Virus record (IMG/VR): IMGVR_UViG_3300037248_000024 | Coordinates: 34,051 to 98,050 of that record | From: a virus | Direction: 5' to 3' (one strand) | DNA length: 64,000 bases | Shown: positions 1 through 64,000 of the stretch, piece by piece | Numbering within the stretch: position 1 is the first letter of the stretch | How the letters are laid out: every line of letters begins with the position of its first letter | The notes under the pieces: generated by a model | The model's input: only the letters and a program-made list of their open reading frames with translations | Told to the model about the DNA's origin: nothing | Database searches by the model: none | Made by a program: the position numbers and the translations under genes

Positions 1-1
1 T

Positions 2-40
2 GGTCCGCCGCCATGGGCCGCGCGAGTGCCGCCGCCGTGA
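2..40 (+). CDS. possible 3' end of an upstream gene (partial)
   Basis: Reading from base 2, a proline-rich 12-codon tail ends at TGA 38-40, just before a Shine-Dalgarno GGAGG at 44-48 that serves the next gene. It may be the end of a gene starting left of the window. Too short to assign; the same bases are also open in the frame of the next gene. Confidence 0.25.
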   Translation, partial: GPPPWAARVPPP

Positions 41-57
41 TCGGAGGTTTGGCCACC

Positions 58-285
58 ATGAACAGTCCCCTGGTGTTCACCGACGAAGTGAAATCCTGGA
101 TGGACCACCTCGCCGTCGAGTTGAAGGCCGCGTTCCGCGCGGAGTGGTCGGCGTTGAATGACGATGATCTCGCCTTGGCCATCCAGCGGCGGTTTGGCGA
201 CCGGATCACGAAAGAGGTCTGCATTCCGCACGGGATCAAGGACCTGGAGTGCCTGCTGCTGGCGTGCGCGGTGGCGCGGGAGTGA
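58..285 (+). CDS. hypothetical protein, 75 aa
   Basis: I do not recognise this protein. The frame is open from base 1, but ATG 58 is chosen because GGAGG lies 9 nt upstream. It is acidic in the middle and ends in a leucine/cysteine-rich stretch, with no clear membrane segment. Its stop overlaps the GTG start of the next gene (GTGA), so the two are probably translationally coupled. Confidence 0.7.
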   Translation: MNSPLVFTDEVKSWMDHLAVELKAAFRAEWSALNDDDLALAIQRRFGDRITKEVCIPHGIKDLECLLLACAVARE

Positions 286-653
286 GCGCCAAATGGACCA
301 TCGCCACCCTCAAGCAGCATTTCGAGGCGCTACGAAAGGCGGATCAGCGTGCGCTGGAACTACAGGCCAGGGAACTCAAGCGGCGGCTCAAGATACTCAA
401 CGGAGAACACGCCACACTCGCACAGATGAAGGATACCTACGTCCCCCGTGAGGTCTACGATCGCGACATGGAGCGGGCCAGGGAAAACGAACAGACCTCC
501 GCGACGGCGCAGGCCGCGGCATTACGCGAGGCCGGAATAGCGGCGACGGCCAACCGAAGGACCATGGTGTACGCTCTCGTGGGAGTCGCAATCGCGCTGG
601 TCGGCTGGGCGATAACGATCCTGTTCCATTTCATACCCGAGGCGCATCCGTGA
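282..653 (+). CDS. coiled-coil protein with C-terminal membrane anchor, 123 aa
   Basis: The GTG start at 282 overlaps the previous stop by 4 nt. Residues about 8-80 are charged and heptad-like (many E, R, K and L), suggesting a coiled coil. Residues about 95-118 form a strong hydrophobic segment (YALVGVAIALVGWAITILF) followed by a short tail. This reads as a C-terminally anchored membrane protein, common among small phage envelope or lysis-associated proteins. A spanin role is possible but unsupported, because inner-membrane spanins carry the membrane segment at the N terminus. Confidence 0.75.
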   Translation: MSAKWTIATLKQHFEALRKADQRALELQARELKRRLKILNGEHATLAQMKDTYVPREVYDRDMERARENEQTSATAQAAALREAGIAATANRRTMVYALVGVAIALVGWAITILFHFIPEAHP

Positions 654-811
654 TGCCTGACGCCTTCACCATCCCCGTTCCCCGCGCCCTGGCCGAGCAC
701 ATCGTCGCGGAATGCGAGCGGCGCGGGATCAGCCACCGGTTGTGGTGGACCGAGGCCGGGGAGTTGAAGGCGCGGCTGGATCGGGTGCTGGCGGGGAAGA
801 AGCCGGAATAA
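653..811 (+). CDS. small hypothetical protein, 52 aa
   Basis: ATG 653 overlaps the preceding TGA (TGATG). The 52-residue product is soluble, with an amphipathic helix around ALAEHIVAECERRG and a basic C terminus. No family recognised. Support comes from the coupled start and protein-like composition. Confidence 0.55.
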   Translation: MPDAFTIPVPRALAEHIVAECERRGISHRLWWTEAGELKARLDRVLAGKKPE

Positions 812-877
812 TTACCGTCCCTTCGGATCAATCGAACGCGCCGCCGCTGATCGGGGAGTGTCCGGCGCGCGGCGCTG

Positions 878-964
878 ATGCGGGAAGCGGTGGCGTTGCG
901 GAGAAGGTTCAACACGTTCGATACGCTGGACATCATTGATCGGATGCCGGTGGTGGAGGAGTGA
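878..964 (+). CDS. possible 28-aa peptide
   Basis: ATG 878 overlaps the TGA of a six-codon GTG reading frame (TGATG), and the frame runs to TGA 962-964. The peptide is arginine-rich. It fills an otherwise empty gap (812-1045), but nothing else supports it. Confidence 0.22.
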   Translation: MREAVALRRRFNTFDTLDIIDRMPVVEE

Positions 965-1045
965 GGGTTGCGCGGGACCGAGAGAAACGATAAAGTCCAG
1001 TCGCCGCAACATCGCGGCTGTGTCCAGCATAAGGGGACATTTGAA

Positions 1046-1423
1046 ATGAATCTCTCCGAGTTCAAAGCGTGGTTCGAAGGCTTCACGGAGTCCATGGAAG
1101 GGGCGCCGAGCGAAAAGGCATGGGAGCGGATCAAGGGCCGCGTCAAGGAAATCAAGGACGCACCACCTGTTGAACGCCACCATTTCCATGACTATTATGT
1201 GAGGCCATGGAAGCGATATTGGGATTACGATTATCCCAGAGCCCATCTTTCCACCGAACGGACCGCGACGCAGATTTTTTCGCATAGCCGATCCAGCGGT
1301 TCCATTGCCCCTGTTAGCCGTGGGCGTGCGTCAATGCTAGTCGCCTCATCTGAGGCGCCATTCGACTCCCGCGCTGAGTTCAATCGTCTCGGTCGCGCGG
1401 AGGCTCTGTCTCTGGCGAAGTGA
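1046..1423 (+). CDS. hypothetical protein, 125 aa
   Basis: ATG 1046 follows AGGGGAC about 10 nt upstream; earlier in-frame starts lie in sequence without a ribosome site. The N-terminal half is helical and charged, then an aromatic patch (HDYYVRPWKRYWDYDYP), and the C-terminal third is serine/arginine-rich and looks disordered. Not recognised. It is the last gene of the left plus-strand group and is followed by a terminator hairpin. Confidence 0.65.
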   Translation: MNLSEFKAWFEGFTESMEGAPSEKAWERIKGRVKEIKDAPPVERHHFHDYYVRPWKRYWDYDYPRAHLSTERTATQIFSHSRSSGSIAPVSRGRASMLVASSEAPFDSRAEFNRLGRAEALSLAK

Positions 1424-1445
1424 CCGCCATCGCAAGAAAGCAGGG

Positions 1446-1476
1446 CCGCTCGGGGCAACTCGGGCGGTTTTGCTTT
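1446..1476 (+). terminator. rho-independent terminator, GNRA loop
   Basis: A 9-bp stem (1446-1454 with 1459-1467, two wobble pairs) closed by the tetraloop GCAA is followed by TTTTGCTTT. Flanking AAAGCA/TGCTTT extends the dyad, so it may act on both strands, separating the plus genes ending at 1423 from the minus gene ending at 1512. Confidence 0.65.
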
Positions 1477-1511
1477 GTCCGGCGGGCGGTTCTCGGATGC
1501 GGACGTGGCGC

Positions 1512-1706
1512 TTATTCTGGGGCGGCCATCTTCGCCAATGCCACCCGAACTGGACCAGGGATAGGCGCCTCCCCACGCCGGTACCGCCGCGCCGTTCGCT
1601 CATCGATCTCCAAACGCGAAGCGGCCCACCGATCGATATCCGTGATCGGTAGGCCGTCCGGCATTCCGGCGGCGTACAACGCCACCATGTAGGCGAGGCG
1701 GCTCAC
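1512..1706 (-). CDS. small helix-turn-helix-like protein, 64 aa
   Basis: The 64-residue protein contains an HTH-like arrangement (ITDIDRWAASRLEIDERTARRYRRG) with a basic recognition-helix-like stretch, then PIPGPVRVALAKMA. This resembles compact Cro/XRE-type phage regulators in which a plasmid-style RYRRGE...PGPVRVAL pattern recurs. The ATG overlaps the stop of the upstream gene (ATGA). Transcription probably comes from the tRNA promoter region near 4420. DNA binding is inferred. Confidence 0.65.
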   Translation of the reverse strand: MSRLAYMVALYAAGMPDGLPITDIDRWAASRLEIDERTARRYRRGEAPIPGPVRVALAKMAAPE

Positions 1707-2098
1707 AGCGTTGCGAGCAACGCCTGCAAGTCTTCGAGAGATTGGCCTTCCAGAGCGGCATCTTGCTTGCGCGCCATGATGCCGAGAATCTTCTGCTTCT
1801 GTTCGGCTCTGGCGCGCGCTTCAAGGAGCGCCTTGTTTTCGGCCTTCTTGACCTCAATGACGTGCTTCACGATGTCGAAACGGAGTTTCTGCTTCGGGTC
1901 GGGCGTTTCGATGTCATCCAGGAAGTCTGGCGTATCGTGCTTCAAATCATTGTGAAGCGCGGTAGCGAGATCGTATAGGCACGGCCCGCGCGCGGCCTTG
2001 AACGGAAGCGCCCAAAGATCGTCGGCCTTCCACACGCCGCCGATGTTCGGCAGTTCAAAGTTAAGTCCCAGGCGTGAGGCTTGCTCGAAGATGTCCAT
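1703..2098 (-). CDS. hypothetical protein, 131 aa
   Basis: Not recognised. The N-terminal half is mixed (aromatic, hydrophobic); from about residue 60 on it becomes a highly charged helix (VKKAENKALLEARARAEQ), probably a coiled coil. It lies 14 nt downstream of the large DUF2135-like gene and overlaps the HTH gene, so the three are probably one transcript and may act together. Confidence 0.75.
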   Translation of the reverse strand: MDIFEQASRLGLNFELPNIGGVWKADDLWALPFKAARGPCLYDLATALHNDLKHDTPDFLDDIETPDPKQKLRFDIVKHVIEVKKAENKALLEARARAEQKQKILGIMARKQDAALEGQSLEDLQALLATL

Positions 2099-2112
2099 GA
2101 TGTGTACTCCTT

Positions 2113-4212
2113 TCAGAAAGTGACTTTGAGTGTGCGAGAGAACGCCCCCTTGACGCGGGCGATGACGTGGTTTCGTTGCGTTGACGAAAAGCCGAGGCCC
2201 GAGAGTTGGTTCACGGTCTCGTCCGTCCGCATCTTCGCGCCGACCATTTCCAGAACCTTGCGGTGTTGGTCGAGATCGGCGCGGAGAAACTCATTGTAGA
2301 AACCGCGCGCCGTGCCGTCGTTCTGGCAACCATCCAGCATGAAGAAATAGTGCTTGTTTCCGACGCCATGACCGTCCCAATGGTTCGGAGAAAGCATGGC
2401 GACGGTCACGCGGTGGAAGGCTTCGGTGTCGATGGACCAGACCTTGCGCGATACCGTGGTCATCGGGAGTGGACTGATTACGGTCAGGTTTCCGTTCTTG
2501 TAGTGAAGTTCCGCCACCACGACGCGTTCGCCTTGCCGCAACGCCTTGGGATAGGCGAAGCGATGAACTGACCCCTTCCAGTCAATCTCCGCCTCGAAAC
2601 CAACATCGGCGGTTTCTATCTTGGCGTATTGGTGGACGAACAGATTGTAAGTTCCTTCCGCCATACGATGCGCGGAGCCATAGAAGATATTCTCGACTGG
2701 TTCGCGCGTGCCGCGCCCAGGCGAACCACCACCAGCATTCATGTCCACGTCAAGTTGGCCACCGAGGCGAGATGGGCCTTTGTTCGCAAAGTGGATTTCG
2801 TTTCGGTCCGGCTCGACCATGTGAAAATCCAGGTCATCGAAATTCGACCACGCCAACCGGCAACACAGATCGCCCGACACATTGCCTCCGGCCTTCTTCA
2901 CGCGCTCCCGAATGGAATCCGCGAAGTCGCCGTTATAGGACCACGAAAAGCGGTTGTCCCATTTGAACAACGCTGCGGCCGACGCGTCGGCTGGCGCGAT
3001 CAGAGACACCAGATTGCCGACGTGACGATTCTCCACCATGACTTCAATCGATTCCGCCTTCGGAACGACATCCCCCAAAAACTTCTCAATGCCGATCTCT
3101 TCGACTTTATCGAAGGTCTTGGGCTTAACCGATGCCGTCGCGGCGAGGTCATCGAACACGCCGCCGCCTGACATCGCCTTTCTGGCGTTGCGATCCGCGA
3201 ACAGGATGTTGTTCACCGTGATATCGGTCAGGCGCGCGTAGCGGCGTTCCAACGCGGAAGTCAGGCCGAGTTCCGCGACAGTCGCTTTGGCGCGCTCGAT
3301 CATCGCCTTGGTGACAAGCGCGGTGGGACGCTTGTAATTCGCGGGCGCGACCATCGCCTCGAACTTCCGAACGGCACCTTCCATATCTTCGCCAGCGGAA
3401 AAGTCGATCAGCAACTGGCCGATGGATGTGTTTCGGATTTTGGAGACCGAGGCCGGGAGTTCCCCGATTTTCAGCCACACGAAATTGTCGCGATCTTCCG
3501 CCGCCAGCCTGTCGAAGGCGATCTTTTCCTGGCGGAACGTCGTCACGGCATGGCGATGTTCCTCGCCGCGATAGAGTGAGTTCTGGCCGATCAGTTCGAG
3601 AACGGTATCGGCGGCGTCCATCGTCAGTTCGGTGAGTGAACGCAACAGGACATCATGGGCCGCTTTCGAGTCAGACAGGCGTGGACCAATATCCTTTCCC
3701 GCGCATACTCGGCTGTTCGGAAGCGTGACGAAGAAATGCTCCCACGCCTTCACGACACCATCGGTGTCCTCGAAATTCTTGTCGGTCCCGACCTTGGCTT
3801 CGGTGTGCAGGAAACGGTTCTCGATGGCGCGTGCCTTGACCAGATCGCACATCGCCGTTGCTACGGCGTCATAGGTCGGATTGCCCGTGTAGATGTCCCA
3901 GATTGAGGTTAGTTTGCCGTCAATGATGGCGACCATATCCCCAATGGCGCGCACGAACTGACGGCAGCACGAACAGTCGTGCTCGGCGCGCTGGCGCATG
4001 ATCGGGTTGGTGCCGGGCGGGAAACTGGTGAGGTAGGTTGTCCAGAGCGCGTCTTTCTCAACTCCGGTGCGGAACAATTCGTACGTGGACATGAACCCAA
4101 ACTGAGCGGCGACGGCGGTTTTGATTTGGTGGAAGCCGGGATGATCCGGAATGGTATTCGCCAGCGTTTCAGCTTTCGCGGCGACGGCGCGACGGCCAAC
4201 GTGAGAGATCAT
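2113..4212 (-). CDS. large protein with DUF2135/YfaP-like domain, 699 aa
   Basis: The frame is open to 4269, but that start would lie inside the tRNA-Thr gene, so ATG 4212 is preferred. An N-terminal region carries a cysteine cluster (HDCSCCRQF, about residue 80). The middle is long and helical. Around residues 440-560 the sequence CRLAWSNFDDLDFHMVEP, then GGQLDVDMNAGGGSPG, matches the pattern of DUF2135/YfaP-type beta domains, which are often predicted to bind carbohydrate or act extracellularly. The exact role is unknown. Its place directly behind two tRNA genes, away from structural genes, suggests an accessory or takeover function rather than a virion part. Confidence 0.8.
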   Translation of the reverse strand: MISHVGRRAVAAKAETLANTIPDHPGFHQIKTAVAAQFGFMSTYELFRTGVEKDALWTTYLTSFPPGTNPIMRQRAEHDCSCCRQFVRAIGDMVAIIDGKLTSIWDIYTGNPTYDAVATAMCDLVKARAIENRFLHTEAKVGTDKNFEDTDGVVKAWEHFFVTLPNSRVCAGKDIGPRLSDSKAAHDVLLRSLTELTMDAADTVLELIGQNSLYRGEEHRHAVTTFRQEKIAFDRLAAEDRDNFVWLKIGELPASVSKIRNTSIGQLLIDFSAGEDMEGAVRKFEAMVAPANYKRPTALVTKAMIERAKATVAELGLTSALERRYARLTDITVNNILFADRNARKAMSGGGVFDDLAATASVKPKTFDKVEEIGIEKFLGDVVPKAESIEVMVENRHVGNLVSLIAPADASAAALFKWDNRFSWSYNGDFADSIRERVKKAGGNVSGDLCCRLAWSNFDDLDFHMVEPDRNEIHFANKGPSRLGGQLDVDMNAGGGSPGRGTREPVENIFYGSAHRMAEGTYNLFVHQYAKIETADVGFEAEIDWKGSVHRFAYPKALRQGERVVVAELHYKNGNLTVISPLPMTTVSRKVWSIDTEAFHRVTVAMLSPNHWDGHGVGNKHYFFMLDGCQNDGTARGFYNEFLRADLDQHRKVLEMVGAKMRTDETVNQLSGLGFSSTQRNHVIARVKGAFSRTLKVTF

Positions 4213-4259
4213 GTTCGTATCCAGCCCCTGAGAACCGCCGAGGACGCGCGGAGGCAAAA

Positions 4260-4334
4260 TGGTGCCCAACCAAGGATTTGAACCTCGGACCCACGGTTTA
4301 CAAAACCGTTGCTCTACCCCTGAGCTAGTCGGGC
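4260..4334 (-). tRNA. tRNA-Thr (anticodon TGT)
   Basis: Acceptor GCCCGAC pairs with GTTGGGC (one G-T wobble), followed by discriminator A and an encoded CCA. The D arm, anticodon stem ACGGT/ACCGT with loop TTTGTAA, and the T arm GGTTCAAATCC are all recognisable. The anticodon TGT reads ACA codons. It follows tRNA-Arg by 3 nt and was probably cotranscribed with it. Confidence 0.93.
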
Positions 4335-4337
4335 GTA

Positions 4338-4414
4338 TGGCGCGCCATCCACGGCTCGAACGTGGGACCTCCGCTTCCGAAGAGCGGCGCTCTATCCAAC
4401 TGAGCTAACGGCGC
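4338..4414 (-). tRNA. tRNA-Arg (anticodon TCG)
   Basis: Acceptor GCGCCGT pairs with ATGGCGC, discriminator G, encoded CCA. Anticodon stem CCGCT/AGCGG holds loop CTTCGGA, anticodon TCG, reading CGA. The T arm contains GTTCGAGCC. It is the first gene of the minus unit 4414-1512, and its 5' end coincides with the transcription start predicted from the upstream promoter. Confidence 0.93.
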
Positions 4415-4420
4415 GGGGCC

Positions 4421-4450
4421 ATCCTTGAACGGTGTCTGGATGGTTGTCAA
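4421..4450 (-). promoter_or_regulatory. sigma70-like promoter of the tRNA operon
   Basis: On the minus strand TTGACA (4450-4445), an 18-nt spacer and AAGGAT (4426-4421) end 6 nt before the first base of tRNA-Arg. The -35 is perfect and the -10 weak. The distance from -35 to the first transcribed gene base is 36 nt, the same spacing seen before several leaderless genes in this window. Confidence 0.6.
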
Positions 4451-4459
4451 CTCCAAATC

Positions 4460-4472
4460 GGACATCCTGTCC
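4460..4472. promoter_or_regulatory. operator-like palindrome
   Basis: GGACA-TCC-TGTCC is a perfect 5-bp dyad with a 3-nt centre, about 10 bp upstream of the tRNA promoter -35. A second dyad (CGGGAA at 4482-4487, TTCCCG at 4498-4503) follows. Either could bind one of the phage repressors; no direct evidence. Confidence 0.4.
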
Positions 4473-4556
4473 AATTATTTTCGGGAACCATGAGTATTTC
4501 CCGACCCTACCCCCGCCCCGCCGCCGGGCGCATGGTGCATCAGGAGGGTTGTGCCA

Positions 4557-4727
4557 ATGTTGCTGATCATCGTGCTGATTCTGTTGTTCGGAGGTCTCGG
4601 CGGCGGCTGGTACGGCTATCGTGGCGGATATTACGGCGGCGGCGGATTTGGCGGCATTGGGTTGCTGGTCCTGTTGCTCGTGCTGTTTCTTCTGTTCGGT
4701 GGCGGGATTCATGGGTTGAGGCATTGA
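4557..4727 (+). CDS. small Gly-rich double-membrane-segment protein, DUF3309-like
   Basis: The 56-residue product has a hydrophobic helix (MLLIIVLILLFGG), a glycine/tyrosine loop (GWYGYRGGYYGGGGFGG) and a second hydrophobic helix ending in GGG. The layout is that of DUF3309-type small membrane proteins. AGGAGGG at 4542-4548 gives a strong ribosome site. It forms a two-gene unit with the next membrane protein. A holin-like role is possible but not shown. Confidence 0.7.
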   Translation: MLLIIVLILLFGGLGGGWYGYRGGYYGGGGFGGIGLLVLLLVLFLLFGGGIHGLRH

Positions 4728-4730
4728 GCG

Positions 4731-4916
4731 ATGGGTGAACCCGCTACCCGCGCGATCTATTTCGGCGTCATCGCATGGTTGGCGACCTGGGACGTATCCC
4801 TTGTGATCGGACTGGCGAACGGACCCCTGACGCTCGGGATCGCGCTGGATTTCATCATCGTGACGCTGTGTCTGTTCGCCATTCTGTGGCGGGCACCGAG
4901 GCCGTGGGCGGTTTGA
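4731..4916 (+). CDS. small membrane protein, 61 aa
   Basis: Two hydrophobic segments (about residues 8-27 and 32-52) with a short GNGP-like turn and a basic tail. It starts 3 nt after the previous stop, so the pair is probably cotranslated. Not assigned to a family. Confidence 0.7.
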   Translation: MGEPATRAIYFGVIAWLATWDVSLVIGLANGPLTLGIALDFIIVTLCLFAILWRAPRPWAV

Positions 4917-4973
4917 TCTGCGTCGGGTGACGATCGGTTTGGGTTGGGGCGGCGGCGCAGGGGGTTGGTGGGG

Positions 4974-6002
4974 CTACGGACGATAACCAAGAATGTCAGC
5001 CAAATCCGCGCGGGCGCGTGACACGCGGCTTTTCATTGTTCCCACGGGAACACCAACCTTTTCCGCCATGTCCTCATAGGACATTGACGATACACCGATC
5101 ATCAGAAGCGCCTGACGATGTTCAGGACTTAATTTAGCCATGGCGGCTTTCAGGTCCAGAAATTCCATCCGGCTTTCTTGCGCGGGAGCGACTTTAACCG
5201 CCATCGCGTGAACGTCGTCAACGTCCTCGACCTCGCGCCCGCTTTTTCGAAAGTCGCCGTAATATAGGTTACGAAGAATAGTCATCAGCCATGCGATCAT
5301 GTTCGATCCGGCCTGAAATGACTCGGCATTCGCCCAGGCTCTCGCTATCGTATCTTGCACCAGATCGTCAGCACGAGATGAATTCCGGCAGAGCGACATA
5401 GCGAAATTCCGTAGACGCGGCATAAGGGACAACATTTCATTTTGGAATTCCGCCGGAACAGTTGGCGCGATAACAATCTCTTTGGTGGGGTTAGCCAACG
5501 CGAGACGTGCAACGGTGGCCTTATTTAGCGTCCCCCTTTTACGGCCAGCGATTCCAGTCCGGCGCAACACCCCCCGGAAATCGGACGGCCTATATAAATG
5601 AAGGAAAGCGGCGCGCGACTGAACTTTTGATGCTGTTATGTCCGAGCGACTAAACGTCAGATTGATCTTATCCGCGATTAAAGCCGGTAAAATTCCAGCG
5701 ACCCACCCCTCATGTAGGGTCGCATCCATCTCGGCTGTCCATACCTTGCGCCATGTCGAGAGGAATTCCGCCACCCTCGGCATCGTTGCCTTGCGATGCT
5801 GGCAACTTCCTTTGTGTCCCGCCGGTCGTCCACAAGGGCACGGCGGTCGCGCGACTGCCATCATGTATTTGCGGCATGTCGTCCAGTTGATGCCCGTCCT
5901 GACTGATGCCCGATGGTAGGTGACGCCATCCGAGGCTAGGCCACGGAGAATGGCGCGCGCGTCTTCTGCCAGCGGTATTCGTCTGCCTCCTAGCGTGCTC
6001 AT
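4974..6002 (-). CDS. ECF sigma factor fused to N-terminal HTH, zinc-knuckle and GcrA-like domain, 342 aa
   Basis: Three parts are visible. Residues 10-70: an HTH-like stretch then CPCGRPAGHKGSCQHR, a probable zinc knuckle. Residues 85-137: WTAEMDATLHEGWVAGILP... followed by a second basic helix, resembling the GcrA/SANT-like DNA-binding fold. Residues 186-252: sigma region 2 (DDLVQDTIARAWAN, then AWLMTILRNLYYGDFRK), with region 4 at 285-338 (LSPEHRQALLMIGV, SYEDMAEKVGVPVGTMKSRVSRAR). The sigma part is close to alphaproteobacterial EcfG-like sigmas. The protein probably redirects host RNA polymerase to phage promoters. An ECF sigma is usually under 200 residues, so the N-terminal half is an addition. 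ATG 6002 has no ribosome site and lies at a predicted transcription start. Confidence 0.85.
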   Translation of the reverse strand: MSTLGGRRIPLAEDARAILRGLASDGVTYHRASVRTGINWTTCRKYMMAVARPPCPCGRPAGHKGSCQHRKATMPRVAEFLSTWRKVWTAEMDATLHEGWVAGILPALIADKINLTFSRSDITASKVQSRAAFLHLYRPSDFRGVLRRTGIAGRKRGTLNKATVARLALANPTKEIVIAPTVPAEFQNEMLSLMPRLRNFAMSLCRNSSRADDLVQDTIARAWANAESFQAGSNMIAWLMTILRNLYYGDFRKSGREVEDVDDVHAMAVKVAPAQESRMEFLDLKAAMAKLSPEHRQALLMIGVSSMSYEDMAEKVGVPVGTMKSRVSRARADLADILGYRP

Positions 6003-6007
6003 GGCTC

Positions 6008-6036
6008 ATTATCCCGTCGGACCCGTTGACAGTCAA
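6008..6036 (-). promoter_or_regulatory. sigma70 promoter of the sigma-fusion gene
   Basis: On the minus strand TTGACT (6036-6031), 17-nt spacer, GATAAT (6013-6008), then 5 nt to ATG 6002. The transcript would start at or within a base of the AUG, so the mRNA is predicted to be leaderless. Its -35 overlaps the -35 of the divergent promoter. Confidence 0.7.
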
Positions 6037-6055
6037 TCCCGTCCTACCGTATAAC
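6026..6055 (+). promoter_or_regulatory. sigma70 promoter of gene 6062
   Basis: TTGACA (6026-6031), 18-nt spacer, TATAAC (6050-6055), then 6 nt to ATG 6062. Predicted +1 is the A of the ATG (leaderless). The sequence TTGACAGTCAA carries both -35 boxes back to back and is nearly palindromic, so polymerase binding on the two strands should compete. Confidence 0.7.
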
Positions 6056-6061
6056 CCCGCC

Positions 6062-6223
6062 ATGGCCAAGCCGAAGGTCCTGGGAGACCGTATCACCGTG
6101 CGACTGCCGACCGGAACGCTCGCGGCGATCAAGGCTTCGTTGAAGCCGGAGGAAACCATGCAGGGCAAGTTGCAGGCCGTGATCGTTCGCCTCGCTACCC
6201 GCGGCCAGGCCACCGCCGCGTGA
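6062..6223 (+). CDS. small ribbon-helix-helix-like protein, 53 aa
   Basis: After a short basic N terminus the sequence DRITVRLPTGTLAAIKASLK followed by a second helix fits a ribbon-helix-helix regulator (strand, helix, turn, helix). ATG 6062 is preferred over the ORF's earlier start at 6026 because the promoter would be inside that longer reading frame. It is the first gene of a long plus operon and divergent from the sigma-fusion gene, so it may control both promoters. Confidence 0.65.
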   Translation: MAKPKVLGDRITVRLPTGTLAAIKASLKPEETMQGKLQAVIVRLATRGQATAA

Positions 6224-6528
6224 GCCCGATTCCCGTCGAGGTTCTGGCGTCCGTTCGTGCCCGTTCTTGCCGCCGTGCTGGCGCCTGCATCGCGCACGCC
6301 ATGGCCGAGACCGATACCGGCTTTAATGAGATGGCCGCCCGTCTCGGCGTTTCGGAACCCGCGCTCCAGAGACGGCTTACCGCGATGCTAAATGGAACGA
6401 ACACCGACCTGGATATCATTTCGGATATGTTGTTCGCCTGCGGATGCGAATTGAAAACCGGCGTCCAGAAATCGAATGAGGCAGTTGGTGCCGTTGTCGC
6501 CGGTGAAGGCGAGAGGGGCGCTGCGTGA
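6220..6528 (+). CDS. small HTH protein, 102 aa
   Basis: GTG 6220 overlaps the previous stop (GTGA). Residues about 30-75 (GFNEMAARLGVSEPALQRRLTAMLNGTNTDLDIISDMLFACG) follow the layout of an XRE/Cro-like helix-turn-helix. The N terminus is Arg/Cys-rich, so the true start could be the internal ATG at 6301. The C terminus looks disordered. Likely a phage regulator; its target is unknown. Confidence 0.65.
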   Translation: MSPIPVEVLASVRARSCRRAGACIAHAMAETDTGFNEMAARLGVSEPALQRRLTAMLNGTNTDLDIISDMLFACGCELKTGVQKSNEAVGAVVAGEGERGAA

Positions 6529-6680
6529 GCCTCTGGACCATCATCTACGTCGGCCTCGCCTGTTTCTTCGTTGGCGTATTTGCTGGCCAGGGCATTCGCG
6601 TGAACATCAACTATCTGGAACTCGCCGCGTATCGGCTGGTCGCGAGGCGGCGGTACGACAGGGAAGGGGATGTATCGTGA
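6525..6680 (+). CDS. small membrane protein, 51 aa
   Basis: GTG start overlapping the previous stop. One N-terminal hydrophobic helix (TIIYVGLACFFVGVFAGQG) followed by a basic cytoplasmic-looking tail. Support is the GTGA overlap on both sides. Function unknown. Confidence 0.6.
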   Translation: MSLWTIIYVGLACFFVGVFAGQGIRVNINYLELAAYRLVARRRYDREGDVS

Positions 6681-6925
6681 GGGAACTCCCGAAGTGGTTA
6701 TCGCCACGGACTCGTTGGGCGATCACGCAACCCGAGATGACGGCGGAACAATTCTTTGAGGCCCGGGTTTTTCTCAAGATGACACAGCACTATCTCGCGC
6801 GATTGCTCGCCGTTTCCGAACAATCCGTGCGCCGATGGGAACATGGAAAGTCTCGTATTCCGCGACCCGCGCAAACGCTGGTCCGCGCCATGGTCTGGGA
6901 TGAATTGCCGGAGAAGCCCGCGTGA
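6677..6925 (+). CDS. XRE-family HTH protein, 82 aa
   Basis: Residues about 23-70 read FFEARVFLKMTQHYLARLLAVSEQSVRRWEHGKSRIP..., the classic XRE/Cro pattern (helix 2 ARLLAVS, recognition helix SVRRWEHGK). The GTG start overlaps the previous stop, and the gene lies in an operon with two other small DNA-binding proteins. Longer in-frame starts upstream cross the 6525 gene and are unlikely. Confidence 0.75.
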   Translation: MRELPKWLSPRTRWAITQPEMTAEQFFEARVFLKMTQHYLARLLAVSEQSVRRWEHGKSRIPRPAQTLVRAMVWDELPEKPA

Positions 6926-6975
6926 GCCCCTGGGACGAACTCATGGCCGTCTGGCTTGGCGCGCGGGGTGGGTGA
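6922..6975 (+). CDS. possible 17-aa peptide
   Basis: GTG 6922 overlaps the HTH gene's TGA, and its own TGA overlaps ATG 6975. It could be a coupling peptide that carries ribosomes to the next gene. Sequence content alone cannot establish it. Confidence 0.3.
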   Translation: MSPWDELMAVWLGARGG

Positions 6976-7181
6976 TGGCATTCGATGCAACCATATTCCC
7001 CGGCAATAAATTTCTGCCGCCCGGTGTTGATGCTATGCAATGGTCCGCTGAGACCGGCACGCTCGCGCTGATGAAAGGCCATTGGGTTCGGTGGCCGTTG
7101 CCGCCCAGGCACGAACCAGAAGTTTTGGATGCCGCCCTCGCCGCCGAACTGGCCGAGCGGGCGCGGATGTGGGGGATGTGA
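6975..7181 (+). CDS. hypothetical protein, 68 aa
   Basis: Not recognised. Short, tryptophan-containing (MKGHWVRWPLPPRH), with a C-terminal amphipathic helix (LDAALAAELAERARMWG). The TGATG overlaps on both ends give the start and the frame. Confidence 0.6.
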   Translation: MAFDATIFPGNKFLPPGVDAMQWSAETGTLALMKGHWVRWPLPPRHEPEVLDAALAAELAERARMWGM

Positions 7182-7483
7182 TGGCGATTACGCCGGACAA
7201 CCTTCGGGATCAGGGTTACCGAGAATATCCGGTGCCAGCCATAGACAAGTATGACCGACTTTTCCAAAAGCGCATCGACGATCAGGCTGGCGCTATGTAT
7301 TTTGTCAATTTTCGCGAATGGCACCATTCTGATGGCACCAATACTTACGATGCCGATATGTCATGCGAAACGGCGACCCATGGCCATGTCTGGGTCACGA
7401 TCAAAGAGGACACGATTGAAGCTACCGAAAACCGTGCCGGATTGATGTGGGCCGCCGCTGGTAGTGTTTATTATGATCTTTGA
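7181..7483 (+). CDS. hypothetical protein, 100 aa
   Basis: Soluble, mixed alpha/beta-looking protein with conserved-looking aromatic and acidic patches (MYFVNFREWHHSDGTNTYDADM). ATG 7181 overlaps the previous TGA. Function unknown; it may bind metal through the His/Asp cluster, which is inference only. Confidence 0.7.
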   Translation: MAITPDNLRDQGYREYPVPAIDKYDRLFQKRIDDQAGAMYFVNFREWHHSDGTNTYDADMSCETATHGHVWVTIKEDTIEATENRAGLMWAAAGSVYYDL

Positions 7484-7525
7484 TCTGGCAGCTCGCACAA
7501 CCGCCGCACCAGATGGAGGGACGCC

Positions 7526-7813
7526 GTGACTGACTACCCGTTCGAGCCGCCGCGCACAGCCGAAGACCTGGATTCGTTGAACGACGATGAAATCTGGGAA
7601 GGATCACGGGACTATCAACATGGTGATCCCGAGCCGGGGCTCAACCGAGGCCGCGCCTACTGGTACGGCTGGCATGTCGCGGCGATGAACCACGGCGACC
7701 GCGAAACGGATGATGCGATGCGCGATCTGGTGCGAGCGATAACCGTTAGAGAGAATGGTGTGTTGCGGATCGTCACGGCGCAGGAACGCATGAAAGAAAG
7801 GCATCTGCCATGA
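7526..7813 (+). CDS. RMF-like small protein, 95 aa
   Basis: GTG 7526 follows GGAGGGACGCC. The stretch SRDYQHGDPEPGLNRGRAYW then YGWHVAAMNHG resembles the ribosome modulation factor-like pattern (LN-R-x-YW-x-GW) that is frequent in phage and alphaproteobacterial small proteins. In bacteria RMF dimerises 70S ribosomes. A phage version could affect translation, but this is inference from a short motif. Confidence 0.55.
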   Translation: MTDYPFEPPRTAEDLDSLNDDEIWEGSRDYQHGDPEPGLNRGRAYWYGWHVAAMNHGDRETDDAMRDLVRAITVRENGVLRIVTAQERMKERHLP

Positions 7814-8010
7814 TCGGTGAGAAAGAAGCCGCTGGCATGACGTATCTGACCTATAAGCGGGTCTTTTGGGCGCGAATGTTGGCGGCATGGGAGCGCTACA
7901 GGTCTGACCATCCGGAGCGCGCCGCATTCGTTCGCGAACGGACCGCCATCGCCAAGGAACAGATTGCGATCTGGGCCAATCCTGAACTCGACCGGAGGTA
8001 CAGGACATGA
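7810..8010 (+). CDS. hypothetical protein, 66 aa
   Basis: Basic helical protein (YLTYKRVFWARMLAAWERYR). ATGA overlap at both ends fixes the frame and suggests it is translated with the endolysin gene that follows. No family recognised. Confidence 0.65.
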   Translation: MIGEKEAAGMTYLTYKRVFWARMLAAWERYRSDHPERAAFVRERTAIAKEQIAIWANPELDRRYRT

Positions 8011-8480
8011 CCCTCCAAATCACCCCCGACCGATCCGGCTTCGAAACCCTGATGCGCGCCCGCGAAGGCGAAGTCCTGAACGTCTACGCCGACACCAAGG
8101 GTATCCCGACCTGCGGCATCGGCCACAAGGTTCTCCCCGCCGATAATCTGGAACTGGGTGACATCATCACGCAGGCCCAGTGCGACGCCTTCTTCGCGGT
8201 TGATGGCGACGCGGCATGGGAAGCGGCGGTTGCTCAGGCCGATCAGGCGGGGATCACTTCGGCGGCGTTTCTGCCGTGGCTGGCGAGTGTGAATTTCCAG
8301 CTTGGGACGAACTGGATCGCTAAGTTCGCATCGACCTGGGAAATGATTTGTGCCGGGGATTATGATGCCGCGGCGGATCATATCGGAACGTTGCCATGGG
8401 CGAGCGAGACGCCGGTTCGTGTGGCGGATTTCGCTGGGGCGTTGCGGGCGTTGCCATCCAAGGAGACCATCTTATGCTGA
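8007..8480 (+). CDS. endolysin, T4-lysozyme-type muramidase (GH24)
   Basis: This enzyme cuts peptidoglycan between N-acetylmuramic acid and N-acetylglucosamine to release progeny. The catalytic pattern is complete: Glu20, Asp29 and Thr35 have the E-x8-D-x5-T spacing of T4 lysozyme within EGEVLNVYADTKGIPTCGIG. Length 157 aa is typical. No signal peptide or signal-anchor is visible, so export should depend on a holin, and membrane proteins follow at 8474 and 9670. The ATG overlaps the previous stop. Confidence 0.92.
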   Translation: MTLQITPDRSGFETLMRAREGEVLNVYADTKGIPTCGIGHKVLPADNLELGDIITQAQCDAFFAVDGDAAWEAAVAQADQAGITSAAFLPWLASVNFQLGTNWIAKFASTWEMICAGDYDAAADHIGTLPWASETPVRVADFAGALRALPSKETILC

Positions 8481-8653
8481 TCGCCCGTGCCATCCCCATT
8501 TTGGGCCTTGTTCTTGCTTTCTGTCAGGCGCTTGGCTTCGTCGAGACCGGGAATGGCTTTGCCTTCTTTGGTGCGCTGATTTGGCCGTGGCTGTCGCTGG
8601 CGACCTGGAATATCTATCGCGCCACACCCGCCACGCGACCGGAGGAAGGATGA
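8474..8653 (+). CDS. small holin-like membrane protein, 59 aa
   Basis: Start ATG 8474 overlaps the last codons of the endolysin and has AAGGAGA upstream at 8460-8465. Two hydrophobic segments (about residues 3-22 and 28-47) separated by a polar turn suit a class II holin or similar. The C terminus TPATRPEEG is encoded inside a repeated junction sequence (see the repeat at 8617). Its location directly after the endolysin supports a lysis role. Confidence 0.65.
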   Translation: MLIARAIPILGLVLAFCQALGFVETGNGFAFFGALIWPWLSLATWNIYRATPATRPEEG

Positions 8654-8656
8654 GCG
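8617..8656 (+). repeat. 40-bp gene-boundary repeat, copy 1
   Basis: 37 of 40 bases match 9107-9146, offset exactly 490 bp. The repeat carries the last codons of one gene (TPATRPEE), its stop, the ribosome site GGAGGAA and the ATGAGCG start of the next gene. It looks like a boundary duplicated when a gene pair was inserted or exchanged. Confidence 0.8.
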
Positions 8657-8847
8657 CGCTTCCAGAAGTCAATGTTTTCGCGACGCCAGTGAAAATTGTA
8701 ACGCATCCAACCGAATGGCATGTCGAACAAGTCGATTCGGATGGCGATGGCGGTATTGATGTTGCGATCTTTGTTGGGCCAAACGCAGAAGTTCGCGCGT
8801 CGGAATACGCCGACCGCCTCAGACTTGGATTAGGAGCAACCCCATGA
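8650..8847 (+). CDS. hypothetical protein, 65 aa
   Basis: Small acidic soluble protein with strand-like segments (VKIVTHPTEWHVEQVDSDG, DVAIFVGPNAEVRASEYADR). Starts inside the repeated junction with GGAGGAAGG as ribosome site. It and the next gene form the 490-bp unit between the two repeats. Function unknown. Confidence 0.65.
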   Translation: MSALPEVNVFATPVKIVTHPTEWHVEQVDSDGDGGIDVAIFVGPNAEVRASEYADRLRLGLGATP

Positions 8848-9143
8848 GCACCACCCGGATACCGACTGAGTGCTTTCATCCCTCGGTTCATATTCAGGAG
8901 GAACTTGACGCGCGCGGCTGGACGCGTGAAGAACTGGCGATTCGAATGGGCGGCGATCCCGTCGTCAATTTGTTAAGCATTGACTTATATTTTGAAGTCG
9001 GGCCGGTTGAGAGTGACCTACGGATCGGCGATTGTAACGATTTCGCTCGCGCTTTTAATTGCGAGGCGGCGTTCTTTCGCAATCTGGAAGCCGCGTGGCT
9101 GAACGGTCGCACCACACCCACCACGCGACCGGAGGAAAGATGA
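8844..9143 (+). CDS. HigA-like HTH protein, 99 aa
   Basis: The N terminus FHPSVHIQEELDARGWTREELAIRM follows the pattern of HigA/XRE antitoxin-type regulators, which begin with HPGE-x-IREELEARGWTQEELA. The rest (VNLLSIDLYFEVGP, ARAFNCEAAFFRNLEAAW) fits the remaining helices. No HigB-like toxin gene is seen beside it, so it is an orphan antitoxin-like regulator. The C-terminal TTRPEER is coded in the repeated boundary sequence. Confidence 0.7.
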   Translation: MSTTRIPTECFHPSVHIQEELDARGWTREELAIRMGGDPVVNLLSIDLYFEVGPVESDLRIGDCNDFARAFNCEAAFFRNLEAAWLNGRTTPTTRPEER

Positions 9144-9146
9144 GCG
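9107..9146 (+). repeat. 40-bp gene-boundary repeat, copy 2
   Basis: Second copy of the sequence at 8617-8656, with three G/A differences. It again spans C-terminal codons, stop, GGAGGAA and an ATGAGCG start. Confidence 0.8.
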
Positions 9147-9358
9147 ACGAATCAACCGGATGCGCGGATGACGGTAGCGATCTATCGGCGGCGCTCGCCA
9201 CGATTGTAGTGAACGAAACGAAATTGGACCGCATCTTGTTGTCCGCCAGGATTGAGAGACGCGTCAATGAGCGAATGTTGGATGTGCTCCACAAATCGTG
9301 GATGAGGACAATGCGGGACGATATCCTGCGAATCGTAAACGAAGAACTGGACAGGTAA
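9140..9358 (+). CDS. hypothetical protein, 72 aa
   Basis: Charged, mostly helical protein (ETKLDRILLSARIERRVNER) likely to form a coiled coil. Ribosome site GGAGGAAA lies in the boundary repeat. Not recognised. Confidence 0.65.
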   Translation: MSDESTGCADDGSDLSAALATIVVNETKLDRILLSARIERRVNERMLDVLHKSWMRTMRDDILRIVNEELDR

Positions 9359-9370
9359 GGAGAAACGAAC

Positions 9371-9673
9371 TTGACCACGACAACGACACAACCCATCGGC
9401 GCGGCGAATGGCGCGGGACCCATCATCACAATCACCCATAAGTTCAGGGATATGTCCGAAGACAGGCGCCCGCAGGACCCCGGCATGAATGGCGAGGGCT
9501 GGACATTCGAAACCATGGAGCATGGCGGCGAATATCCTGACATGATGCCGCAAGCCATCAAAGCAACTGATGCAGAGGGACGTTCCTGCATCTACACCCC
9601 GGTATCGGTTGATGGCCGTGTCGTAGACAGCATTCTGTTTAATTATCACACCGATTTCGGAACCACCCCATGA
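9371..9673 (+). CDS. hypothetical protein, 100 aa
   Basis: Starts with TTG 9371, chosen because TAAGGAGAAACGAAC precedes it. Thr-rich start, then a mixed region with conserved-looking acidic and aromatic residues (EGWTFETMEHGGEYPDMM). The stop overlaps the next ATG. Function unknown. Confidence 0.65.
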   Translation: MTTTTTQPIGAANGAGPIITITHKFRDMSEDRRPQDPGMNGEGWTFETMEHGGEYPDMMPQAIKATDAEGRSCIYTPVSVDGRVVDSILFNYHTDFGTTP

Positions 9674-10242
9674 AAACCCTCCTCCTCTCGACCGCCGTCT
9701 TCATTCTACCCGTCGCGTCATGGGCACAGGCCGCCACATCACCCGGTGTTGACCTCTCGCCCATCGTGCAGCCCATCCTGGCCATCATTGGCGCTGTCAT
9801 CACGGGGTTGCTCGCCATCTATGTTCCGAAAGGGTTGGCGGCCTTCCAGGCGCGTACCGGCATCCAACTCACCGACCAGCAACGCGCCGTCATTCTTGGT
9901 GCCGTGCAGACGGCGGCGGGCAACCTGGAAACGCAACTCGACCAGGGCGCGCTCAGGGTTGCTCATATCAACATCGCCAACGCCACGGTGCGCTCGGAAG
10001 CCGTTGCCGCGATCAATGCCGTGCCGGACGCGATGGCGGCGCTGAACATGACGACGGATGGCGTGGCGCGGATGATCGTGGGCAAGGTGGATACGGCGGC
10101 GCATGGGCAGGCGGTGGCGTCGCCGCAGGCCGCGCTCGGCGTGAATGCCGTCCAGGGTCCCGCCACGGCTGCCGCGTTGCCAACGGCGGTCGCGGCGCCC
10201 GTTGGTGGCCTGCCGCCCAATCCGCCCGTTGCGGGGGTGTGA
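9670..10242 (+). CDS. secreted or membrane-anchored holin-like protein, 190 aa
   Basis: A signal peptide is visible (MKTLLLSTAVFILPVASWAQA, cut after about residue 21), then a hydrophobic segment at about 33-50 (ILAIIGAVITGLLAIYVPKG), then a helical region (LTDQQRAVILGAVQTAAGNLE) and an Ala/Pro-rich tail. The order resembles LL-H-type phage holins with one membrane segment and a cytoplasmic helix region. It may help membrane permeabilisation with the endolysin at 8007. A second holin-like gene lies at 8474, so the two could be holin and antiholin. Confidence 0.65.
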   Translation: MKTLLLSTAVFILPVASWAQAATSPGVDLSPIVQPILAIIGAVITGLLAIYVPKGLAAFQARTGIQLTDQQRAVILGAVQTAAGNLETQLDQGALRVAHINIANATVRSEAVAAINAVPDAMAALNMTTDGVARMIVGKVDTAAHGQAVASPQAALGVNAVQGPATAAALPTAVAAPVGGLPPNPPVAGV

Positions 10243-10406
10243 TGGACAAGGAACCCGCCAACGATGATGATGTCGTATCCCCGCCAATGATGACATTCTC
10301 CGATCTGGCTATCGGCCTCGGTCTGGACGAAGACACACTGTTACGGCGTTTCGCTGACATCCTCAATCGCCGTGAGCCACCCACCGCCCCGGACCCCTCG
10401 CCGTGA
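10242..10406 (+). CDS. hypothetical protein, 54 aa
   Basis: Acidic; the middle helix pair (TFSDLAIGLGLDEDTLLRRFADILNRR) could be a small HTH. TGATG overlap at the start and GTGA at the end fix the frame. Not recognised. Confidence 0.55.
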   Translation: MDKEPANDDDVVSPPMMTFSDLAIGLGLDEDTLLRRFADILNRREPPTAPDPSP

Positions 10407-10645
10407 CCCCGACCGCCGAATACGCCATCGCGAAACGCTCCATCGGGCCACTTACCGCCATGGGTCTCGGTGCTGCTCTGGCCATGGCCATGACGGCGGA
10501 CATCGCGCCTCTCGGTTCCCGTGCCGCATCCCGCTACGGTCCCTCTGAAAAGACAGCCCGTGCGATGACGAAATCGGACGCTAAAGCAAAACGCATCCGC
10601 CGCCTGCAACGCACCGCGCGCCGGGCGCGGAGGAGGGCGGGGTGA
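10403..10645 (+). CDS. small basic protein with one membrane segment, 80 aa
   Basis: GTG start overlapping the previous stop. Residues about 16-36 are hydrophobic (LTAMGLGAALAMAMTADIA); the C-terminal third is strongly basic (KRIRRLQRTARRARRRAG), suggesting nucleic acid or membrane-surface binding. Function unknown. Confidence 0.6.
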   Translation: MTPTAEYAIAKRSIGPLTAMGLGAALAMAMTADIAPLGSRAASRYGPSEKTARAMTKSDAKAKRIRRLQRTARRARRRAG

Positions 10646-10905
10646 GCGAGGCGCACGATATTTATCGGATCGCGCCAGTGCACGGAGGCTACGAAGCCCA
10701 GATGCTCTACCATTGTGGCGCTCGCGAAGCGGAGGAATGGTTTCCGTTGAACCCAGATGGATTCTGGTCCGACCCTGACGCATTTTCATTTGGCTTGATC
10801 TCGAAACGTCACGTCTTTGCTACTCAGACCGAGGCTGCGGCAGCCATTCGTAACGCTCAGGCCATTAACGTGTCTGATGAGTCTGAGCGACAGACGGCGA
10901 GATGA
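10642..10905 (+). CDS. hypothetical protein, 87 aa
   Basis: GTG start (GTGA overlap). Composition is typical of a small soluble phage protein with aromatic strands (YRIAPVHGGYEAQMLYHCG, EEWFPLNPDGFWSDPD). It ends in ATGA overlap with the nucleotidase gene. Not recognised. Confidence 0.65.
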   Translation: MSEAHDIYRIAPVHGGYEAQMLYHCGAREAEEWFPLNPDGFWSDPDAFSFGLISKRHVFATQTEAAAAIRNAQAINVSDESERQTAR

Positions 10906-11360
10906 GCCAACTGTTCGTTGATATGGACGGTGTTTTGGCGGACTTCGATACCGGCCACGAACAAATGCTTGGCATCACGACAAGCAAGTTGACGGATAAC
11001 GTGGACTGGAAGGCGGTTCGCGCGGTTCCTGGCTTTTACGTCAATCTACCTCCGATGCCGGACATGCACTTGCTTTGGGCTTACATTGAGCGGCACCGCC
11101 CGATCGTTCTGACTGGCGTTCCGCATTCGGTTGAAGAAGCGCCCGAGAACAAACGCGCCTGGGTTCGTAAGCATCTGGGCTCGCACGTTGAGGTTCGGTG
11201 TTGCCAGTCCAGCGGGAAGTGCGAGCATGCCGCTCCGGGAGACATTCTGATCGACGATTGGGAGAAATATCGCCATCTATGGGTTGCCAAAGGTGGCCTC
11301 TGGATCACCCACACGAACGCCGCCGACACGATCTTGCAACTTGAAGCCCTGGGCTTCTGA
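10902..11360 (+). CDS. 5'(3')-deoxyribonucleotidase-like HAD phosphatase, 152 aa
   Basis: The HAD motif I FVDMDGVLADF sits at residues 5-15, with Asp7 as likely nucleophile and Asp9 as acid/base. Motif II appears as IVLTGVP, and motif IV as DILIDDWEKY. This is the NT5C-type layout of phage 5'-nucleotidases, which dephosphorylate deoxynucleoside monophosphates and shape nucleotide pools during replication. Length is a little short of the usual 170-200 residues but covers the motifs. Confidence 0.85.
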   Translation: MSQLFVDMDGVLADFDTGHEQMLGITTSKLTDNVDWKAVRAVPGFYVNLPPMPDMHLLWAYIERHRPIVLTGVPHSVEEAPENKRAWVRKHLGSHVEVRCCQSSGKCEHAAPGDILIDDWEKYRHLWVAKGGLWITHTNAADTILQLEALGF

Positions 11361-11380
11361 ACCCAACAAAGGAACCACCC

Positions 11381-11854
11381 ATGAACCCCCTCCGCACCCT
11401 CCCCATCGCCGCCGCCCTTCTGCTGGCGAGTTGCGCGACCCCGGTCAACCCAACCCTCCTCGCGGACGGCCAACTCGCCGTCGCGACGCTGAGCACGATC
11501 GACACCATCGCGGGCAACATCCCAGGCGTCCCGGCGTCCGTGACGGGGCTGATCGGTGTCGCCCTCACCGGCATCCAGGCCGGGCTGACGGACCTCCAGA
11601 GCGGTGCCCAGACGCCCGCGAGCGTGGCTACGTTGATCCAGACCGAAATCAAGACCGTGGCACAACCCGTGGCGACCGACCTCAAGGCCAACGCGACGAT
11701 CCAGAACGGGTTGACGCTACTGTCCAATCTGGCGCCGGTCATCGCGGCGGATGTGGCTCCGGTGCCTACGGCCTCTGTGACGGCTGCCGTGGCGCCCCAT
11801 GCCGATCCGCGCGCGGCGCTGGCGGCGTGGAACGCGAAGCCGGGGCCGAGGTGA
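11381..11854 (+). CDS. lipoprotein, 157 aa
   Basis: A lipoprotein signal is clear: basic N terminus, hydrophobic AAALLLASC with lipobox L-A-S-C at about Cys18, so the product should be lipidated and sent to the outer or inner membrane. The rest is Ala/Thr/Val-rich with repeated small residues. It lies in the lysis neighbourhood; an outer-membrane spanin role is possible but it is longer than usual. Ribosome site AAAGGAACC precedes the ATG. Confidence 0.75.
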   Translation: MNPLRTLPIAAALLLASCATPVNPTLLADGQLAVATLSTIDTIAGNIPGVPASVTGLIGVALTGIQAGLTDLQSGAQTPASVATLIQTEIKTVAQPVATDLKANATIQNGLTLLSNLAPVIAADVAPVPTASVTAAVAPHADPRAALAAWNAKPGPR

Positions 11855-12165
11855 TGGCCGACCGCGCCTTCCTTGAGCGCCTGACGAAACAGCTTGCCGA
11901 TGAAGGTAGGCTGATCGAGGCTGGTTGGGTCGCCCTCCGGTTGGAATGCGTGCCTCTCAATGCGCCAGCGGTCCAACTGGAGGAAATGCGGAACGCGTAC
12001 ATGGCTGGCGCGCAACATCTGTTCGCAAGTATGCTGGGAATGCTCGATCCGGGCACCGAAGAAACGCCGGATGACATGAGGCGTATGGATTTGATCGCCC
12101 GTGAGATGGAAGTTTTCGGTAAAGAACTTGAACTGCGTGTGGCGCGAGCGAAGGGGAGCGCGTGA
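11854..12165 (+). CDS. hypothetical protein, 103 aa
   Basis: TGATG overlap with the lipoprotein gene. Mostly helical with many Glu, Arg and Met; no membrane segment. A long overlapping frame (11284-12165) shares the last part of this sequence but runs through the lipoprotein gene in another frame and is not needed. Function unknown. Confidence 0.65.
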   Translation: MADRAFLERLTKQLADEGRLIEAGWVALRLECVPLNAPAVQLEEMRNAYMAGAQHLFASMLGMLDPGTEETPDDMRRMDLIAREMEVFGKELELRVARAKGSA

Positions 12166-12476
12166 TGAGTGAAACCACAAACGGCGGTTGCTTCTATGCC
12201 GAATACAAGCCGACACTTTCGGAACGGTTCTGGCGCGCGATGGGCTTCAAACGCGCGTATGTACACGCGCCGAATTTTATGGAGGAAGTCGAGGGGTTCG
12301 TTTCCGGCAGCATTACAACCAACGTGATTTGTCACATGGGATGGCTGGATCGACTTCGGCTTCTGGTGAGCGGCAAGATGATTGTCGCCTTGGCCACCAT
12401 GACCAATGTTACCGTTGATCGTGCCGTGACAGTCAGCGAGTGCGGCGTATTGCCGCCTGGGGAGCATAAACCGTGA
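12165..12476 (+). CDS. hypothetical protein, 103 aa
   Basis: ATG 12165 overlaps the previous TGA; GTG 12162 is an alternative. Beta-rich C-terminal half (MIVALATMTNVTVDRAVTVSECG) with a moderately hydrophobic stretch. Not recognised. Confidence 0.6.
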   Translation: MSETTNGGCFYAEYKPTLSERFWRAMGFKRAYVHAPNFMEEVEGFVSGSITTNVICHMGWLDRLRLLVSGKMIVALATMTNVTVDRAVTVSECGVLPPGEHKP

Positions 12477-13003
12477 CCCGCGCGGCGCGGGCGATGGGGA
12501 GCGGGAAGGTGAACGATCTTCTCGTCCAATCTAACGCGGACATTTCCGTCGATGGTAAATATCGCTATCGGCTTGAACGCCGCTGGTCAGATGTGCCTTC
12601 GTTGCCATTCGTCATGCTGAACCCCTCGACTGCCGACGCCGAGGTTGACGATCCCACGATCCGCCGCTGCGTGGGATTCGCGCGTCGCGAAGGTGCTGGC
12701 GGGATCATCGTGGTTAATTTGTTTGGTCTTCGTGCGACTGATCCAAATGAATTAAGTTTTGCCGATGATCCATTTGGCCCACAGAACGAGGCCGCGATTC
12801 GACGTGTAGCACAGGAAACTGCTCACACTTCCATGCCGATCATCTGCGCATGGGGAGCCCACGTATCAAGATGCGCCGACACTCTGGCATTGCGGGACCT
12901 GCGTGCATGGGGCACCCTTAAATGTCTCGGTAAAACAAAATATGGCTATCCACGCCACCCGCTTGACGTAAAGGGCGATCAGCCATTGGAAACTTTCCCA
13001 TGA
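12473..13003 (+). CDS. DUF1643 family protein, 176 aa
   Basis: Contains the family's characteristic run: YRYRLERRW, FVMLNPSTADAEVDDPTIRR, then GGIIVVNLFGLRATDPNEL and ICAWGAH. DUF1643 proteins are widespread in phages and bacteria and have no established activity; the fold has been suggested to be nucleic-acid or nucleotide related. GTG start overlapping the previous stop; internal ATG starts downstream are possible because the first 15 residues are low complexity. Confidence 0.85.
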   Translation: MTRAARAMGSGKVNDLLVQSNADISVDGKYRYRLERRWSDVPSLPFVMLNPSTADAEVDDPTIRRCVGFARREGAGGIIVVNLFGLRATDPNELSFADDPFGPQNEAAIRRVAQETAHTSMPIICAWGAHVSRCADTLALRDLRAWGTLKCLGKTKYGYPRHPLDVKGDQPLETFP

Positions 13004-13098
13004 CAACCCAGATCGCCGTGATCCGCGCCACCAACGCCCTGGCCGACGCCGACGTGATTTCCATGCTCGGTGCTATAGCCGAAGGTATTTGCGAATGA
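13000..13098 (+). CDS. small peptide, 32 aa
   Basis: ATGA overlaps both neighbours (12473 gene stop and 13095 start). A short helical peptide of 32 residues (IRATNALADADVISMLGAIAEG). It may be a coupling element or a real small protein. Confidence 0.4.
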   Translation: MTTQIAVIRATNALADADVISMLGAIAEGICE

Positions 13099-13652
13099 TC
13101 ATCCCCTACACCAAAATACCCGCCTGGTGCCACCAAGGAAATGAAGCGGATTCGTTCGGCCTGTGCGCGTTCGCCGGAATGGGCAATCTCGCCCTGGTCC
13201 AGGGACTTCAAAAATTCCCCGATGTCGAGATCGAGTCCGCCGCCCGCGAGATCGAGGGGTTCGATCCCTACATCCATGCCACGGACACCGGCATCGCGTT
13301 GGAGGTCTTGTTCGGTCGCGTTGCCGCGTTTGGTTGGCCTGGCGATCCTTCTCGGCTGATCCAATGGGCAAAGACGGACACCGACGGCATCCCCAATGTC
13401 ATCGCCACGCGCGGCGGTTGCCTGGTGGCGCTACGGCTGCCGATGAACGAAGCGGGAGACGACTACGACTGGACGGATAATGCCATGGAGCGTGAGGCCA
13501 GTGGCGTCTATGGCCATGCGGTTCTCATCGTCGATTGCACCGGAACCGAACTGACGGCGATTACCTGGGGCCGGACGCAGACGTTTCCGCGGCGGTGGTT
13601 CGAGGCTTATGGGTTTGGGCAGTATGATGTGTTGTGGACGGTTGAGACGTGA
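13095..13652 (+). CDS. papain-like cysteine peptidase-like protein, 185 aa
   Basis: Two blocks resemble the C1/C39 papain-like fold: an N-terminal SFGLCAFAGMGN that could carry the catalytic Cys, and a C-terminal YGHAVLIVDCTGTELTAITWGR that matches the G-H-A-V-x-V-x-G...W-G strand pair with the catalytic His. The family acts as peptidases or amidases; in phages such proteins can be peptidoglycan hydrolases or processing enzymes. No signal peptide is visible. Activity is inferred from pattern only. Confidence 0.55.
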   Translation: MIIPYTKIPAWCHQGNEADSFGLCAFAGMGNLALVQGLQKFPDVEIESAAREIEGFDPYIHATDTGIALEVLFGRVAAFGWPGDPSRLIQWAKTDTDGIPNVIATRGGCLVALRLPMNEAGDDYDWTDNAMEREASGVYGHAVLIVDCTGTELTAITWGRTQTFPRRWFEAYGFGQYDVLWTVET

Positions 13653-13762
13653 AATACTGGATCGCCGCCGTCGTCACCATCATCCTCCTGGTCGTCTTCC
13701 GCAACGCCATCCCGACGTTTCTGATCGGTGTCGTTGATTTGTTGGAGTATGGGCGGTGGTGA
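13649..13762 (+). CDS. single-pass membrane peptide, 37 aa
   Basis: GTG start overlapping the previous stop. Almost entirely one hydrophobic helix (YWIAAVVTIILLVVF) plus a second weak segment. It overlaps the start of the methyltransferase gene. Function unknown. Confidence 0.5.
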   Translation: MKYWIAAVVTIILLVVFRNAIPTFLIGVVDLLEYGRW

Positions 13763-14421
13763 GGCCGCTGGCGATTGATTTGTTCTGCGGCGCTGGCGGC
13801 GCAGGCATGGGCTTACACCGTGCTGGATTCGACGTGATCGGGGTCGATATAAAGCCGCAGCCGAGATATCCGTTTCCGTTCGTGCGGGCGGATGCCTGTG
13901 ATCCGCCATTGGACCTTTCGCGAGCCGCGTTTGTCTGGGCCAGTCCGCCATGTCAGCTTTACAGCGCCGGATCATTACCACAACGCCGAGGCGGGACACT
14001 ATACCCAGACCTAATTCCGCCGGTCCGAACGATGCTCGCCCGTTTTCACGGAGGCACCGTCATAGAAAACGTGATGGGGGCTCCCTTGCGGGCCGATGTT
14101 GTTCTCGACGGCACGATGTTTCCGGACCTACGGGTTGTGCGGAAGCGGCAGTTTGAAACGAACTTTCGAGTTCCATTTCGGCTTGGCTTTCGGTCAATCG
14201 GGCTCGTCTCTAACCACGGCTGGTCGAGTGTGCATGGCGATGACGCCTCTTCGCATGTCAGGAAACGTCGTAAGACGCGTGGCCTGCGTCCATCTGATAC
14301 CAGTGAGCAGCGCCGAATTGACATGGGCATCAGCTGGATGAACCGTAAGGAACTAAGCGAGTCAATCCCGCCAGCCTACAGCGAGTTCATCGGTCGCGCG
14401 TTTCTGGAGCAGCGAGGATAA
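13756..14421 (+). CDS. DNA cytosine-5 methyltransferase, 221 aa
   Basis: Transfers a methyl group from SAM to carbon 5 of cytosine in DNA. Motif I DLFCGAGGAGMG is at 8-19, the catalytic Pro-Cys loop SPPCQ at 63-67 (Cys66), and the ENV motif at 104-106; IPPAYSEFIG near the C terminus is motif X-like. The target-recognition part between is short, so it is compact compared with the 300-400 residues of stand-alone enzymes. It likely protects phage DNA from host restriction. No cognate endonuclease is adjacent. Confidence 0.9.
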   Translation: MVRPLAIDLFCGAGGAGMGLHRAGFDVIGVDIKPQPRYPFPFVRADACDPPLDLSRAAFVWASPPCQLYSAGSLPQRRGGTLYPDLIPPVRTMLARFHGGTVIENVMGAPLRADVVLDGTMFPDLRVVRKRQFETNFRVPFRLGFRSIGLVSNHGWSSVHGDDASSHVRKRRKTRGLRPSDTSEQRRIDMGISWMNRKELSESIPPAYSEFIGRAFLEQRG

Positions 14422-14472
14422 CCCAAGCCGCCGCCGCGGATCGGGAGCGCCCCGGCCATGGTGTGGGGATTA

Positions 14473-14676
14473 TCAACCCGCCAATGCTGTCACGAACGGC
14501 GTCACAACCTTTGGCATAGCGGCGGGATCGGCCAGATAAATCGCCTGCCAGCGCGGATCGTCGCCGTTCCGTTTCTGCCATTGGCCGCCCCAATAGTTAA
14601 GGGCGGAGTCACTTTTGAACGGCCCCACGATTTCGTAGCAATCGTCATACACACAGATAATGCAGTTCGCTTTCAT
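14473..14676 (-). CDS. hypothetical protein, 67 aa
   Basis: Short protein with IICVYDDCYEIVGPFKSDSA and NYWGGQWQKRNGDDP, reminiscent of small phage proteins that repeat a query-sequence-like FxSxxxAxxYW pattern. Ribosome site AGGAGACGACCG lies ahead of ATG 14676. It is the leftmost gene of the minus group and is separated from the rest by about 225 bp. Confidence 0.65.
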   Translation of the reverse strand: MKANCIICVYDDCYEIVGPFKSDSALNYWGGQWQKRNGDDPRWQAIYLADPAAMPKVVTPFVTALAG

Positions 14677-14868
14677 CGGTCGTCTCCTGTTGACGACGGG
14701 ATCGTGAGATGATCGCTCACCTAAATCAAGAACGACTTCGCAACGTACATTTCATGGCTGGCGCCAATGTACCGGGCAGCTCTTGCATGGGGCGGAATAC
14801 TGAGATAGGTTCAATTCAACGGAACGGTGCCAACAAGTCCGCCAGGCGCCGGAAACTGATCCGCTCAA
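14677..14868. other. intergenic stretch, nothing assigned
   Basis: About 190 bp between two minus-strand genes. A 63-codon plus-strand frame crosses it but runs into the hairpin at 14872 and looks non-protein-like. No convincing promoter found; the downstream minus gene at 14676 needs one here or read-through. Confidence 0.4.
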
Positions 14869-14871
14869 GAG

Positions 14872-14898
14872 CCGCTTCGGGAAACCGGGGCGGTCTTT
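14872..14898. terminator. hairpin terminator, GNRA loop
   Basis: CCGCTTCGG (14872-14880), loop GAAA, CCGGGGCGG (14885-14893), then TCTTT on the plus strand and CTCTTG on the minus strand. It lies 4 nt past the stop of the minus gene ending at 14902, so it probably ends the long minus operon. It has the same stem-size and GNRA-loop design as the terminator at 1446. Confidence 0.5.
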
Positions 14899-14901
14899 GA
14901 T

Positions 14902-15147
14902 TCAGGACTCATTCTCCGCGAAGATTGCGACCCATTCCATATCAACTGACCGGTTGGCCTTCATCTTGGAAATCCATTGCCGGAACGTCTCGCCGCGACA
15001 CTCACTCATGTCTCCATTCGCGCCGCCAAACCAATATTCAACATATTCGCCGTCCGGGCCGTGTCGAATGCTCAGTATAGTGCGCGCCAGATGCGAGTCG
15101 GATTCGCGACTCGGCGTCCAGACATCACATTGCGTGAGGATGTGCAT
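14902..15147 (-). CDS. hypothetical protein, 81 aa
   Basis: Soluble, with strands (ILSIRHGPDGEYVEYWFGG) and a C-terminal aromatic/charged helix. Last gene of the long minus operon, ending just before a hairpin. Not recognised. Confidence 0.65.
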   Translation of the reverse strand: MHILTQCDVWTPSRESDSHLARTILSIRHGPDGEYVEYWFGGANGDMSECRGETFRQWISKMKANRSVDMEWVAIFAENES

Positions 15148-15156
15148 TGTTCCTCA

Positions 15157-15630
15157 TCACGTCCCCTCCCGCGTGGCGACGGCGGCTCGTAGCGCGATTA
15201 AAATAGCGCGAGCCTGCAAAAGTGCCTTGTGATGTTCGATTCGAGCCGGACCGTTATCCGGATCGTCCCATCTGGCCAGGGGATGAGAAAAGTTCCAGCC
15301 CGCCTGTGCCACACAATTCATTTGCTCCGCGTTGTCCGGGTTGAGAAGTATGCTGGCGGCTTCTAATGTCGTGATACGAGTTTCCGACGCGGCGAGCGCG
15401 GCGCAGAGGCGATCCCTCTCCGCCTCAATCTCTCGATAATCATCCTCCACGCGTTGGCATTGCAGGATGCGTTCTTTGTGGAAACTTTTCAGTTCGGCGT
15501 ATTGGGCGCGGAGTCGGTCGAGTTCATCGCGAAGCATCGCCTCGGTCGGAACGCCTGTCACGCCAGCGACAAAACGGTCCGAACTCTCTTCCGCGAGCCT
15601 GATTACGGCGGCTTTCTGTTCTTCGTTCAT
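15157..15630 (-). CDS. coiled-coil hypothetical protein, 157 aa
   Basis: ATG 15630 is preferred to the upstream in-frame start because it overlaps the stop of the Lar-like gene. Residues about 40-95 are a long heptad-like helix (LRDELDRLRAQYAELKSFHK, then YREIEAERDRLCAAL); the C-terminal third is helical with WNFSHPLARWDDPDNG. Function unknown. Confidence 0.7.
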   Translation of the reverse strand: MNEEQKAAVIRLAEESSDRFVAGVTGVPTEAMLRDELDRLRAQYAELKSFHKERILQCQRVEDDYREIEAERDRLCAALAASETRITTLEAASILLNPDNAEQMNCVAQAGWNFSHPLARWDDPDNGPARIEHHKALLQARAILIALRAAVATREGT

Positions 15631-16070
15631 GTCCGTTCCTTCAACGCGGCGATGGCCGAACGCGCCTCGTCTATCTTCGCCAGACAATCCATCGCCTCAC
15701 CAATGATGCCGCCTTCGCTATCGTCCACGGATTTAATATCGCCGCCAAGCGTATGACTATCAACACGCACCTTCAATTCTTCGGTGACGAACTCGTGCGT
15801 AAATTTAAGCGCCCGCGCCACGACATCCACACTCGCCTCGTCGAGGGTGACGGCGGCACGGCGGTTCCAGAACTCCGCAGCACTTTCAGCGGTTGGGCGA
15901 TTCGCACCGTCGGCATGGCATGACTGGCACTCAACGCGCCAATATCCGGACTGCGAAAGTCTCGGTTTGCCAGCACAAAACGGACAGTCTTTTATACCAA
16001 GCGCCTCACAGCGTTCACGATTAAGGCGAGCGAAGGGATGTTCGGGCGGCACGAGCACGGGGTCAGTCAT
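15627..16070 (-). CDS. Lar-like zinc-ribbon protein, 147 aa
   Basis: An N-terminal zinc ribbon CPFCAGKP...VECQSCHADG (Cys29, 32, 48, 51) followed by AAEFWNRR is the signature of the Lar restriction-alleviation family, which in Rac prophage enhances host modification and lowers restriction. The 80-residue C-terminal helical extension is not part of the short Lar family. Together with four methyltransferase genes it suggests anti-restriction, though many phage members are untested. Confidence 0.7.
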   Translation of the reverse strand: MTDPVLVPPEHPFARLNRERCEALGIKDCPFCAGKPRLSQSGYWRVECQSCHADGANRPTAESAAEFWNRRAAVTLDEASVDVVARALKFTHEFVTEELKVRVDSHTLGGDIKSVDDSEGGIIGEAMDCLAKIDEARSAIAALKERT

Positions 16071-16326
16071 GGGTGGGACCTTTCATGTGGTGCGTCGCGA
16101 TGCATATATCCGGCGGACTGAGTACCCATCCATAGACGACGGCGATCTTTGTTTCCCTGTGGTGGCGATCCTCAATTTGTTCGTCGGTCCAGCCAAGTGT
16201 CTTGAGTGCTTTACAAGCCGCAGCGTAATGGTTTTCATCGGCGGAGATGCTGTCGATTATCGCTTTTTGCATCTTGTAAAACTCGTCCGGCGTCACCCTG
16301 ATTTCATCGTCAATGAGATAGGCCAT
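16063..16326 (-). CDS. hypothetical protein, 87 aa
   Basis: Helical and acidic, with IIDSISADENHYAAACKALKTLGW and a His-rich middle (DRHHRETK). Stop overlaps the Lar-like gene start. No family recognised. Confidence 0.65.
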   Translation of the reverse strand: MAYLIDDEIRVTPDEFYKMQKAIIDSISADENHYAAACKALKTLGWTDEQIEDRHHRETKIAVVYGWVLSPPDICIATHHMKGPTHD

Positions 16327-16374
16327 TGCCCGATCCCTCCGTCTCCGCGTGATTGTTGTCTGTCATGGGTGGGG

Positions 16375-16689
16375 TCATCTCTCCGTCCCTTTTCCACTAT
16401 ACGCGTGATCGATATGCGTGAACTCCAATCCGAGAGGGCCGTATTCGCTCGCGACCGTGACACCGACAATCATACTAATCGGCCCAAATATCGCCATAAA
16501 GAACGCTTCTCCCTGATCTGGCCCCTTCCACACAGCACACCAATCATGATCTATTCCTCCCGTGACGGTGTTGCGTGACCACATCAGGCACGAATCGTTG
16601 TTTCGTTTCGTGAACAAGCCGTAGTCGATGACCCCGCAGACAATCCAGAACAGCGCGACCATGACAGCAACCGGGAGCCATGTTCTCAT
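16375..16689 (-). CDS. membrane protein with two segments, 104 aa
   Basis: ATG 16689 begins MRTWLPVAVMVALFWIVCGV, a strong first hydrophobic helix, followed by a polar loop with two cysteines and a second helix (EAFFMAIFGPISMIVGVTVA). The start overlaps the stop of the 494-residue gene (ATGA). Function unknown. Confidence 0.7.
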   Translation of the reverse strand: MRTWLPVAVMVALFWIVCGVIDYGLFTKRNNDSCLMWSRNTVTGGIDHDWCAVWKGPDQGEAFFMAIFGPISMIVGVTVASEYGPLGLEFTHIDHAYSGKGTER

Positions 16690-18170
16690 CCCTCCGTCTC
16701 CGGCCGTCCGGCGTGGGGGCAGTCGATGCGTGTGCAGTGACCATAGTGTTTGCACGCTAATTGATATTTGCAATCCCCCGGCGGCCACGCGGGTTCCGGT
16801 GCCGGGGCGAAGGCGGCAGCCTTACGCTTCAGTGCCTCCCAAGCAAAACGGTCGTCAATCTCTTCGACCTTTATGCAATTCCCGTCTTTTGTCATAGCAA
16901 CAAAAAGGAAGCGTACTTTGTTGATATGATAATGGTTCATTCCGACGATAGACCAGTCTTTAAGTTCCGGATAGTTCCACGGAGCCGTCCACTCCGGCGC
17001 CTTCGCCCCCGCGTCCACCACGTTGCCCAACATAACATCCAGCGCGGAATGCGCGGAGATGTGTCCCGCGTCGACGGCATCAAGATCGCGCAAATGATTC
17101 GTCGTCCACAAATCCCTCTCCTCCCGCGTGAGATCGTGTGGCGCCAAAGCGTGCATGATATCGAACCGTTCGGGTGATTTATATTTCGCGGCGGCGACTC
17201 TGAGCGCGTCGTTTGGTTCTGGTGGATTTTCCAGTGCGGCGATGAAAGCCGCGCTGTCGCGTGGGCTGAGTGTCCAGTTGGTTCCGGTGACACGGGCGGT
17301 GTCGGCGGTCGAACCGAGGTCAGCATGTGGTTGAGCAAACATAGGATCGGGGTTGCGCGGTTCATTCCCCGTCAAGGAGGTCTTGGTGTAATGACACTCT
17401 CCATCCCGCAGGCAATTCGCACGCTGATCACAACCGTCCTGAACACCGCAGCGAGACCAATCTACCGGCAGTTGTTGCTGTACGTGCGCTTTGGTCGAAC
17501 CGAGGTCGCCGGCGAGGGGGTCGTCACCGGGCGTATATCTGGAAGAAATACAACCATCGTAGCCATAGGTCCAACCTTCGCCAGGAATCGCATCTGGACC
17601 GCTCATTCTGAGCCATTGGTCGGGAGTGATTGGTTTCATGCCAGGAATTACCAACGCGTCGAATAAAGCCTGTGTAAATCGAGGGGGCTTCGTGCACTCA
17701 AGATAAGCCGCCGCCGCCTTGTGCGTACTTTGCTGTAAATCGTCATTGATCGCACTCGGCCAAAAGTCCACGCATTCTTGCAGCAGCTTTCTCAGTCGTG
17801 CAATTTCGATCAGGTATAGAGGTGGTTCATAGTTTCGTCCGCGCGCACGGTCGGCGGCGGCGAGGGCTGTTTCTACGGCCGCATGGGGAATGTCAAAATT
17901 AGAGACATGGAAACGGTTTCTTCGCAACCAGATGTAAAGTTCTGACCGCGCCGCCTCAACCGCGTCGCCCGGCACGGCGGACGTGGCGGGTTCGCGGCCG
18001 CGCATGGCGGCTTCACACCGGAGCCAACCGCAAATAAAATTACGCGCGGCGATAGAATTATCGTCCGCCCCTGGATTGAACAGTCGCCAAGCGGCCAACG
18101 CTTTCATTTCTCGCGCGTCACTTGAGCTCGGCGTCATTCGTCCGGTCATGTCCTGGGGTCCTTGTGTCAT
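16686..18170 (-). CDS. multi-part protein with a DUF1778-like segment, 494 aa
   Basis: Not a single known family. Residues 25-60: helical, with cysteines. Residues 100-150: coiled, hydrophobic. Residues 236-260: a Cys-rich stretch (CGVQDGCDQRANCLRDGEC). Residues 300-331 (LSPRDSAAFIAALENPPEPN, DALRVAAAKY) closely follow the C-terminal toxin-binding segment of DUF1778/TacA-type antitoxins. Residues 345-430: unknown. The C terminus has a second Cys cluster (CKYQLACKHYGHCTRIDCPH). It looks like a mosaic; one role could be to bind or block a host GNAT toxin, but this is inference from one motif. Confidence 0.6.
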   Translation of the reverse strand: MTQGPQDMTGRMTPSSSDAREMKALAAWRLFNPGADDNSIAARNFICGWLRCEAAMRGREPATSAVPGDAVEAARSELYIWLRRNRFHVSNFDIPHAAVETALAAADRARGRNYEPPLYLIEIARLRKLLQECVDFWPSAINDDLQQSTHKAAAAYLECTKPPRFTQALFDALVIPGMKPITPDQWLRMSGPDAIPGEGWTYGYDGCISSRYTPGDDPLAGDLGSTKAHVQQQLPVDWSRCGVQDGCDQRANCLRDGECHYTKTSLTGNEPRNPDPMFAQPHADLGSTADTARVTGTNWTLSPRDSAAFIAALENPPEPNDALRVAAAKYKSPERFDIMHALAPHDLTREERDLWTTNHLRDLDAVDAGHISAHSALDVMLGNVVDAGAKAPEWTAPWNYPELKDWSIVGMNHYHINKVRFLFVAMTKDGNCIKVEEIDDRFAWEALKRKAAAFAPAPEPAWPPGDCKYQLACKHYGHCTRIDCPHAGRPETEG

Positions 18171-19129
18171 GCGGGCATCGCTTTGTGTTCGCGGCCGTCA
18201 AGTAGGGAGCCGGCGAGTTTCTTGCCGAAGTTCTGCATTGGGCTATCGAGACACTTCGGAACCGCCAGTATCGCGGAATCATTGCGGCCACGATCATAGG
18301 GTGCCCAACTTCCCCACTGCTTAAAAAAGTACGGCACACCGTTCGCCGCGCACCAGTCCCGAGTTGCCCGGTGCCAATCAGGATGTGATGGCCGCGCGCC
18401 CGGGCCGCTCTCCCCGCCCGATACCATCCATTTGATGAACTCCCAGCCGGGCCAGTTGATAGAGCCAAGCGCTGGTTCATAGCTGACCCAGGTGTTCCAG
18501 CCCATGCGTGCGAGGGCTTCCAGGTGCGGACGGCGTTCGTCGGCTTCTTGCTGGCGCTCGGCGCTGGCGCCGATCCAGACGTTCGGCATCCCACCATGAA
18601 AGCGATCGATGGTCTCTTCGCGAAAAGGAATTGCTTTGAGAGGGTAAGTCGTTTTCACGCCGCCGCTCGTGCGGCTCTGAAACTCCAACATAATCGCCTG
18701 GGCCATCCCGCCGATGTTGCCCATCATCGTCTTTCGGCTCCGCAGGTAGGCAAGTAGCCGCTCGGGGCGCTTGGTTAAAATCTGATAGCGATGCCAATGG
18801 GCTAGCGTAATGGCGGCGAATATGCGATCCAGCATCTCGTCCGTCACGCCTTCGTGCCCGATGTCCCCGTGCGCGGCCACGAAAATGTCTCGTGGCTCTT
18901 TCCATCGCAGTGGCTGATCGAGCCATTGTTCATTGAACCGAACTTCGCCGGTCCAGATATGGTTGCCGTTGACCTCTCGGGTCAGCCCGGCGCGGGACGA
19001 ATGGTTGCGTAACCGTGTTCCAGCAAGACGCATCGCATAGCAGTTCGTGCAGCCGGGTGATTTGATCGAGCAACCGGTCACGATCTGCCAAGTCGCATCC
19101 GTCCATTCGATATGCGTGCCGTCACCCAT
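18167..19129 (-). CDS. DUF5131 (phage Gp37/Gp68) family protein, 320 aa
   Basis: Begins with the family signature IEWTDATWQIVTGCSIKSPG followed by CTNCYA, a three-cysteine motif (Cys20, Cys27, Cys30) that resembles an iron-sulfur or radical-SAM-type site. Further conserved-looking parts are FVAAHGDIGHEGV, ILTKRPERL, NVWIGASAE and WMVSGGESGPGARP. The family is common in phages and next to TcmP (three-Cys-motif partner) genes, but no TcmP-like gene is seen here. Enzymatic role is unknown; nucleic-acid modification is a reasonable guess. Confidence 0.85.
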   Translation of the reverse strand: MGDGTHIEWTDATWQIVTGCSIKSPGCTNCYAMRLAGTRLRNHSSRAGLTREVNGNHIWTGEVRFNEQWLDQPLRWKEPRDIFVAAHGDIGHEGVTDEMLDRIFAAITLAHWHRYQILTKRPERLLAYLRSRKTMMGNIGGMAQAIMLEFQSRTSGGVKTTYPLKAIPFREETIDRFHGGMPNVWIGASAERQQEADERRPHLEALARMGWNTWVSYEPALGSINWPGWEFIKWMVSGGESGPGARPSHPDWHRATRDWCAANGVPYFFKQWGSWAPYDRGRNDSAILAVPKCLDSPMQNFGKKLAGSLLDGREHKAMPA

Positions 19130-19149
19130 CGTTCTGTCCTTGTGTTGGC

Positions 19150-19383
19150 TTACTCATCGCGGGGGTCTGGGGTGACGCTCGGACGCTGCGTCACATGCAC
19201 GACGTGCCGGTATCCCCAGGCGTCGTAATAGGCTGACTCCCCGCGACAGATCACGACCTGTCTGCGGGCGACCGGGGCGTGCCATTCGGGGTGGTCAAGG
19301 AAATCGAGTGCGATATGCAGCGCTTCGGCTTCGGTGCCGGGTGGACATTCGAGAACGATCTTGCGGTGTTCTTTGTCCATCAT
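19150..19383 (-). CDS. hypothetical protein, 77 aa
   Basis: Small mixed alpha/beta protein (KIVLECPPGTEAEALHIALD, VVICRGESAYYDAWGYRHVV). ATG 19383 overlaps the stop of the upstream gene. Not recognised. Confidence 0.65.
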   Translation of the reverse strand: MMDKEHRKIVLECPPGTEAEALHIALDFLDHPEWHAPVARRQVVICRGESAYYDAWGYRHVVHVTQRPSVTPDPRDE

Positions 19384-19622
19384 CCGCCCTCCAACGCACG
19401 ACGCGCGGCTTGTTCGAGGGCGGCGCGGGCTTCTGTGTCCGTTTCATATCTTCCGACAAGTTCACGTTCACCAAAAGTCAGAAAAACCGCCCATGGTTCA
19501 GTTGGATTCAGGATTGGCGCGCGACACAAATAACCAAGGCCAACCCGACCAACAAAAAGATTGTCGATAGTGCCATCTTTGTTGGCCGCGCCCCACGCCA
19601 GCCGCGTGTTGATCGTGGTCAT
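19380..19622 (-). CDS. hypothetical protein, paralog of the 19619 gene, 80 aa
   Basis: Starts MTTI...W and contains NLFVGRVGLGYLC, then FLTFGERELVGRYETDTEAR and a C-terminal helix. The neighbouring gene (19619-19858) has the same MTTI start, a DLYAGRIYIGWV block in the same place and a matching C-terminal EAEARIAL helix, so the two probably arose by tandem duplication and divergence. Function unknown. Confidence 0.65.
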   Translation of the reverse strand: MTTINTRLAWGAANKDGTIDNLFVGRVGLGYLCRAPILNPTEPWAVFLTFGERELVGRYETDTEARAALEQAARRALEGG

Positions 19623-19858
19623 ATCCTGTCTCCATTCAACGCGATCCGCGCCTCGGCTTCCGTGATTTGCTTCGCGTCCCGCAACGTCGCGCATAATGGT
19701 AGGTCTCGCGTATCGCCATTGCCGCTAAGTACGAGATGACCGCCCCATTTTGTGCGATGATTGACCCAGCCGATATAGATGCGGCCGGCATAGAGATCGT
19801 GGGTTAACGTTCTCCGGTCCAGTTTCCAGGTGAGGGTCACGTTCGGGATCGTGGTCAT
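19619..19858 (-). CDS. hypothetical protein, paralog of the 19380 gene, 79 aa
   Basis: Paralogous to the next gene downstream (see that entry). Core DLYAGRIYIGWVNHRTKWGG with beta-strand character. ATG 19858 overlaps the preceding stop (TCATTG on the plus strand). Function unknown. Confidence 0.65.
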   Translation of the reverse strand: MTTIPNVTLTWKLDRRTLTHDLYAGRIYIGWVNHRTKWGGHLVLSGNGDTRDLPLCATLRDAKQITEAEARIALNGDRI

Positions 19859-20007
19859 TGAGCGTGCCCCGACAAGAATTGTCCAGCCACCGCGCATGCC
19901 GCCGACAGGAAGATCAACGCCGTTGGAAATATCCCCAGACCATAGCGATTCAGCGCCGCAGCCGCGTTGATTCCGGCAACCAGGCTAAGGATGTATAAGC
20001 CGTTCAT
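19855..20007 (-). CDS. small membrane protein, 50 aa
   Basis: Two hydrophobic helices (LYILSLVAGINAAAAL, IFPTALIFLSAACAVAG) with a short turn and a His-containing tail. Overlaps both neighbours by ATGA-type junctions. Function unknown; one of many such peptides in this minus block. Confidence 0.6.
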   Translation of the reverse strand: MNGLYILSLVAGINAAAALNRYGLGIFPTALIFLSAACAVAGQFLSGHAQ

Positions 20008-20438
20008 ACCGTCACCTTTCGGATCGCGGCGAGGGCGGTGCGGGCCGCGATAATTTCTGGAAATGCGTCTTTGGCTATTAAACCATCGACAAGACGTAAC
20101 AACTTACCCAAAGCCTCCCCGGCCAGCTTCAACGCGGCGTCACGGGGGTCGGTGGCGGGCGGTTGAGCGAGAAGCGCGCGAATATCAGCGGCATACTGTT
20201 CGTGCCACTGCGCGGCCTGCTCGCGTCCGCCGAACATCGTTATGCTGGGACGTTCCCGGTTTACGTCCGGTCCGGTTCGTAGTCTCGCGGCCTGGTCTTC
20301 GTGGTATTTTATCGCCATCCCGATCGTCTCCGCGTCGTGGGCCTCGATCGCCGCGACCCATAATCTTAAATCATCAGCGGTGTCCGCGATGTAAAGAGTT
20401 TCGGCGAGGGCGCGGGCATGGGAGGGTGGGGTTGTCAT
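20004..20438 (-). CDS. hypothetical protein, 144 aa
   Basis: Helical, with repeated A-x-x-x-H-E/D-x-x-A patterns (WVAAIEAHDAETIGMAIKYH, WHEQYAADIRALLAQPP). Looks like a small phage protein built from short helical repeats. No family recognised. Confidence 0.65.
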   Translation of the reverse strand: MTTPPSHARALAETLYIADTADDLRLWVAAIEAHDAETIGMAIKYHEDQAARLRTGPDVNRERPSITMFGGREQAAQWHEQYAADIRALLAQPPATDPRDAALKLAGEALGKLLRLVDGLIAKDAFPEIIAARTALAAIRKVTV

Positions 20439-20878
20439 TCCGCTTCGATCCTCAACATGTCGGTTGCCTCAATCCGTTGCAGAACCGTCTCGCCCGTCGA
20501 TAGCAATATCTGGCCTAAGAATGCACCTTCGAACGACATCATACCGACCTCAATGGCAGTCACCTGTCCCTTGATCCAGTCTCGCAAAATTGAATAGACG
20601 GAGAGTTGCGCCTGCTGTAGCGCGCGGCGTTCGTAGTCAACGCGGGTGCCGCGAGTCCGCGAAGTCATGGGATGATGTTTCAGCCATGCAGCGGCGTAAC
20701 CCTTGAAGCTGGCGCGGATCGTCACGTTGCGGGTTCGATATGTGAACTGGACGATGACCTCTCCTTTGTCGAACTCTTCCATGACGCCGAAGGATGCCGC
20801 GCCGAAGCCTCTCAAAAGTTTCTGCATGTCGGCCACGGCGTTCTTACCACTGGTCGCATTTTCGTATGGAAGCGCCAT
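20435..20878 (-). CDS. hypothetical protein, 147 aa
   Basis: Start MALPYENATSGKNAVADMQK is supported by GGGAGG and a coupled stop; longer frames upstream overlap another gene. Contains IVQFTYRTRNVTIRASFKGY then a helical region (RRALQQAQLSVYSILRDWIK), the pattern of proteins annotated as uncharacterised DNA-associated in phages. Function unknown. Confidence 0.65.
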   Translation of the reverse strand: MALPYENATSGKNAVADMQKLLRGFGAASFGVMEEFDKGEVIVQFTYRTRNVTIRASFKGYAAAWLKHHPMTSRTRGTRVDYERRALQQAQLSVYSILRDWIKGQVTAIEVGMMSFEGAFLGQILLSTGETVLQRIEATDMLRIEAE

Positions 20879-21045
20879 CACCCTCCTCCCAACCCAACCA
20901 CGAACGCCCGGACGGCCGCACACAGCAATGCCGCGCACACCGCCAGTCCGATCGCCTTCTGGATCAGTCCACGGCGTCTGGCGGCGCGGCAGGTCTGGCA
21001 ATGGCAGCGCGCCGGGATTTGGAAGGGGAAGGCGCGCGGGGTCAT
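20878..21045 (-). CDS. Cys-containing membrane peptide, 55 aa
   Basis: A short CHCQTC motif near residue 15 followed by a basic patch and a hydrophobic helix (AIGLAVCAALLCAAVRAFVVG). The cysteines suggest metal or disulfide chemistry at the membrane face. Start chosen at ATG 21045, in a TGATG-type junction with the upstream gene. Confidence 0.5.
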   Translation of the reverse strand: MTPRAFPFQIPARCHCQTCRAARRRGLIQKAIGLAVCAALLCAAVRAFVVGLGGG

Positions 21046-21356
21046 GGCCGTTGCCTGGGACGAAGATGGATGCCGCGGCGTTCGAGGGCGTCGCAGATAG
21101 CTTCTCCAGCGGCGTGAGTCACACCCAAGAAGATGCCCCCGGCTGCTACCAGGATGGCCATCCCAAGCGTTCCAAATAGCATGCATCCGAATACGCCTCT
21201 CGCATTATCCGGCGCGTCCGTGGCAACCACGAACCAATGCCCAAGATAATAGGCGCCATAGAAAAAGGGGACCAAGAGAACCGCAACAACGCCAGCCCCC
21301 ATCACGCTTTCCGTGATCTCGCGGCGCGGTTCGCGGAGGATGTTCGACAGTGACAT
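21042..21356 (-). CDS. membrane protein with two segments, 104 aa
   Basis: Hydrophobic helices at about residues 20-41 (MGAGVVAVLLVPFFYGAYYL) and 58-78 (GCMLFGTLGMAILVAAGGIF). ATG 21356 follows AAAGGAACAGCC. Function unknown. Confidence 0.65.
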   Translation of the reverse strand: MSLSNILREPRREITESVMGAGVVAVLLVPFFYGAYYLGHWFVVATDAPDNARGVFGCMLFGTLGMAILVAAGGIFLGVTHAAGEAICDALERRGIHLRPRQRP

Positions 21357-21396
21357 TGGCTGTTCCTTTGCGGTTATCAGGTGTCGGCGCGAAGGG

Positions 21397-21780
21397 TCAT
21401 GTCTCATCCTTCCATTCACCGAGTTCGCGGAGGGCGGCTTCGGCGCGGTCGCAGGCGGCGCGGTGGGTCGTTACCGTTTCCTGATTGAGATGACTCGCAG
21501 GCACATTCATGGTTGCCGCCACCTGCGTCTTTAGTTGCTGGAAACCAATCTCCCTTATGCGGTCAGATGCCTCTTTGCCGACCCTGATATAGGACCGGGT
21601 GCCGGGCACCTTACTACTTCCATATCGCCGATCATATTTTGTCTTGTCGCTCAAAATGATTAGATGCGTTGTCACTTGACGAACCGTCTCCTGGTGCGGC
21701 GAAAAGCCAAACAAGAACAGCGTCACAGTATCCCCCTTGGCCACCTCTGCCAACGTCTGCGGCTCTACCCGATCTGTCAT
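21397..21780 (-). CDS. hypothetical protein, 127 aa
   Basis: N-terminal half beta-like (LAEVAKGDTVTLFLFGFSPH), then RYGSSKVPGTRSYIRVGKEA and a long C-terminal helix. Start at ATG 21780 has AAAGGGATAG upstream. Not recognised. Confidence 0.6.
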   Translation of the reverse strand: MTDRVEPQTLAEVAKGDTVTLFLFGFSPHQETVRQVTTHLIILSDKTKYDRRYGSSKVPGTRSYIRVGKEASDRIREIGFQQLKTQVAATMNVPASHLNQETVTTHRAACDRAEAALRELGEWKDET

Positions 21781-21797
21781 CTGACTATCCCTTTCAT

Positions 21798-21893
21798 TCA
21801 GCCAATCACCGCCCAACACACCACCATCCCGGCGCAGGCGATGGCGAGCGAAACGGTAACGGCGTGCATCAGGCGGGGGAGGAAGTCGGTCAC
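21798..21893 (-). CDS. single-pass membrane peptide, 31 aa
   Basis: GTG start overlapping the stop of the zinc-finger gene. One hydrophobic helix (AVTVSLAIACAGMVVCWAVIG). Small but in the same coupled style as its neighbours. Confidence 0.4.
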   Translation of the reverse strand: MTDFLPRLMHAVTVSLAIACAGMVVCWAVIG

Positions 21894-22189
21894 GCGGCGC
21901 CGCCGAGATGTTTAGCGCGGTAATGATCGAAGAACGCTTCACACTTCATCGTCGCCTGGAATTTCTTTTTGCAGCCAAGGACGACGCAGGGAAAGAATGT
22001 CTCTGACCGCGAGCGTCTAGTTCTACGCGGAACTTCTGTTTGCGGCTCATCGTCAGGTTGGCAAGCCGAACAGTACATCGGATATCCCGGCCCATCCGCG
22101 CCAGGAAATCCATCTGCTGTGTCGTGTAGAAATTCACCGCAGCCTTGGCACATCGTTCCATCCAGCATCATGTCCGCGATTTCGCCCAT
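21890..22189 (-). CDS. small zinc-binding protein with two Cys clusters, 99 aa
   Basis: Two zinc-type sites are visible: MCQGCGEFLHD...YPMYCSACQ near the N terminus and FFPCVVLGCKKKFQATMKCEAFFDHYRAKH near the C terminus, the latter like a C2H2 zinc finger. A strong GGAGGATG precedes the start. Likely DNA or RNA binding, or a partner of the RNA polymerase; inference. Confidence 0.75.
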   Translation of the reverse strand: MGEIADMMLDGTMCQGCGEFLHDTADGFPGADGPGYPMYCSACQPDDEPQTEVPRRTRRSRSETFFPCVVLGCKKKFQATMKCEAFFDHYRAKHLGGAA

Positions 22190-22190
22190 C

Positions 22191-22304
22191 TCATCCTCCC
22201 CAAATCAAAGTCAGCACCACCATCAACAAATCGAACGCCAGCACCGCGATAATCAATGGCCACGCGCGACCGAAGGCGGCGCGGAGGGCGATGGGGTGGA
22301 TCAC
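22191..22304 (-). CDS. single-pass membrane peptide, 37 aa
   Basis: GTG start; basic N terminus then a hydrophobic helix (PLIIAVLAFDLLMVVLTLIWGG). It sits between two coupled genes. Function unknown. Confidence 0.45.
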   Translation of the reverse strand: MIHPIALRAAFGRAWPLIIAVLAFDLLMVVLTLIWGG

Positions 22305-22630
22305 GACGCCCTCGGATCATTACATTCGCCTGACGGATTACAAGAACGGCAATGCGGGCAGATATAGCCGTGGGCTACGAGCCGATCCCCCTTGCATCGC
22401 GTGGTTTTGGGACCAAAAGCTCTGCATAACCGGAGCATGTCCTGCTCATCAGGATCGAGTGCGTCAACCGGAGGCGATACTGGCTTGTCCCGTGGCACCG
22501 GAGCGGCCCAAGGTTTCCAGAACATGGCGCCTCCCTGAGTTTCCAGAAGCGCTATCCAGGTCGTTCCATCATCGGCAAGGGCCAGCGTGTCATCGCCAGC
22601 CGCCACCAGTTGGATTATCTTGCGTGTCAT
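22301..22630 (-). CDS. hypothetical protein with C-terminal zinc ribbon, 109 aa
   Basis: N-terminal half is beta-like (IIQLVAAGDDTLALADDGTT, WIALLETQGG), the C terminus has a cysteine cluster (CRAFGPKTTRCKG...ICPHCRSCNPSGEC). Start ATG 22630 has GGAGGACGCA upstream. Possibly metal binding. Confidence 0.65.
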   Translation of the reverse strand: MTRKIIQLVAAGDDTLALADDGTTWIALLETQGGAMFWKPWAAPVPRDKPVSPPVDALDPDEQDMLRLCRAFGPKTTRCKGDRLVAHGYICPHCRSCNPSGECNDPRAS

Positions 22631-22643
22631 TGCGTCCTCCCCA

Positions 22644-23573
22644 TCACGCCATGTGCTCCACACAAACCGCGCGCTGAAACTTCCCATCCAGCCGCATTCG
22701 AGGTGCGAAGCCGCCGCACCAATACCAGGACTGCGCGATGATCTGTTGCAACCGATCGACCGGCGCGCGGGTGACCATGGCGACGCCATCCACCAGTTCC
22801 GTTATTGCGTTCGCCGGTCTGAAGTCATCAGCGAGCATCCCGGCGCGATCTGCTTCAACTAGCGCGCCCGCGCCGCAAATATATATTCGCCGCACGAGGC
22901 GCTGACTCAGGGCCGGGTGTTGCTCAACAAACCATTCCGTGGTCGGCAGAAAACGAACGCCCAGGAAATCGTTGACCATTCCCTTGCGGAAGACCTGGTT
23001 GGCCGATGCCGCACCTTGAAACAATGCCCTAAAGTCAGGATCGGAGAACAACTGACGGGCCGAAACCGGGTCCAGGTGGCAGTTAAACGCTCCATCGATT
23101 TGCGGAACACCAGCATTCAAAAGTTCCGCGACGCCATCAAGCAGCGCTTGCATGGTCAGAAGATCGCCAGCCAACAATTCAGCCGTTTCGCTCCGGCGAT
23201 TGACACGGAACACTGAATCCGGGTCGGCTTCGAAGCCGCGGCGCAAGGCGTTCCGAGCGAGTTCGTCGAGGCTTCGCGCGGCCTGTTCGCCGTTGGTGTA
23301 TGCGTTTTGTAAGAACTGGCTGGCGATGCCAACGCGCGCGACCATCATATTGAGGTCGCTGATGGCGGCATAGTGATTGACCTGAAATTCCGCGATTTCG
23401 TTGCCGGCTGTAAAATCACCCTCCTGACCGATACCCACATCCGTATCAATACGATCAGCACAGAGCCGGTAGGATTTACGTGAGTTCAGCGCCTGCTCGA
23501 ACTCGCGCGCCAGGAACCCTTGCTGGATGAGAGGTTGAAGCATGGCGGGGAAGTTTCGGATATTGTCTTTCAT
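22644..23573 (-). CDS. phage major-capsid-like protein, 309 aa
   Basis: The N terminus (FLAREFEQALNSRKSY then IGQEGDFTAGNEIAEFQV), the middle LDELARNALRRGFEAD, AFNCHLDPVSARQLFSDPDF, RKGMVNDFLGVRFLPTTEWF and IYICGAGALVEAD follow the pattern of P22/N4-type HK97-fold major capsid proteins, which form the shell after scaffold-directed assembly. Length (309) is slightly short of the usual 340-430. Oddly it lies on the minus strand in an accessory block, about 33 kb from terminase and portal genes, while a scaffold-like gene at 63692 suggests another capsid gene beyond the window. The identification is by pattern only. Confidence 0.65.
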   Translation of the reverse strand: MKDNIRNFPAMLQPLIQQGFLAREFEQALNSRKSYRLCADRIDTDVGIGQEGDFTAGNEIAEFQVNHYAAISDLNMMVARVGIASQFLQNAYTNGEQAARSLDELARNALRRGFEADPDSVFRVNRRSETAELLAGDLLTMQALLDGVAELLNAGVPQIDGAFNCHLDPVSARQLFSDPDFRALFQGAASANQVFRKGMVNDFLGVRFLPTTEWFVEQHPALSQRLVRRIYICGAGALVEADRAGMLADDFRPANAITELVDGVAMVTRAPVDRLQQIIAQSWYWCGGFAPRMRLDGKFQRAVCVEHMA

Positions 23574-23896
23574 CGTGACATTCCTTCCATTCTCAGAAAC
23601 GCCTCTTTCGCCTCATCGGGTGCCTTTGGCAGCAGCCGGACCATCACCGGGCCATTCCTCATATTGCCTGTCATCAATCCATGCAAAGCGGACATTTCGG
23701 TCGTATTCAGGTTGCGCCACTTCTGAATGTCGTAATTTCCGAACAGGATGCCGCGAGGGTCTCCGCGTTGCTTTCGGCCAACACTAAACCCACGAGCGGC
23801 GAGCCACGCCTCCGCTTCTCTGCAAGCGGCAAAATCGCCCGGCTTATCAAATCGGATGCCGTGGCGGAGAAGTTCTGTTTTAACTGAATCGTCCAT
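23570..23896 (-). CDS. hypothetical protein, 108 aa
   Basis: Soluble protein with a helical N terminus and RGILFGNYDIQKWRNLNTTE. Directly upstream of, and coupled to, the capsid-like gene (ATGA), so the two probably form a unit. It does not look like a decoration protein or protease. Function unknown. Confidence 0.65.
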   Translation of the reverse strand: MDDSVKTELLRHGIRFDKPGDFAACREAEAWLAARGFSVGRKQRGDPRGILFGNYDIQKWRNLNTTEMSALHGLMTGNMRNGPVMVRLLPKAPDEAKEAFLRMEGMSR

Positions 23897-23898
23897 GG

Positions 23899-24297
23899 TT
23901 ACTTTCCCTCCGCCTCCGCCAGTTCCCGCCCCGCCGCGCGCACCCCGAACGTCAACGCATACTCACACCCGGCATGCCTCCGCTCACGAACGACTGATGT
24001 CCCATCCGCGAAAACATACCGGATGCGCGGACCAATGGCCTCGGCTGATGCGACGGAATGCCAGTCCGGTGCGCCGTCCCCCTTCCACGAAACCGGGATG
24101 CCGCGCGCGATGGCGGCGTTGATCTCGTGCGCCTCATGGGCGGCGAGTTGTGCGCTGGTGCGCTGGACGCCTCTGACGTAGGGGTGAGGGCCGTCATCGT
24201 GCCAGACCGGGCGTGGGGCGGTCGGGCGTGGCAACGCCGCCAGCCGCTCACGGGAGGCGTCGGAGAGGGCGGCGATGCGGGGGGAGAGGGGGATCAC
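23899..24297 (-). CDS. hypothetical protein, 132 aa
   Basis: Alpha/beta-looking, with a Pro/Trp-rich part (PTAPRPVWHDDGPHPYVRG) and RYVFADGTSVVRERRHAGCE. GTG/ATG overlaps with neighbours. Not recognised. Confidence 0.65.
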   Translation of the reverse strand: MIPLSPRIAALSDASRERLAALPRPTAPRPVWHDDGPHPYVRGVQRTSAQLAAHEAHEINAAIARGIPVSWKGDGAPDWHSVASAEAIGPRIRYVFADGTSVVRERRHAGCEYALTFGVRAAGRELAEAEGK

Positions 24298-24530
24298 GTC
24301 GCGTCCACCACTTCAGAGATCGGCTCAATGGCGACATCGGAAAGTGAGGCAGCGTGTAATCTGTCCCGCACTGATCGTGCGGCGATCGTGGCCATACGGA
24401 CGCAATGCGCATTATGACCAGGACACCGATTAAGCGCCGGGTCTTCTGCCATTATTTCGCTGAGTTGTCTGTCTATATCCAAAAGGTGGTTCAGCATTGA
24501 TTCCACGTCGCTTCGGGTGAGAGTGTTCAT
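24294..24530 (-). CDS. hypothetical protein, 78 aa
   Basis: Helical, with conserved-looking NRCPGHNAHCVRMATIAARS (Cys/His pattern that could bind a metal). ATG 24530 has GAGGTAATTATGA context. A longer in-frame start region upstream is not protein-like. Confidence 0.6.
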   Translation of the reverse strand: MNTLTRSDVESMLNHLLDIDRQLSEIMAEDPALNRCPGHNAHCVRMATIAARSVRDRLHAASLSDVAIEPISEVVDAT

Positions 24531-24558
24531 AATTACCTCGCTATTGACTGGCCCGGAA

Positions 24559-24873
24559 CTATGGGGCGATTCCTGAGTTGTAATCTTCCTCATGGTTTGG
24601 TCCCATTTCGCTCTCAAGCCACGCCTTGTATTCATCGCTCGCATCACCAAGGCATGCCCGGAATTCCATTTCGCCGTTATCCCACCGGGCAATATAAACT
24701 TTGACGGGCGTGCCTTTCAGAATACGGACAACCTGATCCAGAACCCATGCCTTGTGGTGGTCTCCGTCGATTTGTCCGTATTGCTCGATCCAATGGAGCG
24801 CCCATTGCTCTTTGGTGCAGCCCGCGAATGGGCCGTCATCATCGATCAATGTTTCACCAAGATAGCCTTCCAT
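24559..24873 (-). CDS. hypothetical protein, 104 aa
   Basis: Start ATG 24873 overlaps the stop of the upstream gene (TAATG). Acidic, with WALHWIEQYGQIDGDHHK, VVRILKGTPVKVYIARWDNG, FRACLGDASDEYKAWLE. This pattern occurs in phage proteins of unknown function. Not recognised. Confidence 0.65.
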   Translation of the reverse strand: MEGYLGETLIDDDGPFAGCTKEQWALHWIEQYGQIDGDHHKAWVLDQVVRILKGTPVKVYIARWDNGEMEFRACLGDASDEYKAWLESEMGPNHEEDYNSGIAP

Positions 24874-25061
24874 TACGGCCACTCCCCTTCCCTCTCCATC
24901 GCCCGATCCATCTCCTCATCAGGAACACACTCGGTATCCACCACGTCGCCGGGCGCCATCACCTCCGCGAGGTGCCAGCACACACCGACAGCGGGACACG
25001 CCAGCGGGCCGGTGCCGCGGACGATGGCGCGCGGGGTCTGGGCGAGGGCGCAGATTGACAT
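24873..25061 (-). CDS. hypothetical protein, 62 aa
   Basis: Strong ribosome site AAAGGAGCAGAGC ahead of ATG 25061. Cysteines in the middle (CPAVGVCWHL) and an acidic C terminus. First gene of the minus operon below TnpB, so its promoter probably lies in or near the transposon end. Confidence 0.6.
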   Translation of the reverse strand: MSICALAQTPRAIVRGTGPLACPAVGVCWHLAEVMAPGDVVDTECVPDEEMDRAMEREGEWP

Positions 25062-25079
25062 GCTCTGCTCCTTTCGGAT

Positions 25080-25150
25080 TCAGATTTCCGAAGCTCGACA
25101 TCAAGCCGTCCTCCGGATGCTTCCTGCTTCGTCCGGTCCTTTAGGAGGAT
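25080..25150 (-). ncRNA. possible omega-RNA scaffold at the tnpB 3' end
   Basis: Stacked dyads on the minus strand: CCTCC (plus 25144-25148) with GGAGG near 25111, and CCGGA (plus 25132-25136) with TCCGG (plus 25113-25117). They overlap the tnpB stop codon. IS200/IS605 and IS1341-type TnpB proteins use an RNA from exactly this position, whose 3' part after the element end is the guide. The exact end of the element cannot be set by eye. Confidence 0.35.
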
Positions 25151-26306
25151 GTCCGTCCACAGGCTTCAACGCGCTGTCCGCGCGCCGTAGTATGATGATC
25201 GCCGCGTTGGTGTCGGCATTGGCTTCGTATCCGCATCCTGTGCAGACAAACCGTACCTGATCCTGTCGGCTTCGTGCATCCACCACGCCACATTCAGCGC
25301 ACGTCTGGCTTGTGTATGCGGCTGGAACTTCGATGAGCCTGCCACCACGATCCGCCAGCTTGTAGGCCAGCATGGTCCGGAAACCGCCCCATCCCTGATC
25401 CAGAATGGCACGGTTCAGCGCTGCCTTTTGCCGGACCATCCTGCCCGGTTCGGCTGCGGTGCCTTTCGCAGATGCGGTCATGTTCCGCACCTTCAATGCC
25501 TCCAAAACGACAGCGCCGTGGTTCTTGGCGATGTCAGTTGAAACCTTATGGAGGAAGTTCTTACGGGCGTTCGCCACCCGCATCTGTATCTTCGCCACGC
25601 GGCGGATGGCCTTGCGGCGATTGGACGAACCGCGCTTCTTGCGGCTCAGGTCGCGTTGCGCCTTCCGGAGCGCCCGGAGCGCCTTTTTGCCGCAGTTCAC
25701 CGGGGCGATGTTGACGCCGTTGGACAACGCGGCGAATACAGCGACGCCGCGATCAATTCCGACCGCTGGCAGAGTGGATGGCGCTGGATCAACTATCTTG
25801 TGCTGCCATTGAACGGAGACGCGCCATTGTCCCGCGTGGCGTGAGACAGTCGCGTTGCGAATGTCTCCAACAACGCGGCGCCAACCTCGAAATGAAATCC
25901 ACCCTAGTTTTGGCAGTTTAATACGTCCAGAAGAGTTGCCGGTGCGTTCAATCCTAAAGGCCTCCGGGTGCGGAAACCGAAAGCTATCATTCAACCCCTT
26001 CTTACGCGGCGTTGGGTACCCGGAACGACTCTTCCACCAGTTCTGATAGGCTTTGTTGAGGTCCATCATCACCTGATGCAACGCATCCGCCGGTACATCC
26101 CTAATCCAATCAACTTGCCTTCGAAGCATGGTGACTTCACGGCACTGACTGGCAAAATTGATCCCCCGTCCGGCGCGGCCAAAAGTCCGCCGCTGTTCCA
26201 AGGCGAGGTTGTAGACGAACCGGCACGCACCCGCGAATCGCGCCATTTTCTGCGATTGCTCGGATGTCGGGTAGAGCCGATAGGTGTTGGCCTTGCGAAT
26301 AATCAT
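25101..26306 (-). CDS. tnpB: TnpB-like RNA-guided nuclease (IS200/IS605 OrfB family), 401 aa
   Basis: RuvC catalytic residues are present: Asp185 in GIDRGV, Glu269 in VLEALKVRN, Asp365 in NADTNAA. The zinc finger CAECG...CTGCG (Cys336, 339, 355, 358) lies between the second and third. Length about 400 is typical. In studied elements TnpB is an RNA-guided DNA endonuclease. No TnpA transposase is adjacent, so this is an IS1341-like solo element or a domesticated copy. ATG 26306 is preferred over an earlier start at 26357 because the conserved N-terminal block IIRKANTYRLYPT begins there. Confidence 0.92.
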   Translation of the reverse strand: MIIRKANTYRLYPTSEQSQKMARFAGACRFVYNLALEQRRTFGRAGRGINFASQCREVTMLRRQVDWIRDVPADALHQVMMDLNKAYQNWWKSRSGYPTPRKKGLNDSFRFPHPEAFRIERTGNSSGRIKLPKLGWISFRGWRRVVGDIRNATVSRHAGQWRVSVQWQHKIVDPAPSTLPAVGIDRGVAVFAALSNGVNIAPVNCGKKALRALRKAQRDLSRKKRGSSNRRKAIRRVAKIQMRVANARKNFLHKVSTDIAKNHGAVVLEALKVRNMTASAKGTAAEPGRMVRQKAALNRAILDQGWGGFRTMLAYKLADRGGRLIEVPAAYTSQTCAECGVVDARSRQDQVRFVCTGCGYEANADTNAAIIILRRADSALKPVDGHPPKGPDEAGSIRRTA

Positions 26307-26374
26307 AGGCGCACCATGCCAGACTCCAATCCGCGATGCAATAGCAAAATCGCACAATCCGCGAAATTATTGCC

Positions 26375-26403
26375 TTGACCCTCCCAGGAACCTCGTATAG
26401 GAT
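26375..26403 (+). promoter_or_regulatory. sigma70-like promoter of the HTH gene 26411
   Basis: TTGACC (26375-26380), 17-nt spacer, TAGGAT (26398-26403), then 7 nt to ATG 26411. The -35 to ATG distance is 36 nt, so the message would begin at or one base before the AUG. No convincing ribosome site precedes the start. Confidence 0.55.
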
Positions 26404-26410
26404 GCGATCC

Positions 26411-26632
26411 ATGAGCCTCAAACAGATCATCAAGGCCCAGGGCCGCACACAACGGTGGATCGCCGGGGAACTCGGCATCTCCGAGGATACATTCTCTCGT
26501 ATGATACTCGAAAAGCAGCCGTTCCCCGTCGATAAGGTCGAACCACTAGCTGACCTGCTCGGTGTTCCGGTGGTGGACGTGCTGCACGCGGTCGCACCGC
26601 CCGGTGCCACCCCACCCGCGAGCGTGTCGTGA
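26411..26632 (+). CDS. XRE-family HTH protein, 73 aa
   Basis: LKQIIKAQGRTQRWIAGELG, then ISEDTFSRMILEKQPFPVDK VE is a clear XRE/Cro helix-turn-helix, with a Pro/Ala-rich tail. It is the first gene of the plus-strand replication block and divergent from tnpB. A repressor-like regulator of the block, possibly autoregulated; inferred. Predicted leaderless start at 26411. Confidence 0.8.
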   Translation: MSLKQIIKAQGRTQRWIAGELGISEDTFSRMILEKQPFPVDKVEPLADLLGVPVVDVLHAVAPPGATPPASVS

Positions 26633-27006
26633 CCGCCATCCTCAACGTCGCCACGCCGGAAGGCCGTGCTCTCGGTCGAGAGATTGCCCGGCTCTGCGAC
26701 GGCGAATTGAAAAACAAACCCGATAACCGTTGCGGGACCTGCGCGGGTCGTGGTGGCGATCATCTCGCGAACGGTTCGCCAGCAACACTGATGTCGTTCG
26801 TCAAAAGCATCGCGGAACGAACGCCGTTCTGGTGCCATGAGCATGATCGTCCCTGCGCTGCATGGCTGGCGCTGCGGTTTTCGAAACCCGTGGAAGTGCC
26901 ATGGGATCACTGTCAGGTCGCTGACGATGCGCCTTGGCTGGTGACCGGCGATGGCGTCGTGGTGACGCCGGATGCGCGTTCGTATTCATCTTTATTGGAG
27001 TCATGA
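26629..27006 (+). CDS. conserved phage protein with Cys clusters, 125 aa
   Basis: CGTCAGRGGDHLANGSPATL, then FWCHEHDRPCAAWLAL is a pattern of phage conserved hypotheticals that likely bind zinc (two CxxC/CHEH sites). GTG start overlapping the HTH gene stop. Function unknown. Confidence 0.7.
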   Translation: MTAILNVATPEGRALGREIARLCDGELKNKPDNRCGTCAGRGGDHLANGSPATLMSFVKSIAERTPFWCHEHDRPCAAWLALRFSKPVEVPWDHCQVADDAPWLVTGDGVVVTPDARSYSSLLES

Positions 27007-27368
27007 CCATGCCGTTCGATCCTGAAATCCCTCTCCGCGACACGCCAACGGTTCATCCGAGGTGGCGGGAGATTGCCACGCTTCACAATATGAAGGCTCG
27101 CCTTTCCAACCCCGACCAATGGTGTCGAGGAAGGCTGTTCGATGGCGCGGCGTCTTGTCTCGTCGGTTCGCTGTGGCTTTCAAATGGTATTGCCGATCCG
27201 ACGGAATGGTCACAAATGCCGATCAGCGGCCAGCAAATATATGACCGGCTGAGAAAACTCACGGCGCGGAGAGATGTCGCGAGTTTCAATGATGATCCCG
27301 CCGTCTCTCATGACGATGTCATGGGTCTTTTGGAGATGGCGTTGCAATCGTTTGAGATGGAGTCCTGA
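27003..27368 (+). CDS. DUF6197-like protein, 121 aa
   Basis: ATG 27003 is coupled to the previous stop (ATGA). The parts WCRGRLFDGAASCLVGSLW and SFNDDPAVSHDDVMGLLEMA follow the DUF6197 layout (W-x-G...CAVGAL ... SFND...T/S-H-x-DVMALLD). Function of the family is unknown. Confidence 0.55.
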   Translation: MTMPFDPEIPLRDTPTVHPRWREIATLHNMKARLSNPDQWCRGRLFDGAASCLVGSLWLSNGIADPTEWSQMPISGQQIYDRLRKLTARRDVASFNDDPAVSHDDVMGLLEMALQSFEMES

Positions 27369-27370
27369 TC

Positions 27371-27700
27371 ATGCCCCGCGATGTCCCGTTGAACTTCCCC
27401 GAAACCGAAGCCGCGCCGGACCTGAGCGTGCCGACGCTGCGGGGGTTGGCGTGGTTGTTACGGCACAAAGAGATGTGGCCAAAAAACCATAGATGGGACT
27501 TTAAGGAGTGCGATACGTGCGCGATCGGACTCTCTCAAAGAATGTGGCCCGGAACCAATGCGATAAAACTCACGGGCGATTACGATATGGCACGGTATTT
27601 TTTCAATCGGAGATCGTATCTTCCGGTGGTGGTCGCGCACGTTACCCCAGAAATGGTAGCGGATCGGATCGACCAATGCCTTACCCGGAGCGCCACCTGA
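27371..27700 (+). CDS. hypothetical protein, 109 aa
   Basis: Contains WDFKECDTCAIGLSQRMW, a C-x-x-C pattern seen in several phage conserved hypotheticals, and a C-terminal beta/alpha part. TGATG junction with the cold-shock gene. Function unknown. Confidence 0.65.
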   Translation: MPRDVPLNFPETEAAPDLSVPTLRGLAWLLRHKEMWPKNHRWDFKECDTCAIGLSQRMWPGTNAIKLTGDYDMARYFFNRRSYLPVVVAHVTPEMVADRIDQCLTRSAT

Positions 27701-27915
27701 TGCCCACCGGCACCGTCAAATGGTACAGTTCCGAGAAGGGTTACGGCTTCATTTCCCCGGACAACAACACCGGCGGACGGGACCATTTTGTTCATCGCAC
27801 CGCCCTGGCCCGCGCCAACATCGCCACGCTCCATGAAGGCCAGCGCGTCGAATACGAACTGGAACGCGACGACAGGACGGGGAAGGTGGCGGCGGTGGGG
27901 TTGAGGGTGGTGTGA
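27700..27915 (+). CDS. cold-shock-domain protein, 71 aa
   Basis: The whole protein is one cold-shock domain: GTVKWYSSEKGYGFISPDNN carries RNP1, and DHFVHRTAL is the RNP2-like block, then the C-terminal strands. Such OB-fold proteins bind single-stranded RNA or DNA. Phage copies may melt RNA structure or act as transcription antiterminators. A short loop insertion (NNTGGRDH) is unusual. Confidence 0.9.
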   Translation: MPTGTVKWYSSEKGYGFISPDNNTGGRDHFVHRTALARANIATLHEGQRVEYELERDDRTGKVAAVGLRVV

Positions 27916-28133
27916 TGGGCGCTTCCGAATATCTTCGCGGCAATACCAATCGTTACCGGCCGAATCATAAGCCGGAGACTATTGGTTATGCCCGGCATCT
28001 TTGGGATCATGATTGGTCGGCGTCGGAAATAGCGGCGCAGATCGAACTCAGCCGGAACGCGATTTGCGCCATCGCGAGACGGAATGATTTCGCGGAGCGC
28101 GGGTCTCCGATAAAGAGACGAACCAATGGGTAA
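27915..28133 (+). CDS. GcrA-like HTH protein, 72 aa
   Basis: RHLWDHDWSASEIAAQIELS, then RNAICAIARRNDFAERGSP matches the DNA-binding part of alphaproteobacterial GcrA (W-x-x-G-x-SASQIA...RNAVIGKVHRLGLS). GcrA is a sigma70 cofactor that activates promoters with methylated GANTC sites. A phage copy could redirect host transcription. It is the second GcrA-like domain in the window (see 4974-6002). Confidence 0.65.
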   Translation: MGASEYLRGNTNRYRPNHKPETIGYARHLWDHDWSASEIAAQIELSRNAICAIARRNDFAERGSPIKRRTNG

Positions 28134-28953
28134 GGCCATGGGCTCAAACGCACGGGCCTATCCAATGGGCGGCATGGCACGCTACCGCAACGTCCCGATG
28201 ACGGAGCCGGTGCCGCGTCATCGTGTGGGGTTGGTCGCCGATAGCGTGGCCCTCCTGGAAAATCGTTCCATCCACCAGAGTTATGTTTTTGACGCGGAAG
28301 ACCGCGAACGAGTGCTGATTGATGGCATCAACAACGCCAAGATCGGAAATCGCGTCACCAAAGGCCCGTGGAGGGGGATGCGAATTTTTACCCTGGCACT
28401 TGAAGAACGCGCAACCTGTCCGGCGTCATGTTCTCTGCTTCGGGAATGCTACGGAAACGGAATGCCTGTCGCGGTTCGGTTCCGGCATACACCTTCTCTC
28501 ATGGCGCGGCTGGACGAAGAATTAGCTGTGCTTGACGATAAGTATCAGAACGGCTTTGTCGTTCGTCTCCATGTGTTGGGTGATTTCCCCACCGCGCTTT
28601 ATGTTCGGCATTGGGAAGTCTGGTCTGATGAATTTCCGGCGCTTCATGTCTGGGGCTATACGGCACATCCGCGCGATAGCGAAATAGGCCGCTTGATCGC
28701 TGGCATGAATGACCACAGGCCAGACCGCTGGTCGATTCGTTTCAGTGTGCCTACAGATGTCAGGTGGTCGCCCATGCAAGCCGCCACGATCTGGACGCCG
28801 GAAGAAATGCACACGCCGCTTGACGCATTGGTGTGCCCACAAGAGTTAGGAAAGACGCAGACCTGCGGGACATGCGCGCTTTGCTGGTCTCCGGCAATGA
28901 AAGATACACGGATTCTGTTTCTTGGACACGGCGGCAGGGGGCACAAGAAATGA
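28126..28953 (+). CDS. GP88 family protein, 275 aa
   Basis: The central block NNAKIGNRVTKGPWRGMRIF, then LEERATCPASCSLLRECYGN and FVVRLHVLGDFPTALYVRHW EVW is the GP88 family of phages and plasmids. It has a three-cysteine motif (C-x3-C-x5-C) similar in spirit to the DUF5131 protein at 18167. The likely start is ATG 28126, with internal ATGs possible since the first 30 residues are low complexity. Function unknown. Confidence 0.8.
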   Translation: MGKAMGSNARAYPMGGMARYRNVPMTEPVPRHRVGLVADSVALLENRSIHQSYVFDAEDRERVLIDGINNAKIGNRVTKGPWRGMRIFTLALEERATCPASCSLLRECYGNGMPVAVRFRHTPSLMARLDEELAVLDDKYQNGFVVRLHVLGDFPTALYVRHWEVWSDEFPALHVWGYTAHPRDSEIGRLIAGMNDHRPDRWSIRFSVPTDVRWSPMQAATIWTPEEMHTPLDALVCPQELGKTQTCGTCALCWSPAMKDTRILFLGHGGRGHKK

Positions 28954-29249
28954 TAACCATCCCAGACATTCAGTTCGCCGTGGCGAGTGAGTTCAGCGTC
29001 TCCATGGCAGACATGGTGGAACGCCAACGTTCGGCGCGTATCGCGAGGCCGCGTCAGGTCGCGATGTATTTGTCTCGTCTTCTGACGGGACAAAAGTTCG
29101 TGGCGATAGCCTCGCATTTCGGTGACCGGCATCACACAACGATCATCCACGCGATCAACCGTGTTGGCTGGTTTATTGAAGAAGACATGACATTCGCGAG
29201 CATCGTCGCCGGTCTTGAATACCGGCTTCGCGGTATGCGTGACGCCTGA
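28950..29249 (+). CDS. stand-alone DnaA domain IV protein, 99 aa
   Basis: The sequence matches the C-terminal DNA-binding domain of the initiator DnaA: IPDIQFAVASEFSVSMADMV, then RSARIARPRQVAMYLSRLLT and FGDRHHTTIIHAINRV, the DnaA signature that contacts DnaA boxes. The AAA+ domain is missing, so it cannot bind or hydrolyse ATP. It could recruit replication proteins to a phage origin, or compete with host DnaA for DnaA boxes. ATG overlaps the previous stop. Confidence 0.88.
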   Translation: MITIPDIQFAVASEFSVSMADMVERQRSARIARPRQVAMYLSRLLTGQKFVAIASHFGDRHHTTIIHAINRVGWFIEEDMTFASIVAGLEYRLRGMRDA

Positions 29250-29298
29250 CCAAAACCGAAGCCGCCCGGTCGCGCGGCACATGAGAAGGAATGAGATG

Positions 29299-29574
29299 AT
29301 GACCAAACCATTGACCGTGACTTTCAATATCGACCAGCCAGACAACATTCTGGAACGTGGCGCCGTGCTGACCGATACCGCTAAGGCCGTCGAAGCCTTC
29401 AAGACCTCGATGGAAGGGGCCAAGCATAAGCTGACGGTGACGACGACCGAGGGCGAGCCGGAGGTGAAAACGCGCAAGCCGCGCACCGTTCATCCGGTGG
29501 CCGACGCTCCGGCGCAACCGCCCGTCGTGAAGCCGCGTTCGTTGCATGGCGATGCTGATACGAAAGTCGCCTGA
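29299..29574 (+). CDS. hypothetical protein, 91 aa
   Basis: ATG 29299 (29296 also possible) follows GAGAAGGAATGAG. The N-terminal half is mixed; residues about 50-91 are rich in K, T and P, and look disordered. Not recognised. Confidence 0.6.
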   Translation: MTKPLTVTFNIDQPDNILERGAVLTDTAKAVEAFKTSMEGAKHKLTVTTTEGEPEVKTRKPRTVHPVADAPAQPPVVKPRSLHGDADTKVA

Positions 29575-29618
29575 ACACACCGCCCGCGCCTCTCGCGCGG
29601 GTCATGGAGGGAAAGAGA

Positions 29619-30515
29619 ATGGCCAGCCCCGGTTCACTCACCGCGCGGATCGTCGCGGAAGGCGGCACGGTAACGCAAGGTTTCCTTGTGCCGATCGATC
29701 ATATCCACGTCGAACCGGGGTTCAACCTTCGAATCCCCGGTCCTGACCTGGATGCCCATATCCGCTGGCTCGCGGATCAGATCAAGCGCGTTGGGTTCGA
29801 CAGCACGCAACCCCTGGCCGTGATCCGGCATCCCGAACTGGATGGTCATGTCATCATCCGCAAGGGGCATTGCCGATACCAGGGCGCCGTTCTGGCCAGG
29901 AAAGAGGGGCGCGAAATCGTCGCGCTACCCTGTCTGCCGGAACCGCGCGGCAGCAACGAGGTCATCCAGACCTACCAACTCGGGACCTCGAACAGTGGAC
30001 TTGGGTTGAACTATCTGGAATACGCTGCCGCCGTGATGCGGTTGCGATCTTATGGCGAGAAAGACGATCAAATCGTCGCGGGTTTCGGCAAGAACAAGGA
30101 ATGGTTGGCTCGGGTTCTCGATCTGAACGAAGCGCCCGTCGCCGTTCGTGAACTGGTGCAACAGGGCAAGGTCACGCAAACCGATGCCTTGATCGTCCAC
30201 AAACGAGAGAAAGCCAACGCGCCGACCGTGTTGCGCGCCGCGGTTGAACGCGCCAACGCCAGGAACAAGAAGCGGGCCACCGGCCAGGACATCAAAGCCG
30301 TCACCGAACGCCCCGCACCGCCCCGCACCGATCCGCCATCCCAGAAACCGGACCTCGCGGCTGATGCGGACTCTGTTATTCGCGCATACAGAAACGCCGG
30401 TCCTCTCAGCCTTGATATCCCGCACGCGCTCGCCGCCGCCCTGGCCAAGCTGGCCGATCATTTTCCGCCGCCAACAGAACCTCAACTTCAACTCACAGAG
30501 GAAGTCGCCGCATGA
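29619..30515 (+). CDS. ParB/sulfiredoxin-fold domain protein, 298 aa
   Basis: FLVPIDHIHVEPGFNLRIPG is the box I-like start of ParB N-terminal domains; the block QPLAVIRHPELDGHVIIRKG HCRY corresponds to the G-E-R-R-x-R nucleotide-binding loop, here GHCRYQ. The ParB-type HTH core follows (NYLEYAAAVMRLRSYGEKDD, VQQGKVTQTDALIVHK). ParB proteins bind CTP and centromere-like sites; phage copies can act in partition, gene control or as nucleases. GGAGGGAAAGAG precedes ATG 29619. No ParA is visible in the window. Confidence 0.8.
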   Translation: MASPGSLTARIVAEGGTVTQGFLVPIDHIHVEPGFNLRIPGPDLDAHIRWLADQIKRVGFDSTQPLAVIRHPELDGHVIIRKGHCRYQGAVLARKEGREIVALPCLPEPRGSNEVIQTYQLGTSNSGLGLNYLEYAAAVMRLRSYGEKDDQIVAGFGKNKEWLARVLDLNEAPVAVRELVQQGKVTQTDALIVHKREKANAPTVLRAAVERANARNKKRATGQDIKAVTERPAPPRTDPPSQKPDLAADADSVIRAYRNAGPLSLDIPHALAAALAKLADHFPPPTEPQLQLTEEVAA

Positions 30516-31204
30516 TCTCGACATTCTGCCGCGCCGATAGGCTCGCACTCGCTACCTTGTTCCAGAGCAAGGAGGAAACCAGATACTATCTGAATGGGGT
30601 GTTTATCCAGGCCGCAGGCAATGATGGCGTCAATCTGGTGACAACGGACGGCCATCGCATGGCTGTGTTTCATGATGGCGCGGGCCTGACAGGAGCGCCG
30701 TGCATCGTGCCGCTTCCAAAGATTGCCATTGACATCGTTCGGAAGCGCAAAACTCGGGAGTTCTGCTGGTTCGGCATCGTTGGCGAACACACCGGGACGG
30801 GACGCCATGAATGCCGCATTTTCGATACGACCGATCAGGCATCCGAACTCGATGAGGTCCGGGAACGGATGCTGGACCCAAAAGACCGAGGTATCATCTG
30901 GAATGGCGCGATTGATCTGATTGACGGCACCTATCCAGAATGGGCCAGGGTTGTGCCGAAACAGATTCCGAAAAATGGGGCGTCGTGCCATTTCAATGGT
31001 AAACTGTTCGCGGACTTCACGGCGGTTGCCAAGGATCGAAATGACGTTCCGAGCGTCATGGTTTACACCAATGGTAACGAGCCGTCTCTCGTTACCTGCG
31101 GGCGAGACGATTTCGTCGGCGTTCTAATGCCGATGCAAGGCGATGAACGAGCGCTTCGCGAGGATATGCGAGGGTGTTTTACGCCATCGTGGTTGCATCC
31201 GTGA
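30512..31204 (+). CDS. beta-sliding-clamp-like protein (DnaN fold), 230 aa
   Basis: YYLNGVFIQAAGNDGVNLVT TDGHRMAVFHDG is the pattern of the second domain of the DNA polymerase III beta clamp, DGTYPEWARVVP is its conserved PDY/FP-like block, and the C-terminal VGVLMPMQ is the clamp end motif (M-P-M-R/Q-L). It is about 230 residues instead of 370, so one of three domains is missing. It probably forms a short clamp, or recruits a polymerase, and follows the DnaA- and ParB-like genes. Confidence 0.75.
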   Translation: MISTFCRADRLALATLFQSKEETRYYLNGVFIQAAGNDGVNLVTTDGHRMAVFHDGAGLTGAPCIVPLPKIAIDIVRKRKTREFCWFGIVGEHTGTGRHECRIFDTTDQASELDEVRERMLDPKDRGIIWNGAIDLIDGTYPEWARVVPKQIPKNGASCHFNGKLFADFTAVAKDRNDVPSVMVYTNGNEPSLVTCGRDDFVGVLMPMQGDERALREDMRGCFTPSWLHP

Positions 31205-31250
31205 TTAGCATCCGACGCTTGAGGCGGCGCGGCAGAAACGAGAAAGTCGC

Positions 31251-31439
31251 ATGACCACCACCCTCATCTCCAAATACGACACCCGCCCGCCGGACCGCAC
31301 CACGCGATGGTGGCGCGTGCTGCACCGCCTTGATGACATGCGGCACAGGCGCAAACAACTGGCCCGCGACCTAGCCAGGCTGGATCGGGCCATCGCGGAG
31401 AAAGAGGCGGAACTGAGCGCGCTGGTTTTGAAGGAGTAA
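31251..31439 (+). CDS. small coiled-coil protein, 62 aa
   Basis: Basic N-terminal part, then a long charged helix (RKQLARDLARLDRAIAEKEA ELSAL) that probably forms a coiled coil. Not recognised. Confidence 0.65.
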   Translation: MTTTLISKYDTRPPDRTTRWWRVLHRLDDMRHRRKQLARDLARLDRAIAEKEAELSALVLKE

Positions 31440-31444
31440 ATGGG

Positions 31445-31714
31445 ATGGCGGACAACAAACAGGCCCAGGTCGCGGATCAATGCCGATGCGTCGCGGGCCT
31501 TTGCCGCGCCATCGCGGCAGTTCATCAGGATTACGCCACTCTGTTCAATGAGGGCCGCATGGAAGACGTCGCTGACCAGATAGGCAATCGAACCGCCGCG
31601 CTCATGGAGGAACTGGGCAACATCCTGAACGGCATGGACGCGGTTGACGGCGCCGACGAATGGATGGACCCGATTTTCGCCGAGGCGCACAGAATGTTTC
31701 CGCAATCATCATGA
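31445..31714 (+). CDS. hypothetical protein, 89 aa
   Basis: All-helical, acidic, with cysteines near the N terminus (QCRCVAGLCR). Starts 5 nt after the previous stop, with AAGGAG upstream. Not recognised. Confidence 0.65.
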   Translation: MADNKQAQVADQCRCVAGLCRAIAAVHQDYATLFNEGRMEDVADQIGNRTAALMEELGNILNGMDAVDGADEWMDPIFAEAHRMFPQSS

Positions 31715-31911
31715 CCTTGCACCTGACAACCTGCCACAACGCCCATCCCTTCCCATGCGATTCGGAGATCAAGGAACTGGCGCGGCGTCTGGCCCATGGC
31801 AGGAGGATCGACTCCGCCGATGGTCCGTTTTTCGTTCCGTTCATCGTTCAGAGTGGTTCCCGTGACGCCGGGGTCGTGGTGGCGGTGTTGGGGAGGGCGG
31901 TGGGGCGGTGA
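31711..31911 (+). CDS. hypothetical protein, 66 aa
   Basis: Short protein (CHNAHPFPCDSEIKELARRL, then PFFVPFIVQSGSRDAG) with a hydrophobic C-terminal strand. ATGA overlap at the start. Not recognised. Confidence 0.6.
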   Translation: MTLHLTTCHNAHPFPCDSEIKELARRLAHGRRIDSADGPFFVPFIVQSGSRDAGVVVAVLGRAVGR

Positions 31912-32483
31912 CGGGCACCAAAAAAGACAGCGGCTACGACCGCGATCCCGACGACTGGTATGTTGAAAATGAAGCCTGCGTTCGCTCGTTATTCGACGCC
32001 ATGCCGTGGTTCCGCGCGAATGGCGCCCATGATCCTTGCTGTGGTGGCGGCAACATTCCGCACGTCGCCGCGAAAATGGGTATAGCGGTCAGCGGTGCCG
32101 ATAAGGTTGATCGCTGCAACGGCGGCTTCCCTGTCCGGGAGTTCCTGTCCGACAACACGCGGCGCAAAGCAATCGTAACCAATCCACCATTCGGTATCGC
32201 CATCGAGATCGTCAAACACGCGTTGGATGTTGTTGATGACGGCGGCTATGTCGCGATCATCGGTCAGGCGAAGTTTCTGTTCTCTCAGGCACGGCATCCA
32301 TTGTTCATGCGGCGTGAGATGGATCGTGTACTGGTGTTGTCGAAGCGGCCTTCCATGCCGCCAGGGAAATTGCTGGCGGAGAAGGGAGAGGAGGTGCGTG
32401 GAAATGGCTTCCACGACTTTTGCTGGTTCGTTTGGCGGGTTGGTAAAACATCGCCGGGCGCTGCGATTTCGTGGCTCCCATGA
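31908..32483 (+). CDS. SAM-dependent adenine methyltransferase-like protein, 191 aa
   Basis: Motif I appears as HDPCCGGGNI (about residues 41-50) and the catalytic motif IV as TNPPFG (91-96), the N6-adenine order of the alpha/gamma type. No clear target-recognition domain is visible, so a phage enzyme with a short or shared specificity is likely. It is immediately followed by a second methyltransferase gene. Confidence 0.75.
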   Translation: MTGTKKDSGYDRDPDDWYVENEACVRSLFDAMPWFRANGAHDPCCGGGNIPHVAAKMGIAVSGADKVDRCNGGFPVREFLSDNTRRKAIVTNPPFGIAIEIVKHALDVVDDGGYVAIIGQAKFLFSQARHPLFMRREMDRVLVLSKRPSMPPGKLLAEKGEEVRGNGFHDFCWFVWRVGKTSPGAAISWLP

Positions 32484-32496
32484 CGGGACGCGGCGG

Positions 32497-33288
32497 ATGA
32501 GCGTGCGGGTCGAACGGATCGGGGATGCGACGCTGTATCTGGGGGATGCTGCCGAGGTTATTCCCATCTTGCCGATGATCGAACTCGTCATCACCGATCC
32601 CCCATTCAGTAGCGGCGCTCGCACCGACAGCGAGCGGCAGGTGCGCGGTGCCATGCTGCGATCCATGGAAGATGCCGATTGGTTCAGCCACGACGCGATG
32701 ACCACCTGGGGATTTACGTGGTTCCTGCGTTCGGCGTTTTCAGCGCTGCGTCAGCGTATGATTCCAGGCGCGCACGCCTATGTGTTCATTGACTGGCGAC
32801 AAACGCCAACCGTGTATGGGCTGATGGAAGCGACGGGCTTTCGGGTGAACCATTGTCTTGTCTGGGCTAAGCCGCATTTTGGCATGGGTTCCTATTGGCG
32901 CAATCAGCACGAAAACATCGTGTTCGCCAGCAACGGAATGCCGAACGACATGCTTGATCGAGGTATGGGTAGCGTACTGCGTCACCCAGCGGTTTCGCCT
33001 GATGCTCGCGTTCACCCAACCGAAAAGCCCGTTGGATTGCTTGAAGCAATCATCACCGCCGTTCCTGGTGCGGTCGTTTTTGATCCGTTCATGGGAAGCG
33101 GCAGTGCGGCCGCGGCTGCGTTACTCTGTGGCCGATCATTCATCGGGTGCGAGATCAATCCACATCATTTCGATGTCGCTTGTCAACGCGCTGAAGCAGC
33201 TCGGCGTGCCGGGCCACGTATGCAATGGATGGCGCAGCCACCCGAAGACCAACGCATCGCTGATCTTTTCGCGGAACCGGAAACCTAG
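32497..33288 (+). CDS. DNA methyltransferase, beta class (N4-cytosine or N6-adenine), 263 aa
   Basis: Catalytic motif IV DPPF (34-37) precedes SAM motif I DPFMGSGS (196-203), the beta-class order. The conserved RVHPTEKPVGLLEAIIT and IGCEINPHHFDVACQR blocks support it. ATG 32497 is chosen because the earlier in-frame part overlaps the previous gene. It modifies DNA and probably protects the phage from restriction. Specificity cannot be read from sequence. Confidence 0.85.
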   Translation: MSVRVERIGDATLYLGDAAEVIPILPMIELVITDPPFSSGARTDSERQVRGAMLRSMEDADWFSHDAMTTWGFTWFLRSAFSALRQRMIPGAHAYVFIDWRQTPTVYGLMEATGFRVNHCLVWAKPHFGMGSYWRNQHENIVFASNGMPNDMLDRGMGSVLRHPAVSPDARVHPTEKPVGLLEAIITAVPGAVVFDPFMGSGSAAAAALLCGRSFIGCEINPHHFDVACQRAEAARRAGPRMQWMAQPPEDQRIADLFAEPET

Positions 33289-33326
33289 CGGCCTCTTCGC
33301 CCACCTCACCTGACCCGCCGCCGGGG

Positions 33327-33355
33327 TTGACAGGCCCAAGCCACCATGATACCAC
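33327..33355 (+). promoter_or_regulatory. sigma70-like promoter of RHH gene 33363
   Basis: TTGACA (33327-33332), 17-nt spacer, TACCAC (33350-33355), then 7 nt to ATG 33363; -35 to ATG is 36 nt. No ribosome site, so the transcript is predicted to start at or next to the AUG. Confidence 0.5.
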
Positions 33356-33362
33356 CAGCGTC

Positions 33363-33548
33363 ATGAACGCCATGACGATCCGTTTCGATGACGCCGACAT
33401 GAAGGAACTCGACTGGCTCGCCCGGCAGTTGAACGGCGATAAGCCGCGCGGGCTGTCTTACAACGAGGTGTTGCGGATCGCGTTGCGGAATGAGGTCAAG
33501 CGAGTGATGGCGGGTGGGGTGAAGAAAGCGAGGAAGGTGAAGCAATGA
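33363..33548 (+). CDS. ribbon-helix-helix protein, 61 aa
   Basis: MTIRFDDADMKELDWLARQL (strand plus helix A), then YNEVLRIALRNEVKRVMAGG (helix B) is the RHH layout; a lysine-rich tail follows. Start ATG 33363 is favoured over the upstream in-frame start at 33327, which lies in the promoter. It is the first gene of a cluster and probably autoregulates. Confidence 0.75.
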   Translation: MNAMTIRFDDADMKELDWLARQLNGDKPRGLSYNEVLRIALRNEVKRVMAGGVKKARKVKQ

Positions 33549-33931
33549 CACAAACATTCCCTACCGAAGTGGCATGGGCATTCTTCATGACACACCACGC
33601 GGACATTCGCGCCTGTTGCGAACGATTCCTTCCGGTGCCGGAGTTCCAAATCCCGAACACCCGCGTTGTGTTGGTCGCTCCAGACGGATCAGAAATGGTC
33701 ACCGAGCGAAGGGCGGCGATGTCACTGCCTGTCACAAATCTGATTTCTGATTTCGACGCGGCGGTGCGGGCTAAGGACGCCGCGCGATTGACCCGTATCA
33801 TGAACGACGCCTGGATAAGGGCGCCGGAAAGCCGAAGGGTCTACGACATACCAGGGTTCTCCGCGATGTGCGATTTGTTGGATGGCACCGTGGATGGATT
33901 CTTTGATCCTGGCGGTGAGTGCGATGAATGA
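33545..33931 (+). CDS. hypothetical protein, 128 aa
   Basis: Coupled to the RHH gene (ATGA). Mixed alpha/beta (CCERFLPVPEFQIPNTRVVL, then DFDAAVRAKDAARLTRIMND). Possibly a partner of the RHH protein, as in small toxin-antitoxin pairs, but no toxin family is recognised. Confidence 0.65.
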   Translation: MTQTFPTEVAWAFFMTHHADIRACCERFLPVPEFQIPNTRVVLVAPDGSEMVTERRAAMSLPVTNLISDFDAAVRAKDAARLTRIMNDAWIRAPESRRVYDIPGFSAMCDLLDGTVDGFFDPGGECDE

Positions 33932-33970
33932 TGGCGGCGATGTGGGTTCGCGGGGGAAGGGGAGGCGGGG

Positions 33971-34771
33971 GTGAGTGACGACAGCGGTTCACTATCTATA
34001 ATTACCAGGGTGAGCGCTATTTCTCATGGATTATCAAGATTCTTTACCGGAAAACCATGCAAACGGCATCATGTTGCTGAACGATTTGTCATAGGCGGTG
34101 ACTGTGTATTATGCAGACCTATCCGAGCTGCCGAATGGGAAGAACAAAACCCAGGTGCGCGACGTGCAAACCTAAAAAACTGGCAAAAAGCGTTCCCCGA
34201 ACGTCAACTGCAAGCTACTCTGAGATGGCGTGAAGCCAACAGAGACAAAGTCTTGGCCACAAGCGCCGCATACAAGGTAGCAAATGCTGAAAGTATTGCG
34301 GCTAAAAAATATACCCGTTGCCGGACGAATGAATACCGCATCATGAACCGAGACGCACAAAGAGTCAGGCGCGCGAACACAGAAAAAAGAGAAAATGATA
34401 AGTTGGTCTTACGCAACTGGCGAAGCAGACCTGAGGTGGCGGAGCATCTAAGAAAAGCCGCCTCCGTATGGCAGAAAAATAACCCCGATAAAGTAAGGAC
34501 CATCAATCGCAATAGTAAAGCCCGGCGCAAAAAGGCGGAAGGACGCCATACAGCACAAGATATTGCGAACATTTATCAGTTGCAGAGGGGTAAATGCGCG
34601 ATATGTAAAAGTGCATTAAATGGAAAATACCACGTCGATCATATTGTGGCGCTAAAAAACGGAGGCTCGAATTGGCCTCGCAATCTTCAATGCCTTTGTC
34701 CACCGTGCAATCTGAGAAAGTCTGACAAACATCCTGTAGTTTTTGCTCAAGAAAGAGGATTGCTCCTGTGA
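33971..34771 (+). CDS. HNH homing endonuclease-like protein, 266 aa
   Basis: The C terminus has the HNH core: CAICKSALNGKYHVDHIVAL, then NLQCLCPPCNLRKSD, with paired CxxC zinc sites and the catalytic His-Asn-His pattern. The long N-terminal part is basic and rich in Asn, Lys and Arg, typical of free-standing phage homing nucleases. Codon use and base content are clearly more AT-rich than the neighbours, a sign of recent arrival. GTG start 33971. It cuts a DNA site to copy itself, not the phage machinery. Confidence 0.85.
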   Translation: MSDDSGSLSIITRVSAISHGLSRFFTGKPCKRHHVAERFVIGGDCVLCRPIRAAEWEEQNPGARRANLKNWQKAFPERQLQATLRWREANRDKVLATSAAYKVANAESIAAKKYTRCRTNEYRIMNRDAQRVRRANTEKRENDKLVLRNWRSRPEVAEHLRKAASVWQKNNPDKVRTINRNSKARRKKAEGRHTAQDIANIYQLQRGKCAICKSALNGKYHVDHIVALKNGGSNWPRNLQCLCPPCNLRKSDKHPVVFAQERGLLL

Positions 34772-35481
34772 GTTTCTGGTTCCTCGCAACACCATATTCC
34801 CGTTTTCCCGACGGCATTGAGGCGGCTTTCAATTTAGCGGTCGAAGCGCGCGGCCTTTTGCTCAAGGCCGGAGTCCCGGTGTTCAGTCCCATTATTCATT
34901 CTCATCCGGTCGCGGTTCGATGCGGCATTGATCCTCTCGATCATTCAATTTGGCTTCCAAGCGAGGCGCCGATTCTTCGAAGTGCGATTGGATTGATAAT
35001 GCTGCGTGCGGAATCCTGGGGAATCAGTTACGGGATGAACCATGAGAAAAAGACATTTGAAGCGGCTGGAAAACCCGTAATCTGGATGGATGTAGGAGTC
35101 GTACCGGAGTATTTCACGGCTAAGAGGATAGCCGCACCGTTAGACCCCCAATCCCCTCTCATCGAATTTCTGGACAAATGCGCCGCTCTTGGTAATGCGC
35201 CACGAGAAGATCGCATCCGATCCGCCGTGAATGATTTGCGGGAGTTATATCCGCTTCTCACGGCATGGTTAGGTTATGGGAAGACGGAGGGGGTTCTCCA
35301 TCCATGTGATGATGGGATTCCATGGGGTCATCATCCCGGCGGTGGGGAGTGGGTCCCTATCAACAAGACGCCACTTCTCGCCGCTGGACTGGGACCGGCA
35401 CCTTTTTATGCCATGATCGGCGGGGTGTTTACGTATGTCGTGCATGAAGCGCCAGCGACTCCCTCTATTTCTGATGCCTGA
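34768..35481 (+). CDS. DUF1937 family protein, 237 aa
   Basis: FWFLATPYSRFPDGIEAAFN, then VPVFSPIIHSHPVAVRCGID and LIMLRAESWGISYGMNHEKK, the DUF1937 pattern, a nucleoside 2-deoxyribosyltransferase-like fold. In this fold the enzymes act on deoxynucleosides. The C-terminal 90 residues go beyond the usual domain. GTG start overlapping the HNH gene. Substrate unknown. Confidence 0.8.
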   Translation: MSFWFLATPYSRFPDGIEAAFNLAVEARGLLLKAGVPVFSPIIHSHPVAVRCGIDPLDHSIWLPSEAPILRSAIGLIMLRAESWGISYGMNHEKKTFEAAGKPVIWMDVGVVPEYFTAKRIAAPLDPQSPLIEFLDKCAALGNAPREDRIRSAVNDLRELYPLLTAWLGYGKTEGVLHPCDDGIPWGHHPGGGEWVPINKTPLLAAGLGPAPFYAMIGGVFTYVVHEAPATPSISDA

Positions 35482-36052
35482 TTTGGACGCCACTAAACCG
35501 TGGATACAAAACAGTCCTGAGCAGCGCCTGTCTGTAGCAACCTATCGTTTATTGAAACGAACGCTTCTCTCACCAAAATACATAACCGCGATCCATGACA
35601 GCGACGGCGGAGGCCGTAGCGATCTCCAAAGAATCAGGGATGCGAACAGAGGTATCACAACGGGTCAGTTGGATTTTGATGTGGTGCAAGGGGTAACGGT
35701 GGAATTGAGAGATGGCACCTCCGTTGTTCGCGCCCTCTGCCGGAAGCTGGAACTGAAACGCGGTAAAAACACATTATCCCCACGCCAGAAAATAACTGTA
35801 AGTGTGCTAACGGCATGTGGTGCTCCTCCAATCATCGCATGGACATTGGCCGAAGTGCATGATGGATTGAAAGCCGCCGGATTCAGATTTGGGAATAATG
35901 TGGGATACGTGCTGCCACATTTAGAAGAGGAACTGGGAGAATGGGATCGAAAAGCAGAGGCTATTTTAAGTGGGGAAATCATTCAGAAAAGACAGTATGC
36001 TGGCGGTCGGCCCAAGGAACGAACAAAACCTGGGCTGACGTGGAAATTGTGA
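35474..36052 (+). CDS. hypothetical protein, 192 aa
   Basis: ATG 35474 overlaps the DUF1937 gene by 8 nt. Basic N-terminal part, then ATYRLLKRTLLSPKYITAIH and a helical region with KLELKRGKNTLSPRQKITVS. DNA binding is possible from the composition; no family recognised. Confidence 0.6.
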   Translation: MPDLDATKPWIQNSPEQRLSVATYRLLKRTLLSPKYITAIHDSDGGGRSDLQRIRDANRGITTGQLDFDVVQGVTVELRDGTSVVRALCRKLELKRGKNTLSPRQKITVSVLTACGAPPIIAWTLAEVHDGLKAAGFRFGNNVGYVLPHLEEELGEWDRKAEAILSGEIIQKRQYAGGRPKERTKPGLTWKL

Positions 36053-36062
36053 TGGGCGGGGG

Positions 36063-36090
36063 TTGACATGGTGCGAGAGTGGTGTATATC
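36063..36090 (+). promoter_or_regulatory. sigma70-like promoter of RHH gene 36097
   Basis: TTGACA (36063-36068), 16-nt spacer, TATATC (36085-36090), then 6 nt to ATG 36097. The message is predicted to start at the AUG, with no ribosome site. Confidence 0.6.
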
Positions 36091-36096
36091 TGCCTC

Positions 36097-36255
36097 ATGG
36101 TTGGTCAAGTGAGTAGTACCGCACGAGAGAGTGAACGTCAGTCTGTGACGTTCACCAGTCCACAAATGGCCTTTCTGAAAAAGGAAGCCAAGAAATTGGG
36201 CGTTTCCGTGGGGGAGCTTATTCGACGCATCGTGGATCAGTTCAGAGGGGCATGA
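36097..36255 (+). CDS. ribbon-helix-helix protein, 52 aa
   Basis: QSVTFTSPQMAFLKKEAKKL, then GVSVGELIRRIVDQFRG is a clear RHH regulator of about 45 residues. A Ser/Thr/Arg N-terminal tail precedes it. Leaderless start from the promoter just upstream. It heads the following GIY-YIG and Sak4-like gene group. Confidence 0.75.
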   Translation: MVGQVSSTARESERQSVTFTSPQMAFLKKEAKKLGVSVGELIRRIVDQFRGA

Positions 36256-36256
36256 A

Positions 36257-37225
36257 GTGGCCTACCGCCGAGAAGGAGGTATATACTGCATTCGACATAC
36301 GGACGGTCGTTCTTATGTTGGGTCGGCAGTTTCCTTTACCCGTAGATGGTACTCTCATCGCCGTGAACTTAATCGCGGCACTCATCATTCTAAAAAACTA
36401 CAACACGCCTGGACAAAATATGGTTCTGAAGCGTTTTCATTCATTATTTTAGAGGCGGTGGAAGATCGTGCTAACCTTCTGGTCCGTGAACAATTTTGGA
36501 TTGACCATCTGAAATCTGCCAGCCGCAGCGGCCTGAATATGTGTCCAAATTCTCGTAGCCAACTTGGTATGCGACATTCGGAAGACGCCAAGCGACGGAT
36601 AGGGGAAAAAGGTCTCGGTCGAAAAATGAGCGCGGAAAGCAGGCGAAAATTAAGTGATAGCAAAAAAGGTATAAGACCAAGCGCCGCGACAATTGAAAAA
36701 ATGAGAATCCGAATGTTAGGTCACATTCGGTCTCCTGAATCCCGCGCAAAGGGGGCGGCCTCTAACCGGGGCCGCATCACGCCGCCAGAGGTGCGCGCTA
36801 AACAGAGCGCGGCCAAGATCGGGAAGAAAGCAACTCCAGAGCATCGTGAAAATGTCAGACGTGCCCGATTGGGTGTCGGTCTTTCCGAGGCGGCAAAAAA
36901 GAAACTTAGCTTGGCTAACAAAGGCCGAGTTCATACAGCGGAAGCGCGTGCGAAAATTAGCGCCGGAAAGATCGGAAAGCCACGTAGCGCAGAAGCCAGG
37001 GCTAAACAAAGTGCCTCGCGAATGGGTATAAAATTGAGTATAGAAACACGTTCTAAGATGAGTGTCGCTCAGACTGGTCGTAAACATACGCCAGAGACGC
37101 GTGCAAAAATTGGCGCCGCTCATAAAGGTCGTAAACACAGCCCCGAGATGATCGCAAAATATATCGTCACTCGCGTTCGAAACAATCGTATCCGAGCGAT
37201 GCAACAGGAGAACATCCATGCCTGA
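36257..37225 (+). CDS. GIY-YIG homing endonuclease with NUMOD3 repeats, 322 aa
   Basis: GIY at residues 8-10 and YVG at 20-22 start the GIY-YIG nuclease domain, with REQFWIDHL supplying the conserved Glu. After residue about 95, repeated R-H-S/T-x-E-A/T-R-x-K-I-S/G-x-A/S-x-x-G-x-K-blocks (about eight) are NUMOD3 DNA-binding motifs. This is the classic phage homing nuclease architecture. GTG start 36257, 2 nt after the RHH stop; AT-rich relative to neighbours. Confidence 0.88.
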   Translation: MAYRREGGIYCIRHTDGRSYVGSAVSFTRRWYSHRRELNRGTHHSKKLQHAWTKYGSEAFSFIILEAVEDRANLLVREQFWIDHLKSASRSGLNMCPNSRSQLGMRHSEDAKRRIGEKGLGRKMSAESRRKLSDSKKGIRPSAATIEKMRIRMLGHIRSPESRAKGAASNRGRITPPEVRAKQSAAKIGKKATPEHRENVRRARLGVGLSEAAKKKLSLANKGRVHTAEARAKISAGKIGKPRSAEARAKQSASRMGIKLSIETRSKMSVAQTGRKHTPETRAKIGAAHKGRKHSPEMIAKYIVTRVRNNRIRAMQQENIHA

Positions 37226-38177
37226 CGGAACAACGAATGCGCCCCGCGCACGCCGCAGCAAACTTCTCGCGGTCCCCCCTGAATCGATCCAACCAAAGCG
37301 TCCGAAGTTTCTGATTTATGGACCGCCAGGAGTGGGGAAAAGCTGGGTCGCCGCAGACTATCCATCGTGCTACTACATAGATACGGAGGGCGGCGCTGAT
37401 ATGGATCAGTACCAAGCAAAGTTACGCGCATCTGGCGGCGTCTACCTTGGACCAGGTGAAGGATCACTTGATTTTGATGTGGTTATTGACCAAATGAAAG
37501 CCTTGGCCGAAGAAAATCATCCATACCGCACCGTCGTGATTGATTCCATTTCCAAATTGTGGAATGTGGCTCTCACAGATGAACAAGAGGCTCTCGGCGA
37601 CAAGGATGCTTTTGGGGCTTATAAAAAGCTGCCGACTCGTAAATTTGCCTCTTTGCTGAAATGGGTAAATCGCCTCGACCTCAATGTTATTTTCATCGCG
37701 CATCAGAAAGAAATCTGGGGCCTGAACGACAAAAAGCAACGCGAGGTCATTGGGTATGGTGCGGACGCGCAAGATAAATTGGAATACGATCTCCATCTCG
37801 TGTTGCGCATTGCCAAGATAGGACCATCGCGTTACGCCTATATTGGTAAGTCTCGGCTTCCCAGTTTCCCAGAGGGCGAACGGTTCAACTGGTCGTACGC
37901 AGACTTCGCCGATCGTTATGGAAAAGATGTCATTGAAAAAGAAGCGGTTCCGCTCGATCTGGCGACACCGGAGCAACTCACAGAACTTAACCGCTTATTG
38001 AGCTTCGTTAAGATGCCCGACGATTGGGAGGCTAAAGTGTTCAAAGTCGCTGGTATCGAAGCATGGGAAGAAATCGACGCCACGAAAATCGCTGCCATCA
38101 TCGACATGCTGAAAAAGCGAATCAATGGAGGTGGTGGAAACGAAGAAGACGGTGCGGCGACCGCCAAAGCGACGTGA
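37218..38177 (+). CDS. Sak4-like RecA-fold recombination ATPase, 319 aa
   Basis: Walker A GPPGVGKS at 35-42 and Walker B VVIDSIS around residue 110, with YYIDTEGGADM and AHQKEIWGLN between and after, fit the AAA_24/Sak4 type of phage recombinase ATPases that assist single-strand annealing. It is followed by an SSB-like gene (38404), the usual Sak4 partner. The C terminus (QLTELNRLLSFVKMPDDWEA) is a conserved tail in these proteins. Confidence 0.85.
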   Translation: MPDGTTNAPRARRSKLLAVPPESIQPKRPKFLIYGPPGVGKSWVAADYPSCYYIDTEGGADMDQYQAKLRASGGVYLGPGEGSLDFDVVIDQMKALAEENHPYRTVVIDSISKLWNVALTDEQEALGDKDAFGAYKKLPTRKFASLLKWVNRLDLNVIFIAHQKEIWGLNDKKQREVIGYGADAQDKLEYDLHLVLRIAKIGPSRYAYIGKSRLPSFPEGERFNWSYADFADRYGKDVIEKEAVPLDLATPEQLTELNRLLSFVKMPDDWEAKVFKVAGIEAWEEIDATKIAAIIDMLKKRINGGGGNEEDGAATAKAT

Positions 38178-38407
38178 AATTCATCCCACTACCATCGTCA
38201 TCTCCGCGCTCGTTACGCCGGGACAGGATTGACGGCGACCCTCCCGTTACGTTGGAACTGGTCTATGACCCCAGAGACGGCAAGAAATATCTATCTCTTG
38301 GGGTTGGAGATAGGGCGGTACGGCGATCGTGGCTGTCCGTAAATGCAGTAACCGGACTATCCAAAAGTGTGTTGTCAATGTTGAAAGAAATGGAGAAAAC
38401 CACATGA
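38174..38407 (+). CDS. hypothetical protein, 77 aa
   Basis: GTG start overlapping the ATPase stop. Beta-rich middle (PVTLELVYDPRDGKKYLSLG) with a basic C-terminal helix. Sits between the recombinase and the SSB-like gene. Not recognised. Confidence 0.6.
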   Translation: MKFIPLPSSSPRSLRRDRIDGDPPVTLELVYDPRDGKKYLSLGVGDRAVRRSWLSVNAVTGLSKSVLSMLKEMEKTT

Positions 38408-38937
38408 GACTCGAAAAAACCATCACCAAGGAAGAAGCCGACGCTGGCGGCGGATTTAAGCCGTGGCCCGACGGGACATACGACTTTGAAATCAAGGAGG
38501 CCGCCGATGATGTCAGTAAGGCTGGAAATTCCCAGATCAAGCTGACATTGTGGGTCTATGACGATGAAGGTCATCGGCGCATGATTTTCGACTATCTCGG
38601 AGCCAGTGAGGCCGGGCAATTCAAGGTTCGTCATTTCTGCGAATCCATCGGAATGATTCGGCAGTATGAAGAAGGAAATCTGGAACCCGACGAGATGGAA
38701 GGGAAGACCGGACGCGTACGGCTGGGATATAAAAAAGCCCAGGGGGACTACCCAGAAGGCAATCAGGTGCGCGACTATGTTTCAGGTGGAGACGAAGCGC
38801 CGCGCGCCGCTCGCCCGGCGTCAGCATCGCGCGCAGCCGCTCCAGCCACTTCGCGTCCGGCATCGGCGCCGCGTGCTTCGCAAAGCACCGGGGCCATGAT
38901 CGACGATGACATTCCCTTTGCTCCTGAGTGGCGATGA
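38404..38937 (+). CDS. DUF669-type single-strand DNA-binding protein, 177 aa
   Basis: FKPWPDGTYDFEIKEAADD, NSQIKLTLWVYDDEGHRRMI and FCESIGMIRQYEEGNL match DUF669, a phage OB-fold protein used in place of SSB. The C-terminal tail carries MIDDDIPFAPEWR, the acidic D-D-D-I-P-F motif that in bacterial SSBs recruits partner proteins; here a few residues follow it. An Ala/Pro/Ser linker joins the two. Likely binds single-stranded DNA and recruits replication or recombination proteins. Confidence 0.85.
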   Translation: MRLEKTITKEEADAGGGFKPWPDGTYDFEIKEAADDVSKAGNSQIKLTLWVYDDEGHRRMIFDYLGASEAGQFKVRHFCESIGMIRQYEEGNLEPDEMEGKTGRVRLGYKKAQGDYPEGNQVRDYVSGGDEAPRAARPASASRAAAPATSRPASAPRASQSTGAMIDDDIPFAPEWR

Positions 38938-39173
38938 GTCTCCACACCCAACCCAACGTGGTCGAACTGAAACATGGTCGCGGATCAAATCGATCCGTGA
39001 TCCTGGTTCAGAAAGAACCGCCTCGGAAATGGCTGGCTCGTGTGAGGTGGTCGTCAGCAAAGAAGCTATGGTTGGTTACCAAAGGGGAGCCTCTCGCGTT
39101 GGGTAAGGTCGTCGCCTCCGCGCATGGTTTTGAAAGTGCGCGAGAGTTGGCGCATAAGATGGCGCTGTTGTGA
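38934..39173 (+). CDS. hypothetical protein, 79 aa
   Basis: ATGA overlap with the SSB-like gene. Basic, beta-rich (VILVQKEPPRKWLARVRWSS) with a helical end. Nucleic-acid binding is possible. Not recognised. Confidence 0.6.
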   Translation: MSLHTQPNVVELKHGRGSNRSVILVQKEPPRKWLARVRWSSAKKLWLVTKGEPLALGKVVASAHGFESARELAHKMALL

Positions 39174-39643
39174 TGCCCGCACCCTCTCCAAAACCAATCT
39201 TTACCCCACCGCAAACTCCACCTTCTCACACCGGCTCTCTATGGCTCAACCCAGACAAAACCATCGGAGGCATCATTTCCGATGTGTTCAATGAGCCGAT
39301 TCATTTCGTCGGAACCAAGGTTCCTGGAGAGGCGGAATATCGTGTGAGGGGTTGGCGTGGGGTAGGTCCGGAGTTTCGCCGTCTTCCCATTGAGGGGGCG
39401 CCGCGAGAAGATGGGTTGCCTGATGGCGCGCCATCCGCTCCCTGTAAAATTTGCGAAGGAAGATTATTTTGGCGAGCGTCCATAATTTCTGGGGGCGGCT
39501 CCGGACCATGGCGCTGTGCCACATGCGAACCCGCCGATTCCTCGCTTTGGCTCGACGGTTTGGCTGTTCCGCCATCGTCTAAAGCCACCACTTTGCAGCC
39601 CTCATCCAAACCAACGCCACCTAAAGAAGGCAGCCTCCTTTGA
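39173..39643 (+). CDS. hypothetical protein with zinc ribbon, 156 aa
   Basis: Central CKICEGRLFWRAS...WRCATCEP is a two-CxxC zinc ribbon, with Pro/Ser-rich flanks and IHFVGTKVPGEAEYRVRGWR upstream. ATG 39173 overlaps the previous stop (TGATG). The C terminus overlaps the helicase start. May be a DNA-binding adaptor; inferred. Confidence 0.65.
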   Translation: MPAPSPKPIFTPPQTPPSHTGSLWLNPDKTIGGIISDVFNEPIHFVGTKVPGEAEYRVRGWRGVGPEFRRLPIEGAPREDGLPDGAPSAPCKICEGRLFWRASIISGGGSGPWRCATCEPADSSLWLDGLAVPPSSKATTLQPSSKPTPPKEGSLL

Positions 39644-40944
39644 TCTCTCTTTCAGAAATCGAGCTAAACGCCGCACAACAAAAGGCAGAAAAAGAAATCG
39701 GCGCATCCATCGAAATGTCACGGCAGCATTTACTTACAGGTGATGCTGGAACGGGAAAGACGGTCCTCGTTCAAAAGATCGCCGTGAAGCAACAGGAACG
39801 TCGCAAAAAAATAGTCCTTACCGCGCCAACTCATAAAGCCGTCGCCGTCCTCGAACGCAAACTAAAAGCGGCTGGAATTGATATCCGGTGCCAAACCATC
39901 CATTCATTGCTTTCGCTTTGCCCCAAGGCGCAAGGTGATAAGCAGATATTCGTTCGTGCACCAAAAGCCAAACCGGTGCTGGAAGACATTATCGTTATAG
40001 ACGAATGCTCCATGCTCGACGCCTCCATGATGCAGCACATTGAACGGCATCTGTCTGGCCGAGCAGTTATTCTGTGTGGCGACGTTGGGCAGTTACCTCC
40101 AGTTGGTGAAAGGGAGTCGCGTTCGTTTTCTGTGATGCCGCGTAGCCACCTCCAAGAGGTCGTTCGACAGGCACAGGGGAATCCAATCATCGCCGCGTCC
40201 CAGATCATCAGGAAAAATCAAACCGATGGCAGCGGTGTCGTCGATTGGTCGTGGTGTAGGGAAGCAAGGGGAGAAGCAAATACACCCCTGGAAAATACCG
40301 GAGTCTTTACACCCCACAGAAGTGATGTAGACGCCTGGATCAGAAAGGGATTTACCTCAGAAGCGTTTCGTGCCGATCCTGATAATTTTCGCTATCTGGC
40401 CTGGACCAATGCGCGTGTGGCTGAAATCAACGCGAAGATCAGACGATGGATATATCCAGGAGAAGACCTGTCCACCCCGTTCATATCAGGGGAAACGGCA
40501 CTGCTTCGCTCACCATTGGTAATCGATAACCAAATCCTGATCGCGACCAATGAAGAAGTGAAGGTGCTTTCCATCCAAACCGGGGAGCAACTTGGTATCG
40601 CGACCTGGGAAATGAAGGTTGTGACAGAAAGTGGGATGGACCACAATATTCACTTGCCACGTGATTGGGATGGATATCGGATCGCTCTGGCTGAACTGGC
40701 GGATGCTGCCAAAGCTGATTCTTATTTGTGGGAGAACTATCACGATTTCAAAGCTGCTTTTATCAACGCGCAGCAATGTATGGCGCTGACCGTTCATTCG
40801 AGCCAGGGAAGCACCTTCACCTGGACCTACCTCGATATTCCCGATATCAGAAAACGGATTAAGGACAATCTACTTGAGGCCCAGCAGCTATTGCTGACGG
40901 GGGCAACTCGGCCAAGCGATGGGCTGGTGTTGGTGGGGGTTTGA
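39640..40944 (+). CDS. SF1 (RecD/Dda-like) helicase, 434 aa
   Basis: Walker A GDAGTGKT at 34-41, motif II VIDECSM around 119-125, motif III CGDVGQLPPVGE, and motif VI-like VHSSQGSTFTW...TGATRPSDGLVL complete an SF1B helicase similar to RecD2/Dda. It unwinds DNA 5' to 3' and probably drives recombination or fork restart. It starts with TTG 39640, overlapping the upstream gene. Confidence 0.88.
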   Translation: MISLSEIELNAAQQKAEKEIGASIEMSRQHLLTGDAGTGKTVLVQKIAVKQQERRKKIVLTAPTHKAVAVLERKLKAAGIDIRCQTIHSLLSLCPKAQGDKQIFVRAPKAKPVLEDIIVIDECSMLDASMMQHIERHLSGRAVILCGDVGQLPPVGERESRSFSVMPRSHLQEVVRQAQGNPIIAASQIIRKNQTDGSGVVDWSWCREARGEANTPLENTGVFTPHRSDVDAWIRKGFTSEAFRADPDNFRYLAWTNARVAEINAKIRRWIYPGEDLSTPFISGETALLRSPLVIDNQILIATNEEVKVLSIQTGEQLGIATWEMKVVTESGMDHNIHLPRDWDGYRIALAELADAAKADSYLWENYHDFKAAFINAQQCMALTVHSSQGSTFTWTYLDIPDIRKRIKDNLLEAQQLLLTGATRPSDGLVLVGV

Positions 40945-40969
40945 CGCGGCCTTACCAACTTGGTATATG
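40941..40969 (+). promoter_or_regulatory. sigma70-like promoter of gene 40999
   Basis: TTGACG (40941-40946, overlapping the helicase stop), 17-nt spacer, TATATG (40964-40969). Here the start codon is 58 nt downstream of the -35, leaving a leader of about 24 nt with AGGGGAG as ribosome site, so unlike the other RHH genes it is leadered. Confidence 0.5.
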
Positions 40970-40998
40970 TTGGTCATCAAGGGGAGAGGCGGCGACCC

Positions 40999-41169
40999 AT
41001 GGATGACGATAAGCGGCTTGAACAGGTCCATCTGCGCTTCCGCAAGGCGGTTCTGGACGCCGCCAAAGCTGATGCTGCCCGTAAGGGCCAACCGCTCACC
41101 ACCTGGTTCGAACGCCTTGTAGAGGCTTCAATGCCTCAGGAAACGCAAGATGCGGAGAGCGCACGATGA
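40999..41169 (+). CDS. small RHH/CopG-like protein, 56 aa
   Basis: QVHLRFRKAVLDAAKADAAR, then QPLTTWFERLVEASM fits a ribbon-helix-helix or CopG-type fold. ATG 40999 has GGGGAGAGG upstream. It heads the second part of the replication block, with the ExoX-like and VapE-like genes behind it. Confidence 0.65.
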   Translation: MDDDKRLEQVHLRFRKAVLDAAKADAARKGQPLTTWFERLVEASMPQETQDAESAR

Positions 41170-41933
41170 AAATCTCTGGACCAACTGACCCATCCGGCTC
41201 TCCTTTGCTACCTGAACCATCCGCCATCATCATCCCCTTTGGCAAACATAAGGGAAAGACTGTCGCGGAACTGCTGGCGACCGATCAGCCCTATGCGGAC
41301 TGGATCACGGCGCAGGGATGGGTGGCCGAGAGGTTCGCGGAACTCCACGCCGCTATTGTTACACGGAGCGCGGGGGCAGATGATACGCCGGAGCACAATG
41401 CGCTCCAGGCGCGATTTTTGGATGAAGGGTTTCGACGTGGATTTCTTTTGTTGTGCGCTAAGGATTTGAGAGAGAGAATTACTGAAGCGAAGCGTTTGCT
41501 TATGGACAGCGCAAATTATGTAATAAATCTGTTTGATCACCCGAAATATGGATGGGAGACTATTTCTCAGGCGCGCTACGATAATGCGAAGTCCATCCTG
41601 GAGAAAATCACATCAGGGGCTGTCCGTATAAAAAGCACTGTTCAATTTGAGGTTTCTGGAATTGATGTTTTTATTACATATGGAGGCGCATTGAGCAGTG
41701 AAATTGTTTCTCCAAAACGGATTTCCGTTGAGTTAAAACCGGCCCTCGGTGACGACTACCCATCTGTTATGCGTCAGATGCAGCGATTGCATTGCAGTCT
41801 CATAGTGGTCGGTCAATATACCGGGCGCGGCGTGTCTGAGCCTCAATTACGTCAGATGTTCGAGGCGAATGATTGTCAGTTGGTATTTGTCCAGGAAATC
41901 GAGGAGCGCATTCGCAACACGGCGACTCCGTAA
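41166..41933 (+). CDS. ExoX C-terminal/DUF3820-like nuclease, 255 aa
   Basis: IPFGKHKGKTVAELLATDQP is the DUF3820/ExoX-C motif that binds nucleic acid. In the C-terminal half, an ISVELKPALGDDYPSVMRQM region has an E-x-K pattern with a preceding acidic residue, like a PD-(D/E)XK nuclease core. The gene overlaps the RHH stop. It may process DNA ends for replication or recombination; enzyme activity is inferred. Confidence 0.6.
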   Translation: MKISGPTDPSGSPLLPEPSAIIIPFGKHKGKTVAELLATDQPYADWITAQGWVAERFAELHAAIVTRSAGADDTPEHNALQARFLDEGFRRGFLLLCAKDLRERITEAKRLLMDSANYVINLFDHPKYGWETISQARYDNAKSILEKITSGAVRIKSTVQFEVSGIDVFITYGGALSSEIVSPKRISVELKPALGDDYPSVMRQMQRLHCSLIVVGQYTGRGVSEPQLRQMFEANDCQLVFVQEIEERIRNTATP

Positions 41934-41937
41934 TTTT

Positions 41938-42198
41938 ATGTCCTTGCAGCCCTCCGTTTTCGCGGATGCGTTCCGGCGCCATGCCGTGCCAAAGATACGG
42001 CAGGTTATGATGGTGCGTGCTCATTTCGTGGGAATCGGTCTCTATGATTTTTCAGATGCCTACGCCGATGTGATGATTTATGCGGGCCAGCTTGGCGCAT
42101 TTTATCTTCCTGATGAGCATCTGGATGCACTCTATGATTGGGTAGCCGGATTGCTGACTGATATGGCCGCCGCTGTTGGTGAGGCGGCTGATGGCTGA
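41938..42198 (+). CDS. hypothetical protein, 86 aa
   Basis: Start MSLQPSVFADAF follows AAATTTT-like AT-rich spacer, no clear ribosome site; helical protein with VRAHFVGIGLYDFSDAYADV and a C-terminal amphipathic helix. The stop overlaps the VapE-like gene. Not recognised. Confidence 0.55.
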   Translation: MSLQPSVFADAFRRHAVPKIRQVMMVRAHFVGIGLYDFSDAYADVMIYAGQLGAFYLPDEHLDALYDWVAGLLTDMAAAVGEAADG

Positions 42199-43600
42199 GA
42201 ACTATTTTGACAATCCAGATGCGTCTCCAAAACGTCGCGCTCCCAGAAAAACCACACCTAAACCAGTTGCACCCAAAGCCAATGGCCACGCATCTCCGGG
42301 ACGTGTGGATTGGGTTCCCAACCAACATTGGCGGGAAGACCTCGCGCGTACGGAAGGAGGAAAGATTCTTCGCACCCTTAATAATGTATTGGTGGCGTTA
42401 CGGCAGGCGCCGCAGTGGAAAGATATGTTCGCGTGGAATCAGTTTTCCAGTCGTCTCATGGTCATGCGGCATTTACCCGGTACTAATAAAATTGAAGCCT
42501 CCGTTCCCCGAGAAATAACGGGTCCAGATGTATCCAATGTTACCGACTGGATGCAACATAATGGGATCATCGTCGCATCCCAGACCACGGAAGAGGGTAT
42601 TCGCGCGGTCGCGGATGAATTTTCATATCATCCCGTACGCGATTATCTGAATGGTCTCACCTGGGACAAGACGCCGAGGCTGGAAACGTGGTTGATCAAA
42701 CACCTCGGGGTAACTGATACCGCCCTTCATCGGGCGTTTGGTTCCCGTTGGATGATTGGCCTGGTCGCACGGATATTCGAGCCGGGTTGTCAACTTGATA
42801 CGGCGCTGATCCTGGAATCACGTCAAGGTCTTCGCAAGTCCACGGCGCTGCGGGTACTCGCCCAACCATGGTTTACCGATCATGTACCAGACCTATCATC
42901 AAAGGATGCGCTCGAACAACTCCAGGGAGTGTGGATCATTGAACTAGCCGAACTGAGTAGTTTTGGTCGCGTCGAAACGGCACGGATCAAATCATTCCTG
43001 AGTTCGAGGGACGACCGTTTTCGTCCCTCATTTGGTCGTTTCCCCGCCAATCATCCCCGTCAATGCGGTTTCGCCGGCACTGTCAATCCTGGCAGCAATG
43101 GGTATCTCCGTGATGAAACCGGCGCGCGCCGATTCTGGATCGTGGAGTGCGCCACCAACTGGAAACCGAACCAACAGGTTGACGTGGAAAAATTGACCGC
43201 CGCTCGTGATCATCTCTGGGCTGAGGCGGTCTATCGTTATCGCGAAGGAAAACCATGGTGGCTGGACACCGCCGATTTGGAGGCGGGGCAGGAGGCCGCC
43301 GCAGAGGCGCGGCAAACCGATGACCCGCGTGAGCCAAAAATTCGGGATTATGTCGAAGGTCTGGCCTGGGTGAGAATGGATGGCATTCTGGGAGCGGAGT
43401 GTCTGAATATCCCACCGGAACGTTGGTCGATCGCGCTCAGGACAGAAATTGGCCATGTGATGAGCGCGCTCAAATGGAAACGGAAACGGAAACGAACAGA
43501 CGCGAAAAAGGCAGATAGCCCAATGGAGTGGCGGTACTACCCGCCTGGGGAAGAACGCGAAAGAGAGGCGCCCGTTTATCCCGATGAAATTTCTTTTTGA
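42191..43600 (+). CDS. VapE/VirE-like replication helicase, 469 aa
   Basis: Resembles virulence-associated protein E of phages and pathogenicity islands, a primase/helicase-like AAA+ protein. Walker A-like SRQGLRKST lies at about 210-218, with Arg in place of the usual Gly of GxGKST. Then WIIELAELSSF(G) (Walker B-like, ELAEL), RIKSFLSSRDDRFRPSFGR, and the arginine-finger region R...FWIVE. The gene ends just before the iteron array, which supports a role in opening or priming the origin. Confidence 0.85.
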   Translation: MAENYFDNPDASPKRRAPRKTTPKPVAPKANGHASPGRVDWVPNQHWREDLARTEGGKILRTLNNVLVALRQAPQWKDMFAWNQFSSRLMVMRHLPGTNKIEASVPREITGPDVSNVTDWMQHNGIIVASQTTEEGIRAVADEFSYHPVRDYLNGLTWDKTPRLETWLIKHLGVTDTALHRAFGSRWMIGLVARIFEPGCQLDTALILESRQGLRKSTALRVLAQPWFTDHVPDLSSKDALEQLQGVWIIELAELSSFGRVETARIKSFLSSRDDRFRPSFGRFPANHPRQCGFAGTVNPGSNGYLRDETGARRFWIVECATNWKPNQQVDVEKLTAARDHLWAEAVYRYREGKPWWLDTADLEAGQEAAAEARQTDDPREPKIRDYVEGLAWVRMDGILGAECLNIPPERWSIALRTEIGHVMSALKWKRKRKRTDAKKADSPMEWRYYPPGEEREREAPVYPDEISF

Positions 43601-43651
43601 TATTTCATCTAAAAAATAAACCAAATAATTTCAATATGTTAGTTTTTTTCT

Positions 43652-43740
43652 GTTCCTACTGTTCCTACCTGGAGTTAAATGGTAGGAACAAAAAGTTGTA
43701 GTGCCTACCTTGATGTTCCTACTGTACCCACTGTTCCTAC
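43652..43740 (+). repeat. iteron array, left half (GTTCCTAC repeats)
   Basis: GTTCCTAC copies at 43652, 43661, 43715 and 43733, variants GTGCCTAC at 43701 and GTACCCAC at 43724, and one inverted copy GTAGGAAC at 43682. Pairs 43652/43661 and 43715/43724/43733 repeat at a 9-bp spacing, with a T between copies. Confidence 0.85.
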
Positions 43741-43744
43741 CATT

Positions 43745-43758
43745 TTGTATATATACAA
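43745..43758. repeat. central AT palindrome
   Basis: TTGTATATATACAA is a perfect 14-bp palindrome between the two halves of the iteron array, the likely pivot or melting centre. Confidence 0.75.
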
Positions 43759-43806
43759 AGAAAGATGGAACGGTATGTAGAAAAAACACAGCCCTCTAAG
43801 GAAGTG

Positions 43807-43898
43807 GTAGGCACAGTAGGAACAGTAGGCACAATGTTGATTTCATTAGATGTTGTGGTAGGAACATTTAGTGCTGATGTTCCTACCTGGGTGGGAAC
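43807..43898 (-). repeat. iteron array, right half (inverted copies)
   Basis: GTAGGCAC at 43807 and 43825, GTAGGAAC at 43816 and 43858, GTTCCTAC (forward) at 43879 and GTGGGAAC at 43891. The first three repeat at 9 bp. The right half mainly reads in the opposite orientation to the left half, giving approximate dyad symmetry. Confidence 0.85.
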
Positions 43899-43944
43899 AT
43901 GCTATCCTTTATCCGCACCGCTTGCCTTCTGAGTGTCAGGATTG

Positions 43945-44235
43945 TCAGGTTTTCCCGTTAGTCAGCCCCACCGCCTCCCGCAACGCCTCCACCACCCGAG
44001 CCCCCTGCGTCACCGCCCGTGCATGAAGCACACGCCGGGCGGCTATCTCGACGGCCAGGAGACGGGCGATCTCGGGCAGTGCCAGCACGGCATCGGCCTG
44101 TGCCAGCGTCCGGTCGCGATCGGCGGCACATCCCGGGACACCGGCGTCGGCCAGCCGCAGTAGTTCGGCCCATGGGGTCGTGTCGGCGTGGGACGCGTTC
44201 CACAGAGCGGCGGCGAGGGGGGGGCGGAGGGTCAT
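43945..44235 (-). CDS. hypothetical protein, paralog of the 44232 C terminus, 96 aa
   Basis: LAAALWNASHADTTPWAELL, ADRDRTLAQADAVLALPEIA and RLLAVEIAARR match the last 85 residues of the next gene (AAVIWESGYADT..., RHRDRALRQADTVLALPSIK RLFAVEAAARP). Probably a tandem duplication with loss of the N-terminal zinc part. Function unknown. Confidence 0.7.
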   Translation of the reverse strand: MTLRPPLAAALWNASHADTTPWAELLRLADAGVPGCAADRDRTLAQADAVLALPEIARLLAVEIAARRVLHARAVTQGARVVEALREAVGLTNGKT

Positions 44236-44945
44236 TGCGATAACGCCCGACGCAAAGCTTCACGCTCCTCATAGGTCGTGATCTCGGCCACGCATGGTCG
44301 CGCCGCCGCTTCGACGGCGAACAACCGCTTGATGGATGGCAGCGCCAGAACGGTATCGGCCTGACGGAGGGCGCGGTCGCGATGTTGGCACCAGGCCGCG
44401 TGGTCTTCCGCGATTTCCAGGAGTTTCGGCCAGGTGATTCGCCCTGGGGCATCGGTATCGGCGTAACCGGACTCCCAGATCACGGCGGCGAGTTGGTCGC
44501 GGATGTCCGGTGTATCGGGACTGGCGCTGAGAATTCGCAGGGTCGCGGTGGTGATCCGCCGCAACCGCTCGATTTCGATCGCTCCAGCCCGGAGATACGC
44601 GGCCTGGAGGTGGTTGCCCGTGGCATCGTCCTCATCGGCGGCGTGGCGCATGTCATCGGGGAGGGTGGGTGTGATGAGGCCCAGAGCGCGCGAGATGGCC
44701 GCCAGTCTTGTCTCGATCCCATCACACGTCGCGCTCAACCGCTCGCACGCCTCGTCAACCGCCGCCATATCGCCGTCCAGGGCGGTCCGGGGCGGTTCGT
44801 GGGTGGAAGGGGCGGCGGGAGGGGTGGGGGGCTGTACGGGCGGGGGAGACGCGGTAACGGGGTCCATCGGACAAACCAGCGCATAACACCCGTAGTGGTC
44901 ATACCGCTCTCGCGTATCCCCGCAGGTTGAGCATATCTCTGTCAT
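44232..44945 (-). CDS. hypothetical protein with N-terminal zinc knuckle, 237 aa
   Basis: CSTCGDTRERYDHYGCYALVC is a zinc-binding knuckle, then a Pro-rich linker, then a helical domain with a Glu/Arg heptad (EIERLRRITTATLRILSASP) and a C-terminal half shared with the 43945 gene. ATG 44945 has ATGGAGTAACCG as ribosome site. Function unknown; it may be regulatory. Confidence 0.7.
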   Translation of the reverse strand: MTEICSTCGDTRERYDHYGCYALVCPMDPVTASPPPVQPPTPPAAPSTHEPPRTALDGDMAAVDEACERLSATCDGIETRLAAISRALGLITPTLPDDMRHAADEDDATGNHLQAAYLRAGAIEIERLRRITTATLRILSASPDTPDIRDQLAAVIWESGYADTDAPGRITWPKLLEIAEDHAAWCQHRDRALRQADTVLALPSIKRLFAVEAAARPCVAEITTYEEREALRRALSQ

Positions 44946-44963
44946 CGGTTACTCCATTCGTTG

Positions 44964-44992
44964 TTGACATCCGCCGTCCATCGTCCGTAAAT
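44964..44992 (+). promoter_or_regulatory. promoter of the candidate small RNA
   Basis: TTGACA (44964-44969), 17-nt spacer, GTAAAT (44987-44992). Predicted start near 44999. The promoter points against all neighbouring genes, which are on the minus strand. The same -10 GTAAAT follows another TTGAC box at 58417. Confidence 0.5.
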
Positions 44993-44998
44993 CCAACT

Positions 44999-45078
44999 TC
45001 CTGGTTTTCCAGGTCGTTTCCTTCTCAACGATCGCCCAACTCAGCGGCGTCTCGCCTCACGGTGGGGCGCCGCTTTTT
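44999..45078 (+). ncRNA. candidate small RNA with terminator
   Basis: About 80 nt. Hairpin 1: CCTGG (45000-45004), loop TTTT, CCAGG (45009-45013). Hairpin 2: AGCGGCG (45043-45049) with CGCCGCT (45068-45074), followed by TTTTT (45074-45078), a rho-independent terminator. No ORF inside. It is antisense only to intergenic space. Function unknown. Confidence 0.5.
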
Positions 45079-45087
45079 GGTGGTCGC

Positions 45088-45267
45088 TCACCCCGCCCAC
45101 CACACGCACAGCCGGATCGTCCCGAGCAGCACCGCGTCACGGCAGGCATCGCGGATGATATCGCGAGGGGCCAGGGCGAACGGCTTCGTCGGGCCGAAAC
45201 CGAACCGCAGTCCGTCCAACGCGCGCCAGAGGACCCAGATGAAAATCATGATCACGGTGAGGGTCAT
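45088..45267 (-). CDS. small membrane protein, 59 aa
   Basis: Start MTLTVIMIFIWVLWRAL, a hydrophobic helix with basic end; a second weakly hydrophobic part (AVLLGTIRLCVWWAG) at the C terminus. Coupled to the upstream gene. Function unknown. Confidence 0.55.
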   Translation of the reverse strand: MTLTVIMIFIWVLWRALDGLRFGFGPTKPFALAPRDIIRDACRDAVLLGTIRLCVWWAG

Positions 45268-45662
45268 GGTGTTGGCTCCCGCGCTTCCGCCATGCACCGC
45301 CGCAATGCGTCGGCCAGCGCTTTCAGTCCATCCGCCGTGTGGACGTGATACAGGCCGGTCGCGAATCCCTTGTTCTGATCGAGCGGAGACGGGCAGGTGC
45401 AATTCCCATCTACCCGGACATCATTGCCGTGGGTCTCGTGCAGGGCGTTCGCGTAACGCGGCGGCAGGCCAGGGCCAGACGCGATCCAGTAATACCAGGC
45501 GCGTCGAAAGGTCCAGGGTCCGAGTTGACCAACAATCACGGTTCGCATCTGAGGGTGACTGGTTCTGAACCATTCGCCGACGTTGACGGACTCGATGCCG
45601 GCGGTGGTCAGTTCGGCGCTGATTTCATCATCGGCATCGGCGCGGCGGGCGTAGTTTTTCAT
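45264..45662 (-). CDS. hypothetical protein, 132 aa
   Basis: ATG 45662 follows GAAAGGACTCAACACC. Contains FRRAWYYWIASGPGLPPRYA and a single Cys pair (NCTCPSPL), then HVHTADGLKALADALR. Not recognised. Confidence 0.6.
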   Translation of the reverse strand: MKNYARRADADDEISAELTTAGIESVNVGEWFRTSHPQMRTVIVGQLGPWTFRRAWYYWIASGPGLPPRYANALHETHGNDVRVDGNCTCPSPLDQNKGFATGLYHVHTADGLKALADALRRCMAEAREPTP

Positions 45663-45895
45663 GGTGTTGAGTCCTTTCGTGGGGTCAGTGCGTCTCGGCC
45701 TTCTGTCGTGATGCGCCACAAGCCACGCCTTCCAAGCCGGGCGACGAAGCCCTTGCGATGCAGGCGCCCAAGAATGGCGGCGCCGCGGTAAATCGCACCA
45801 CAGGCATCTGGCAGGATCGCCAGACCGATCCGGTACGAGGACGTACCCATGGAGGTATCAAGCAACGACAAAGCGGTTCTCTCGGCGGGGCTCAC
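45659..45895 (-). CDS. winged-helix-like regulator, 78 aa
   Basis: GTG 45895 overlaps the upstream stop (GTGA). ILGRLHRKGFVARLGRRGLW, then RITTEGRDAL is the strand/wing part of a winged helix, as in MarR/PadR-type small regulators, with the preceding helices GLAILPDACGAIYRGAAIL. DNA binding is inferred. Confidence 0.6.
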   Translation of the reverse strand: MSPAERTALSLLDTSMGTSSYRIGLAILPDACGAIYRGAAILGRLHRKGFVARLGRRGLWRITTEGRDALTPRKDSTP

Positions 45896-46128
45896 TCCGG
45901 CAATCCTCTCAACTTCTCCAGACTCACCCGCCCGGCACCGCCGATCGCGGTCCAGGCGCGTTGGGCGTAATAGGATAAGCCGGGCGACCAACCTCCTCCG
46001 GCGTCGATGCTTCGTTCGGCATGACGGAGGATCGGCTTAGAGGTCGCCGCGCGATATCCGGCCTGTTCCAGTTCCGCCCGATACGCGGCGAGGAATTGCG
46101 TCCTCGTGGGTGGTTCAGCCGAGGTCAT
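45892..46128 (-). CDS. hypothetical protein, 78 aa
   Basis: Helical, basic, with YRAELEQAGYRAATSKPILR and YYAQRAWTAIGGAGRVSLEK. Coupled to both neighbours. Not recognised. Confidence 0.6.
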   Translation of the reverse strand: MTSAEPPTRTQFLAAYRAELEQAGYRAATSKPILRHAERSIDAGGGWSPGLSYYAQRAWTAIGGAGRVSLEKLRGLPE

Positions 46129-46319
46129 GGTGCCGCTTTCAGATAATCTGGGTGGTAGGACGAGGAAGACTTATTTTCGCCCCACCGAACCCACACACAC
46201 CCGTTGGATTTTGTTCCAGTTACAACGCCGATCTGGCCATGGGTCCGCCGAATGCTAAAAGATCGCCCGGCTTCGTTAAGTTGAACCCGGTCATTTTTAT
46301 GGAAAGTTTTGCCTGTCAT
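46125..46319 (-). CDS. small KOW/SH3-like protein, 64 aa
   Basis: NDRVQLNEAGRSFSIRRTHG, then IGVVTGTKSNGCVWVRWGEN is a beta-barrel of the KOW/SH3-like type. Such small proteins bind nucleic acids or ribosomes. Start overlaps the neighbour's stop. Confidence 0.6.
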   Translation of the reverse strand: MTGKTFHKNDRVQLNEAGRSFSIRRTHGQIGVVTGTKSNGCVWVRWGENKSSSSYHPDYLKAAP

Positions 46320-46468
46320 TGGTTAACCCCCGCCGCGATCAGAATTGCGCCGGAGATCATGAACCCCGCGGCGGCGATGGCACGCTGCACGTCCTGACCA
46401 CGAATGCCGATAACACAACTTCCGAGGGACAGCATCGCGGTTCCCACGATCAGACAGGCGGTGTGCAT
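46316..46468 (-). CDS. small membrane protein, 50 aa
   Basis: Two hydrophobic helices (CLIVGTAMLSLGSCVIGI, AGFMISGAILIAAGV). ATG 46468 overlaps the upstream stop (TGATG). Function unknown. Confidence 0.55.
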   Translation of the reverse strand: MHTACLIVGTAMLSLGSCVIGIRGQDVQRAIAAAGFMISGAILIAAGVNQ

Positions 46469-46905
46469 CACGCGTCTCCTTCTGATTGATACCAACTCCA
46501 GAACGAAGTATGCCTGGCTCTTTCAGAAGCGGTGAAATTGAAAACATCAGGAACGGCCCGGTACGATGCGATCGCCTTAACGAGGGAGGTGGGCGGCGAT
46601 CTATCGATGACGACGCTGATACCGCAATGGCCATCACCGCCGTTCCAGGTCGAGATGATCGATGACTTTAGCCTGGCGGCAACAGCCTTTGCACGGCGCC
46701 GGTGTGTTTTCGCTGATGCCGTGTAAGAATGCTTGTTTCCATAAATCAGTATTAAAGTGCCTCCGCCGCTCGGCACTACCGTTACCAGGATATCTCCTGT
46801 TTTTTCGGACACGCCGTGGTGTTGCGCTATAGCGCCGTCCGGCATTCCTGGCCGTTCCAGCCGCGCGATTATTCTTGCCGCTGTCGTGGCGATCTTTTGA
46901 CTCAC
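46468..46905 (-). CDS. hypothetical protein, 145 aa
   Basis: Mixed, with a beta region (KTGDILVTVVPSGGGTLILI), a basic helix (KTHRRRAKAVAARLK) and a tail with FWSWYQSEGD. GTG/ATG overlaps. Not recognised. Confidence 0.6.
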   Translation of the reverse strand: MSQKIATTAARIIARLERPGMPDGAIAQHHGVSEKTGDILVTVVPSGGGTLILIYGNKHSYTASAKTHRRRAKAVAARLKSSIISTWNGGDGHCGISVVIDRSPPTSLVKAIASYRAVPDVFNFTASERARHTSFWSWYQSEGDA

Positions 46906-47180
46906 GAGGCGTCTCCCTCGATTTCGCGGAGCAACTTCCGTGCCGCCGTGATGGCCTCGCGGTATTTCTCGCCGGTATCAAGCCGAGCCCATGGTTCCAG
47001 CCAGGCGATCAGATCGGTTACCATATCCTGTAGCTTTGGGGCGGCGTGCATCAGGCGGGCGATGGATTCCAACTCTTTTATTGGAATCACCCGATGACCC
47101 GGAATAACGGTGGCACTCCATCCCTGCCAGTTCTCGGAATCAACGGCGTAGACCGTGCGCCCCTCTCGTTTCCATTCCAT
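46902..47180 (-). CDS. hypothetical protein, 92 aa
   Basis: TGATG overlap with its neighbour; the GTG at 47183 is an alternative start. WQGWSATVIPGHRVIPIKEL, a helix with MHAAPKLQDMVTDLIAWLEP, a pattern common in phage small proteins (LHAAPELLAALE...). Function unknown. Confidence 0.65.
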   Translation of the reverse strand: MEWKREGRTVYAVDSENWQGWSATVIPGHRVIPIKELESIARLMHAAPKLQDMVTDLIAWLEPWARLDTGEKYREAITAARKLLREIEGDAS

Positions 47181-47419
47181 CACGTCCCGATCTCCCTCAG
47201 CAACCGCCGCGCCTCGACAACATCCGGGTCCGCCACGCCATCCGGCGTCCTGTTCCGCTTGAGGATGGCGGTGAGGAGTCGGGCGGTGTCCTCGGCTTCA
47301 CTGGACTGATCGTGGCGAGGGACGGAGGCGACATACCTGCCATCAACAGTTAATATCCTGACCCAACCATCCAGTTTGTTCGGTGGCGCTGTTTTGTATG
47401 GCCCCGGTGTCGCGGTCAT
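47180..47419 (-). CDS. hypothetical protein, 79 aa
   Basis: MTATPGPYKTAPPNKLDGWV, then ILTVDGRYVASVPRHDQSSE and a helix ending RRLLREIG. This matches the common phage ASN-type small proteins with a beta hairpin and helix. A large frame extending upstream is a shadow. Function unknown. Confidence 0.6.
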   Translation of the reverse strand: MTATPGPYKTAPPNKLDGWVRILTVDGRYVASVPRHDQSSEAEDTARLLTAILKRNRTPDGVADPDVVEARRLLREIGT

Positions 47420-47592
47420 GAATCCCTCCCAAGGATCGCGAAACCGATCCCGGCGCCGGCGAACGTAAGCGCGACGCAACAGACATCCCTGATGCCGTCG
47501 TGGGTCGCGTGCGGCACGGTCATCACGATGCAGGCCATGAGCGCGGCGAGAGACAGCACGGCAGAGGCAATGATCTGGGCGAGCAATCGCAT
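47416..47592 (-). CDS. small membrane protein, 58 aa
   Basis: Two hydrophobic helices (LLAQIIASAVLSLAALMACI, CCVALTFAGAGIGFAILG) with HATHDG between. ATG overlaps the upstream stop. Function unknown. Confidence 0.55.
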   Translation of the reverse strand: MRLLAQIIASAVLSLAALMACIVMTVPHATHDGIRDVCCVALTFAGAGIGFAILGRDS

Positions 47593-48071
47593 CACAATTC
47601 CCCCGCCATTTCCACGATCGCCGCGAGGTCATCGTGCAGCAACTGCTGACCACCAATCGCCGTGATGAGTTGGTTTGATTTTGGAAACGACCGCGCCGCC
47701 AGATACGCGCGCACCCTCTCCAACGCTTCGGCGCGGGCGTGGCGGAGGTGCTCGGCGGCTTCACGGGCCAGTCGCTCGGCCTCTCGTCTCTCCGCCCCCA
47801 GCGCTTCTTCAGCGGTCTTCTGGACGGCCTGGAGACGCGCACACTCGAACGCCACTTCGTCCAGCCTGATTCGCGTTAAGGTCCAGCGCTCATGGCGCCT
47901 CCCATCGGATTTGCGGTAACGGTGACCGTCATCCAGGTCCACCATCGCTGGGGTTACCCTGACGACGCAGCGGATTTTATAGTCGTGGCCGACGCTGTAA
48001 TAATCGGTCACAACCTCATCCCCAACCCGGAGATCGGCCAGGGTGCGGGGGTTTGTTTCGGTGTCAGGCAT
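47592..48071 (-). CDS. hypothetical protein with coiled coil, 159 aa
   Basis: N-terminal KOW-like beta part (LADLRVGDEVVTDYYSVGHD, CVVRVTPAMVDLDDGHRYRK), then a long charged helix (KTAEEALGAERREAERLARE AAEHLRHARAEA) and a helical C terminus. Possibly nucleic-acid or ribosome related; inferred. Confidence 0.65.
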   Translation of the reverse strand: MPDTETNPRTLADLRVGDEVVTDYYSVGHDYKIRCVVRVTPAMVDLDDGHRYRKSDGRRHERWTLTRIRLDEVAFECARLQAVQKTAEEALGAERREAERLAREAAEHLRHARAEALERVRAYLAARSFPKSNQLITAIGGQQLLHDDLAAIVEMAGEL

Positions 48072-48331
48072 TACACCCTCCTCTCATAAGTCTCACACTC
48101 CGCCACGGGCCATAACGTCTTTCGTTCGATAGACCCCCACTCGGGAATCGGTTGGCGGCGCGTGGTTCCAAAACCGTGTCCCCAGTTCCACGCCGCCGGT
48201 GTCGGGATATGCGGCGGGGTCCACACGCACTTGCCCTGGCCATCGGGATGTAAGCGGCCGGCGGCGGTCTTGTGCCAGTCGGCGCGGGTGCAGGTGAGGC
48301 AGAGGTGGGCGGGGATGGCGTTCGCGCTCAC
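48071..48331 (-). CDS. hypothetical protein with CxxC, 86 aa
   Basis: GTG 48331 overlaps the preceding stop. CLTCTRADWHKTAAGRLHPD and CVWTPPHIPTPAAWNWG with aromatic-rich middle. May bind zinc. Not recognised. Confidence 0.6.
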   Translation of the reverse strand: MSANAIPAHLCLTCTRADWHKTAAGRLHPDGQGKCVWTPPHIPTPAAWNWGHGFGTTRRQPIPEWGSIERKTLWPVAECETYERRV

Positions 48332-48666
48332 GATCCGGTCGCCCTGGCGATGGCGGCGCGGGCCACCACGAGTTGCGGCGGGATGACCCACTCGTTTTTT
48401 AATGTCAGGTCGGTTTCGACGTAATCGACGAGCGCCGCGAGGGCTTCGGTCAGACCGGGCGCGGTTTCCTTTCCCGCCACGGAATCCTCTGGCGTTTCAA
48501 ACCCAAGCCGCCGCAGTGACGCGCGAAGGTCGTAAAGCGCCATGCGAGCCGGGTGGTTGTATTCGGCGGTGGCCAGATGACCACTCAGGGAAGCGGCGAC
48601 TTTGGCCAAGTGCTCCAGTTCGCGGATACGGTCGCCTCGGATGGCTTTTATGACTGGGAAACGCAT
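48328..48666 (-). CDS. hypothetical protein, 112 aa
   Basis: ATG 48666 with GGAGAGAAACG upstream. Helical, with a long acidic helix and FETPEDSVAGKETAPGLTEA. Overlaps the next gene's 3' end by 19 bp. Function unknown. Confidence 0.6.
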   Translation of the reverse strand: MRFPVIKAIRGDRIRELEHLAKVAASLSGHLATAEYNHPARMALYDLRASLRRLGFETPEDSVAGKETAPGLTEALAALVDYVETDLTLKNEWVIPPQLVVARAAIARATGS

Positions 48667-48824
48667 CGTTTCTCTCCTTTCGTCCGATCCACCGCGCACG
48701 CCTTCCATATCATCCTGGCGAGCGCTGGCAGCTTCTCCCAACCCGGACGCGGCGATCCGTCGTGGTAGGTCGGGTAGCGTTCGAGATCGGCTTCGTAGGC
48801 TTGTTGGCCGGTGGGGTATTTCAT
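48648..48824 (-). CDS. hypothetical protein, 58 aa
   Basis: MKYPTGQQAYEADLERYPTY then KLPALARMIWKACAVDRTKG: a small, mixed protein ending inside the next gene. Start ATG 48824 overlaps the previous stop. Not recognised. Confidence 0.5.
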   Translation of the reverse strand: MKYPTGQQAYEADLERYPTYHDGSPRPGWEKLPALARMIWKACAVDRTKGEKRCVSQS

Positions 48825-49006
48825 GACTTACGCTCCGGCAAAACGCCAACGCAGCCCGGTCCGTAAAGCGCTTCCAGTTCCGTCCGCAACTGGAGTGCGA
48901 TAACCCATGTCACGAACGGGAGGGTAACGTTCTGTTCGGTGAGTTCGCGGATCAGATTACAGGCTGTTTCGCAGATATTGTCTTTGAGTTGGTTGGGGGA
49001 TGCCAT
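48821..49006 (-). CDS. hypothetical protein, 61 aa
   Basis: All-helical acidic small protein (NICETACNLIRELTEQNVTL PFVTWVIALQLRTELEALYG). Ribosome site GAGAGAGACG ahead of ATG 49006. Not recognised. Confidence 0.6.
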   Translation of the reverse strand: MASPNQLKDNICETACNLIRELTEQNVTLPFVTWVIALQLRTELEALYGPGCVGVLPERKS

Positions 49007-49041
49007 CGTCTCTCTCCTGGCCGTCGTGGGGTGGTGGTGGG

Positions 49042-50508
49042 TCAGGCGGCTTTCTTGTCAGCATCCTTGCCGATCTCGGCTCTACCTGCGGCGGCGGTCT
49101 TGTTGAACGCCTCTCGCAACAGGTCGTCGCGCCAGACCAGGTGAACCGTGCCTTTCTTGAAGAAACGAATATCGAAGAATTCGCTTTGGCATTGGTTGTG
49201 GAATGGGCCGGCCTTCACATGGTAACCCAAGGATTGAAAGGTTGAACTAAGGGCGTGGCCGATCGTGTAGCAACTCTCAAACTTTCTGCCACTCAGGACG
49301 CACAGCACCCGGTCAAGATCGGCATAAAAATCGATCATCCCACCATAATACCCGGTGCTGAAACGCCCCCCATATTTGGCGTCATAGCTGCACCCGTAGG
49401 GAAAGATCGCCTTTTTGTTGACCTTGTAACTCGAATTCGTTTTCCACCCCTCGGTGTGGTGGACGTTATCGGCATGGTAACGCCGCAACGCATCAAACAC
49501 GTTGGAGACTGATTTCTCGAACAGACCTTGCCGTTGTGAGAAGATGTTTTCGAGCGTGCCGTAGACGTTGGTCGCGGTAAACGGGATATGCGCGTTGCGA
49601 TCGATGTCACGCTCCAGTTCTTCGCGCTGTAGCTTGTCGAGCCACTTGTGAAACTCGGCACGGGACAACGCGGCCTTCCAACATGCCTTGCGGTGCTTCT
49701 GTAGGAATTCAGCGCGGGCGTGGCCGAAGTCCCGGCAGGCTTCCTTCACGATATCCTGAAAGGCATCGATCCGCAGATCGTTCCCGCCCATATACACGGC
49801 GGCCTTACGGATATGGCGGAATGCTTCGATCATGTGAGTGTTGGCCTGCTCGTAATAGTGTTGCAGGTTGCCGAGTGTGTCACGCACGGCTGGCAGGTTG
49901 TCGGGGCTGGCTTCTCCGGCATGATCGCGTTCTCTGCCCTTGGTCTCCCACAACTCGGCGGCGTCTTCGGTTGTCACCTTGCGGAGGTGGACCAAAACGA
50001 CTTCAACGTCGGTGGGTCGCGCGGCCCGCTGAAATGGTCGGCCCAGGTCTTCGATTGAACCGTGCTCCGCGATGATCCCGGCGAGTCTCTGCCGTGCGGC
50101 GGAATGAGGATTGCGGATCGTTTCGGTGTTCAACAGACAGACGATCTCGCCGTTGTAGAGGAAATCCCACGCCTTCAACAGGTGGGCGTCGCCATTCGAA
50201 AACGGCGGGTTCATTATGATGGCATCATAATAACAAACACCGTCATAGCTTAACCAGTCGCCGCCGACGATCGGAAAACCTTTCTCGGTCAGGATCGCGC
50301 ACAGTTCGCCGGACGGTTCGATGCAATCGACCTGCGTACGCGACCGGCCGTAGCGATCGTCGCCACGTATCGCTTCCGCTATGTCCCCGCGGCCCGCGCT
50401 CGGATCGAGATAATATCTCGCGTCCTTGCTGATCTTGGCCAGCATTTTGTGAACGAGCGCCGCTGGTGTGGGGAAGAACTCATCTCCGAACATATTGCCT
50501 TGTTTCAT
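49042..50508 (-). CDS. DNA methyltransferase with DUF4942 C-terminal domain, 488 aa
   Basis: N-terminal Rossmann fold: FFPTPAALVHKML, SAM motif I DPSAGRGDIA (35-44), VDCIEPSGELCAIL, and catalytic NPPF at 100-103, an N6-adenine methyltransferase of the alpha/gamma order. The C-terminal 250 residues match DUF4942, a domain usually fused to such methylases. Likely modifies phage DNA, with the DUF4942 part contributing specificity. Ribosome site AAGGAATGAGAG. Confidence 0.88.
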   Translation of the reverse strand: MKQGNMFGDEFFPTPAALVHKMLAKISKDARYYLDPSAGRGDIAEAIRGDDRYGRSRTQVDCIEPSGELCAILTEKGFPIVGGDWLSYDGVCYYDAIIMNPPFSNGDAHLLKAWDFLYNGEIVCLLNTETIRNPHSAARQRLAGIIAEHGSIEDLGRPFQRAARPTDVEVVLVHLRKVTTEDAAELWETKGRERDHAGEASPDNLPAVRDTLGNLQHYYEQANTHMIEAFRHIRKAAVYMGGNDLRIDAFQDIVKEACRDFGHARAEFLQKHRKACWKAALSRAEFHKWLDKLQREELERDIDRNAHIPFTATNVYGTLENIFSQRQGLFEKSVSNVFDALRRYHADNVHHTEGWKTNSSYKVNKKAIFPYGCSYDAKYGGRFSTGYYGGMIDFYADLDRVLCVLSGRKFESCYTIGHALSSTFQSLGYHVKAGPFHNQCQSEFFDIRFFKKGTVHLVWRDDLLREAFNKTAAAGRAEIGKDADKKAA

Positions 50509-50554
50509 CTCTCATTCCTTCATCATCATGCGCCGCCGGAGCGGCGCGACTTCG

Positions 50555-50728
50555 TTACGCCGCGCGCCATGCTGTTTCACGACCCCAGCACGTCATGCAG
50601 CATCGCGACTTCTCGCCGTAATGAATCTGATCCGAGGCGTGATGAAGTTCGCTAACCTCAATCGGGCCATCACATTCGCAGCACCAATATGGCTTACGGG
50701 CGCGACATTGTTTCCAGGTAGTTTGCAT
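50555..50728 (-). CDS. small zinc-ribbon protein, 57 aa
   Basis: CCECDGPIEVSELHHASDQI followed by CCMTCWGRETAW is a zinc ribbon. The ATG at 50728 has GGAGAGATGAG upstream; another in-frame ATG lies 6 nt earlier. Probably a small nucleic-acid or polymerase-binding protein. Confidence 0.6.
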   Translation of the reverse strand: MQTTWKQCRARKPYWCCECDGPIEVSELHHASDQIHYGEKSRCCMTCWGRETAWRAA

Positions 50729-50781
50729 CCTCATCTCTCCTTCATCGCGTGGTCAGGCGTCATCCGCGCCCCGTTATCTCG

Positions 50782-51030
50782 TCAAACCGGCTCGATATGC
50801 AGGCGAGACTGGCCTAGGTCGGGCACACACCACGGCCGAGGGGCCGTGATGGCTTCCGCCGTGTTCATCGCCTCGAGGGCCGCTTTCGGGTTGTCGAACA
50901 CGATCGCTTTTTCCCGCGACGATGACCACACAGGACCCCAGATGATGTCCCACTCGCAGAGGTAATCGCGGGAACCCCATATGTTCCACGCGCGAGTGAC
51001 GCGGTGGGGATCGGTTTTCCGTGTGGGCAT
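50782..51030 (-). CDS. hypothetical protein, 82 aa
   Basis: Basic and aromatic-rich (AWNIWGSRDYLCEWDIIWGP VWSSSREK). ATG 51030 preferred; an earlier in-frame start at 51048 is possible. Not recognised. Confidence 0.6.
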   Translation of the reverse strand: MPTRKTDPHRVTRAWNIWGSRDYLCEWDIIWGPVWSSSREKAIVFDNPKAALEAMNTAEAITAPRPWCVPDLGQSRLHIEPV

Positions 51031-51063
51031 TCTTTGATCTCCTTTCATCGCGCCGATCAGGCG

Positions 51064-51276
51064 TTAATCGTCAGAATACATCGCGAAGGTCAGTCCGGAC
51101 TCGTCACCGCCATTAACGCGGTCGCACACAGCCTGAGCCTCTTCCCGCGTGGGCCATGTCTCGTTGCTTTCGATGACCGACGCGGTGCCCGAACCGGGAT
51201 AAGCGTATAGCTTGTAATTCCAGATTGGCTTCATCGCGCTGTCGTAAGCCGGTGTGGCTTTTACATTGTAGGTCAT
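51064..51276 (-). CDS. hypothetical protein, 70 aa
   Basis: MTYNVKATPAYDSAMKPIWN then LYAYPGSGTASVIESNETWP and a helical end. Ribosome site GAGGGAGATGAGA precedes ATG 51276. Not recognised. Confidence 0.6.
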   Translation of the reverse strand: MTYNVKATPAYDSAMKPIWNYKLYAYPGSGTASVIESNETWPTREEAQAVCDRVNGGDESGLTFAMYSDD

Positions 51277-51302
51277 TCTCATCTCCCTCGATCGTGGCGG
51301 GT

Positions 51303-51485
51303 TCAGGTCCGCGCCTCGACAATCACCGCGCCGCCCGTCGTCGCCTTGGCCCGATGCTTCGCCGCCTTTGGCGTGTAGGCCACGATCAGCAACGCCTTAC
51401 CGCGCCCGTCCCGGATCAGCCGACCCGTCGCGGGATCGCGGAACTGGAAGGTTTCGAGGGAGCCGTTCTTTGGTTTGCGTGGCAT
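51303..51485 (-). CDS. hypothetical protein, 60 aa
   Basis: Beta-like and basic (ETFQFRDPATGRLIRDGRGK ALLIVAYTPKAAKHRAK). First gene of the minus block; GGAGGACAACC precedes ATG 51485. Not recognised. Confidence 0.55.
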   Translation of the reverse strand: MPRKPKNGSLETFQFRDPATGRLIRDGRGKALLIVAYTPKAAKHRAKATTGGAVIVEART

Positions 51486-51591
51486 TGGTTGTCCTCCATC
51501 GGCCCTCTGGCCGTGGGGAGGTTGTGACATAGTTTGTGCTATTGGTGTTATCGTCGTTTGTGCATGTCTGATATGCTAATAGCCCATATCA

Positions 51592-51602
51592 CGCCAATGG
51601 CG
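51592..51602. promoter_or_regulatory. operator-like palindrome upstream of RHH gene 51622
   Basis: CGCCA-A-TGGCG, a 5-bp dyad with one central base, placed where the -35 of the promoter would lie. Could be the binding site of the RHH protein encoded directly downstream. Confidence 0.45.
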
Positions 51603-51609
51603 TATGGTG

Positions 51610-51615
51610 TATTAT
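51610..51615 (+). promoter_or_regulatory. -10 element of RHH gene 51622
   Basis: TATTAT lies 6 nt before ATG 51622, again placing the transcription start at the AUG. No good -35 or extended -10 is visible. Confidence 0.4.
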
Positions 51616-51621
51616 GTGCCA

Positions 51622-51798
51622 ATGGAGCAACCAAAACTCAGCGAGCGCCGCGTCGCGCTCACCATGCCATCCGAGGAGCTAGAGGCTCTGGATGCCTATT
51701 GCGCGGATATGCGGCGCCATACGGGCGATCCCTATCCAAGAGTTGAGATTGTCCGGCAGGCAATCCGGGAGTTTATTTCCGCGAGGACGCCGACGTGA
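51622..51798 (+). CDS. ribbon-helix-helix protein, 58 aa
   Basis: RRVALTMPSEELEALDAYCA, then PRVEIVRQAIREFISA is an RHH layout. Start ATG 51622 is preferred to an upstream in-frame start because the -10 lies between. First gene of the right plus block; the next gene overlaps it. Confidence 0.75.
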   Translation: MEQPKLSERRVALTMPSEELEALDAYCADMRRHTGDPYPRVEIVRQAIREFISARTPT

Positions 51799-52259
51799 TC
51801 TACTTCATGCAAGCAGACGAATCCGGCCCGGTAAAAATCGGTTGGAGCAAAAATCCCGTCGCCCGGTCTCATCAGGTTCGCCCTACGCCGGAAACGGTTC
51901 TGACCATCATCCGCCTGATAGACGGTCCAGACTGGGGAGAACGCTGGCTTCATCAATATTTCGCTGAGAGGCGACTTTCGGGCGAATGGTTTACCTTCGA
52001 TCCCGAAATGTTGGAGGTTGAACTACCAGCGGTAAAACCATGGCCGGACGCGCCGGAAGACACTGTAAACGTGCGGTTTGACCGCGAACTCTGGGAAGTC
52101 ATCTGGGCGCGGTCTCGCCACACAAAGCGGAGCGCGAGCGCGGAATTATCTTTCGTGGTACGGGAGGCGCTCCTTGGTCGATTGCCGCCGGAGGTGCCTG
52201 GGGCATCCTTGATGGCCGCTATTGAGCGTGGGTTTGCCAGACCCGATCCATCGCCGTGA
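51795..52259 (+). CDS. T5orf172 (GIY-YIG-like) nuclease fused to an RHH-like domain, 154 aa
   Basis: N-terminal MIYFMQADESGPVKIGWSKN then a helix and GERWLHQYFAERRLSGEWF match the T5orf172/MUG113 domain, a GIY-YIG-type nuclease fold. The C-terminal VNVRFDRELWEVIWARSRHT, KRSASAELSFVVREALL looks like an RHH domain, which would give the nuclease DNA-binding specificity. ATGA overlap with the RHH gene. Cleavage activity is inferred. Confidence 0.7.
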   Translation: MIYFMQADESGPVKIGWSKNPVARSHQVRPTPETVLTIIRLIDGPDWGERWLHQYFAERRLSGEWFTFDPEMLEVELPAVKPWPDAPEDTVNVRFDRELWEVIWARSRHTKRSASAELSFVVREALLGRLPPEVPGASLMAAIERGFARPDPSP

Positions 52260-52339
52260 TCTACTTCATAGGCATTGTCAACCGCGCCATCCAACGCGCA
52301 CGCTACGCGGCGCGGAGGGAACACACCGAATCCGCCTGA
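52256..52339 (+). CDS. short peptide, possible truncated relative, 27 aa
   Basis: GTG 52256 encodes V-I-Y-F-I-G... and its first 14 bases repeat those that start the 51795 gene. It may be a broken copy of that gene or a coupling peptide. Sequence after it (52340-52471) shows no protein-like frame. Confidence 0.3.
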   Translation: MIYFIGIVNRAIQRARYAARREHTESA

Positions 52340-52471
52340 TCCGGGAATGGTTCGCCGCTCGCTGGCGCGACAGGTGGCGCGGGTTGGTGGTGGGGTTGAG
52401 GGGCGTTGGTTAGCTGTGTCGTTTGGTGTGTGCGGGGCGCCGGTTGATCCGCCGAGGCGGAGGGATGGGGG

Positions 52472-52501
52472 TTGAAATCAGCTTTGGCATTCGGGTAGGC
52501 T
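52472..52501 (+). promoter_or_regulatory. sigma70-like promoter of GIY-YIG gene 52508
   Basis: TTGAAA (52472-52477), 18-nt spacer, TAGGCT (52496-52501), then 6 nt to ATG 52508. The -35 to ATG distance is 36 nt, so the message would be leaderless. Both boxes are imperfect. Confidence 0.45.
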
Positions 52502-52507
52502 GATGGC

Positions 52508-53020
52508 ATGGCGCGGAAACCAACACCTCAAGTGGTTGAGATTTACGGACTGCTTGATCCGCGAGACGGTAAGCTGCGATATATCGGGAAAGCGAATGAC
52601 GCAGGGAAACGGTTGAAGACTCACGTTTCGGATAGTCGGCGCCGCAATACGGCCGTCTGCAAGTGGATCGCTAAATTGGTCGCGGATAACCTAATTCCCA
52701 AGGTTCTTGTCCTGGAGGCGTGTGATGCCTCTTTGTGGGAATGTCGTGAGCGCGCCTGGATCAGCGAAGCTTACCGAATGGGCGGCGTTCTGCTTAACGT
52801 GGCTCCCGGCGGGGCTGAACCAGTGGAGTTCCCGTACTGGGAGTTTCCATGCGGGCGTCTGATCGACAAAAAGTCTCCCGCTGGGGCGCGAATCAAACGA
52901 GACAAGATTACCGCCAACCGGCGTCTCCGTGACGGGTTGATGTCGCCTATTGACAGATGGATGCTCCGAGAATGCGCCAGAATGGTTCCTGGCATGTTCG
53001 GTGAATGGGCAAATATCTGA
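52508..53020 (+). CDS. GIY-YIG nuclease-like protein, 170 aa
   Basis: VEIYGLLDPRDGKLRYIGKA NDAGKRLKTHV contains the Y-G/YIG pair of GIY-YIG nucleases (IYG 12-14, YIGK 25-28) with Arg30-type residues and CRERAWISEAY as the helix with Glu. The C-terminal half is basic and helical and could bind DNA. It sits directly before the small terminase gene; some GIY-YIG enzymes assist packaging or homing. Function inferred. Confidence 0.75.
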   Translation: MARKPTPQVVEIYGLLDPRDGKLRYIGKANDAGKRLKTHVSDSRRRNTAVCKWIAKLVADNLIPKVLVLEACDASLWECRERAWISEAYRMGGVLLNVAPGGAEPVEFPYWEFPCGRLIDKKSPAGARIKRDKITANRRLRDGLMSPIDRWMLRECARMVPGMFGEWANI

Positions 53021-53490
53021 TGGCCGCACCTCCTGCTGCCCAACGAAAGCTGGATCGACTTGGGGCCGATGCGGTGTGTGAGATGATCCTGAACGGCAAG
53101 GCGTATAAGGATATTGCTGAAGCGGCCGGGGTGGCCGTTGGGTCAGTGTTGGCATGGCTGGATGCGGTTCCTGAGCGTTCCGCCCGCGCGCGCGAAGCCC
53201 GTAGAATCATGGCGGCTTACTGGGACCAGTTGGCCGAACAGGAACTCAGGGACGCACCAGCGACGGCTGAGGGCATCGCGAAAGCGCGGGAACTGGCGCA
53301 GCATTTCCGGTGGCGTTCCGCAAAGGTCGATCCGCAGGGGTATGGTGAAAAGGTTGATCTGAATCATCGAGGGGGCATCATGTTTGCAAAAATCCCCTAC
53401 GACCCATCCGCCCTCACGGAAGAGCAGCGCGAAGTGATGCGCGATGTCTTGCTGACGGCGCCGAAGACGATTGAGGGAAAGGCTGAATAA
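53020..53490 (+). CDS. terS: terminase small subunit, 156 aa
   Basis: Helix-turn-helix-like ADAVCEMILNGKAYKDIAEA, then VAVGSVLAWLDAVPERSARA REARR is the DNA-recognition part, followed by helices (ELAQHFRWRSAKVDPQGYGE) and a C-terminal tail. It recognises the phage DNA and loads the large subunit. Location directly before the head genes and about 2.7 kb before the large terminase supports this; the overlap TGATG fixes the start. Confidence 0.8.
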   Translation: MAAPPAAQRKLDRLGADAVCEMILNGKAYKDIAEAAGVAVGSVLAWLDAVPERSARAREARRIMAAYWDQLAEQELRDAPATAEGIAKARELAQHFRWRSAKVDPQGYGEKVDLNHRGGIMFAKIPYDPSALTEEQREVMRDVLLTAPKTIEGKAE

Positions 53491-53826
53491 ATGCACGTGT
53501 TGCGGCTGTTCTTAAAATCCGGCGTTCAGGTCGAGTTATTGTATCGCGGTAAGGATGATGTCCGATCGGCGGTCCATATATTAGAGAGTGATCCGACGCG
53601 CGTGAAACTGAATGACGACTTCGGAAAGTCCCTCGATGTGCTGGTGGCCTCGATCGACGGCTGGCAGCCCTCCGACTATGCCGCCGAACTTGAGGGTGCC
53701 TTAATGGTGGCGCGCGCCAAGCAAGAAGCATCGGACAAGTTCCAACGTGAGATGCAGAAGCGCGGATCGTTGCTTGTGCCTGGGCCGGTGATGCAGCCGC
53801 CCAACGGCGGAATCAGGATCGGCTAA
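53491..53826 (+). CDS. hypothetical protein, 111 aa
   Basis: ATG immediately follows the terS stop. Beta-like N terminus (LRLFLKSGVQVELLYRGKDD), then helical and Pro-rich end. Not recognised; possibly a packaging helper. Confidence 0.6.
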   Translation: MHVLRLFLKSGVQVELLYRGKDDVRSAVHILESDPTRVKLNDDFGKSLDVLVASIDGWQPSDYAAELEGALMVARAKQEASDKFQREMQKRGSLLVPGPVMQPPNGGIRIG

Positions 53827-54040
53827 CATTCTCTCTTCTCTTGTCAAAATCACGGTGAATCCGCGCGTCTAACGCGGTTTGTGGGCTTGTTAGATGGCGG
53901 CGCGCGTCCCTGAGCAGGGTCAGGTCCGCGAGAATCGCTGGATGTTAGCGGTATCTTGTTAGTGTAGGTGAGTGTTACGCGCGCCCGCGCGCCGATTGGC
54001 GCCTTGCTCCCCTGAGATCATTATTATATAAGGCATCGCC
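53827..54040. other. 214-bp intergenic region with inverted repeats
   Basis: Holds a weak hairpin CCGCG...CGCGG followed by TTT near 53860, short GTTAG repeats around 53890-53965, a GCGCC-GATT-GGCGC inverted repeat at 53989-54002 just upstream of the promoter TTGCTC (54004-54009), and the promoter itself. TATAAG (54027-54032) then 8 nt lead to ATG 54041; -35 to ATG is 37 nt. Confidence 0.5.
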
Positions 54041-54256
54041 ATGACGCCAGCGATCCACCTCCGGCTTGATCCTGATCTTCGTGCCGCCGTCGAAGCCGTC
54101 GCCGTGATGGAAGACAGGCCGTTGGTGAATGTGGTGCGGTTGCTGGTCCGGCAGGCGGTCGAGGCGAGACGGGTTGGTGACGGTGTGGCCGCACGCGATC
54201 TGGCGGCGCGATATACGGAAATGCTGGCCATGGAGGATAAGCGGGATGGACGATGA
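54041..54256 (+). CDS. small RHH/Arc-like protein, 71 aa
   Basis: AIHLRLDPDLRAAVEAVAVM, then RPLVNVVRLLVRQAVEARRV is an RHH layout with a longer helical tail. The start lies 8 nt behind a -10 box and has only a weak AAGG as ribosome site, so it may be leaderless. It probably controls the adjacent head-gene transcript or its own. Confidence 0.65.
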   Translation: MTPAIHLRLDPDLRAAVEAVAVMEDRPLVNVVRLLVRQAVEARRVGDGVAARDLAARYTEMLAMEDKRDGR

Positions 54257-55397
54257 TCCCTTGAACAACGATGTCTCTACCGAAACCGCGCGGCAGGCGT
54301 TCTGGGATCGTGTGAGGCGCGATGTTGAAGACAAGCGTGGTGCGGTTGGTGATCAGGTAGACGATGGCGTCGCCCTGAACGAGGCGTCGCTCATGGCTGC
54401 GATCCAGGCAATCAGGAACCATCCTGTTTCGGGTGGTGTGCTGCATCCCAACGGCATCGCCCTGACAAGCGCGGCGCATCCCGCCCGGAAAGTCACGCTC
54501 CACGAGCGAGCACAAGCGGAGGCGGCGAAGCGCGGCCTGATCGCTGGTTTGTGGCCGCCACCTGAGTATTTAGCAAAGCCGTACCATTTCCTGGTGGCCG
54601 ATGGTTGCGAACCTGATGTGGTAGAGTGGTGCGGTTCTGCATGGTTACTGACCGGGCACGATGAGTCTGTTGCCCCAGAGACGATGAGCGGCGACGGCTA
54701 CCGCTACCTCGGCCCGGCGGAGTGGAAAGAACCGCGCGCCTCAACTGCCGCGGGTGAGTGGCGCGAGCGTATTGTTGCCGACCTCCGGCGGTCAAATGAC
54801 CCACTTGTCATCGCCGCGGCTGATCGGATTGAGGAGTTGGAGGCCGAAGTCCTCACCGTCCCGCTCACTGGCGTCGCCGCCGAAACCATCCGTAAACTGC
54901 GTCACCTCCTTGCCCAGTCGGATGACGAACTGCAGGGGCTGGCGGCGCAAAACGCGCGGGCACAGCAGCGAACCAAACTCCTTGATGACTGCCGCCAACT
55001 TTGCTGGCCGTGGCCCCTCCCGCCCGATATGAAAGAACGCGGCATTATCTTGCCCGCGACAGACTACGCGCACGCACTCCGGCAGGTGACGGAACTGGCG
55101 GAGGAGGTCACGAAACTGACCAACGCCAATCACACGCTGATGGCCGTGATATCAGCGAAGACGACCGCCGAACCCGGCAATCACGACTACATCGGCCCGC
55201 TCGACGCCGACCGTAAGCCGGTAGCCGATCCTGTCCATGAACGGTTCCACGGTTCAGTTGGCGATGTCATCGCGGGTCGCGTGCTGCCAGAAGCGCGCCG
55301 CCAGATGCAGGAAGCGTTGAAGGTCGCGCCGAAAGAGAAACCATCATTTCCGGTGGATGCGAAGCCAGGCGATCCGAGACGGATGGGGTTGGGGTGA
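54246..55397 (+). CDS. hypothetical protein, 383 aa
   Basis: ATG 54246 overlaps the RHH gene end. Residues about 85-150 look enzyme- or beta-domain-like (YHFLVADGCEPDVVEWCGSA WLLTGHDES); residues about 210-310 form a long charged coiled coil (IRKLRHLLAQSDDELQGLAA, LAEEVTKLTNANHTL); the tail is polar. It may be a structural or head-assembly protein from its place before the terminase; not recognised. Confidence 0.65.
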   Translation: MDDDPLNNDVSTETARQAFWDRVRRDVEDKRGAVGDQVDDGVALNEASLMAAIQAIRNHPVSGGVLHPNGIALTSAAHPARKVTLHERAQAEAAKRGLIAGLWPPPEYLAKPYHFLVADGCEPDVVEWCGSAWLLTGHDESVAPETMSGDGYRYLGPAEWKEPRASTAAGEWRERIVADLRRSNDPLVIAAADRIEELEAEVLTVPLTGVAAETIRKLRHLLAQSDDELQGLAAQNARAQQRTKLLDDCRQLCWPWPLPPDMKERGIILPATDYAHALRQVTELAEEVTKLTNANHTLMAVISAKTTAEPGNHDYIGPLDADRKPVADPVHERFHGSVGDVIAGRVLPEARRQMQEALKVAPKEKPSFPVDAKPGDPRRMGLG

Positions 55398-55576
55398 GCG
55401 ATCTCCTGGTGGAGTGTCACGAAGTCAGCCACGAATATCTGACTGACATCCTCGCGGTTCGCCTTTCCCGCGAAACCACCGTCTCTGCCAGGGCGTGGCT
55501 TCTGATGTCCGCCGCGTTTCAGATCACGCGCCCGGTCGCCGCTGTTCCGTTGCCCATTGTCAGGATTTCAACATGA
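55394..55576 (+). CDS. small hypothetical protein, 60 aa
   Basis: GTG start overlapping the previous stop. DLLVECHEVSHEYLTDILAV, then a hydrophobic end (AWLLMSAAFQITRPVAAVPL PIV). Not recognised. Confidence 0.5.
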   Translation: MSDLLVECHEVSHEYLTDILAVRLSRETTVSARAWLLMSAAFQITRPVAAVPLPIVRIST

Positions 55577-55878
55577 GCGAAACCCAACTCACCGCCCCAC
55601 CCCCTCCCGCCGAACCCTACACTGGCCGCCCCATTGGCGCCGACACCTGCAACGCGCTGATCACCGAGGCGCCACTGACGGTGGCGGAATTACACAAGCT
55701 GCGGGAGCATTTCGCCGCGCTGGCCGAGATGTGTGTCATTTCCGGCCCTCGGTTTGGCGCCTCGCGGCAGGCCGCTGTCGATTTTCATAACCGGTGTGTG
55801 CGCCGGTTGCGCGGGATCAGGGATGAGGTGAAGCGGCGGGCGATGGAAGAAGAAGATGGGTTGATGGAGATAAAGTGA
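55573..55878 (+). CDS. hypothetical protein, 101 aa
   Basis: Start MSETQLTAPPPPAEPYTGRP overlaps the previous stop (ATGA). Pro-rich N terminus then helical (LREHFAALAEMCVISGPRFG, HNRCVRRLRGIRDEVKRRAM). Not recognised. Confidence 0.6.
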   Translation: MSETQLTAPPPPAEPYTGRPIGADTCNALITEAPLTVAELHKLREHFAALAEMCVISGPRFGASRQAAVDFHNRCVRRLRGIRDEVKRRAMEEEDGLMEIK

Positions 55879-56165
55879 TGTCCTGGTCTGATGGAGTGCG
55901 ACAACGTGATGCCGATATGGGTTATGACCCGTGGGTTGCCGCCAGCAATACGGAAACCGCCGTCATTTGCCAGCCGCACCAGGACAGCGCCGTCAGAGAG
56001 TGCTGGCCGGGTTGCCGTATTTTTCATCCAGGGCAGGCGAAGGTAGGCCATCGGTTCGAGCGGCTGATCGTGTTGTGGGCGCCGCGCGTTCCACATGAAG
56101 GCGAGTGGCTTGAAGACTTCCGGACAGGGTTGAAGCCGGGCGGCAAAGTAATTTACCTCGTCTGA
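55878..56165 (+). CDS. hypothetical protein, 95 aa
   Basis: TGATG overlap. Contains cysteine/tryptophan motifs (CQPHQDSAVRECWPGCRIFH) that could bind zinc. It is directly before terL. Not recognised. Confidence 0.6.
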   Translation: MSWSDGVRQRDADMGYDPWVAASNTETAVICQPHQDSAVRECWPGCRIFHPGQAKVGHRFERLIVLWAPRVPHEGEWLEDFRTGLKPGGKVIYLV

Positions 56166-56167
56166 CC

Positions 56168-57820
56168 ATGCCTGACTGGACCCCCGAACAACTCGAAGCC
56201 GCCCGGATATTCGAGGCTGAGGCGTCGCTGCATTTTTTTGTCAGGTTGATGTGGAGCGCCGTCGAACCAAAACGAAAATTCGTGGACGGTTGGCTGCTCC
56301 GGGCGATGTGCGAGCATCTGGAAGCGACGGCGGATGGGAGGATCAAGAGACTCATTATCAACGTGCCCCCAGGCAGCATGAAGAGTCTCCTAACGAATGT
56401 TTTTTTTCCTGCCTGGCTGTGGGGGCCAAAGAACCGCCCGGAAAGCCGTTTCTTTACAGCGTCTTACTCCGCGTCGCTGACCGAGCGCGACAACGAGCGG
56501 ATGCGAATGCTGGTGGCCTCGCCGCAGTATCAAAGCCGCTGGGGACATCGGTTCATCGCCGGTGACAGCAAGATCAAATTCACTAACAATAAGACGGGAT
56601 GGAAGCTGGCGTCATCGGTGGAAGGGGTGGGCACTGGCGAGCGCGGCGATTTCGTTTTGATCGACGATCCCAATGACATCCAGAAGACGGAAAGCCCGGT
56701 GACGCGGGAACGGGTGCGGCGCTGGCTCAATGAGGTTTTGCCGACACGACTGAACGACCCCGAGAAATCTGCCATCATTCTGATTCAGCAGCGCACCCAC
56801 CGCGAAGATGCCACTGGCACGATGCTGGAACAGGCCCGAGGGGGCGACGACTGGGTCTATTTCATGGTGCCGATGGAGTACGACCCGGAGTGGTGTTGCG
56901 GTGAGACGGCGATCGGGTGGGTTGACCCCCGCATTGAGCGCGCGCGGGAAGATGCCTATGAGGCGATGGTCCTGGCCCGGCGCCAGGGATTGCGCGAGGC
57001 TGATGTCGCGGAGATCGCCGGACGGGCGGGGCGGGGGCAACTCTGCTGGCCCGCGCGATTCCCGCGCGATGTCGTGGATAGTTTGAAGTTGCGCCTGGGA
57101 AGTTATGCGTGGGCCGGACAGATGATGCAGAATCCGGTCCCACGCGGCGGTGCGATCTTCAAAGAAGATTGGTGGAAACTCTACGGGCGATTAGACGAGG
57201 ACCCGGTCGCGGCGAAGCTGCGGTTTCCCGCGTTTCACCACGTCGCCGCGTTCATGGACTGCGCTCTGACCGATAAGACGGAGAACGATCCATCCGCTCT
57301 GGTGGTTCTGGGAACCTGGACTGTTCCGCAAACAGGTCAGCAGGCCGTCATGCTGATCAATGCCTGGTCTGACAGGCTGCGGATCAACCCCTTGGTGCGG
57401 TTGGTGGCGGATAAGTGCGACAAGTACCGCGTGGACACGCTGGTCATCGAAAACAAGGCCAATGGGCACTCGGTCGAGCAGGAGATACGCCGCCTCTACG
57501 CCAACTCGGAATGGTCGGTGCAGTTCAGCGATCCAACGGGACTGGGTGAGAAGGTTGCTCGCGCGCATTCCGTGACCCATCTGTTCGAGGAAGGGCTGAT
57601 CTGGCATCCCAACACGGATTGGGCGCAGATGGTCATCGAACAGATGTGCTCGTTTCCCAAGGCCGCGCATGACGATCTGGTGGACTGTATGACGGCCGGC
57701 CTGCGATATTTCCGCGAACGGGGAATGCTGCTAAGGAGACCTGAGGCGCGCGCCGCCGAACAATCCCTGGCATCCCTCGCCCGCGGCCAGGTCATCGCGA
57801 GGCCGTTGTATGATTCGTGA
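56168..57820 (+). CDS. terL: terminase large subunit, 550 aa
   Basis: The packaging motor. The ATPase half has a Walker A-like INVPPGSMKS (64-73) and Walker B FVLIDD (162-167); the nuclease half has Asp364 in FMDCALTD, Glu428 in LVIENKANG and the HDDLVD block at 501-506, the RNase H-like acidic triad. Length is typical. Starts 2 nt after the previous stop. It powers DNA entry into the procapsid through the portal encoded at 58626. Confidence 0.95.
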   Translation: MPDWTPEQLEAARIFEAEASLHFFVRLMWSAVEPKRKFVDGWLLRAMCEHLEATADGRIKRLIINVPPGSMKSLLTNVFFPAWLWGPKNRPESRFFTASYSASLTERDNERMRMLVASPQYQSRWGHRFIAGDSKIKFTNNKTGWKLASSVEGVGTGERGDFVLIDDPNDIQKTESPVTRERVRRWLNEVLPTRLNDPEKSAIILIQQRTHREDATGTMLEQARGGDDWVYFMVPMEYDPEWCCGETAIGWVDPRIERAREDAYEAMVLARRQGLREADVAEIAGRAGRGQLCWPARFPRDVVDSLKLRLGSYAWAGQMMQNPVPRGGAIFKEDWWKLYGRLDEDPVAAKLRFPAFHHVAAFMDCALTDKTENDPSALVVLGTWTVPQTGQQAVMLINAWSDRLRINPLVRLVADKCDKYRVDTLVIENKANGHSVEQEIRRLYANSEWSVQFSDPTGLGEKVARAHSVTHLFEEGLIWHPNTDWAQMVIEQMCSFPKAAHDDLVDCMTAGLRYFRERGMLLRRPEARAAEQSLASLARGQVIARPLYDS

Positions 57821-57953
57821 CCTGTTTTCCCAGAGATACCGTCCCGGCATGTACGGTGTGGAAGCGACGATGGGGTGTATCGGCGTGCGCTGGTGGGTGC
57901 CATTTTCCGTGCGCCGCGCCGCGCGCCGCCGGGAGGAGATGGGTGTCTCATGA
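57810..57953 (+). CDS. small basic membrane-associated protein, 47 aa
   Basis: ATG 57810 overlaps the terL C terminus by 11 nt. Short, with IGVRWWVPFSV (hydrophobic) and basic RRAARRREE. Could be a membrane or packaging accessory. Low certainty. Confidence 0.45.
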   Translation: MIRDLFSQRYRPGMYGVEATMGCIGVRWWVPFSVRRAARRREEMGVS

Positions 57954-58420
57954 CAGACTTCGCGGACATGACCGAGACCGAACTTGACGAAAATATAGCC
58001 TCTCTGAAAATACAGATAAGCGCTTACAAGATACAGTTTTCGGACGGCATTCTTCCCGGCGATGACGATAAGAACTGGTATCGCCGGGCTTGCACCGCGC
58101 TCGCTCATGCGGTGAATATCCGGTACGGCGGCAGGGATGGGTCGCGCCGTCAAATCGAAATCGGAAGGATGGACAGAGCCCTACGAGATATACGGCAGAA
58201 ATTCGAAGCGGCGACAAATCGGCTTGGTCAGGTTCGGCAGGCAGCGGGAAATGCCGAGAAGAACGCGGCCTTCGTCGCCGCCGCGCGTCGTGAACTACCT
58301 CACCCGCGTTGCCACGCCATCATGGACGCCGCAATGAAGATACTGATGGAAAAGGATAAGGCGGTGACGCTGAGCCAGGAGACCGTCGAGACCTTGGCGC
58401 TATTGGCCGAAGACTGTTGA
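57950..58420 (+). CDS. hypothetical protein, 156 aa
   Basis: Helical, acidic N-terminal part (MTETELDENIASLKIQISAY), basic middle and long helices (ALRDIRQKFEAATNRLGQVR QAAGNAEKN). Between terL and the portal; resembles phage head-tail or scaffold-associated helical proteins. Overlaps the previous stop (ATGA). Confidence 0.65.
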   Translation: MTDFADMTETELDENIASLKIQISAYKIQFSDGILPGDDDKNWYRRACTALAHAVNIRYGGRDGSRRQIEIGRMDRALRDIRQKFEAATNRLGQVRQAAGNAEKNAAFVAAARRELPHPRCHAIMDAAMKILMEKDKAVTLSQETVETLALLAEDC

Positions 58421-58445
58421 CTTTCCGCTATAACCCTCCGTAAAT
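58417..58445 (+). promoter_or_regulatory. late promoter candidate before the portal gene
   Basis: TTGACT (58417-58422), 17-nt spacer, GTAAAT (58440-58445), predicted start near 58452. The first box overlaps the stop of the preceding gene. A 7-bp hairpin CGTCTGG...CCAGACG lies in the roughly 170-nt leader before the portal. The same GTAAAT -10 is at the sRNA promoter near 44987. Nothing else in 58421-58542 looks coding. Confidence 0.45.
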
Positions 58446-58542
58446 CCTGCTAAGGTTGCCATTCGCGCCGTCTGGCAGTCCCCACCCAGCATCCGACCAG
58501 ACGCACGCCGCGCGAGGGGAGAGGCCAGAACCGGATACGCGG

Positions 58543-58629
58543 TTGAGCGATCGGACGTTCAAAATCGGCGCGGCATTTCTGTTGGTCCTGGCGGTTCTGA
58601 TCTGCCTGTCCGGTTATGTCGCGCGATGA
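58543..58629 (+). CDS. possible small membrane peptide, 28 aa
   Basis: TTG start; one hydrophobic helix (FLLVLAVLICLSGYV). Its stop overlaps the portal ATG (ATGA). TTG starts and the tiny size make it uncertain. Confidence 0.35.
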   Translation: MSDRTFKIGAAFLLVLAVLICLSGYVAR

Positions 58630-60923
58630 GCGCCGCCGTCAACATCATAAGAACAGACGACGGCCACACCGGACAACTCGACGAAAAAGGCCGTCTCGTT
58701 ATAGATTTGCCAGATGGCGGCAAGATGTACCGCATCAACTGGCGGGAGAAGACCACCGACACGAAGCACGGCGCCAACCTCGCCGTCGGGATGAACCCCA
58801 CGCTTCTTTATGGACTGGCCGATGATCTGATCCGAGAAATTCAGGCCGATGATATCAGCCGCCGCGAATATCTGGAAAGCCTCGCCAAGGCGATCGAGAT
58901 GCTGGGCATTCGGATCGAGGATCAACGGGCATCCGACAACGATAGCAGCGCGCCTCTTGAAGGGATGGCCACCTTCCGGCATCCTCTGCTGTTTCAGTCA
59001 GCGATCCGGTTTCAGGCCGACTTCGTGGCGGAACTGTTGCCCACGGACGGTCCTGTTAAGGTCCGGGACGACAGCGCGGAACCACCCACCGGCACGCCGG
59101 GACTGGACAACCTACCGCCCGATCTGCCGGGAATGGATACCAACGATCTGGCGTCGGCGCTGGAGAAAGACCTCAACCACTACCTGACCCGGACGGCCAG
59201 CGAATACTATCCCGACACCACCCGCATGGCATTCTGGGTGGGCCTGATGGGCGGCGGTTTCAAGAAGGTCTACAACTGCCCGATTCGCCGCCGTCCCGTC
59301 TCCGAATCGATCGATGTCAACGACCTCATCGTGGACCACAGCGCGACCGATCTCCGTAACGCCGCGCGCGTCACCCATCGGATCAAAATCCGGCATTCGA
59401 TGTTCCGCCGCATGGTCAAGGCCGGGGTCTACCGGGATGTTCCCCTGGGGCAGCCCATGCAGAAGCAGGACCCCGTCGAACAGGCGCAGTCCAGGGCCAC
59501 GGGGATCGCGTTCACCAATACGCTGCCATCGGATCACATGCACACCTTCTATGAGTGCGCGACCGACCGCGCCATCGAAGGGGACGATTACCTTCCCTAC
59601 AAGATCACGGTGGACCTGGACTCCCGTGAGGTCGTCGCGATCTACCGGAACTGGGATAAGGACGACGATCTCAAGGCCGCCCGCCAGGAAATCGTTAAGT
59701 ACTCCTACATTGACGCGTTGGGCTTCTATCCGCTTGGCCTGGTGCATGTCCTCGGCAATACCGTTCGGGCGCTCACCGCCGCGTTCCGCGAGTTTCTCGA
59801 CGCCGGGATGTTCGGCAACTTCCCCGGTTTCCTGTATGCCGACGAAGCCGGGAAGCAGAACACCAACCTGTTCCGGGTTGCGCCGGGTTCGGGGATGCCT
59901 ATCAAGACCGGCGGCAAGCCCATTGGCGAGGTGACTGCGCCGCTGCCATATAAATCTCCAGACGCCTCTTTCATGGCGTTCATCCAGCACCTGGAGGAAA
60001 GCGGTAAGGCGCTGGGCGGAGAGGCATCGGTGCCATTGAATGAAGGCACCGCCAACATGCCGGTTGGCACCATGCTGGCGCAGATCGAGCAGACCTTGAA
60101 ACCGGTCAAGGGCGTCTTCAAAGGGCTGCACCGCTCCCAGGCCGAAGAGTTTCAGCTTCTCAAACAACGGTTCCGCGAAGACCCCGGCGCGCTGTGGCGG
60201 TTCAACAAGAAACCGGCCCGGAAGTGGGAAGAAGATGAGTTCCTCGCCGCGTTGGAAGATTGCGATCTGGTCCCGATGGCGGACCCCAACACGATGTCGC
60301 AGGTCCAGCGCATCGCCATCGCGTGGGCCATGGTCGAACTCGCCGAGAAGGCGCCGTATCTGTTCCATGAACGCGACACCGCGCTGCGGTTCATGCGGAT
60401 GATCGGGATACCGGACCCCGAGGACATCCTGGCGAGCGCCGCTGAAATTCAGCAGGCCAAACAGGCGATGGCACCACAGCCCCTGGGTAAACCGCCGAAT
60501 CCAGCGCTGGATGCCGCGAAGGCGGATCAGGCCGAAGCGGATGCCTCCTACAAGAGAGCGCAGGCCGAGGCCACGTTGGCCGGGATCGCGGCGCAGGGGG
60601 CGGAAAGTTCCGCGTCTCAGGCGCAGGCCGAGGGAGAGCGCGAGTTCAAGGCGACCGAGATATTGACCGATGCGCAGGAACGAGACGCCGATCGTCAGGC
60701 CGATCTACAGAAGGCGGCTCTGGATCACCATGCCGTGGCGTTGAAGACCGGGGCCGAACTGGTCAAGGCGGCGGCGAAGGGGCAGGCGGATGAAACCGCC
60801 GGACACCTGGACCGGGCGCATGAAGTCGGACTTGGTGCCGCCGAATCCGCGCATGAGCATTCTTTGGCGCATCAACAGGCGGTGGCGGGGTTTGGGGCGA
60901 TGCAACCGGAGGGAGACGAATGA
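58626..60923 (+). CDS. portal protein, 765 aa
   Basis: The portal forms the dodecameric ring at one vertex and is the DNA entry and exit gate. Residues 40-330 carry the wing and stem part (RHPLLFQSAIRFQADFVAEL, LMGGGFKKVYNCPI), and residues 380-480 the hydrophobic core (FLYADEAGKQNTNLFRVAPG). After about residue 640 there is a long Ala/Gln/Glu-rich coiled-coil tail (QAKQAMAPQPLGKPPNPA, AERREFKATEILTDAQERD ADR). This tail resembles extended P22/N4-type portals and may enter the head. ATG 58626 overlaps the previous TGA. Confidence 0.88.
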   Translation: MSAAVNIIRTDDGHTGQLDEKGRLVIDLPDGGKMYRINWREKTTDTKHGANLAVGMNPTLLYGLADDLIREIQADDISRREYLESLAKAIEMLGIRIEDQRASDNDSSAPLEGMATFRHPLLFQSAIRFQADFVAELLPTDGPVKVRDDSAEPPTGTPGLDNLPPDLPGMDTNDLASALEKDLNHYLTRTASEYYPDTTRMAFWVGLMGGGFKKVYNCPIRRRPVSESIDVNDLIVDHSATDLRNAARVTHRIKIRHSMFRRMVKAGVYRDVPLGQPMQKQDPVEQAQSRATGIAFTNTLPSDHMHTFYECATDRAIEGDDYLPYKITVDLDSREVVAIYRNWDKDDDLKAARQEIVKYSYIDALGFYPLGLVHVLGNTVRALTAAFREFLDAGMFGNFPGFLYADEAGKQNTNLFRVAPGSGMPIKTGGKPIGEVTAPLPYKSPDASFMAFIQHLEESGKALGGEASVPLNEGTANMPVGTMLAQIEQTLKPVKGVFKGLHRSQAEEFQLLKQRFREDPGALWRFNKKPARKWEEDEFLAALEDCDLVPMADPNTMSQVQRIAIAWAMVELAEKAPYLFHERDTALRFMRMIGIPDPEDILASAAEIQQAKQAMAPQPLGKPPNPALDAAKADQAEADASYKRAQAEATLAGIAAQGAESSASQAQAEGEREFKATEILTDAQERDADRQADLQKAALDHHAVALKTGAELVKAAAKGQADETAGHLDRAHEVGLGAAESAHEHSLAHQQAVAGFGAMQPEGDE

Positions 60924-61288
60924 ACGCCGCTCGCATCCGAATTGGTCGCGTCAGGATGAAGAACGGGGGTGCCGACGTGCGGGTTCTGCATAAGGAGCGT
61001 GACTATTTATCCACCCATATGATGGAGTGGGCGAATTACGTCCTTAGCAGAAAACGCAAACCGGATGCCTATGCCGCTATCGCGCTATGGCTGGACCCTA
61101 AAACGCCGGGGCGTCCTTCGCATGATGTCACCTTTCTTACGACGGTAGACGCCCTGCCCGCGCCAGTTCTGGTTCGCATGGCCGGAGATTATCTCGTGAG
61201 TGAACAGTCGGCCTGGGTTGGTAGGTGTTATGCTGTTGAGGCCATGGGACACGAACCCGAGGATTGGAGCCCCGACAATGCCGGATAG
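60920..61288 (+). CDS. hypothetical protein, 122 aa
   Basis: Start ATG overlaps the portal stop (ATGA). Mixed alpha/beta (VRVLHKERDYLSTHMMEWAN, SHDVTFLTTVDALPAPVLVR). In the head region, perhaps a head completion protein. Not recognised. Confidence 0.6.
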   Translation: MNAARIRIGRVRMKNGGADVRVLHKERDYLSTHMMEWANYVLSRKRKPDAYAAIALWLDPKTPGRPSHDVTFLTTVDALPAPVLVRMAGDYLVSEQSAWVGRCYAVEAMGHEPEDWSPDNAG

Positions 61289-61640
61289 TTTTCGAGAGTG
61301 CCTGGTAGCGGACTTCGCCGCGATGCGAAATAACTCTCACATCATGGCATCCCGTGAGGCCGGCGTGCCACCGCCGCCAGCGGATTGCGAGACGGATGGA
61401 TTCTCTTTGTTCGACTGGCGTCGTCCGAAGGAAGACGAGACGCCAACCGCCGATACGCCGGTTTCATTTCGTTGGTGGTTCCAGGACGGAAAGCTGGTCT
61501 GTTTCGCGGCCTACGGCTGGCACAGACGCGAGATCGGTTATGGCCGAACCGTCGAGGACCCGGAGTGGGGATATGGTTTGCTACCGACGCCAATGCGCGA
61601 CGAAGCGGCGCGACGTGAACTTTCAAGGGAGACAGTCTGA
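61278..61640 (+). CDS. hypothetical protein, 120 aa
   Basis: ATG 61278 overlaps the end of the previous gene. Contains FSLFDWRRPKEDETPTADTP VSFRWWF and GKLVCFAAYGWHRREIGYGR, beta-rich. Not recognised. Confidence 0.6.
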   Translation: MPDSFRECLVADFAAMRNNSHIMASREAGVPPPPADCETDGFSLFDWRRPKEDETPTADTPVSFRWWFQDGKLVCFAAYGWHRREIGYGRTVEDPEWGYGLLPTPMRDEAARRELSRETV

Positions 61641-62293
61641 TGACCTACGCTCAAACCCGTGCCGCCGCGATGGACTCCCACGACCGCCGCCAGCATATGT
61701 ACAAGCGTGGTGGTGAAGTCCACCCCGACGAAGCGCAGGACAAAGAACTGATCCGCGACATGGTGAAGCCAGCCGATCTCAAGAAAGGCGCCAAGGTCGA
61801 GGGCCGGGCGCGCGGCGGAAAAGCCGACCGTCCCGGTAAGGCGAAGACCGTGGTCAATGTGATGGTTCCGCCAGCCACCTCGCCCGCGCCCGTGATACCG
61901 CCGCGACCGCCAGTCATGGCGGCACCCCCTCCACAGATGCCGCCTCCGCGTCCCCCGATGATGCCACCGCCAGGACAGCCCGGCATGGGACCAATGGCGG
62001 GACCGCCTCCTGGGGGGATGATGCCGCGCGCCAAAGGTGGCCGCGCTCATCGCGATCTCGGCGGGGCGACCCCGAACTTCTCCGGCAACATGACGCCGCA
62101 AGTGGCGCAGAACAGTCAGGCGATGGGCCAGACCGGACCAATGTTGCCCGGTGCGCGTCCGCCGATGAAGAAGGGCGGTCGCGCCGAACGGGCGAAGGGT
62201 GGACGCCTGGATGCCGGGGCGGCATCGGGTGTGGGCCGCATTGAGAAGGCCGAGGATGGCCGGAAGGGCGCGATGATTGAGTATGGGGATTGA
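61640..62293 (+). CDS. low-complexity head-region protein, 217 aa
   Basis: Almost entirely disordered: charged N terminus, Pro/Met-rich middle (PPRPPVMAAPPPQMPPPRPP MM) and several KGGRA/RGGKA repeats near the C terminus (AKGGRAHRDLGG, KKGGRAERAKGGRL). Such proteins occur between portal and scaffold in large phages and may help assembly or DNA packaging. Start ATG overlaps the previous stop. Confidence 0.6.
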   Translation: MTYAQTRAAAMDSHDRRQHMYKRGGEVHPDEAQDKELIRDMVKPADLKKGAKVEGRARGGKADRPGKAKTVVNVMVPPATSPAPVIPPRPPVMAAPPPQMPPPRPPMMPPPGQPGMGPMAGPPPGGMMPRAKGGRAHRDLGGATPNFSGNMTPQVAQNSQAMGQTGPMLPGARPPMKKGGRAERAKGGRLDAGAASGVGRIEKAEDGRKGAMIEYGD

Positions 62294-62294
62294 G

Positions 62295-62921
62295 ATGCCA
62301 AAGTTACTGAAACCGTCCGAATGGCCAGGGTTTCCGAAACTGGAAGGGCCTCATGATCCGTGGTGGCCGATCCAGGAGGCGGGATGGCCGGTTCCACGCG
62401 AAACGAGTCTGGCCTTCATGCCGCGCGCTGTCGTCGCGGACTTTCCAGGCGTGCGTGACATGATCGTGGCGCATCCCGCGTGGGAACTCGATCCAATTAC
62501 GGATAATGCGTACCGCAGATCGTCTGAGTTTTTGGCGATGCGGGAAAAAAGTGAAGCCCAGCTTTATATCGAGCGCGAAGAAGCAGTGTCGGCCCTTCGT
62601 GCCGCGTGGGATGAGCTTGAATCAAAACTGATCCAGCAGGGCGACGGCATCTCTTGTCCGGTTGGTCCTTTTGGCGCTCACCTTACAAAAGCGTCGATTA
62701 GTGGACGTCGGAGCCAGGATTACGTCCCGTATTCAGACCTGATCGAGATTTGGCGCAACGTCATGCTCCAATCCGCCGGGAAGCATCTCGGTCTTCCGCC
62801 AGAGACGATCCTTTTATGGCGAGAGCCGCCGGAAATCAGCGGGCAGATAGATTTCGGCGAAACAAAAATCACATGGACGGTTTATTGCCGTTATGCGGTG
62901 ACGTTGAGCCCGTTTGTGTGA
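62295..62921 (+). CDS. hypothetical protein, 208 aa
   Basis: Start ATG 62295 is chosen by the GGGGATTGAG ribosome site; an in-frame ATG upstream at 62283 is possible. Helical part (REKSEAQLYIEREEAVSALR AAWDELESKL) and a beta C-terminal end (GQIDFGETKITWTVYCRYAV). Not recognised. Confidence 0.6.
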   Translation: MPKLLKPSEWPGFPKLEGPHDPWWPIQEAGWPVPRETSLAFMPRAVVADFPGVRDMIVAHPAWELDPITDNAYRRSSEFLAMREKSEAQLYIEREEAVSALRAAWDELESKLIQQGDGISCPVGPFGAHLTKASISGRRSQDYVPYSDLIEIWRNVMLQSAGKHLGLPPETILLWREPPEISGQIDFGETKITWTVYCRYAVTLSPFV

Positions 62922-63103
62922 TGCCCCTGATCCACACCGAAGACCTGACCGACAAAGTCACCGCCGCGATTGAAGAAAAATCCGGCCAGATCGTGCTGGG
63001 AATGGCGACCGACTGGGCGGACTATAAAGAACGCACCGGGCATATCGCCGGGTTGCGCGAAGTCGAACGTTTCATCAACGAGATAACGGAGCAGAAGAAA
63101 TGA
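62921..63103 (+). CDS. hypothetical protein, 60 aa
   Basis: TGATG overlap with the previous gene. Helical acidic small protein (LTDKVTAAIEEKSGQIVLGM ATDWADYKERTGHIAGLREV) typical of head-tail or assembly factors; stop overlaps the GroES-like start. Confidence 0.6.
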   Translation: MPLIHTEDLTDKVTAAIEEKSGQIVLGMATDWADYKERTGHIAGLREVERFINEITEQKK

Positions 63104-63549
63104 GTCCCCAAACCGCCAAGGCGCAAGCCGCGCCGAGGCTTGTCCCGGTCGCGCGACCGGACCCCGCGAAGCAACTCATCCTCGACGAACTTGGCGATAT
63201 CTCCGCCGTCAAGGTGCCGCTCAATCGAATCCTGCTCGCGATATACAAGGCGCCGGAGAAGACACCGGGCGGCATCATTCGTCCCGGCATGGTGCAGAAA
63301 GAAGACATCTGGCAGGGCAACTCCGGTCTTGTCGTGAAGATGGGGCCGCACGCCTACGAGCAGACCGACAACATGGATTACGAATGGGCGGATGACGACC
63401 GCTGCCATGTCGGCGACTGGGTGATGTTCCGCCGCGCCGATGGGTTACGGGTCAATGTCAACAACCGGGAATGCCTGCTGCTGGAAAGTGAGAAGGGCAT
63501 CAAGATGGTCATTCCGCATCCGGACATCATTTGGGAGCGGGGGACGTGA
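63100..63549 (+). CDS. GroES-like co-chaperonin, 149 aa
   Basis: The cpn10 fold is indicated by VPLNRILLAIYKAPEKTPGG (strand and mobile-loop region), VVKMGPHAYEQT, HVGDWVMFRRADGLRVNVNN and LLESEKGIKMVIPHPDIIW. Phage GroES-like proteins cap host GroEL to fold oversized capsid proteins. Position just before the scaffold-like gene fits that role. The N-terminal 30 residues are an extension. Confidence 0.75.
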   Translation: MSPQTAKAQAAPRLVPVARPDPAKQLILDELGDISAVKVPLNRILLAIYKAPEKTPGGIIRPGMVQKEDIWQGNSGLVVKMGPHAYEQTDNMDYEWADDDRCHVGDWVMFRRADGLRVNVNNRECLLLESEKGIKMVIPHPDIIWERGT

Positions 63550-63695
63550 GCTCCCCCTCAACCGAACAAGAGCGCGCGTTCAAACTTCGCGAGGGGATCA
63601 TCCACCTTCTCGCGACGACACGCCCTCACCATACCGCCGATGACATCGTGAAAGCCGCCAAAAAACTCGCGGCATACGTGGAGACCGGAAAATGA
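63546..63695 (+). CDS. hypothetical protein, 49 aa
   Basis: GTG start overlapping the GroES-like stop. A basic helix (TADDIVKAAKKLAAYVETGK). Its stop overlaps the next ATG. Not recognised. Confidence 0.55.
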   Translation: MSSPSTEQERAFKLREGIIHLLATTRPHHTADDIVKAAKKLAAYVETGK

Positions 63696-64000
63696 GCGAA
63701 GCCCAAACCGTCACCCACGTCCGGGGCACCGATGGCGCGCTGAACCCGATCACGGGTGAACCGCCCGGCATCAAGGAAATCCTCGAACGCCGCGCCGCTG
63801 GAGAGCCGCCGGATCGGGAACCACCCGAGGCAACGCCGCCGCCCACACCAGATGCCGCGGCTGTCCAACGTCCCGATGACGATGCCGCCGCCGCTCGTGC
63901 CGCCGCTGAGATCGCGGGGCTTCGCCGCCAGACCGGAGAGGCCGAACGCCGCGCCGCCGAGGCGGAAACCGCGCGACACAATGCCGATGCCGCCAGACTG
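63692..64000 (+). CDS. scaffold-like protein, 5' part (runs off the window)
   Basis: The first 103 codons are visible and open at 64000. Pro/Glu-rich start followed by DDDAAAARAAAEIAGLRRQTG EAERRAAEAETARHNADAARL, an Ala-rich charged helix typical of HK97/P22-type scaffolds and lying after the portal, as usual. If correct, the major capsid gene should follow beyond the window. Confidence 0.6.
   Translation, partial: MSEAQTVTHVRGTDGALNPITGEPPGIKEILERRAAGEPPDREPPEATPPPTPDAAAVQRPDDDAAAARAAAEIAGLRRQTGEAERRAAEAETARHNADAARL

Follow-up and report, generated by a model that had tools for sequence, protein, structure and literature searches.

What is the function of the repeat-filled stretch at 43601-43944, a 344-bp interval that directly follows a vapE-like helicase gene in the 64,000 nucleotides of viral DNA analysed here (the window)? 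A first-pass annotation had named it a candidate phage origin beside VapE, and comparison with other elements supports that proposal. The stretch is very probably a phage replication origin of the SaPI/PICI type, at which VapE would serve as a self-loading AAA+ initiator assembled into two head-to-head hexamers. This reading of the sequence is preferred because arrays with differing letters and recurring geometry are located 3' of vapE in independent phages, because the predicted fold of the VapE protein best matches PriRep1, and because the known SaPI/PICI origins are found directly 3' of rep, with two iteron sets arranged around an AT-rich region.

The features of the region are collected in Table 1. 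The motif GTNCCYAC occurs at 13 sites within 43652-43898, eight of them exactly GTTCCTAC, and at 21 sites across the whole window. When the 344 bp were shuffled 1000 times with dinucleotide composition preserved, 0.12 sites were found on average and at most 2. When 8-mers were counted de novo, GTTCCTAC was the commonest in the 344 bp, with 12 copies at one mismatch; the maximum for any 8-mer in 300 shuffles was 8. The array is also the densest in the window for any 8-mer that is not purely G+C. The sequence and coordinates of the region had been given correctly in the first-pass annotation. The array itself was borne out, and the original count of about 12 iterons is corrected to 13, of which the site at 43701 is an extra one off the mirror. 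The orientations of the sites, ++-++++ in the left set and ----+- in the right set, agree with the earlier description of a mostly forward left set and a mostly reversed right set, and the palindrome reported between the two sets is present.

Table 1. Positions of the vapE-like gene and of the features of the repeat array in the window
Feature	Position	Strand	Basis
vapE-like initiator helicase gene, 474 aa from TTG start; true start possibly further in	42176..43600	+	
Predicted C-terminal winged helix, residues about 385-455, proposed repeat reader	43328..43540	+	AF2
AT-rich flank (86% AT), least stable 50-mer of window	43600..43649	.	nearest-neighbour profile
Iteron L6, GTTCCTAC	43652..43659	+	GTNCCYAC site
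Iteron L5, GTTCCTAC	43661..43668	+	GTNCCYAC site
Iteron L4, GTTCCTAC, inverted, grid position 51	43682..43689	-	
Extra site, GTGCCTAC, off mirror grid	43701..43708	+	
Iteron L3, GTTCCTAC	43715..43722	+	
Iteron L2, GTACCCAC, variant	43724..43731	+	
Iteron L1, GTTCCTAC, innermost left	43733..43740	+	
AT-rich gap between half-arrays; proposed melting and loading site	43741..43806	.	
Palindrome TTGTATATATACAA inside gap	43745-43758		
Iteron R1, GTGCCTAC, innermost right	43807..43814	-	
Iteron R2, GTTCCTAC	43816..43823	-	
Iteron R3, GTGCCTAC	43825..43832	-	
Iteron R4, GTTCCTAC, grid position 51	43858..43865	-	
Iteron R5, GTTCCTAC, inverted, grid position 72	43879..43886	+	
Iteron R6, GTTCCCAC	43891..43898	-	

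The first site begins 52 bp past the vapE stop. To the right of the array, the reading frames are on the minus strand and end at 43945 and 43958; the two ORFs are 43945-44235 and 43958-44452, the second of which has no family match, and the right border of the array region is soft. A weak terminator-like hairpin at 43877-43900 is built from two repeats, with iteron R5 as its left arm. A search of the 98,050-bp record with the two-unit repeat pattern at up to two mismatches returned no second locus. No match was obtained by blastn of 43500-44000 against the phage collection or by an Rfam search, and a promoter scan found no promoter-like site at the array.

The roughly mirror-symmetric, bipartite design that had been claimed earlier is seen in the positions of the sites. 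A mirror partner within 1 bp about position 43770 was found for 10 of the 13 sites (p 0.005 against permuted spacings). With a tolerance of 3 bp, 12 of the 13 sites are paired (p 0.002), and at 2 bp the p value is 0.06. The same test applied to PWM-called sites gave p 0.30 for the window and has little power; the 13-site list was used instead. The departures from the mirror are two right-half sites, by orientation, and the site at 43701, which is off the grid.

A melting check had been suggested together with the original proposal. In the nearest-neighbour profile, both 50-mers of lowest stability in the window fall in 43600-43786: the AT-rich flank is first (-1.04 kcal/mol per step vs a window mean of -1.52), and 43737-43786, in the gap, is second. 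That the left flank is less stable than the gap counts against the origin reading. The gap is 67% AT compared with 55-56% in the half-arrays, and two repeat sets are found flanking an AT-rich region. The GC skew has no clear switch at 43.6 kb, a further point against an origin.

The gene that ends at 43600 encodes a VapE-like helicase, as had been annotated (PF05272, E 2e-75; matches to phrog_256/1313). In a sequence search of the PDB the protein matched 7pds with an E value of 4.7e-39, the molecule being labelled 'similar to D. nodosus vapE'. An AF2 model was obtained with a mean pLDDT of 87 from an alignment of 37 sequences. The top Foldseek matches to this model were all six chains of 7pds, PriRep1 with dsDNA (best E 7.7e-28), followed by NrS-1, the SaPI5 primase-helicase and the poxvirus D5/E5 helicases. 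PriRep1 of 7pds is taken here to be the SaPI1 initiator. No fused primase was detected on the VapE-like protein.

The predicted C-terminal winged helix consists of helices H385-393, H401-405 and H419-431 and strands E435-440 and E450-455, with pLDDT values mostly of 92-96. Its signature is common to the repeat-bearing VapE proteins and is nearly undetected by profile in the VapE proteins of loci L006-L032, a contrast that is weak on its own because the profile was trained on the repeat-bearing proteins. Among 31 VapE proteins, the similarity of the repeats tracks the identity of the C-terminal domain when the identity of the helicase core is controlled (partial Mantel 0.28, p 0.0005; Mantel tests are liberal when sequences are related). 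In the reverse test on the same 31 proteins, repeat similarity does not follow core identity once C-terminal identity is controlled. From these data and the predicted model, we infer that the C-terminal winged helix of VapE probably reads the 8-bp repeat.

Origins of this design have been described in satellite islands. The C-terminal domain of SaPI Rep recognises an origin that is located directly downstream of its own gene (PMC7581432). PICI origins contain an AT-rich region between two iteron sets, and rep-ori drives plasmid replication (PMC6092414). In SaPI origins, opposed repeats direct two hexamers head-to-head (PMC9894130). The systems compared with the window were PriRep1 (7pds), SaPI5 Rep (7ola), SaPIbov1 Rep (8tch) and the pri-rep-ori of EcCICFT073, and the comparison covered layout and fold. 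As in SaPI/PICI elements, the helicase gene of the window is followed directly by two repeat sets around an AT-rich region, and its product is predicted to belong to the same fold family as their Rep and to have a C-terminal DNA-binding domain. The window differs in its extra AT-rich flank on the gene side and in that a fused primase was not detected. It also differs from a small satellite island in that it comes from a record of at least 98 kb, in which terminase large subunit and portal genes are present; the origin is therefore described as PICI-like, and the element is not a PICI. Judged by sequence and predicted structure, the window fits the SaPI/PICI model in its anatomy and helicase fold. 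It would represent a known kind of origin in a new instance, a large tailed phage instead of a satellite island. The bipartite design, once called unusual, is so only among well-known plasmid origins and is otherwise the described SaPI/PICI design.

Similar arrays were sought beside other helicase genes. DNA-only scans of viral contigs and genomes with two or three repeats at 9-bp spacing gave clusters of at least four sites, and 39 of the 105 clusters in fetched loci are at the 3' end of a VapE gene, a few of these 39 being overlapping views of the window's own array. One 14,062-bp contig, L135 (IMGVR_UViG_3300043162_000027), is identical over its full length to window positions 42071-56132 and represents part of this virus under a separate record. 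A second kind of helicase, the DUF927/Cch-type primase-helicases, was found beside clusters at 31 loci, some with the Cch helix-turn-helix domain HTH_56. Single-orientation runs of 14-17 tandem copies of a 9-bp unit were observed in L184, L193, L195 and L201 (Prevotellaceae, Psychrobacter, Marinomonas); these look like minisatellites and not origins.

A repeat-blind test was made because pattern scans find only look-alikes of the window repeat. With two helicase-core peptides, 80 VapE loci were fetched (L226-L305), 76 of which have at least 700 bp downstream. An 8-mer array of at least nine copies is present within 900 bp 3' of vapE in 35 of the 76 loci, which are not independent because several of the 80 are closely related. 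Measured in the same way, no locus has such an array in the final 900 bp of the gene or in a 900-bp stretch further upstream (0/76 each); both of these controls are mostly coding DNA, and shuffles were used as a second control. About half of the 76 loci are without such an array within 900 bp. In L241 and L243, an array is found about 1.8 kb downstream of vapE, and in others of this group none was seen. The repeat seeds for L240 and L254 were dropped, as they had caught on a GC-rich repeat further down.

An array is also located 3' of vapE in all eight of the named phages examined, with 8-12 copies vs shuffle maxima of 4-6. These are Pseudomonas phage U5, Rhodobacter phage RcExplorer, Staphylococcus phage IPLA35, Enterococcus phage phiFL4A, Streptococcus satellite Javan257, Corynebacterium phage CL31, Hamiltonella phage APSE-8 and Paenibacillus phage AJG77. 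In phage U5, 11 TGTCCCAC sites are spaced at 18, 21, 34, 8, (99), 9, 8, 33, 12 and 18. None of the eight records has an origin annotated immediately 3' of vapE. In that of APSE-8 (L316, 957-1057), a putative origin is annotated 5' of vapE, while the repeat array is 3'. The letters of the repeat vary by lineage and include GTTCCTAC, TGTCCCAC, TGTCACCAAC, GTCCAACC, GTTCCAGT, GGTCCGGG, TGTACCCAGT and AGGTGCAC. The degenerate pattern GTNCCNAC was tried as a universal VapE-array motif and is wrong; other lineages have other letters or another repeat length. The search for repeats beside VapE homologs that the first-pass annotation had recommended returned arrays among the repeat-blind loci and in the named phages, with letters that vary by lineage. 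Its proposed refutation, relatives that keep vapE and lack the repeats, has an outcome that favours an origin in many close relatives but not across all 76 loci.

The spacing of the sites recurs across lineages in which the letters differ. Counted from the centre outward, the left half of the window array has sites at 0, 9, 18, 51, 72 and 81, with the extra site at 32, and the right half has sites at 0, 9, 18, 51, 72 and 84. The VapE half-array grid common to the lineages is 0, 9, 18, 52 (usually inverted), 72 and 82; that is, two or three sites at steps of 8-10 bp are followed by sites at about 52, 72 and 82. Half-arrays that start with pairs have the same grid shifted by about 9. For the test of the window, the grid was built without the GTTCCTAC group, and the site at 43701 was excluded from the left half. 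On this grid, derived from other repeats, the left half of the window ranked best of 10 and the right half best of 30 distinct spacing orders, the raw ranks being 2 of 20 and 2 of 60 because each order ties with its reverse. Of 31 VapE arrays, 27 have a gap with a higher AT content than either half-array.

These features can be combined in a mechanism. VapE, made from the gene directly upstream, would act as a self-loading AAA+ initiator helicase, and its C-terminal winged helix would read the 8-bp repeat. Next to the gap, each half-array would offer three repeats in 9-bp steps, with three more at about 51, 72 and 82 bp, and these six sites would suffice to gather one VapE hexamer, with one repeat per subunit. 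With the halves mirrored, two hexamers would face each other over the AT-rich gap; the duplex would melt there, and both hexamers would be loaded for bidirectional copying. The array with its symmetry and low stability, the helicase with its predicted winged helix, and the return of array and spacing next to vapE in other phages are what the analysis shows; repeat binding, the ratio of one repeat per subunit, melting, the start of replication and its bidirectionality are inferred.

Four other functions were considered for the array. In the first, the array is a regulatory or copy-control site at which VapE or another phage DNA-binding protein represses its own operon or titrates the initiator, and replication starts elsewhere. 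Plasmid iterons often serve in control as well, which lends this explanation some weight. However, no promoter-like site was found at the array, which lies 3' of vapE where reading frames converge, the repeat forms no second array in the record, and the mirror geometry, the AT-rich gap and the conserved spacing suit loading better than repression. A control site is improbable.

The alternative offered in the first-pass annotation, in which the ParB-like protein (29604-30515) would use the repeats as a centromere-like (parS) cluster, is poorly supported and very unlikely. The ParB-like protein is present (phrog_1033, E 7e-35, with a KorB domain), but an AAA_31-type ParA was not found in the record with the one Pfam model tried, arrays of the same geometry in other elements accompany vapE or DUF927 genes, and the sequence of the repeat follows the VapE C-terminal domain. 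No more probable is a DnaA-dependent origin served by a stand-alone DnaA-domain-IV protein, with VapE merely as the helicase. Bac_DnaA_C is matched inside the ORF at 28833-29249 (E 8.6e-25), and one near-box, TTATCCGCA, is present at 43909-43917 on the right edge of the array; however, the window has no excess of near-DnaA boxes (5 found vs 7.6 expected), and the repeat is unlike a DnaA box. Least probable is a converging-gene border at which module exchange left terminator-like hairpins and repeats with no role in replication: the sharp GC change (about 0.51 before 44 kb and 0.67 after) and the hairpin formed by two repeats would suit it, but constant spacing with changing letters is hard to explain unless the geometry is selected. 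None of the four explains the conserved spacing with changing letters.

The proposed origin was further compared with other known systems. In iteron plasmid origins of the RepA/RepE/TrfA type, direct repeats are accompanied by an AT-rich stretch, and the initiators are not helicases; the host helicase is loaded, often with DnaA. In the window, by contrast, the helicase itself would act as initiator, and DnaA boxes show no excess. The ori/crr of P4 alpha resembles the window in its 8-bp type 1 repeats, its 9-11 bp steps and its gaps of about 43 and about 20 bp, and crr is located just 3' of alpha as the window array is 3' of vapE. In P4, however, the sites are split between ori and crr, some 5 kb apart, whereas the window record has a single array. 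On the VapE grid the fit of P4 crr is weak (best of 12 distinct orders), and P4 ori was rejected as an instance of the same grid (36th of 60 spacing orders).

In the DUF927/Cch elements, GTNCCYAC arrays are found where the helicase gene ends or a short way 3' of it, several with the same half-array spacing; the arrays that fit the VapE grid are L158, L217 and one half of L219. The halves are reversed, with the triplets outside, giving ---+-- / ++-+++ compared with ++-+++ / ---+-- for VapE. Reversed-polarity GTNCCYAC loci include L158, L163, L185, L186, L187, L190, L191, L194, L202, L214, L215 and L217, among others, and the hosts of these elements include Pseudomonas, Azotobacter, Klebsiella and Fodinicurvata. 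The predicted fold of one DUF927 protein matches Cch (SCCmec, 5dgk) and SaPIbov1 Rep (8tch), and the predicted C-terminus of one likewise has helices and a beta hairpin at the end. Homology between the VapE and DUF927 C-terminal domains was not detectable by hhalign (0.7%), and HTH_56 has no match in the record; a shared C-terminal domain is not claimed. In L180, L196, L207 and L212 (Chromobacterium, Vogesella, Paludibacterium), two arrays are present, one that overlaps the DUF927 gene and a second, about 2 kb away, just 3' of it, an arrangement that recalls the split ori/crr of P4.

The wider result is that the spacing recurs across many VapE phages and several DUF927/Cch helicase elements, with the halves turned round in the latter. 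A broader interpretation is tentative, and we hold it at somewhat short of even confidence: a single grid of about six sites per half (0, 9, 18, 52, 72, 82), mirrored around a melting gap, may define a general class of bacterial self-loading origins. The grid would stay fixed under changing letters because it fits the shape of a hexameric helicase. This class would serve at least VapE and DUF927/Cch helicases with opposite polarity and be widespread among ordinary tailed phages, in contrast to a 2018 statement that confined it to satellite islands. To our knowledge of the open-access literature, a grid common to two helicase families with opposite polarity has not been described.

For VapE-type phages, of which hundreds of members have been sequenced (692 records match), a specific candidate origin is provided, and the SaPI/PICI origin plan would be widened from satellites to phages. 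The grid can serve as a simple signature by which such origins are found and an initiator is paired with its origin. It also bears on the head-to-head placement of two bacterial ring helicases on duplex DNA, a design that is better known from eukaryotic viruses and MCM.

Several further features of the window were recorded. A block of lower GC content at 34001-44000 (0.48-0.55 compared with 0.57-0.67 on either side) ends at the array, and the replication region has the look of a module that was acquired separately. A GIY-YIG/NUMOD3 homing endonuclease is encoded inside this module at 36257-37225. The stand-alone DnaA domain IV is carried by a short ORF of 138 aa located just before the ParB-like gene, and a small protein encoded at 30512-31204 matches PF02767 (E 6e-07), the central domain of the DNA polymerase III beta clamp. 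A loose cluster of GAATTCCG-like 8-mers, with up to seven in 330 bp, is present at 5151-5681.
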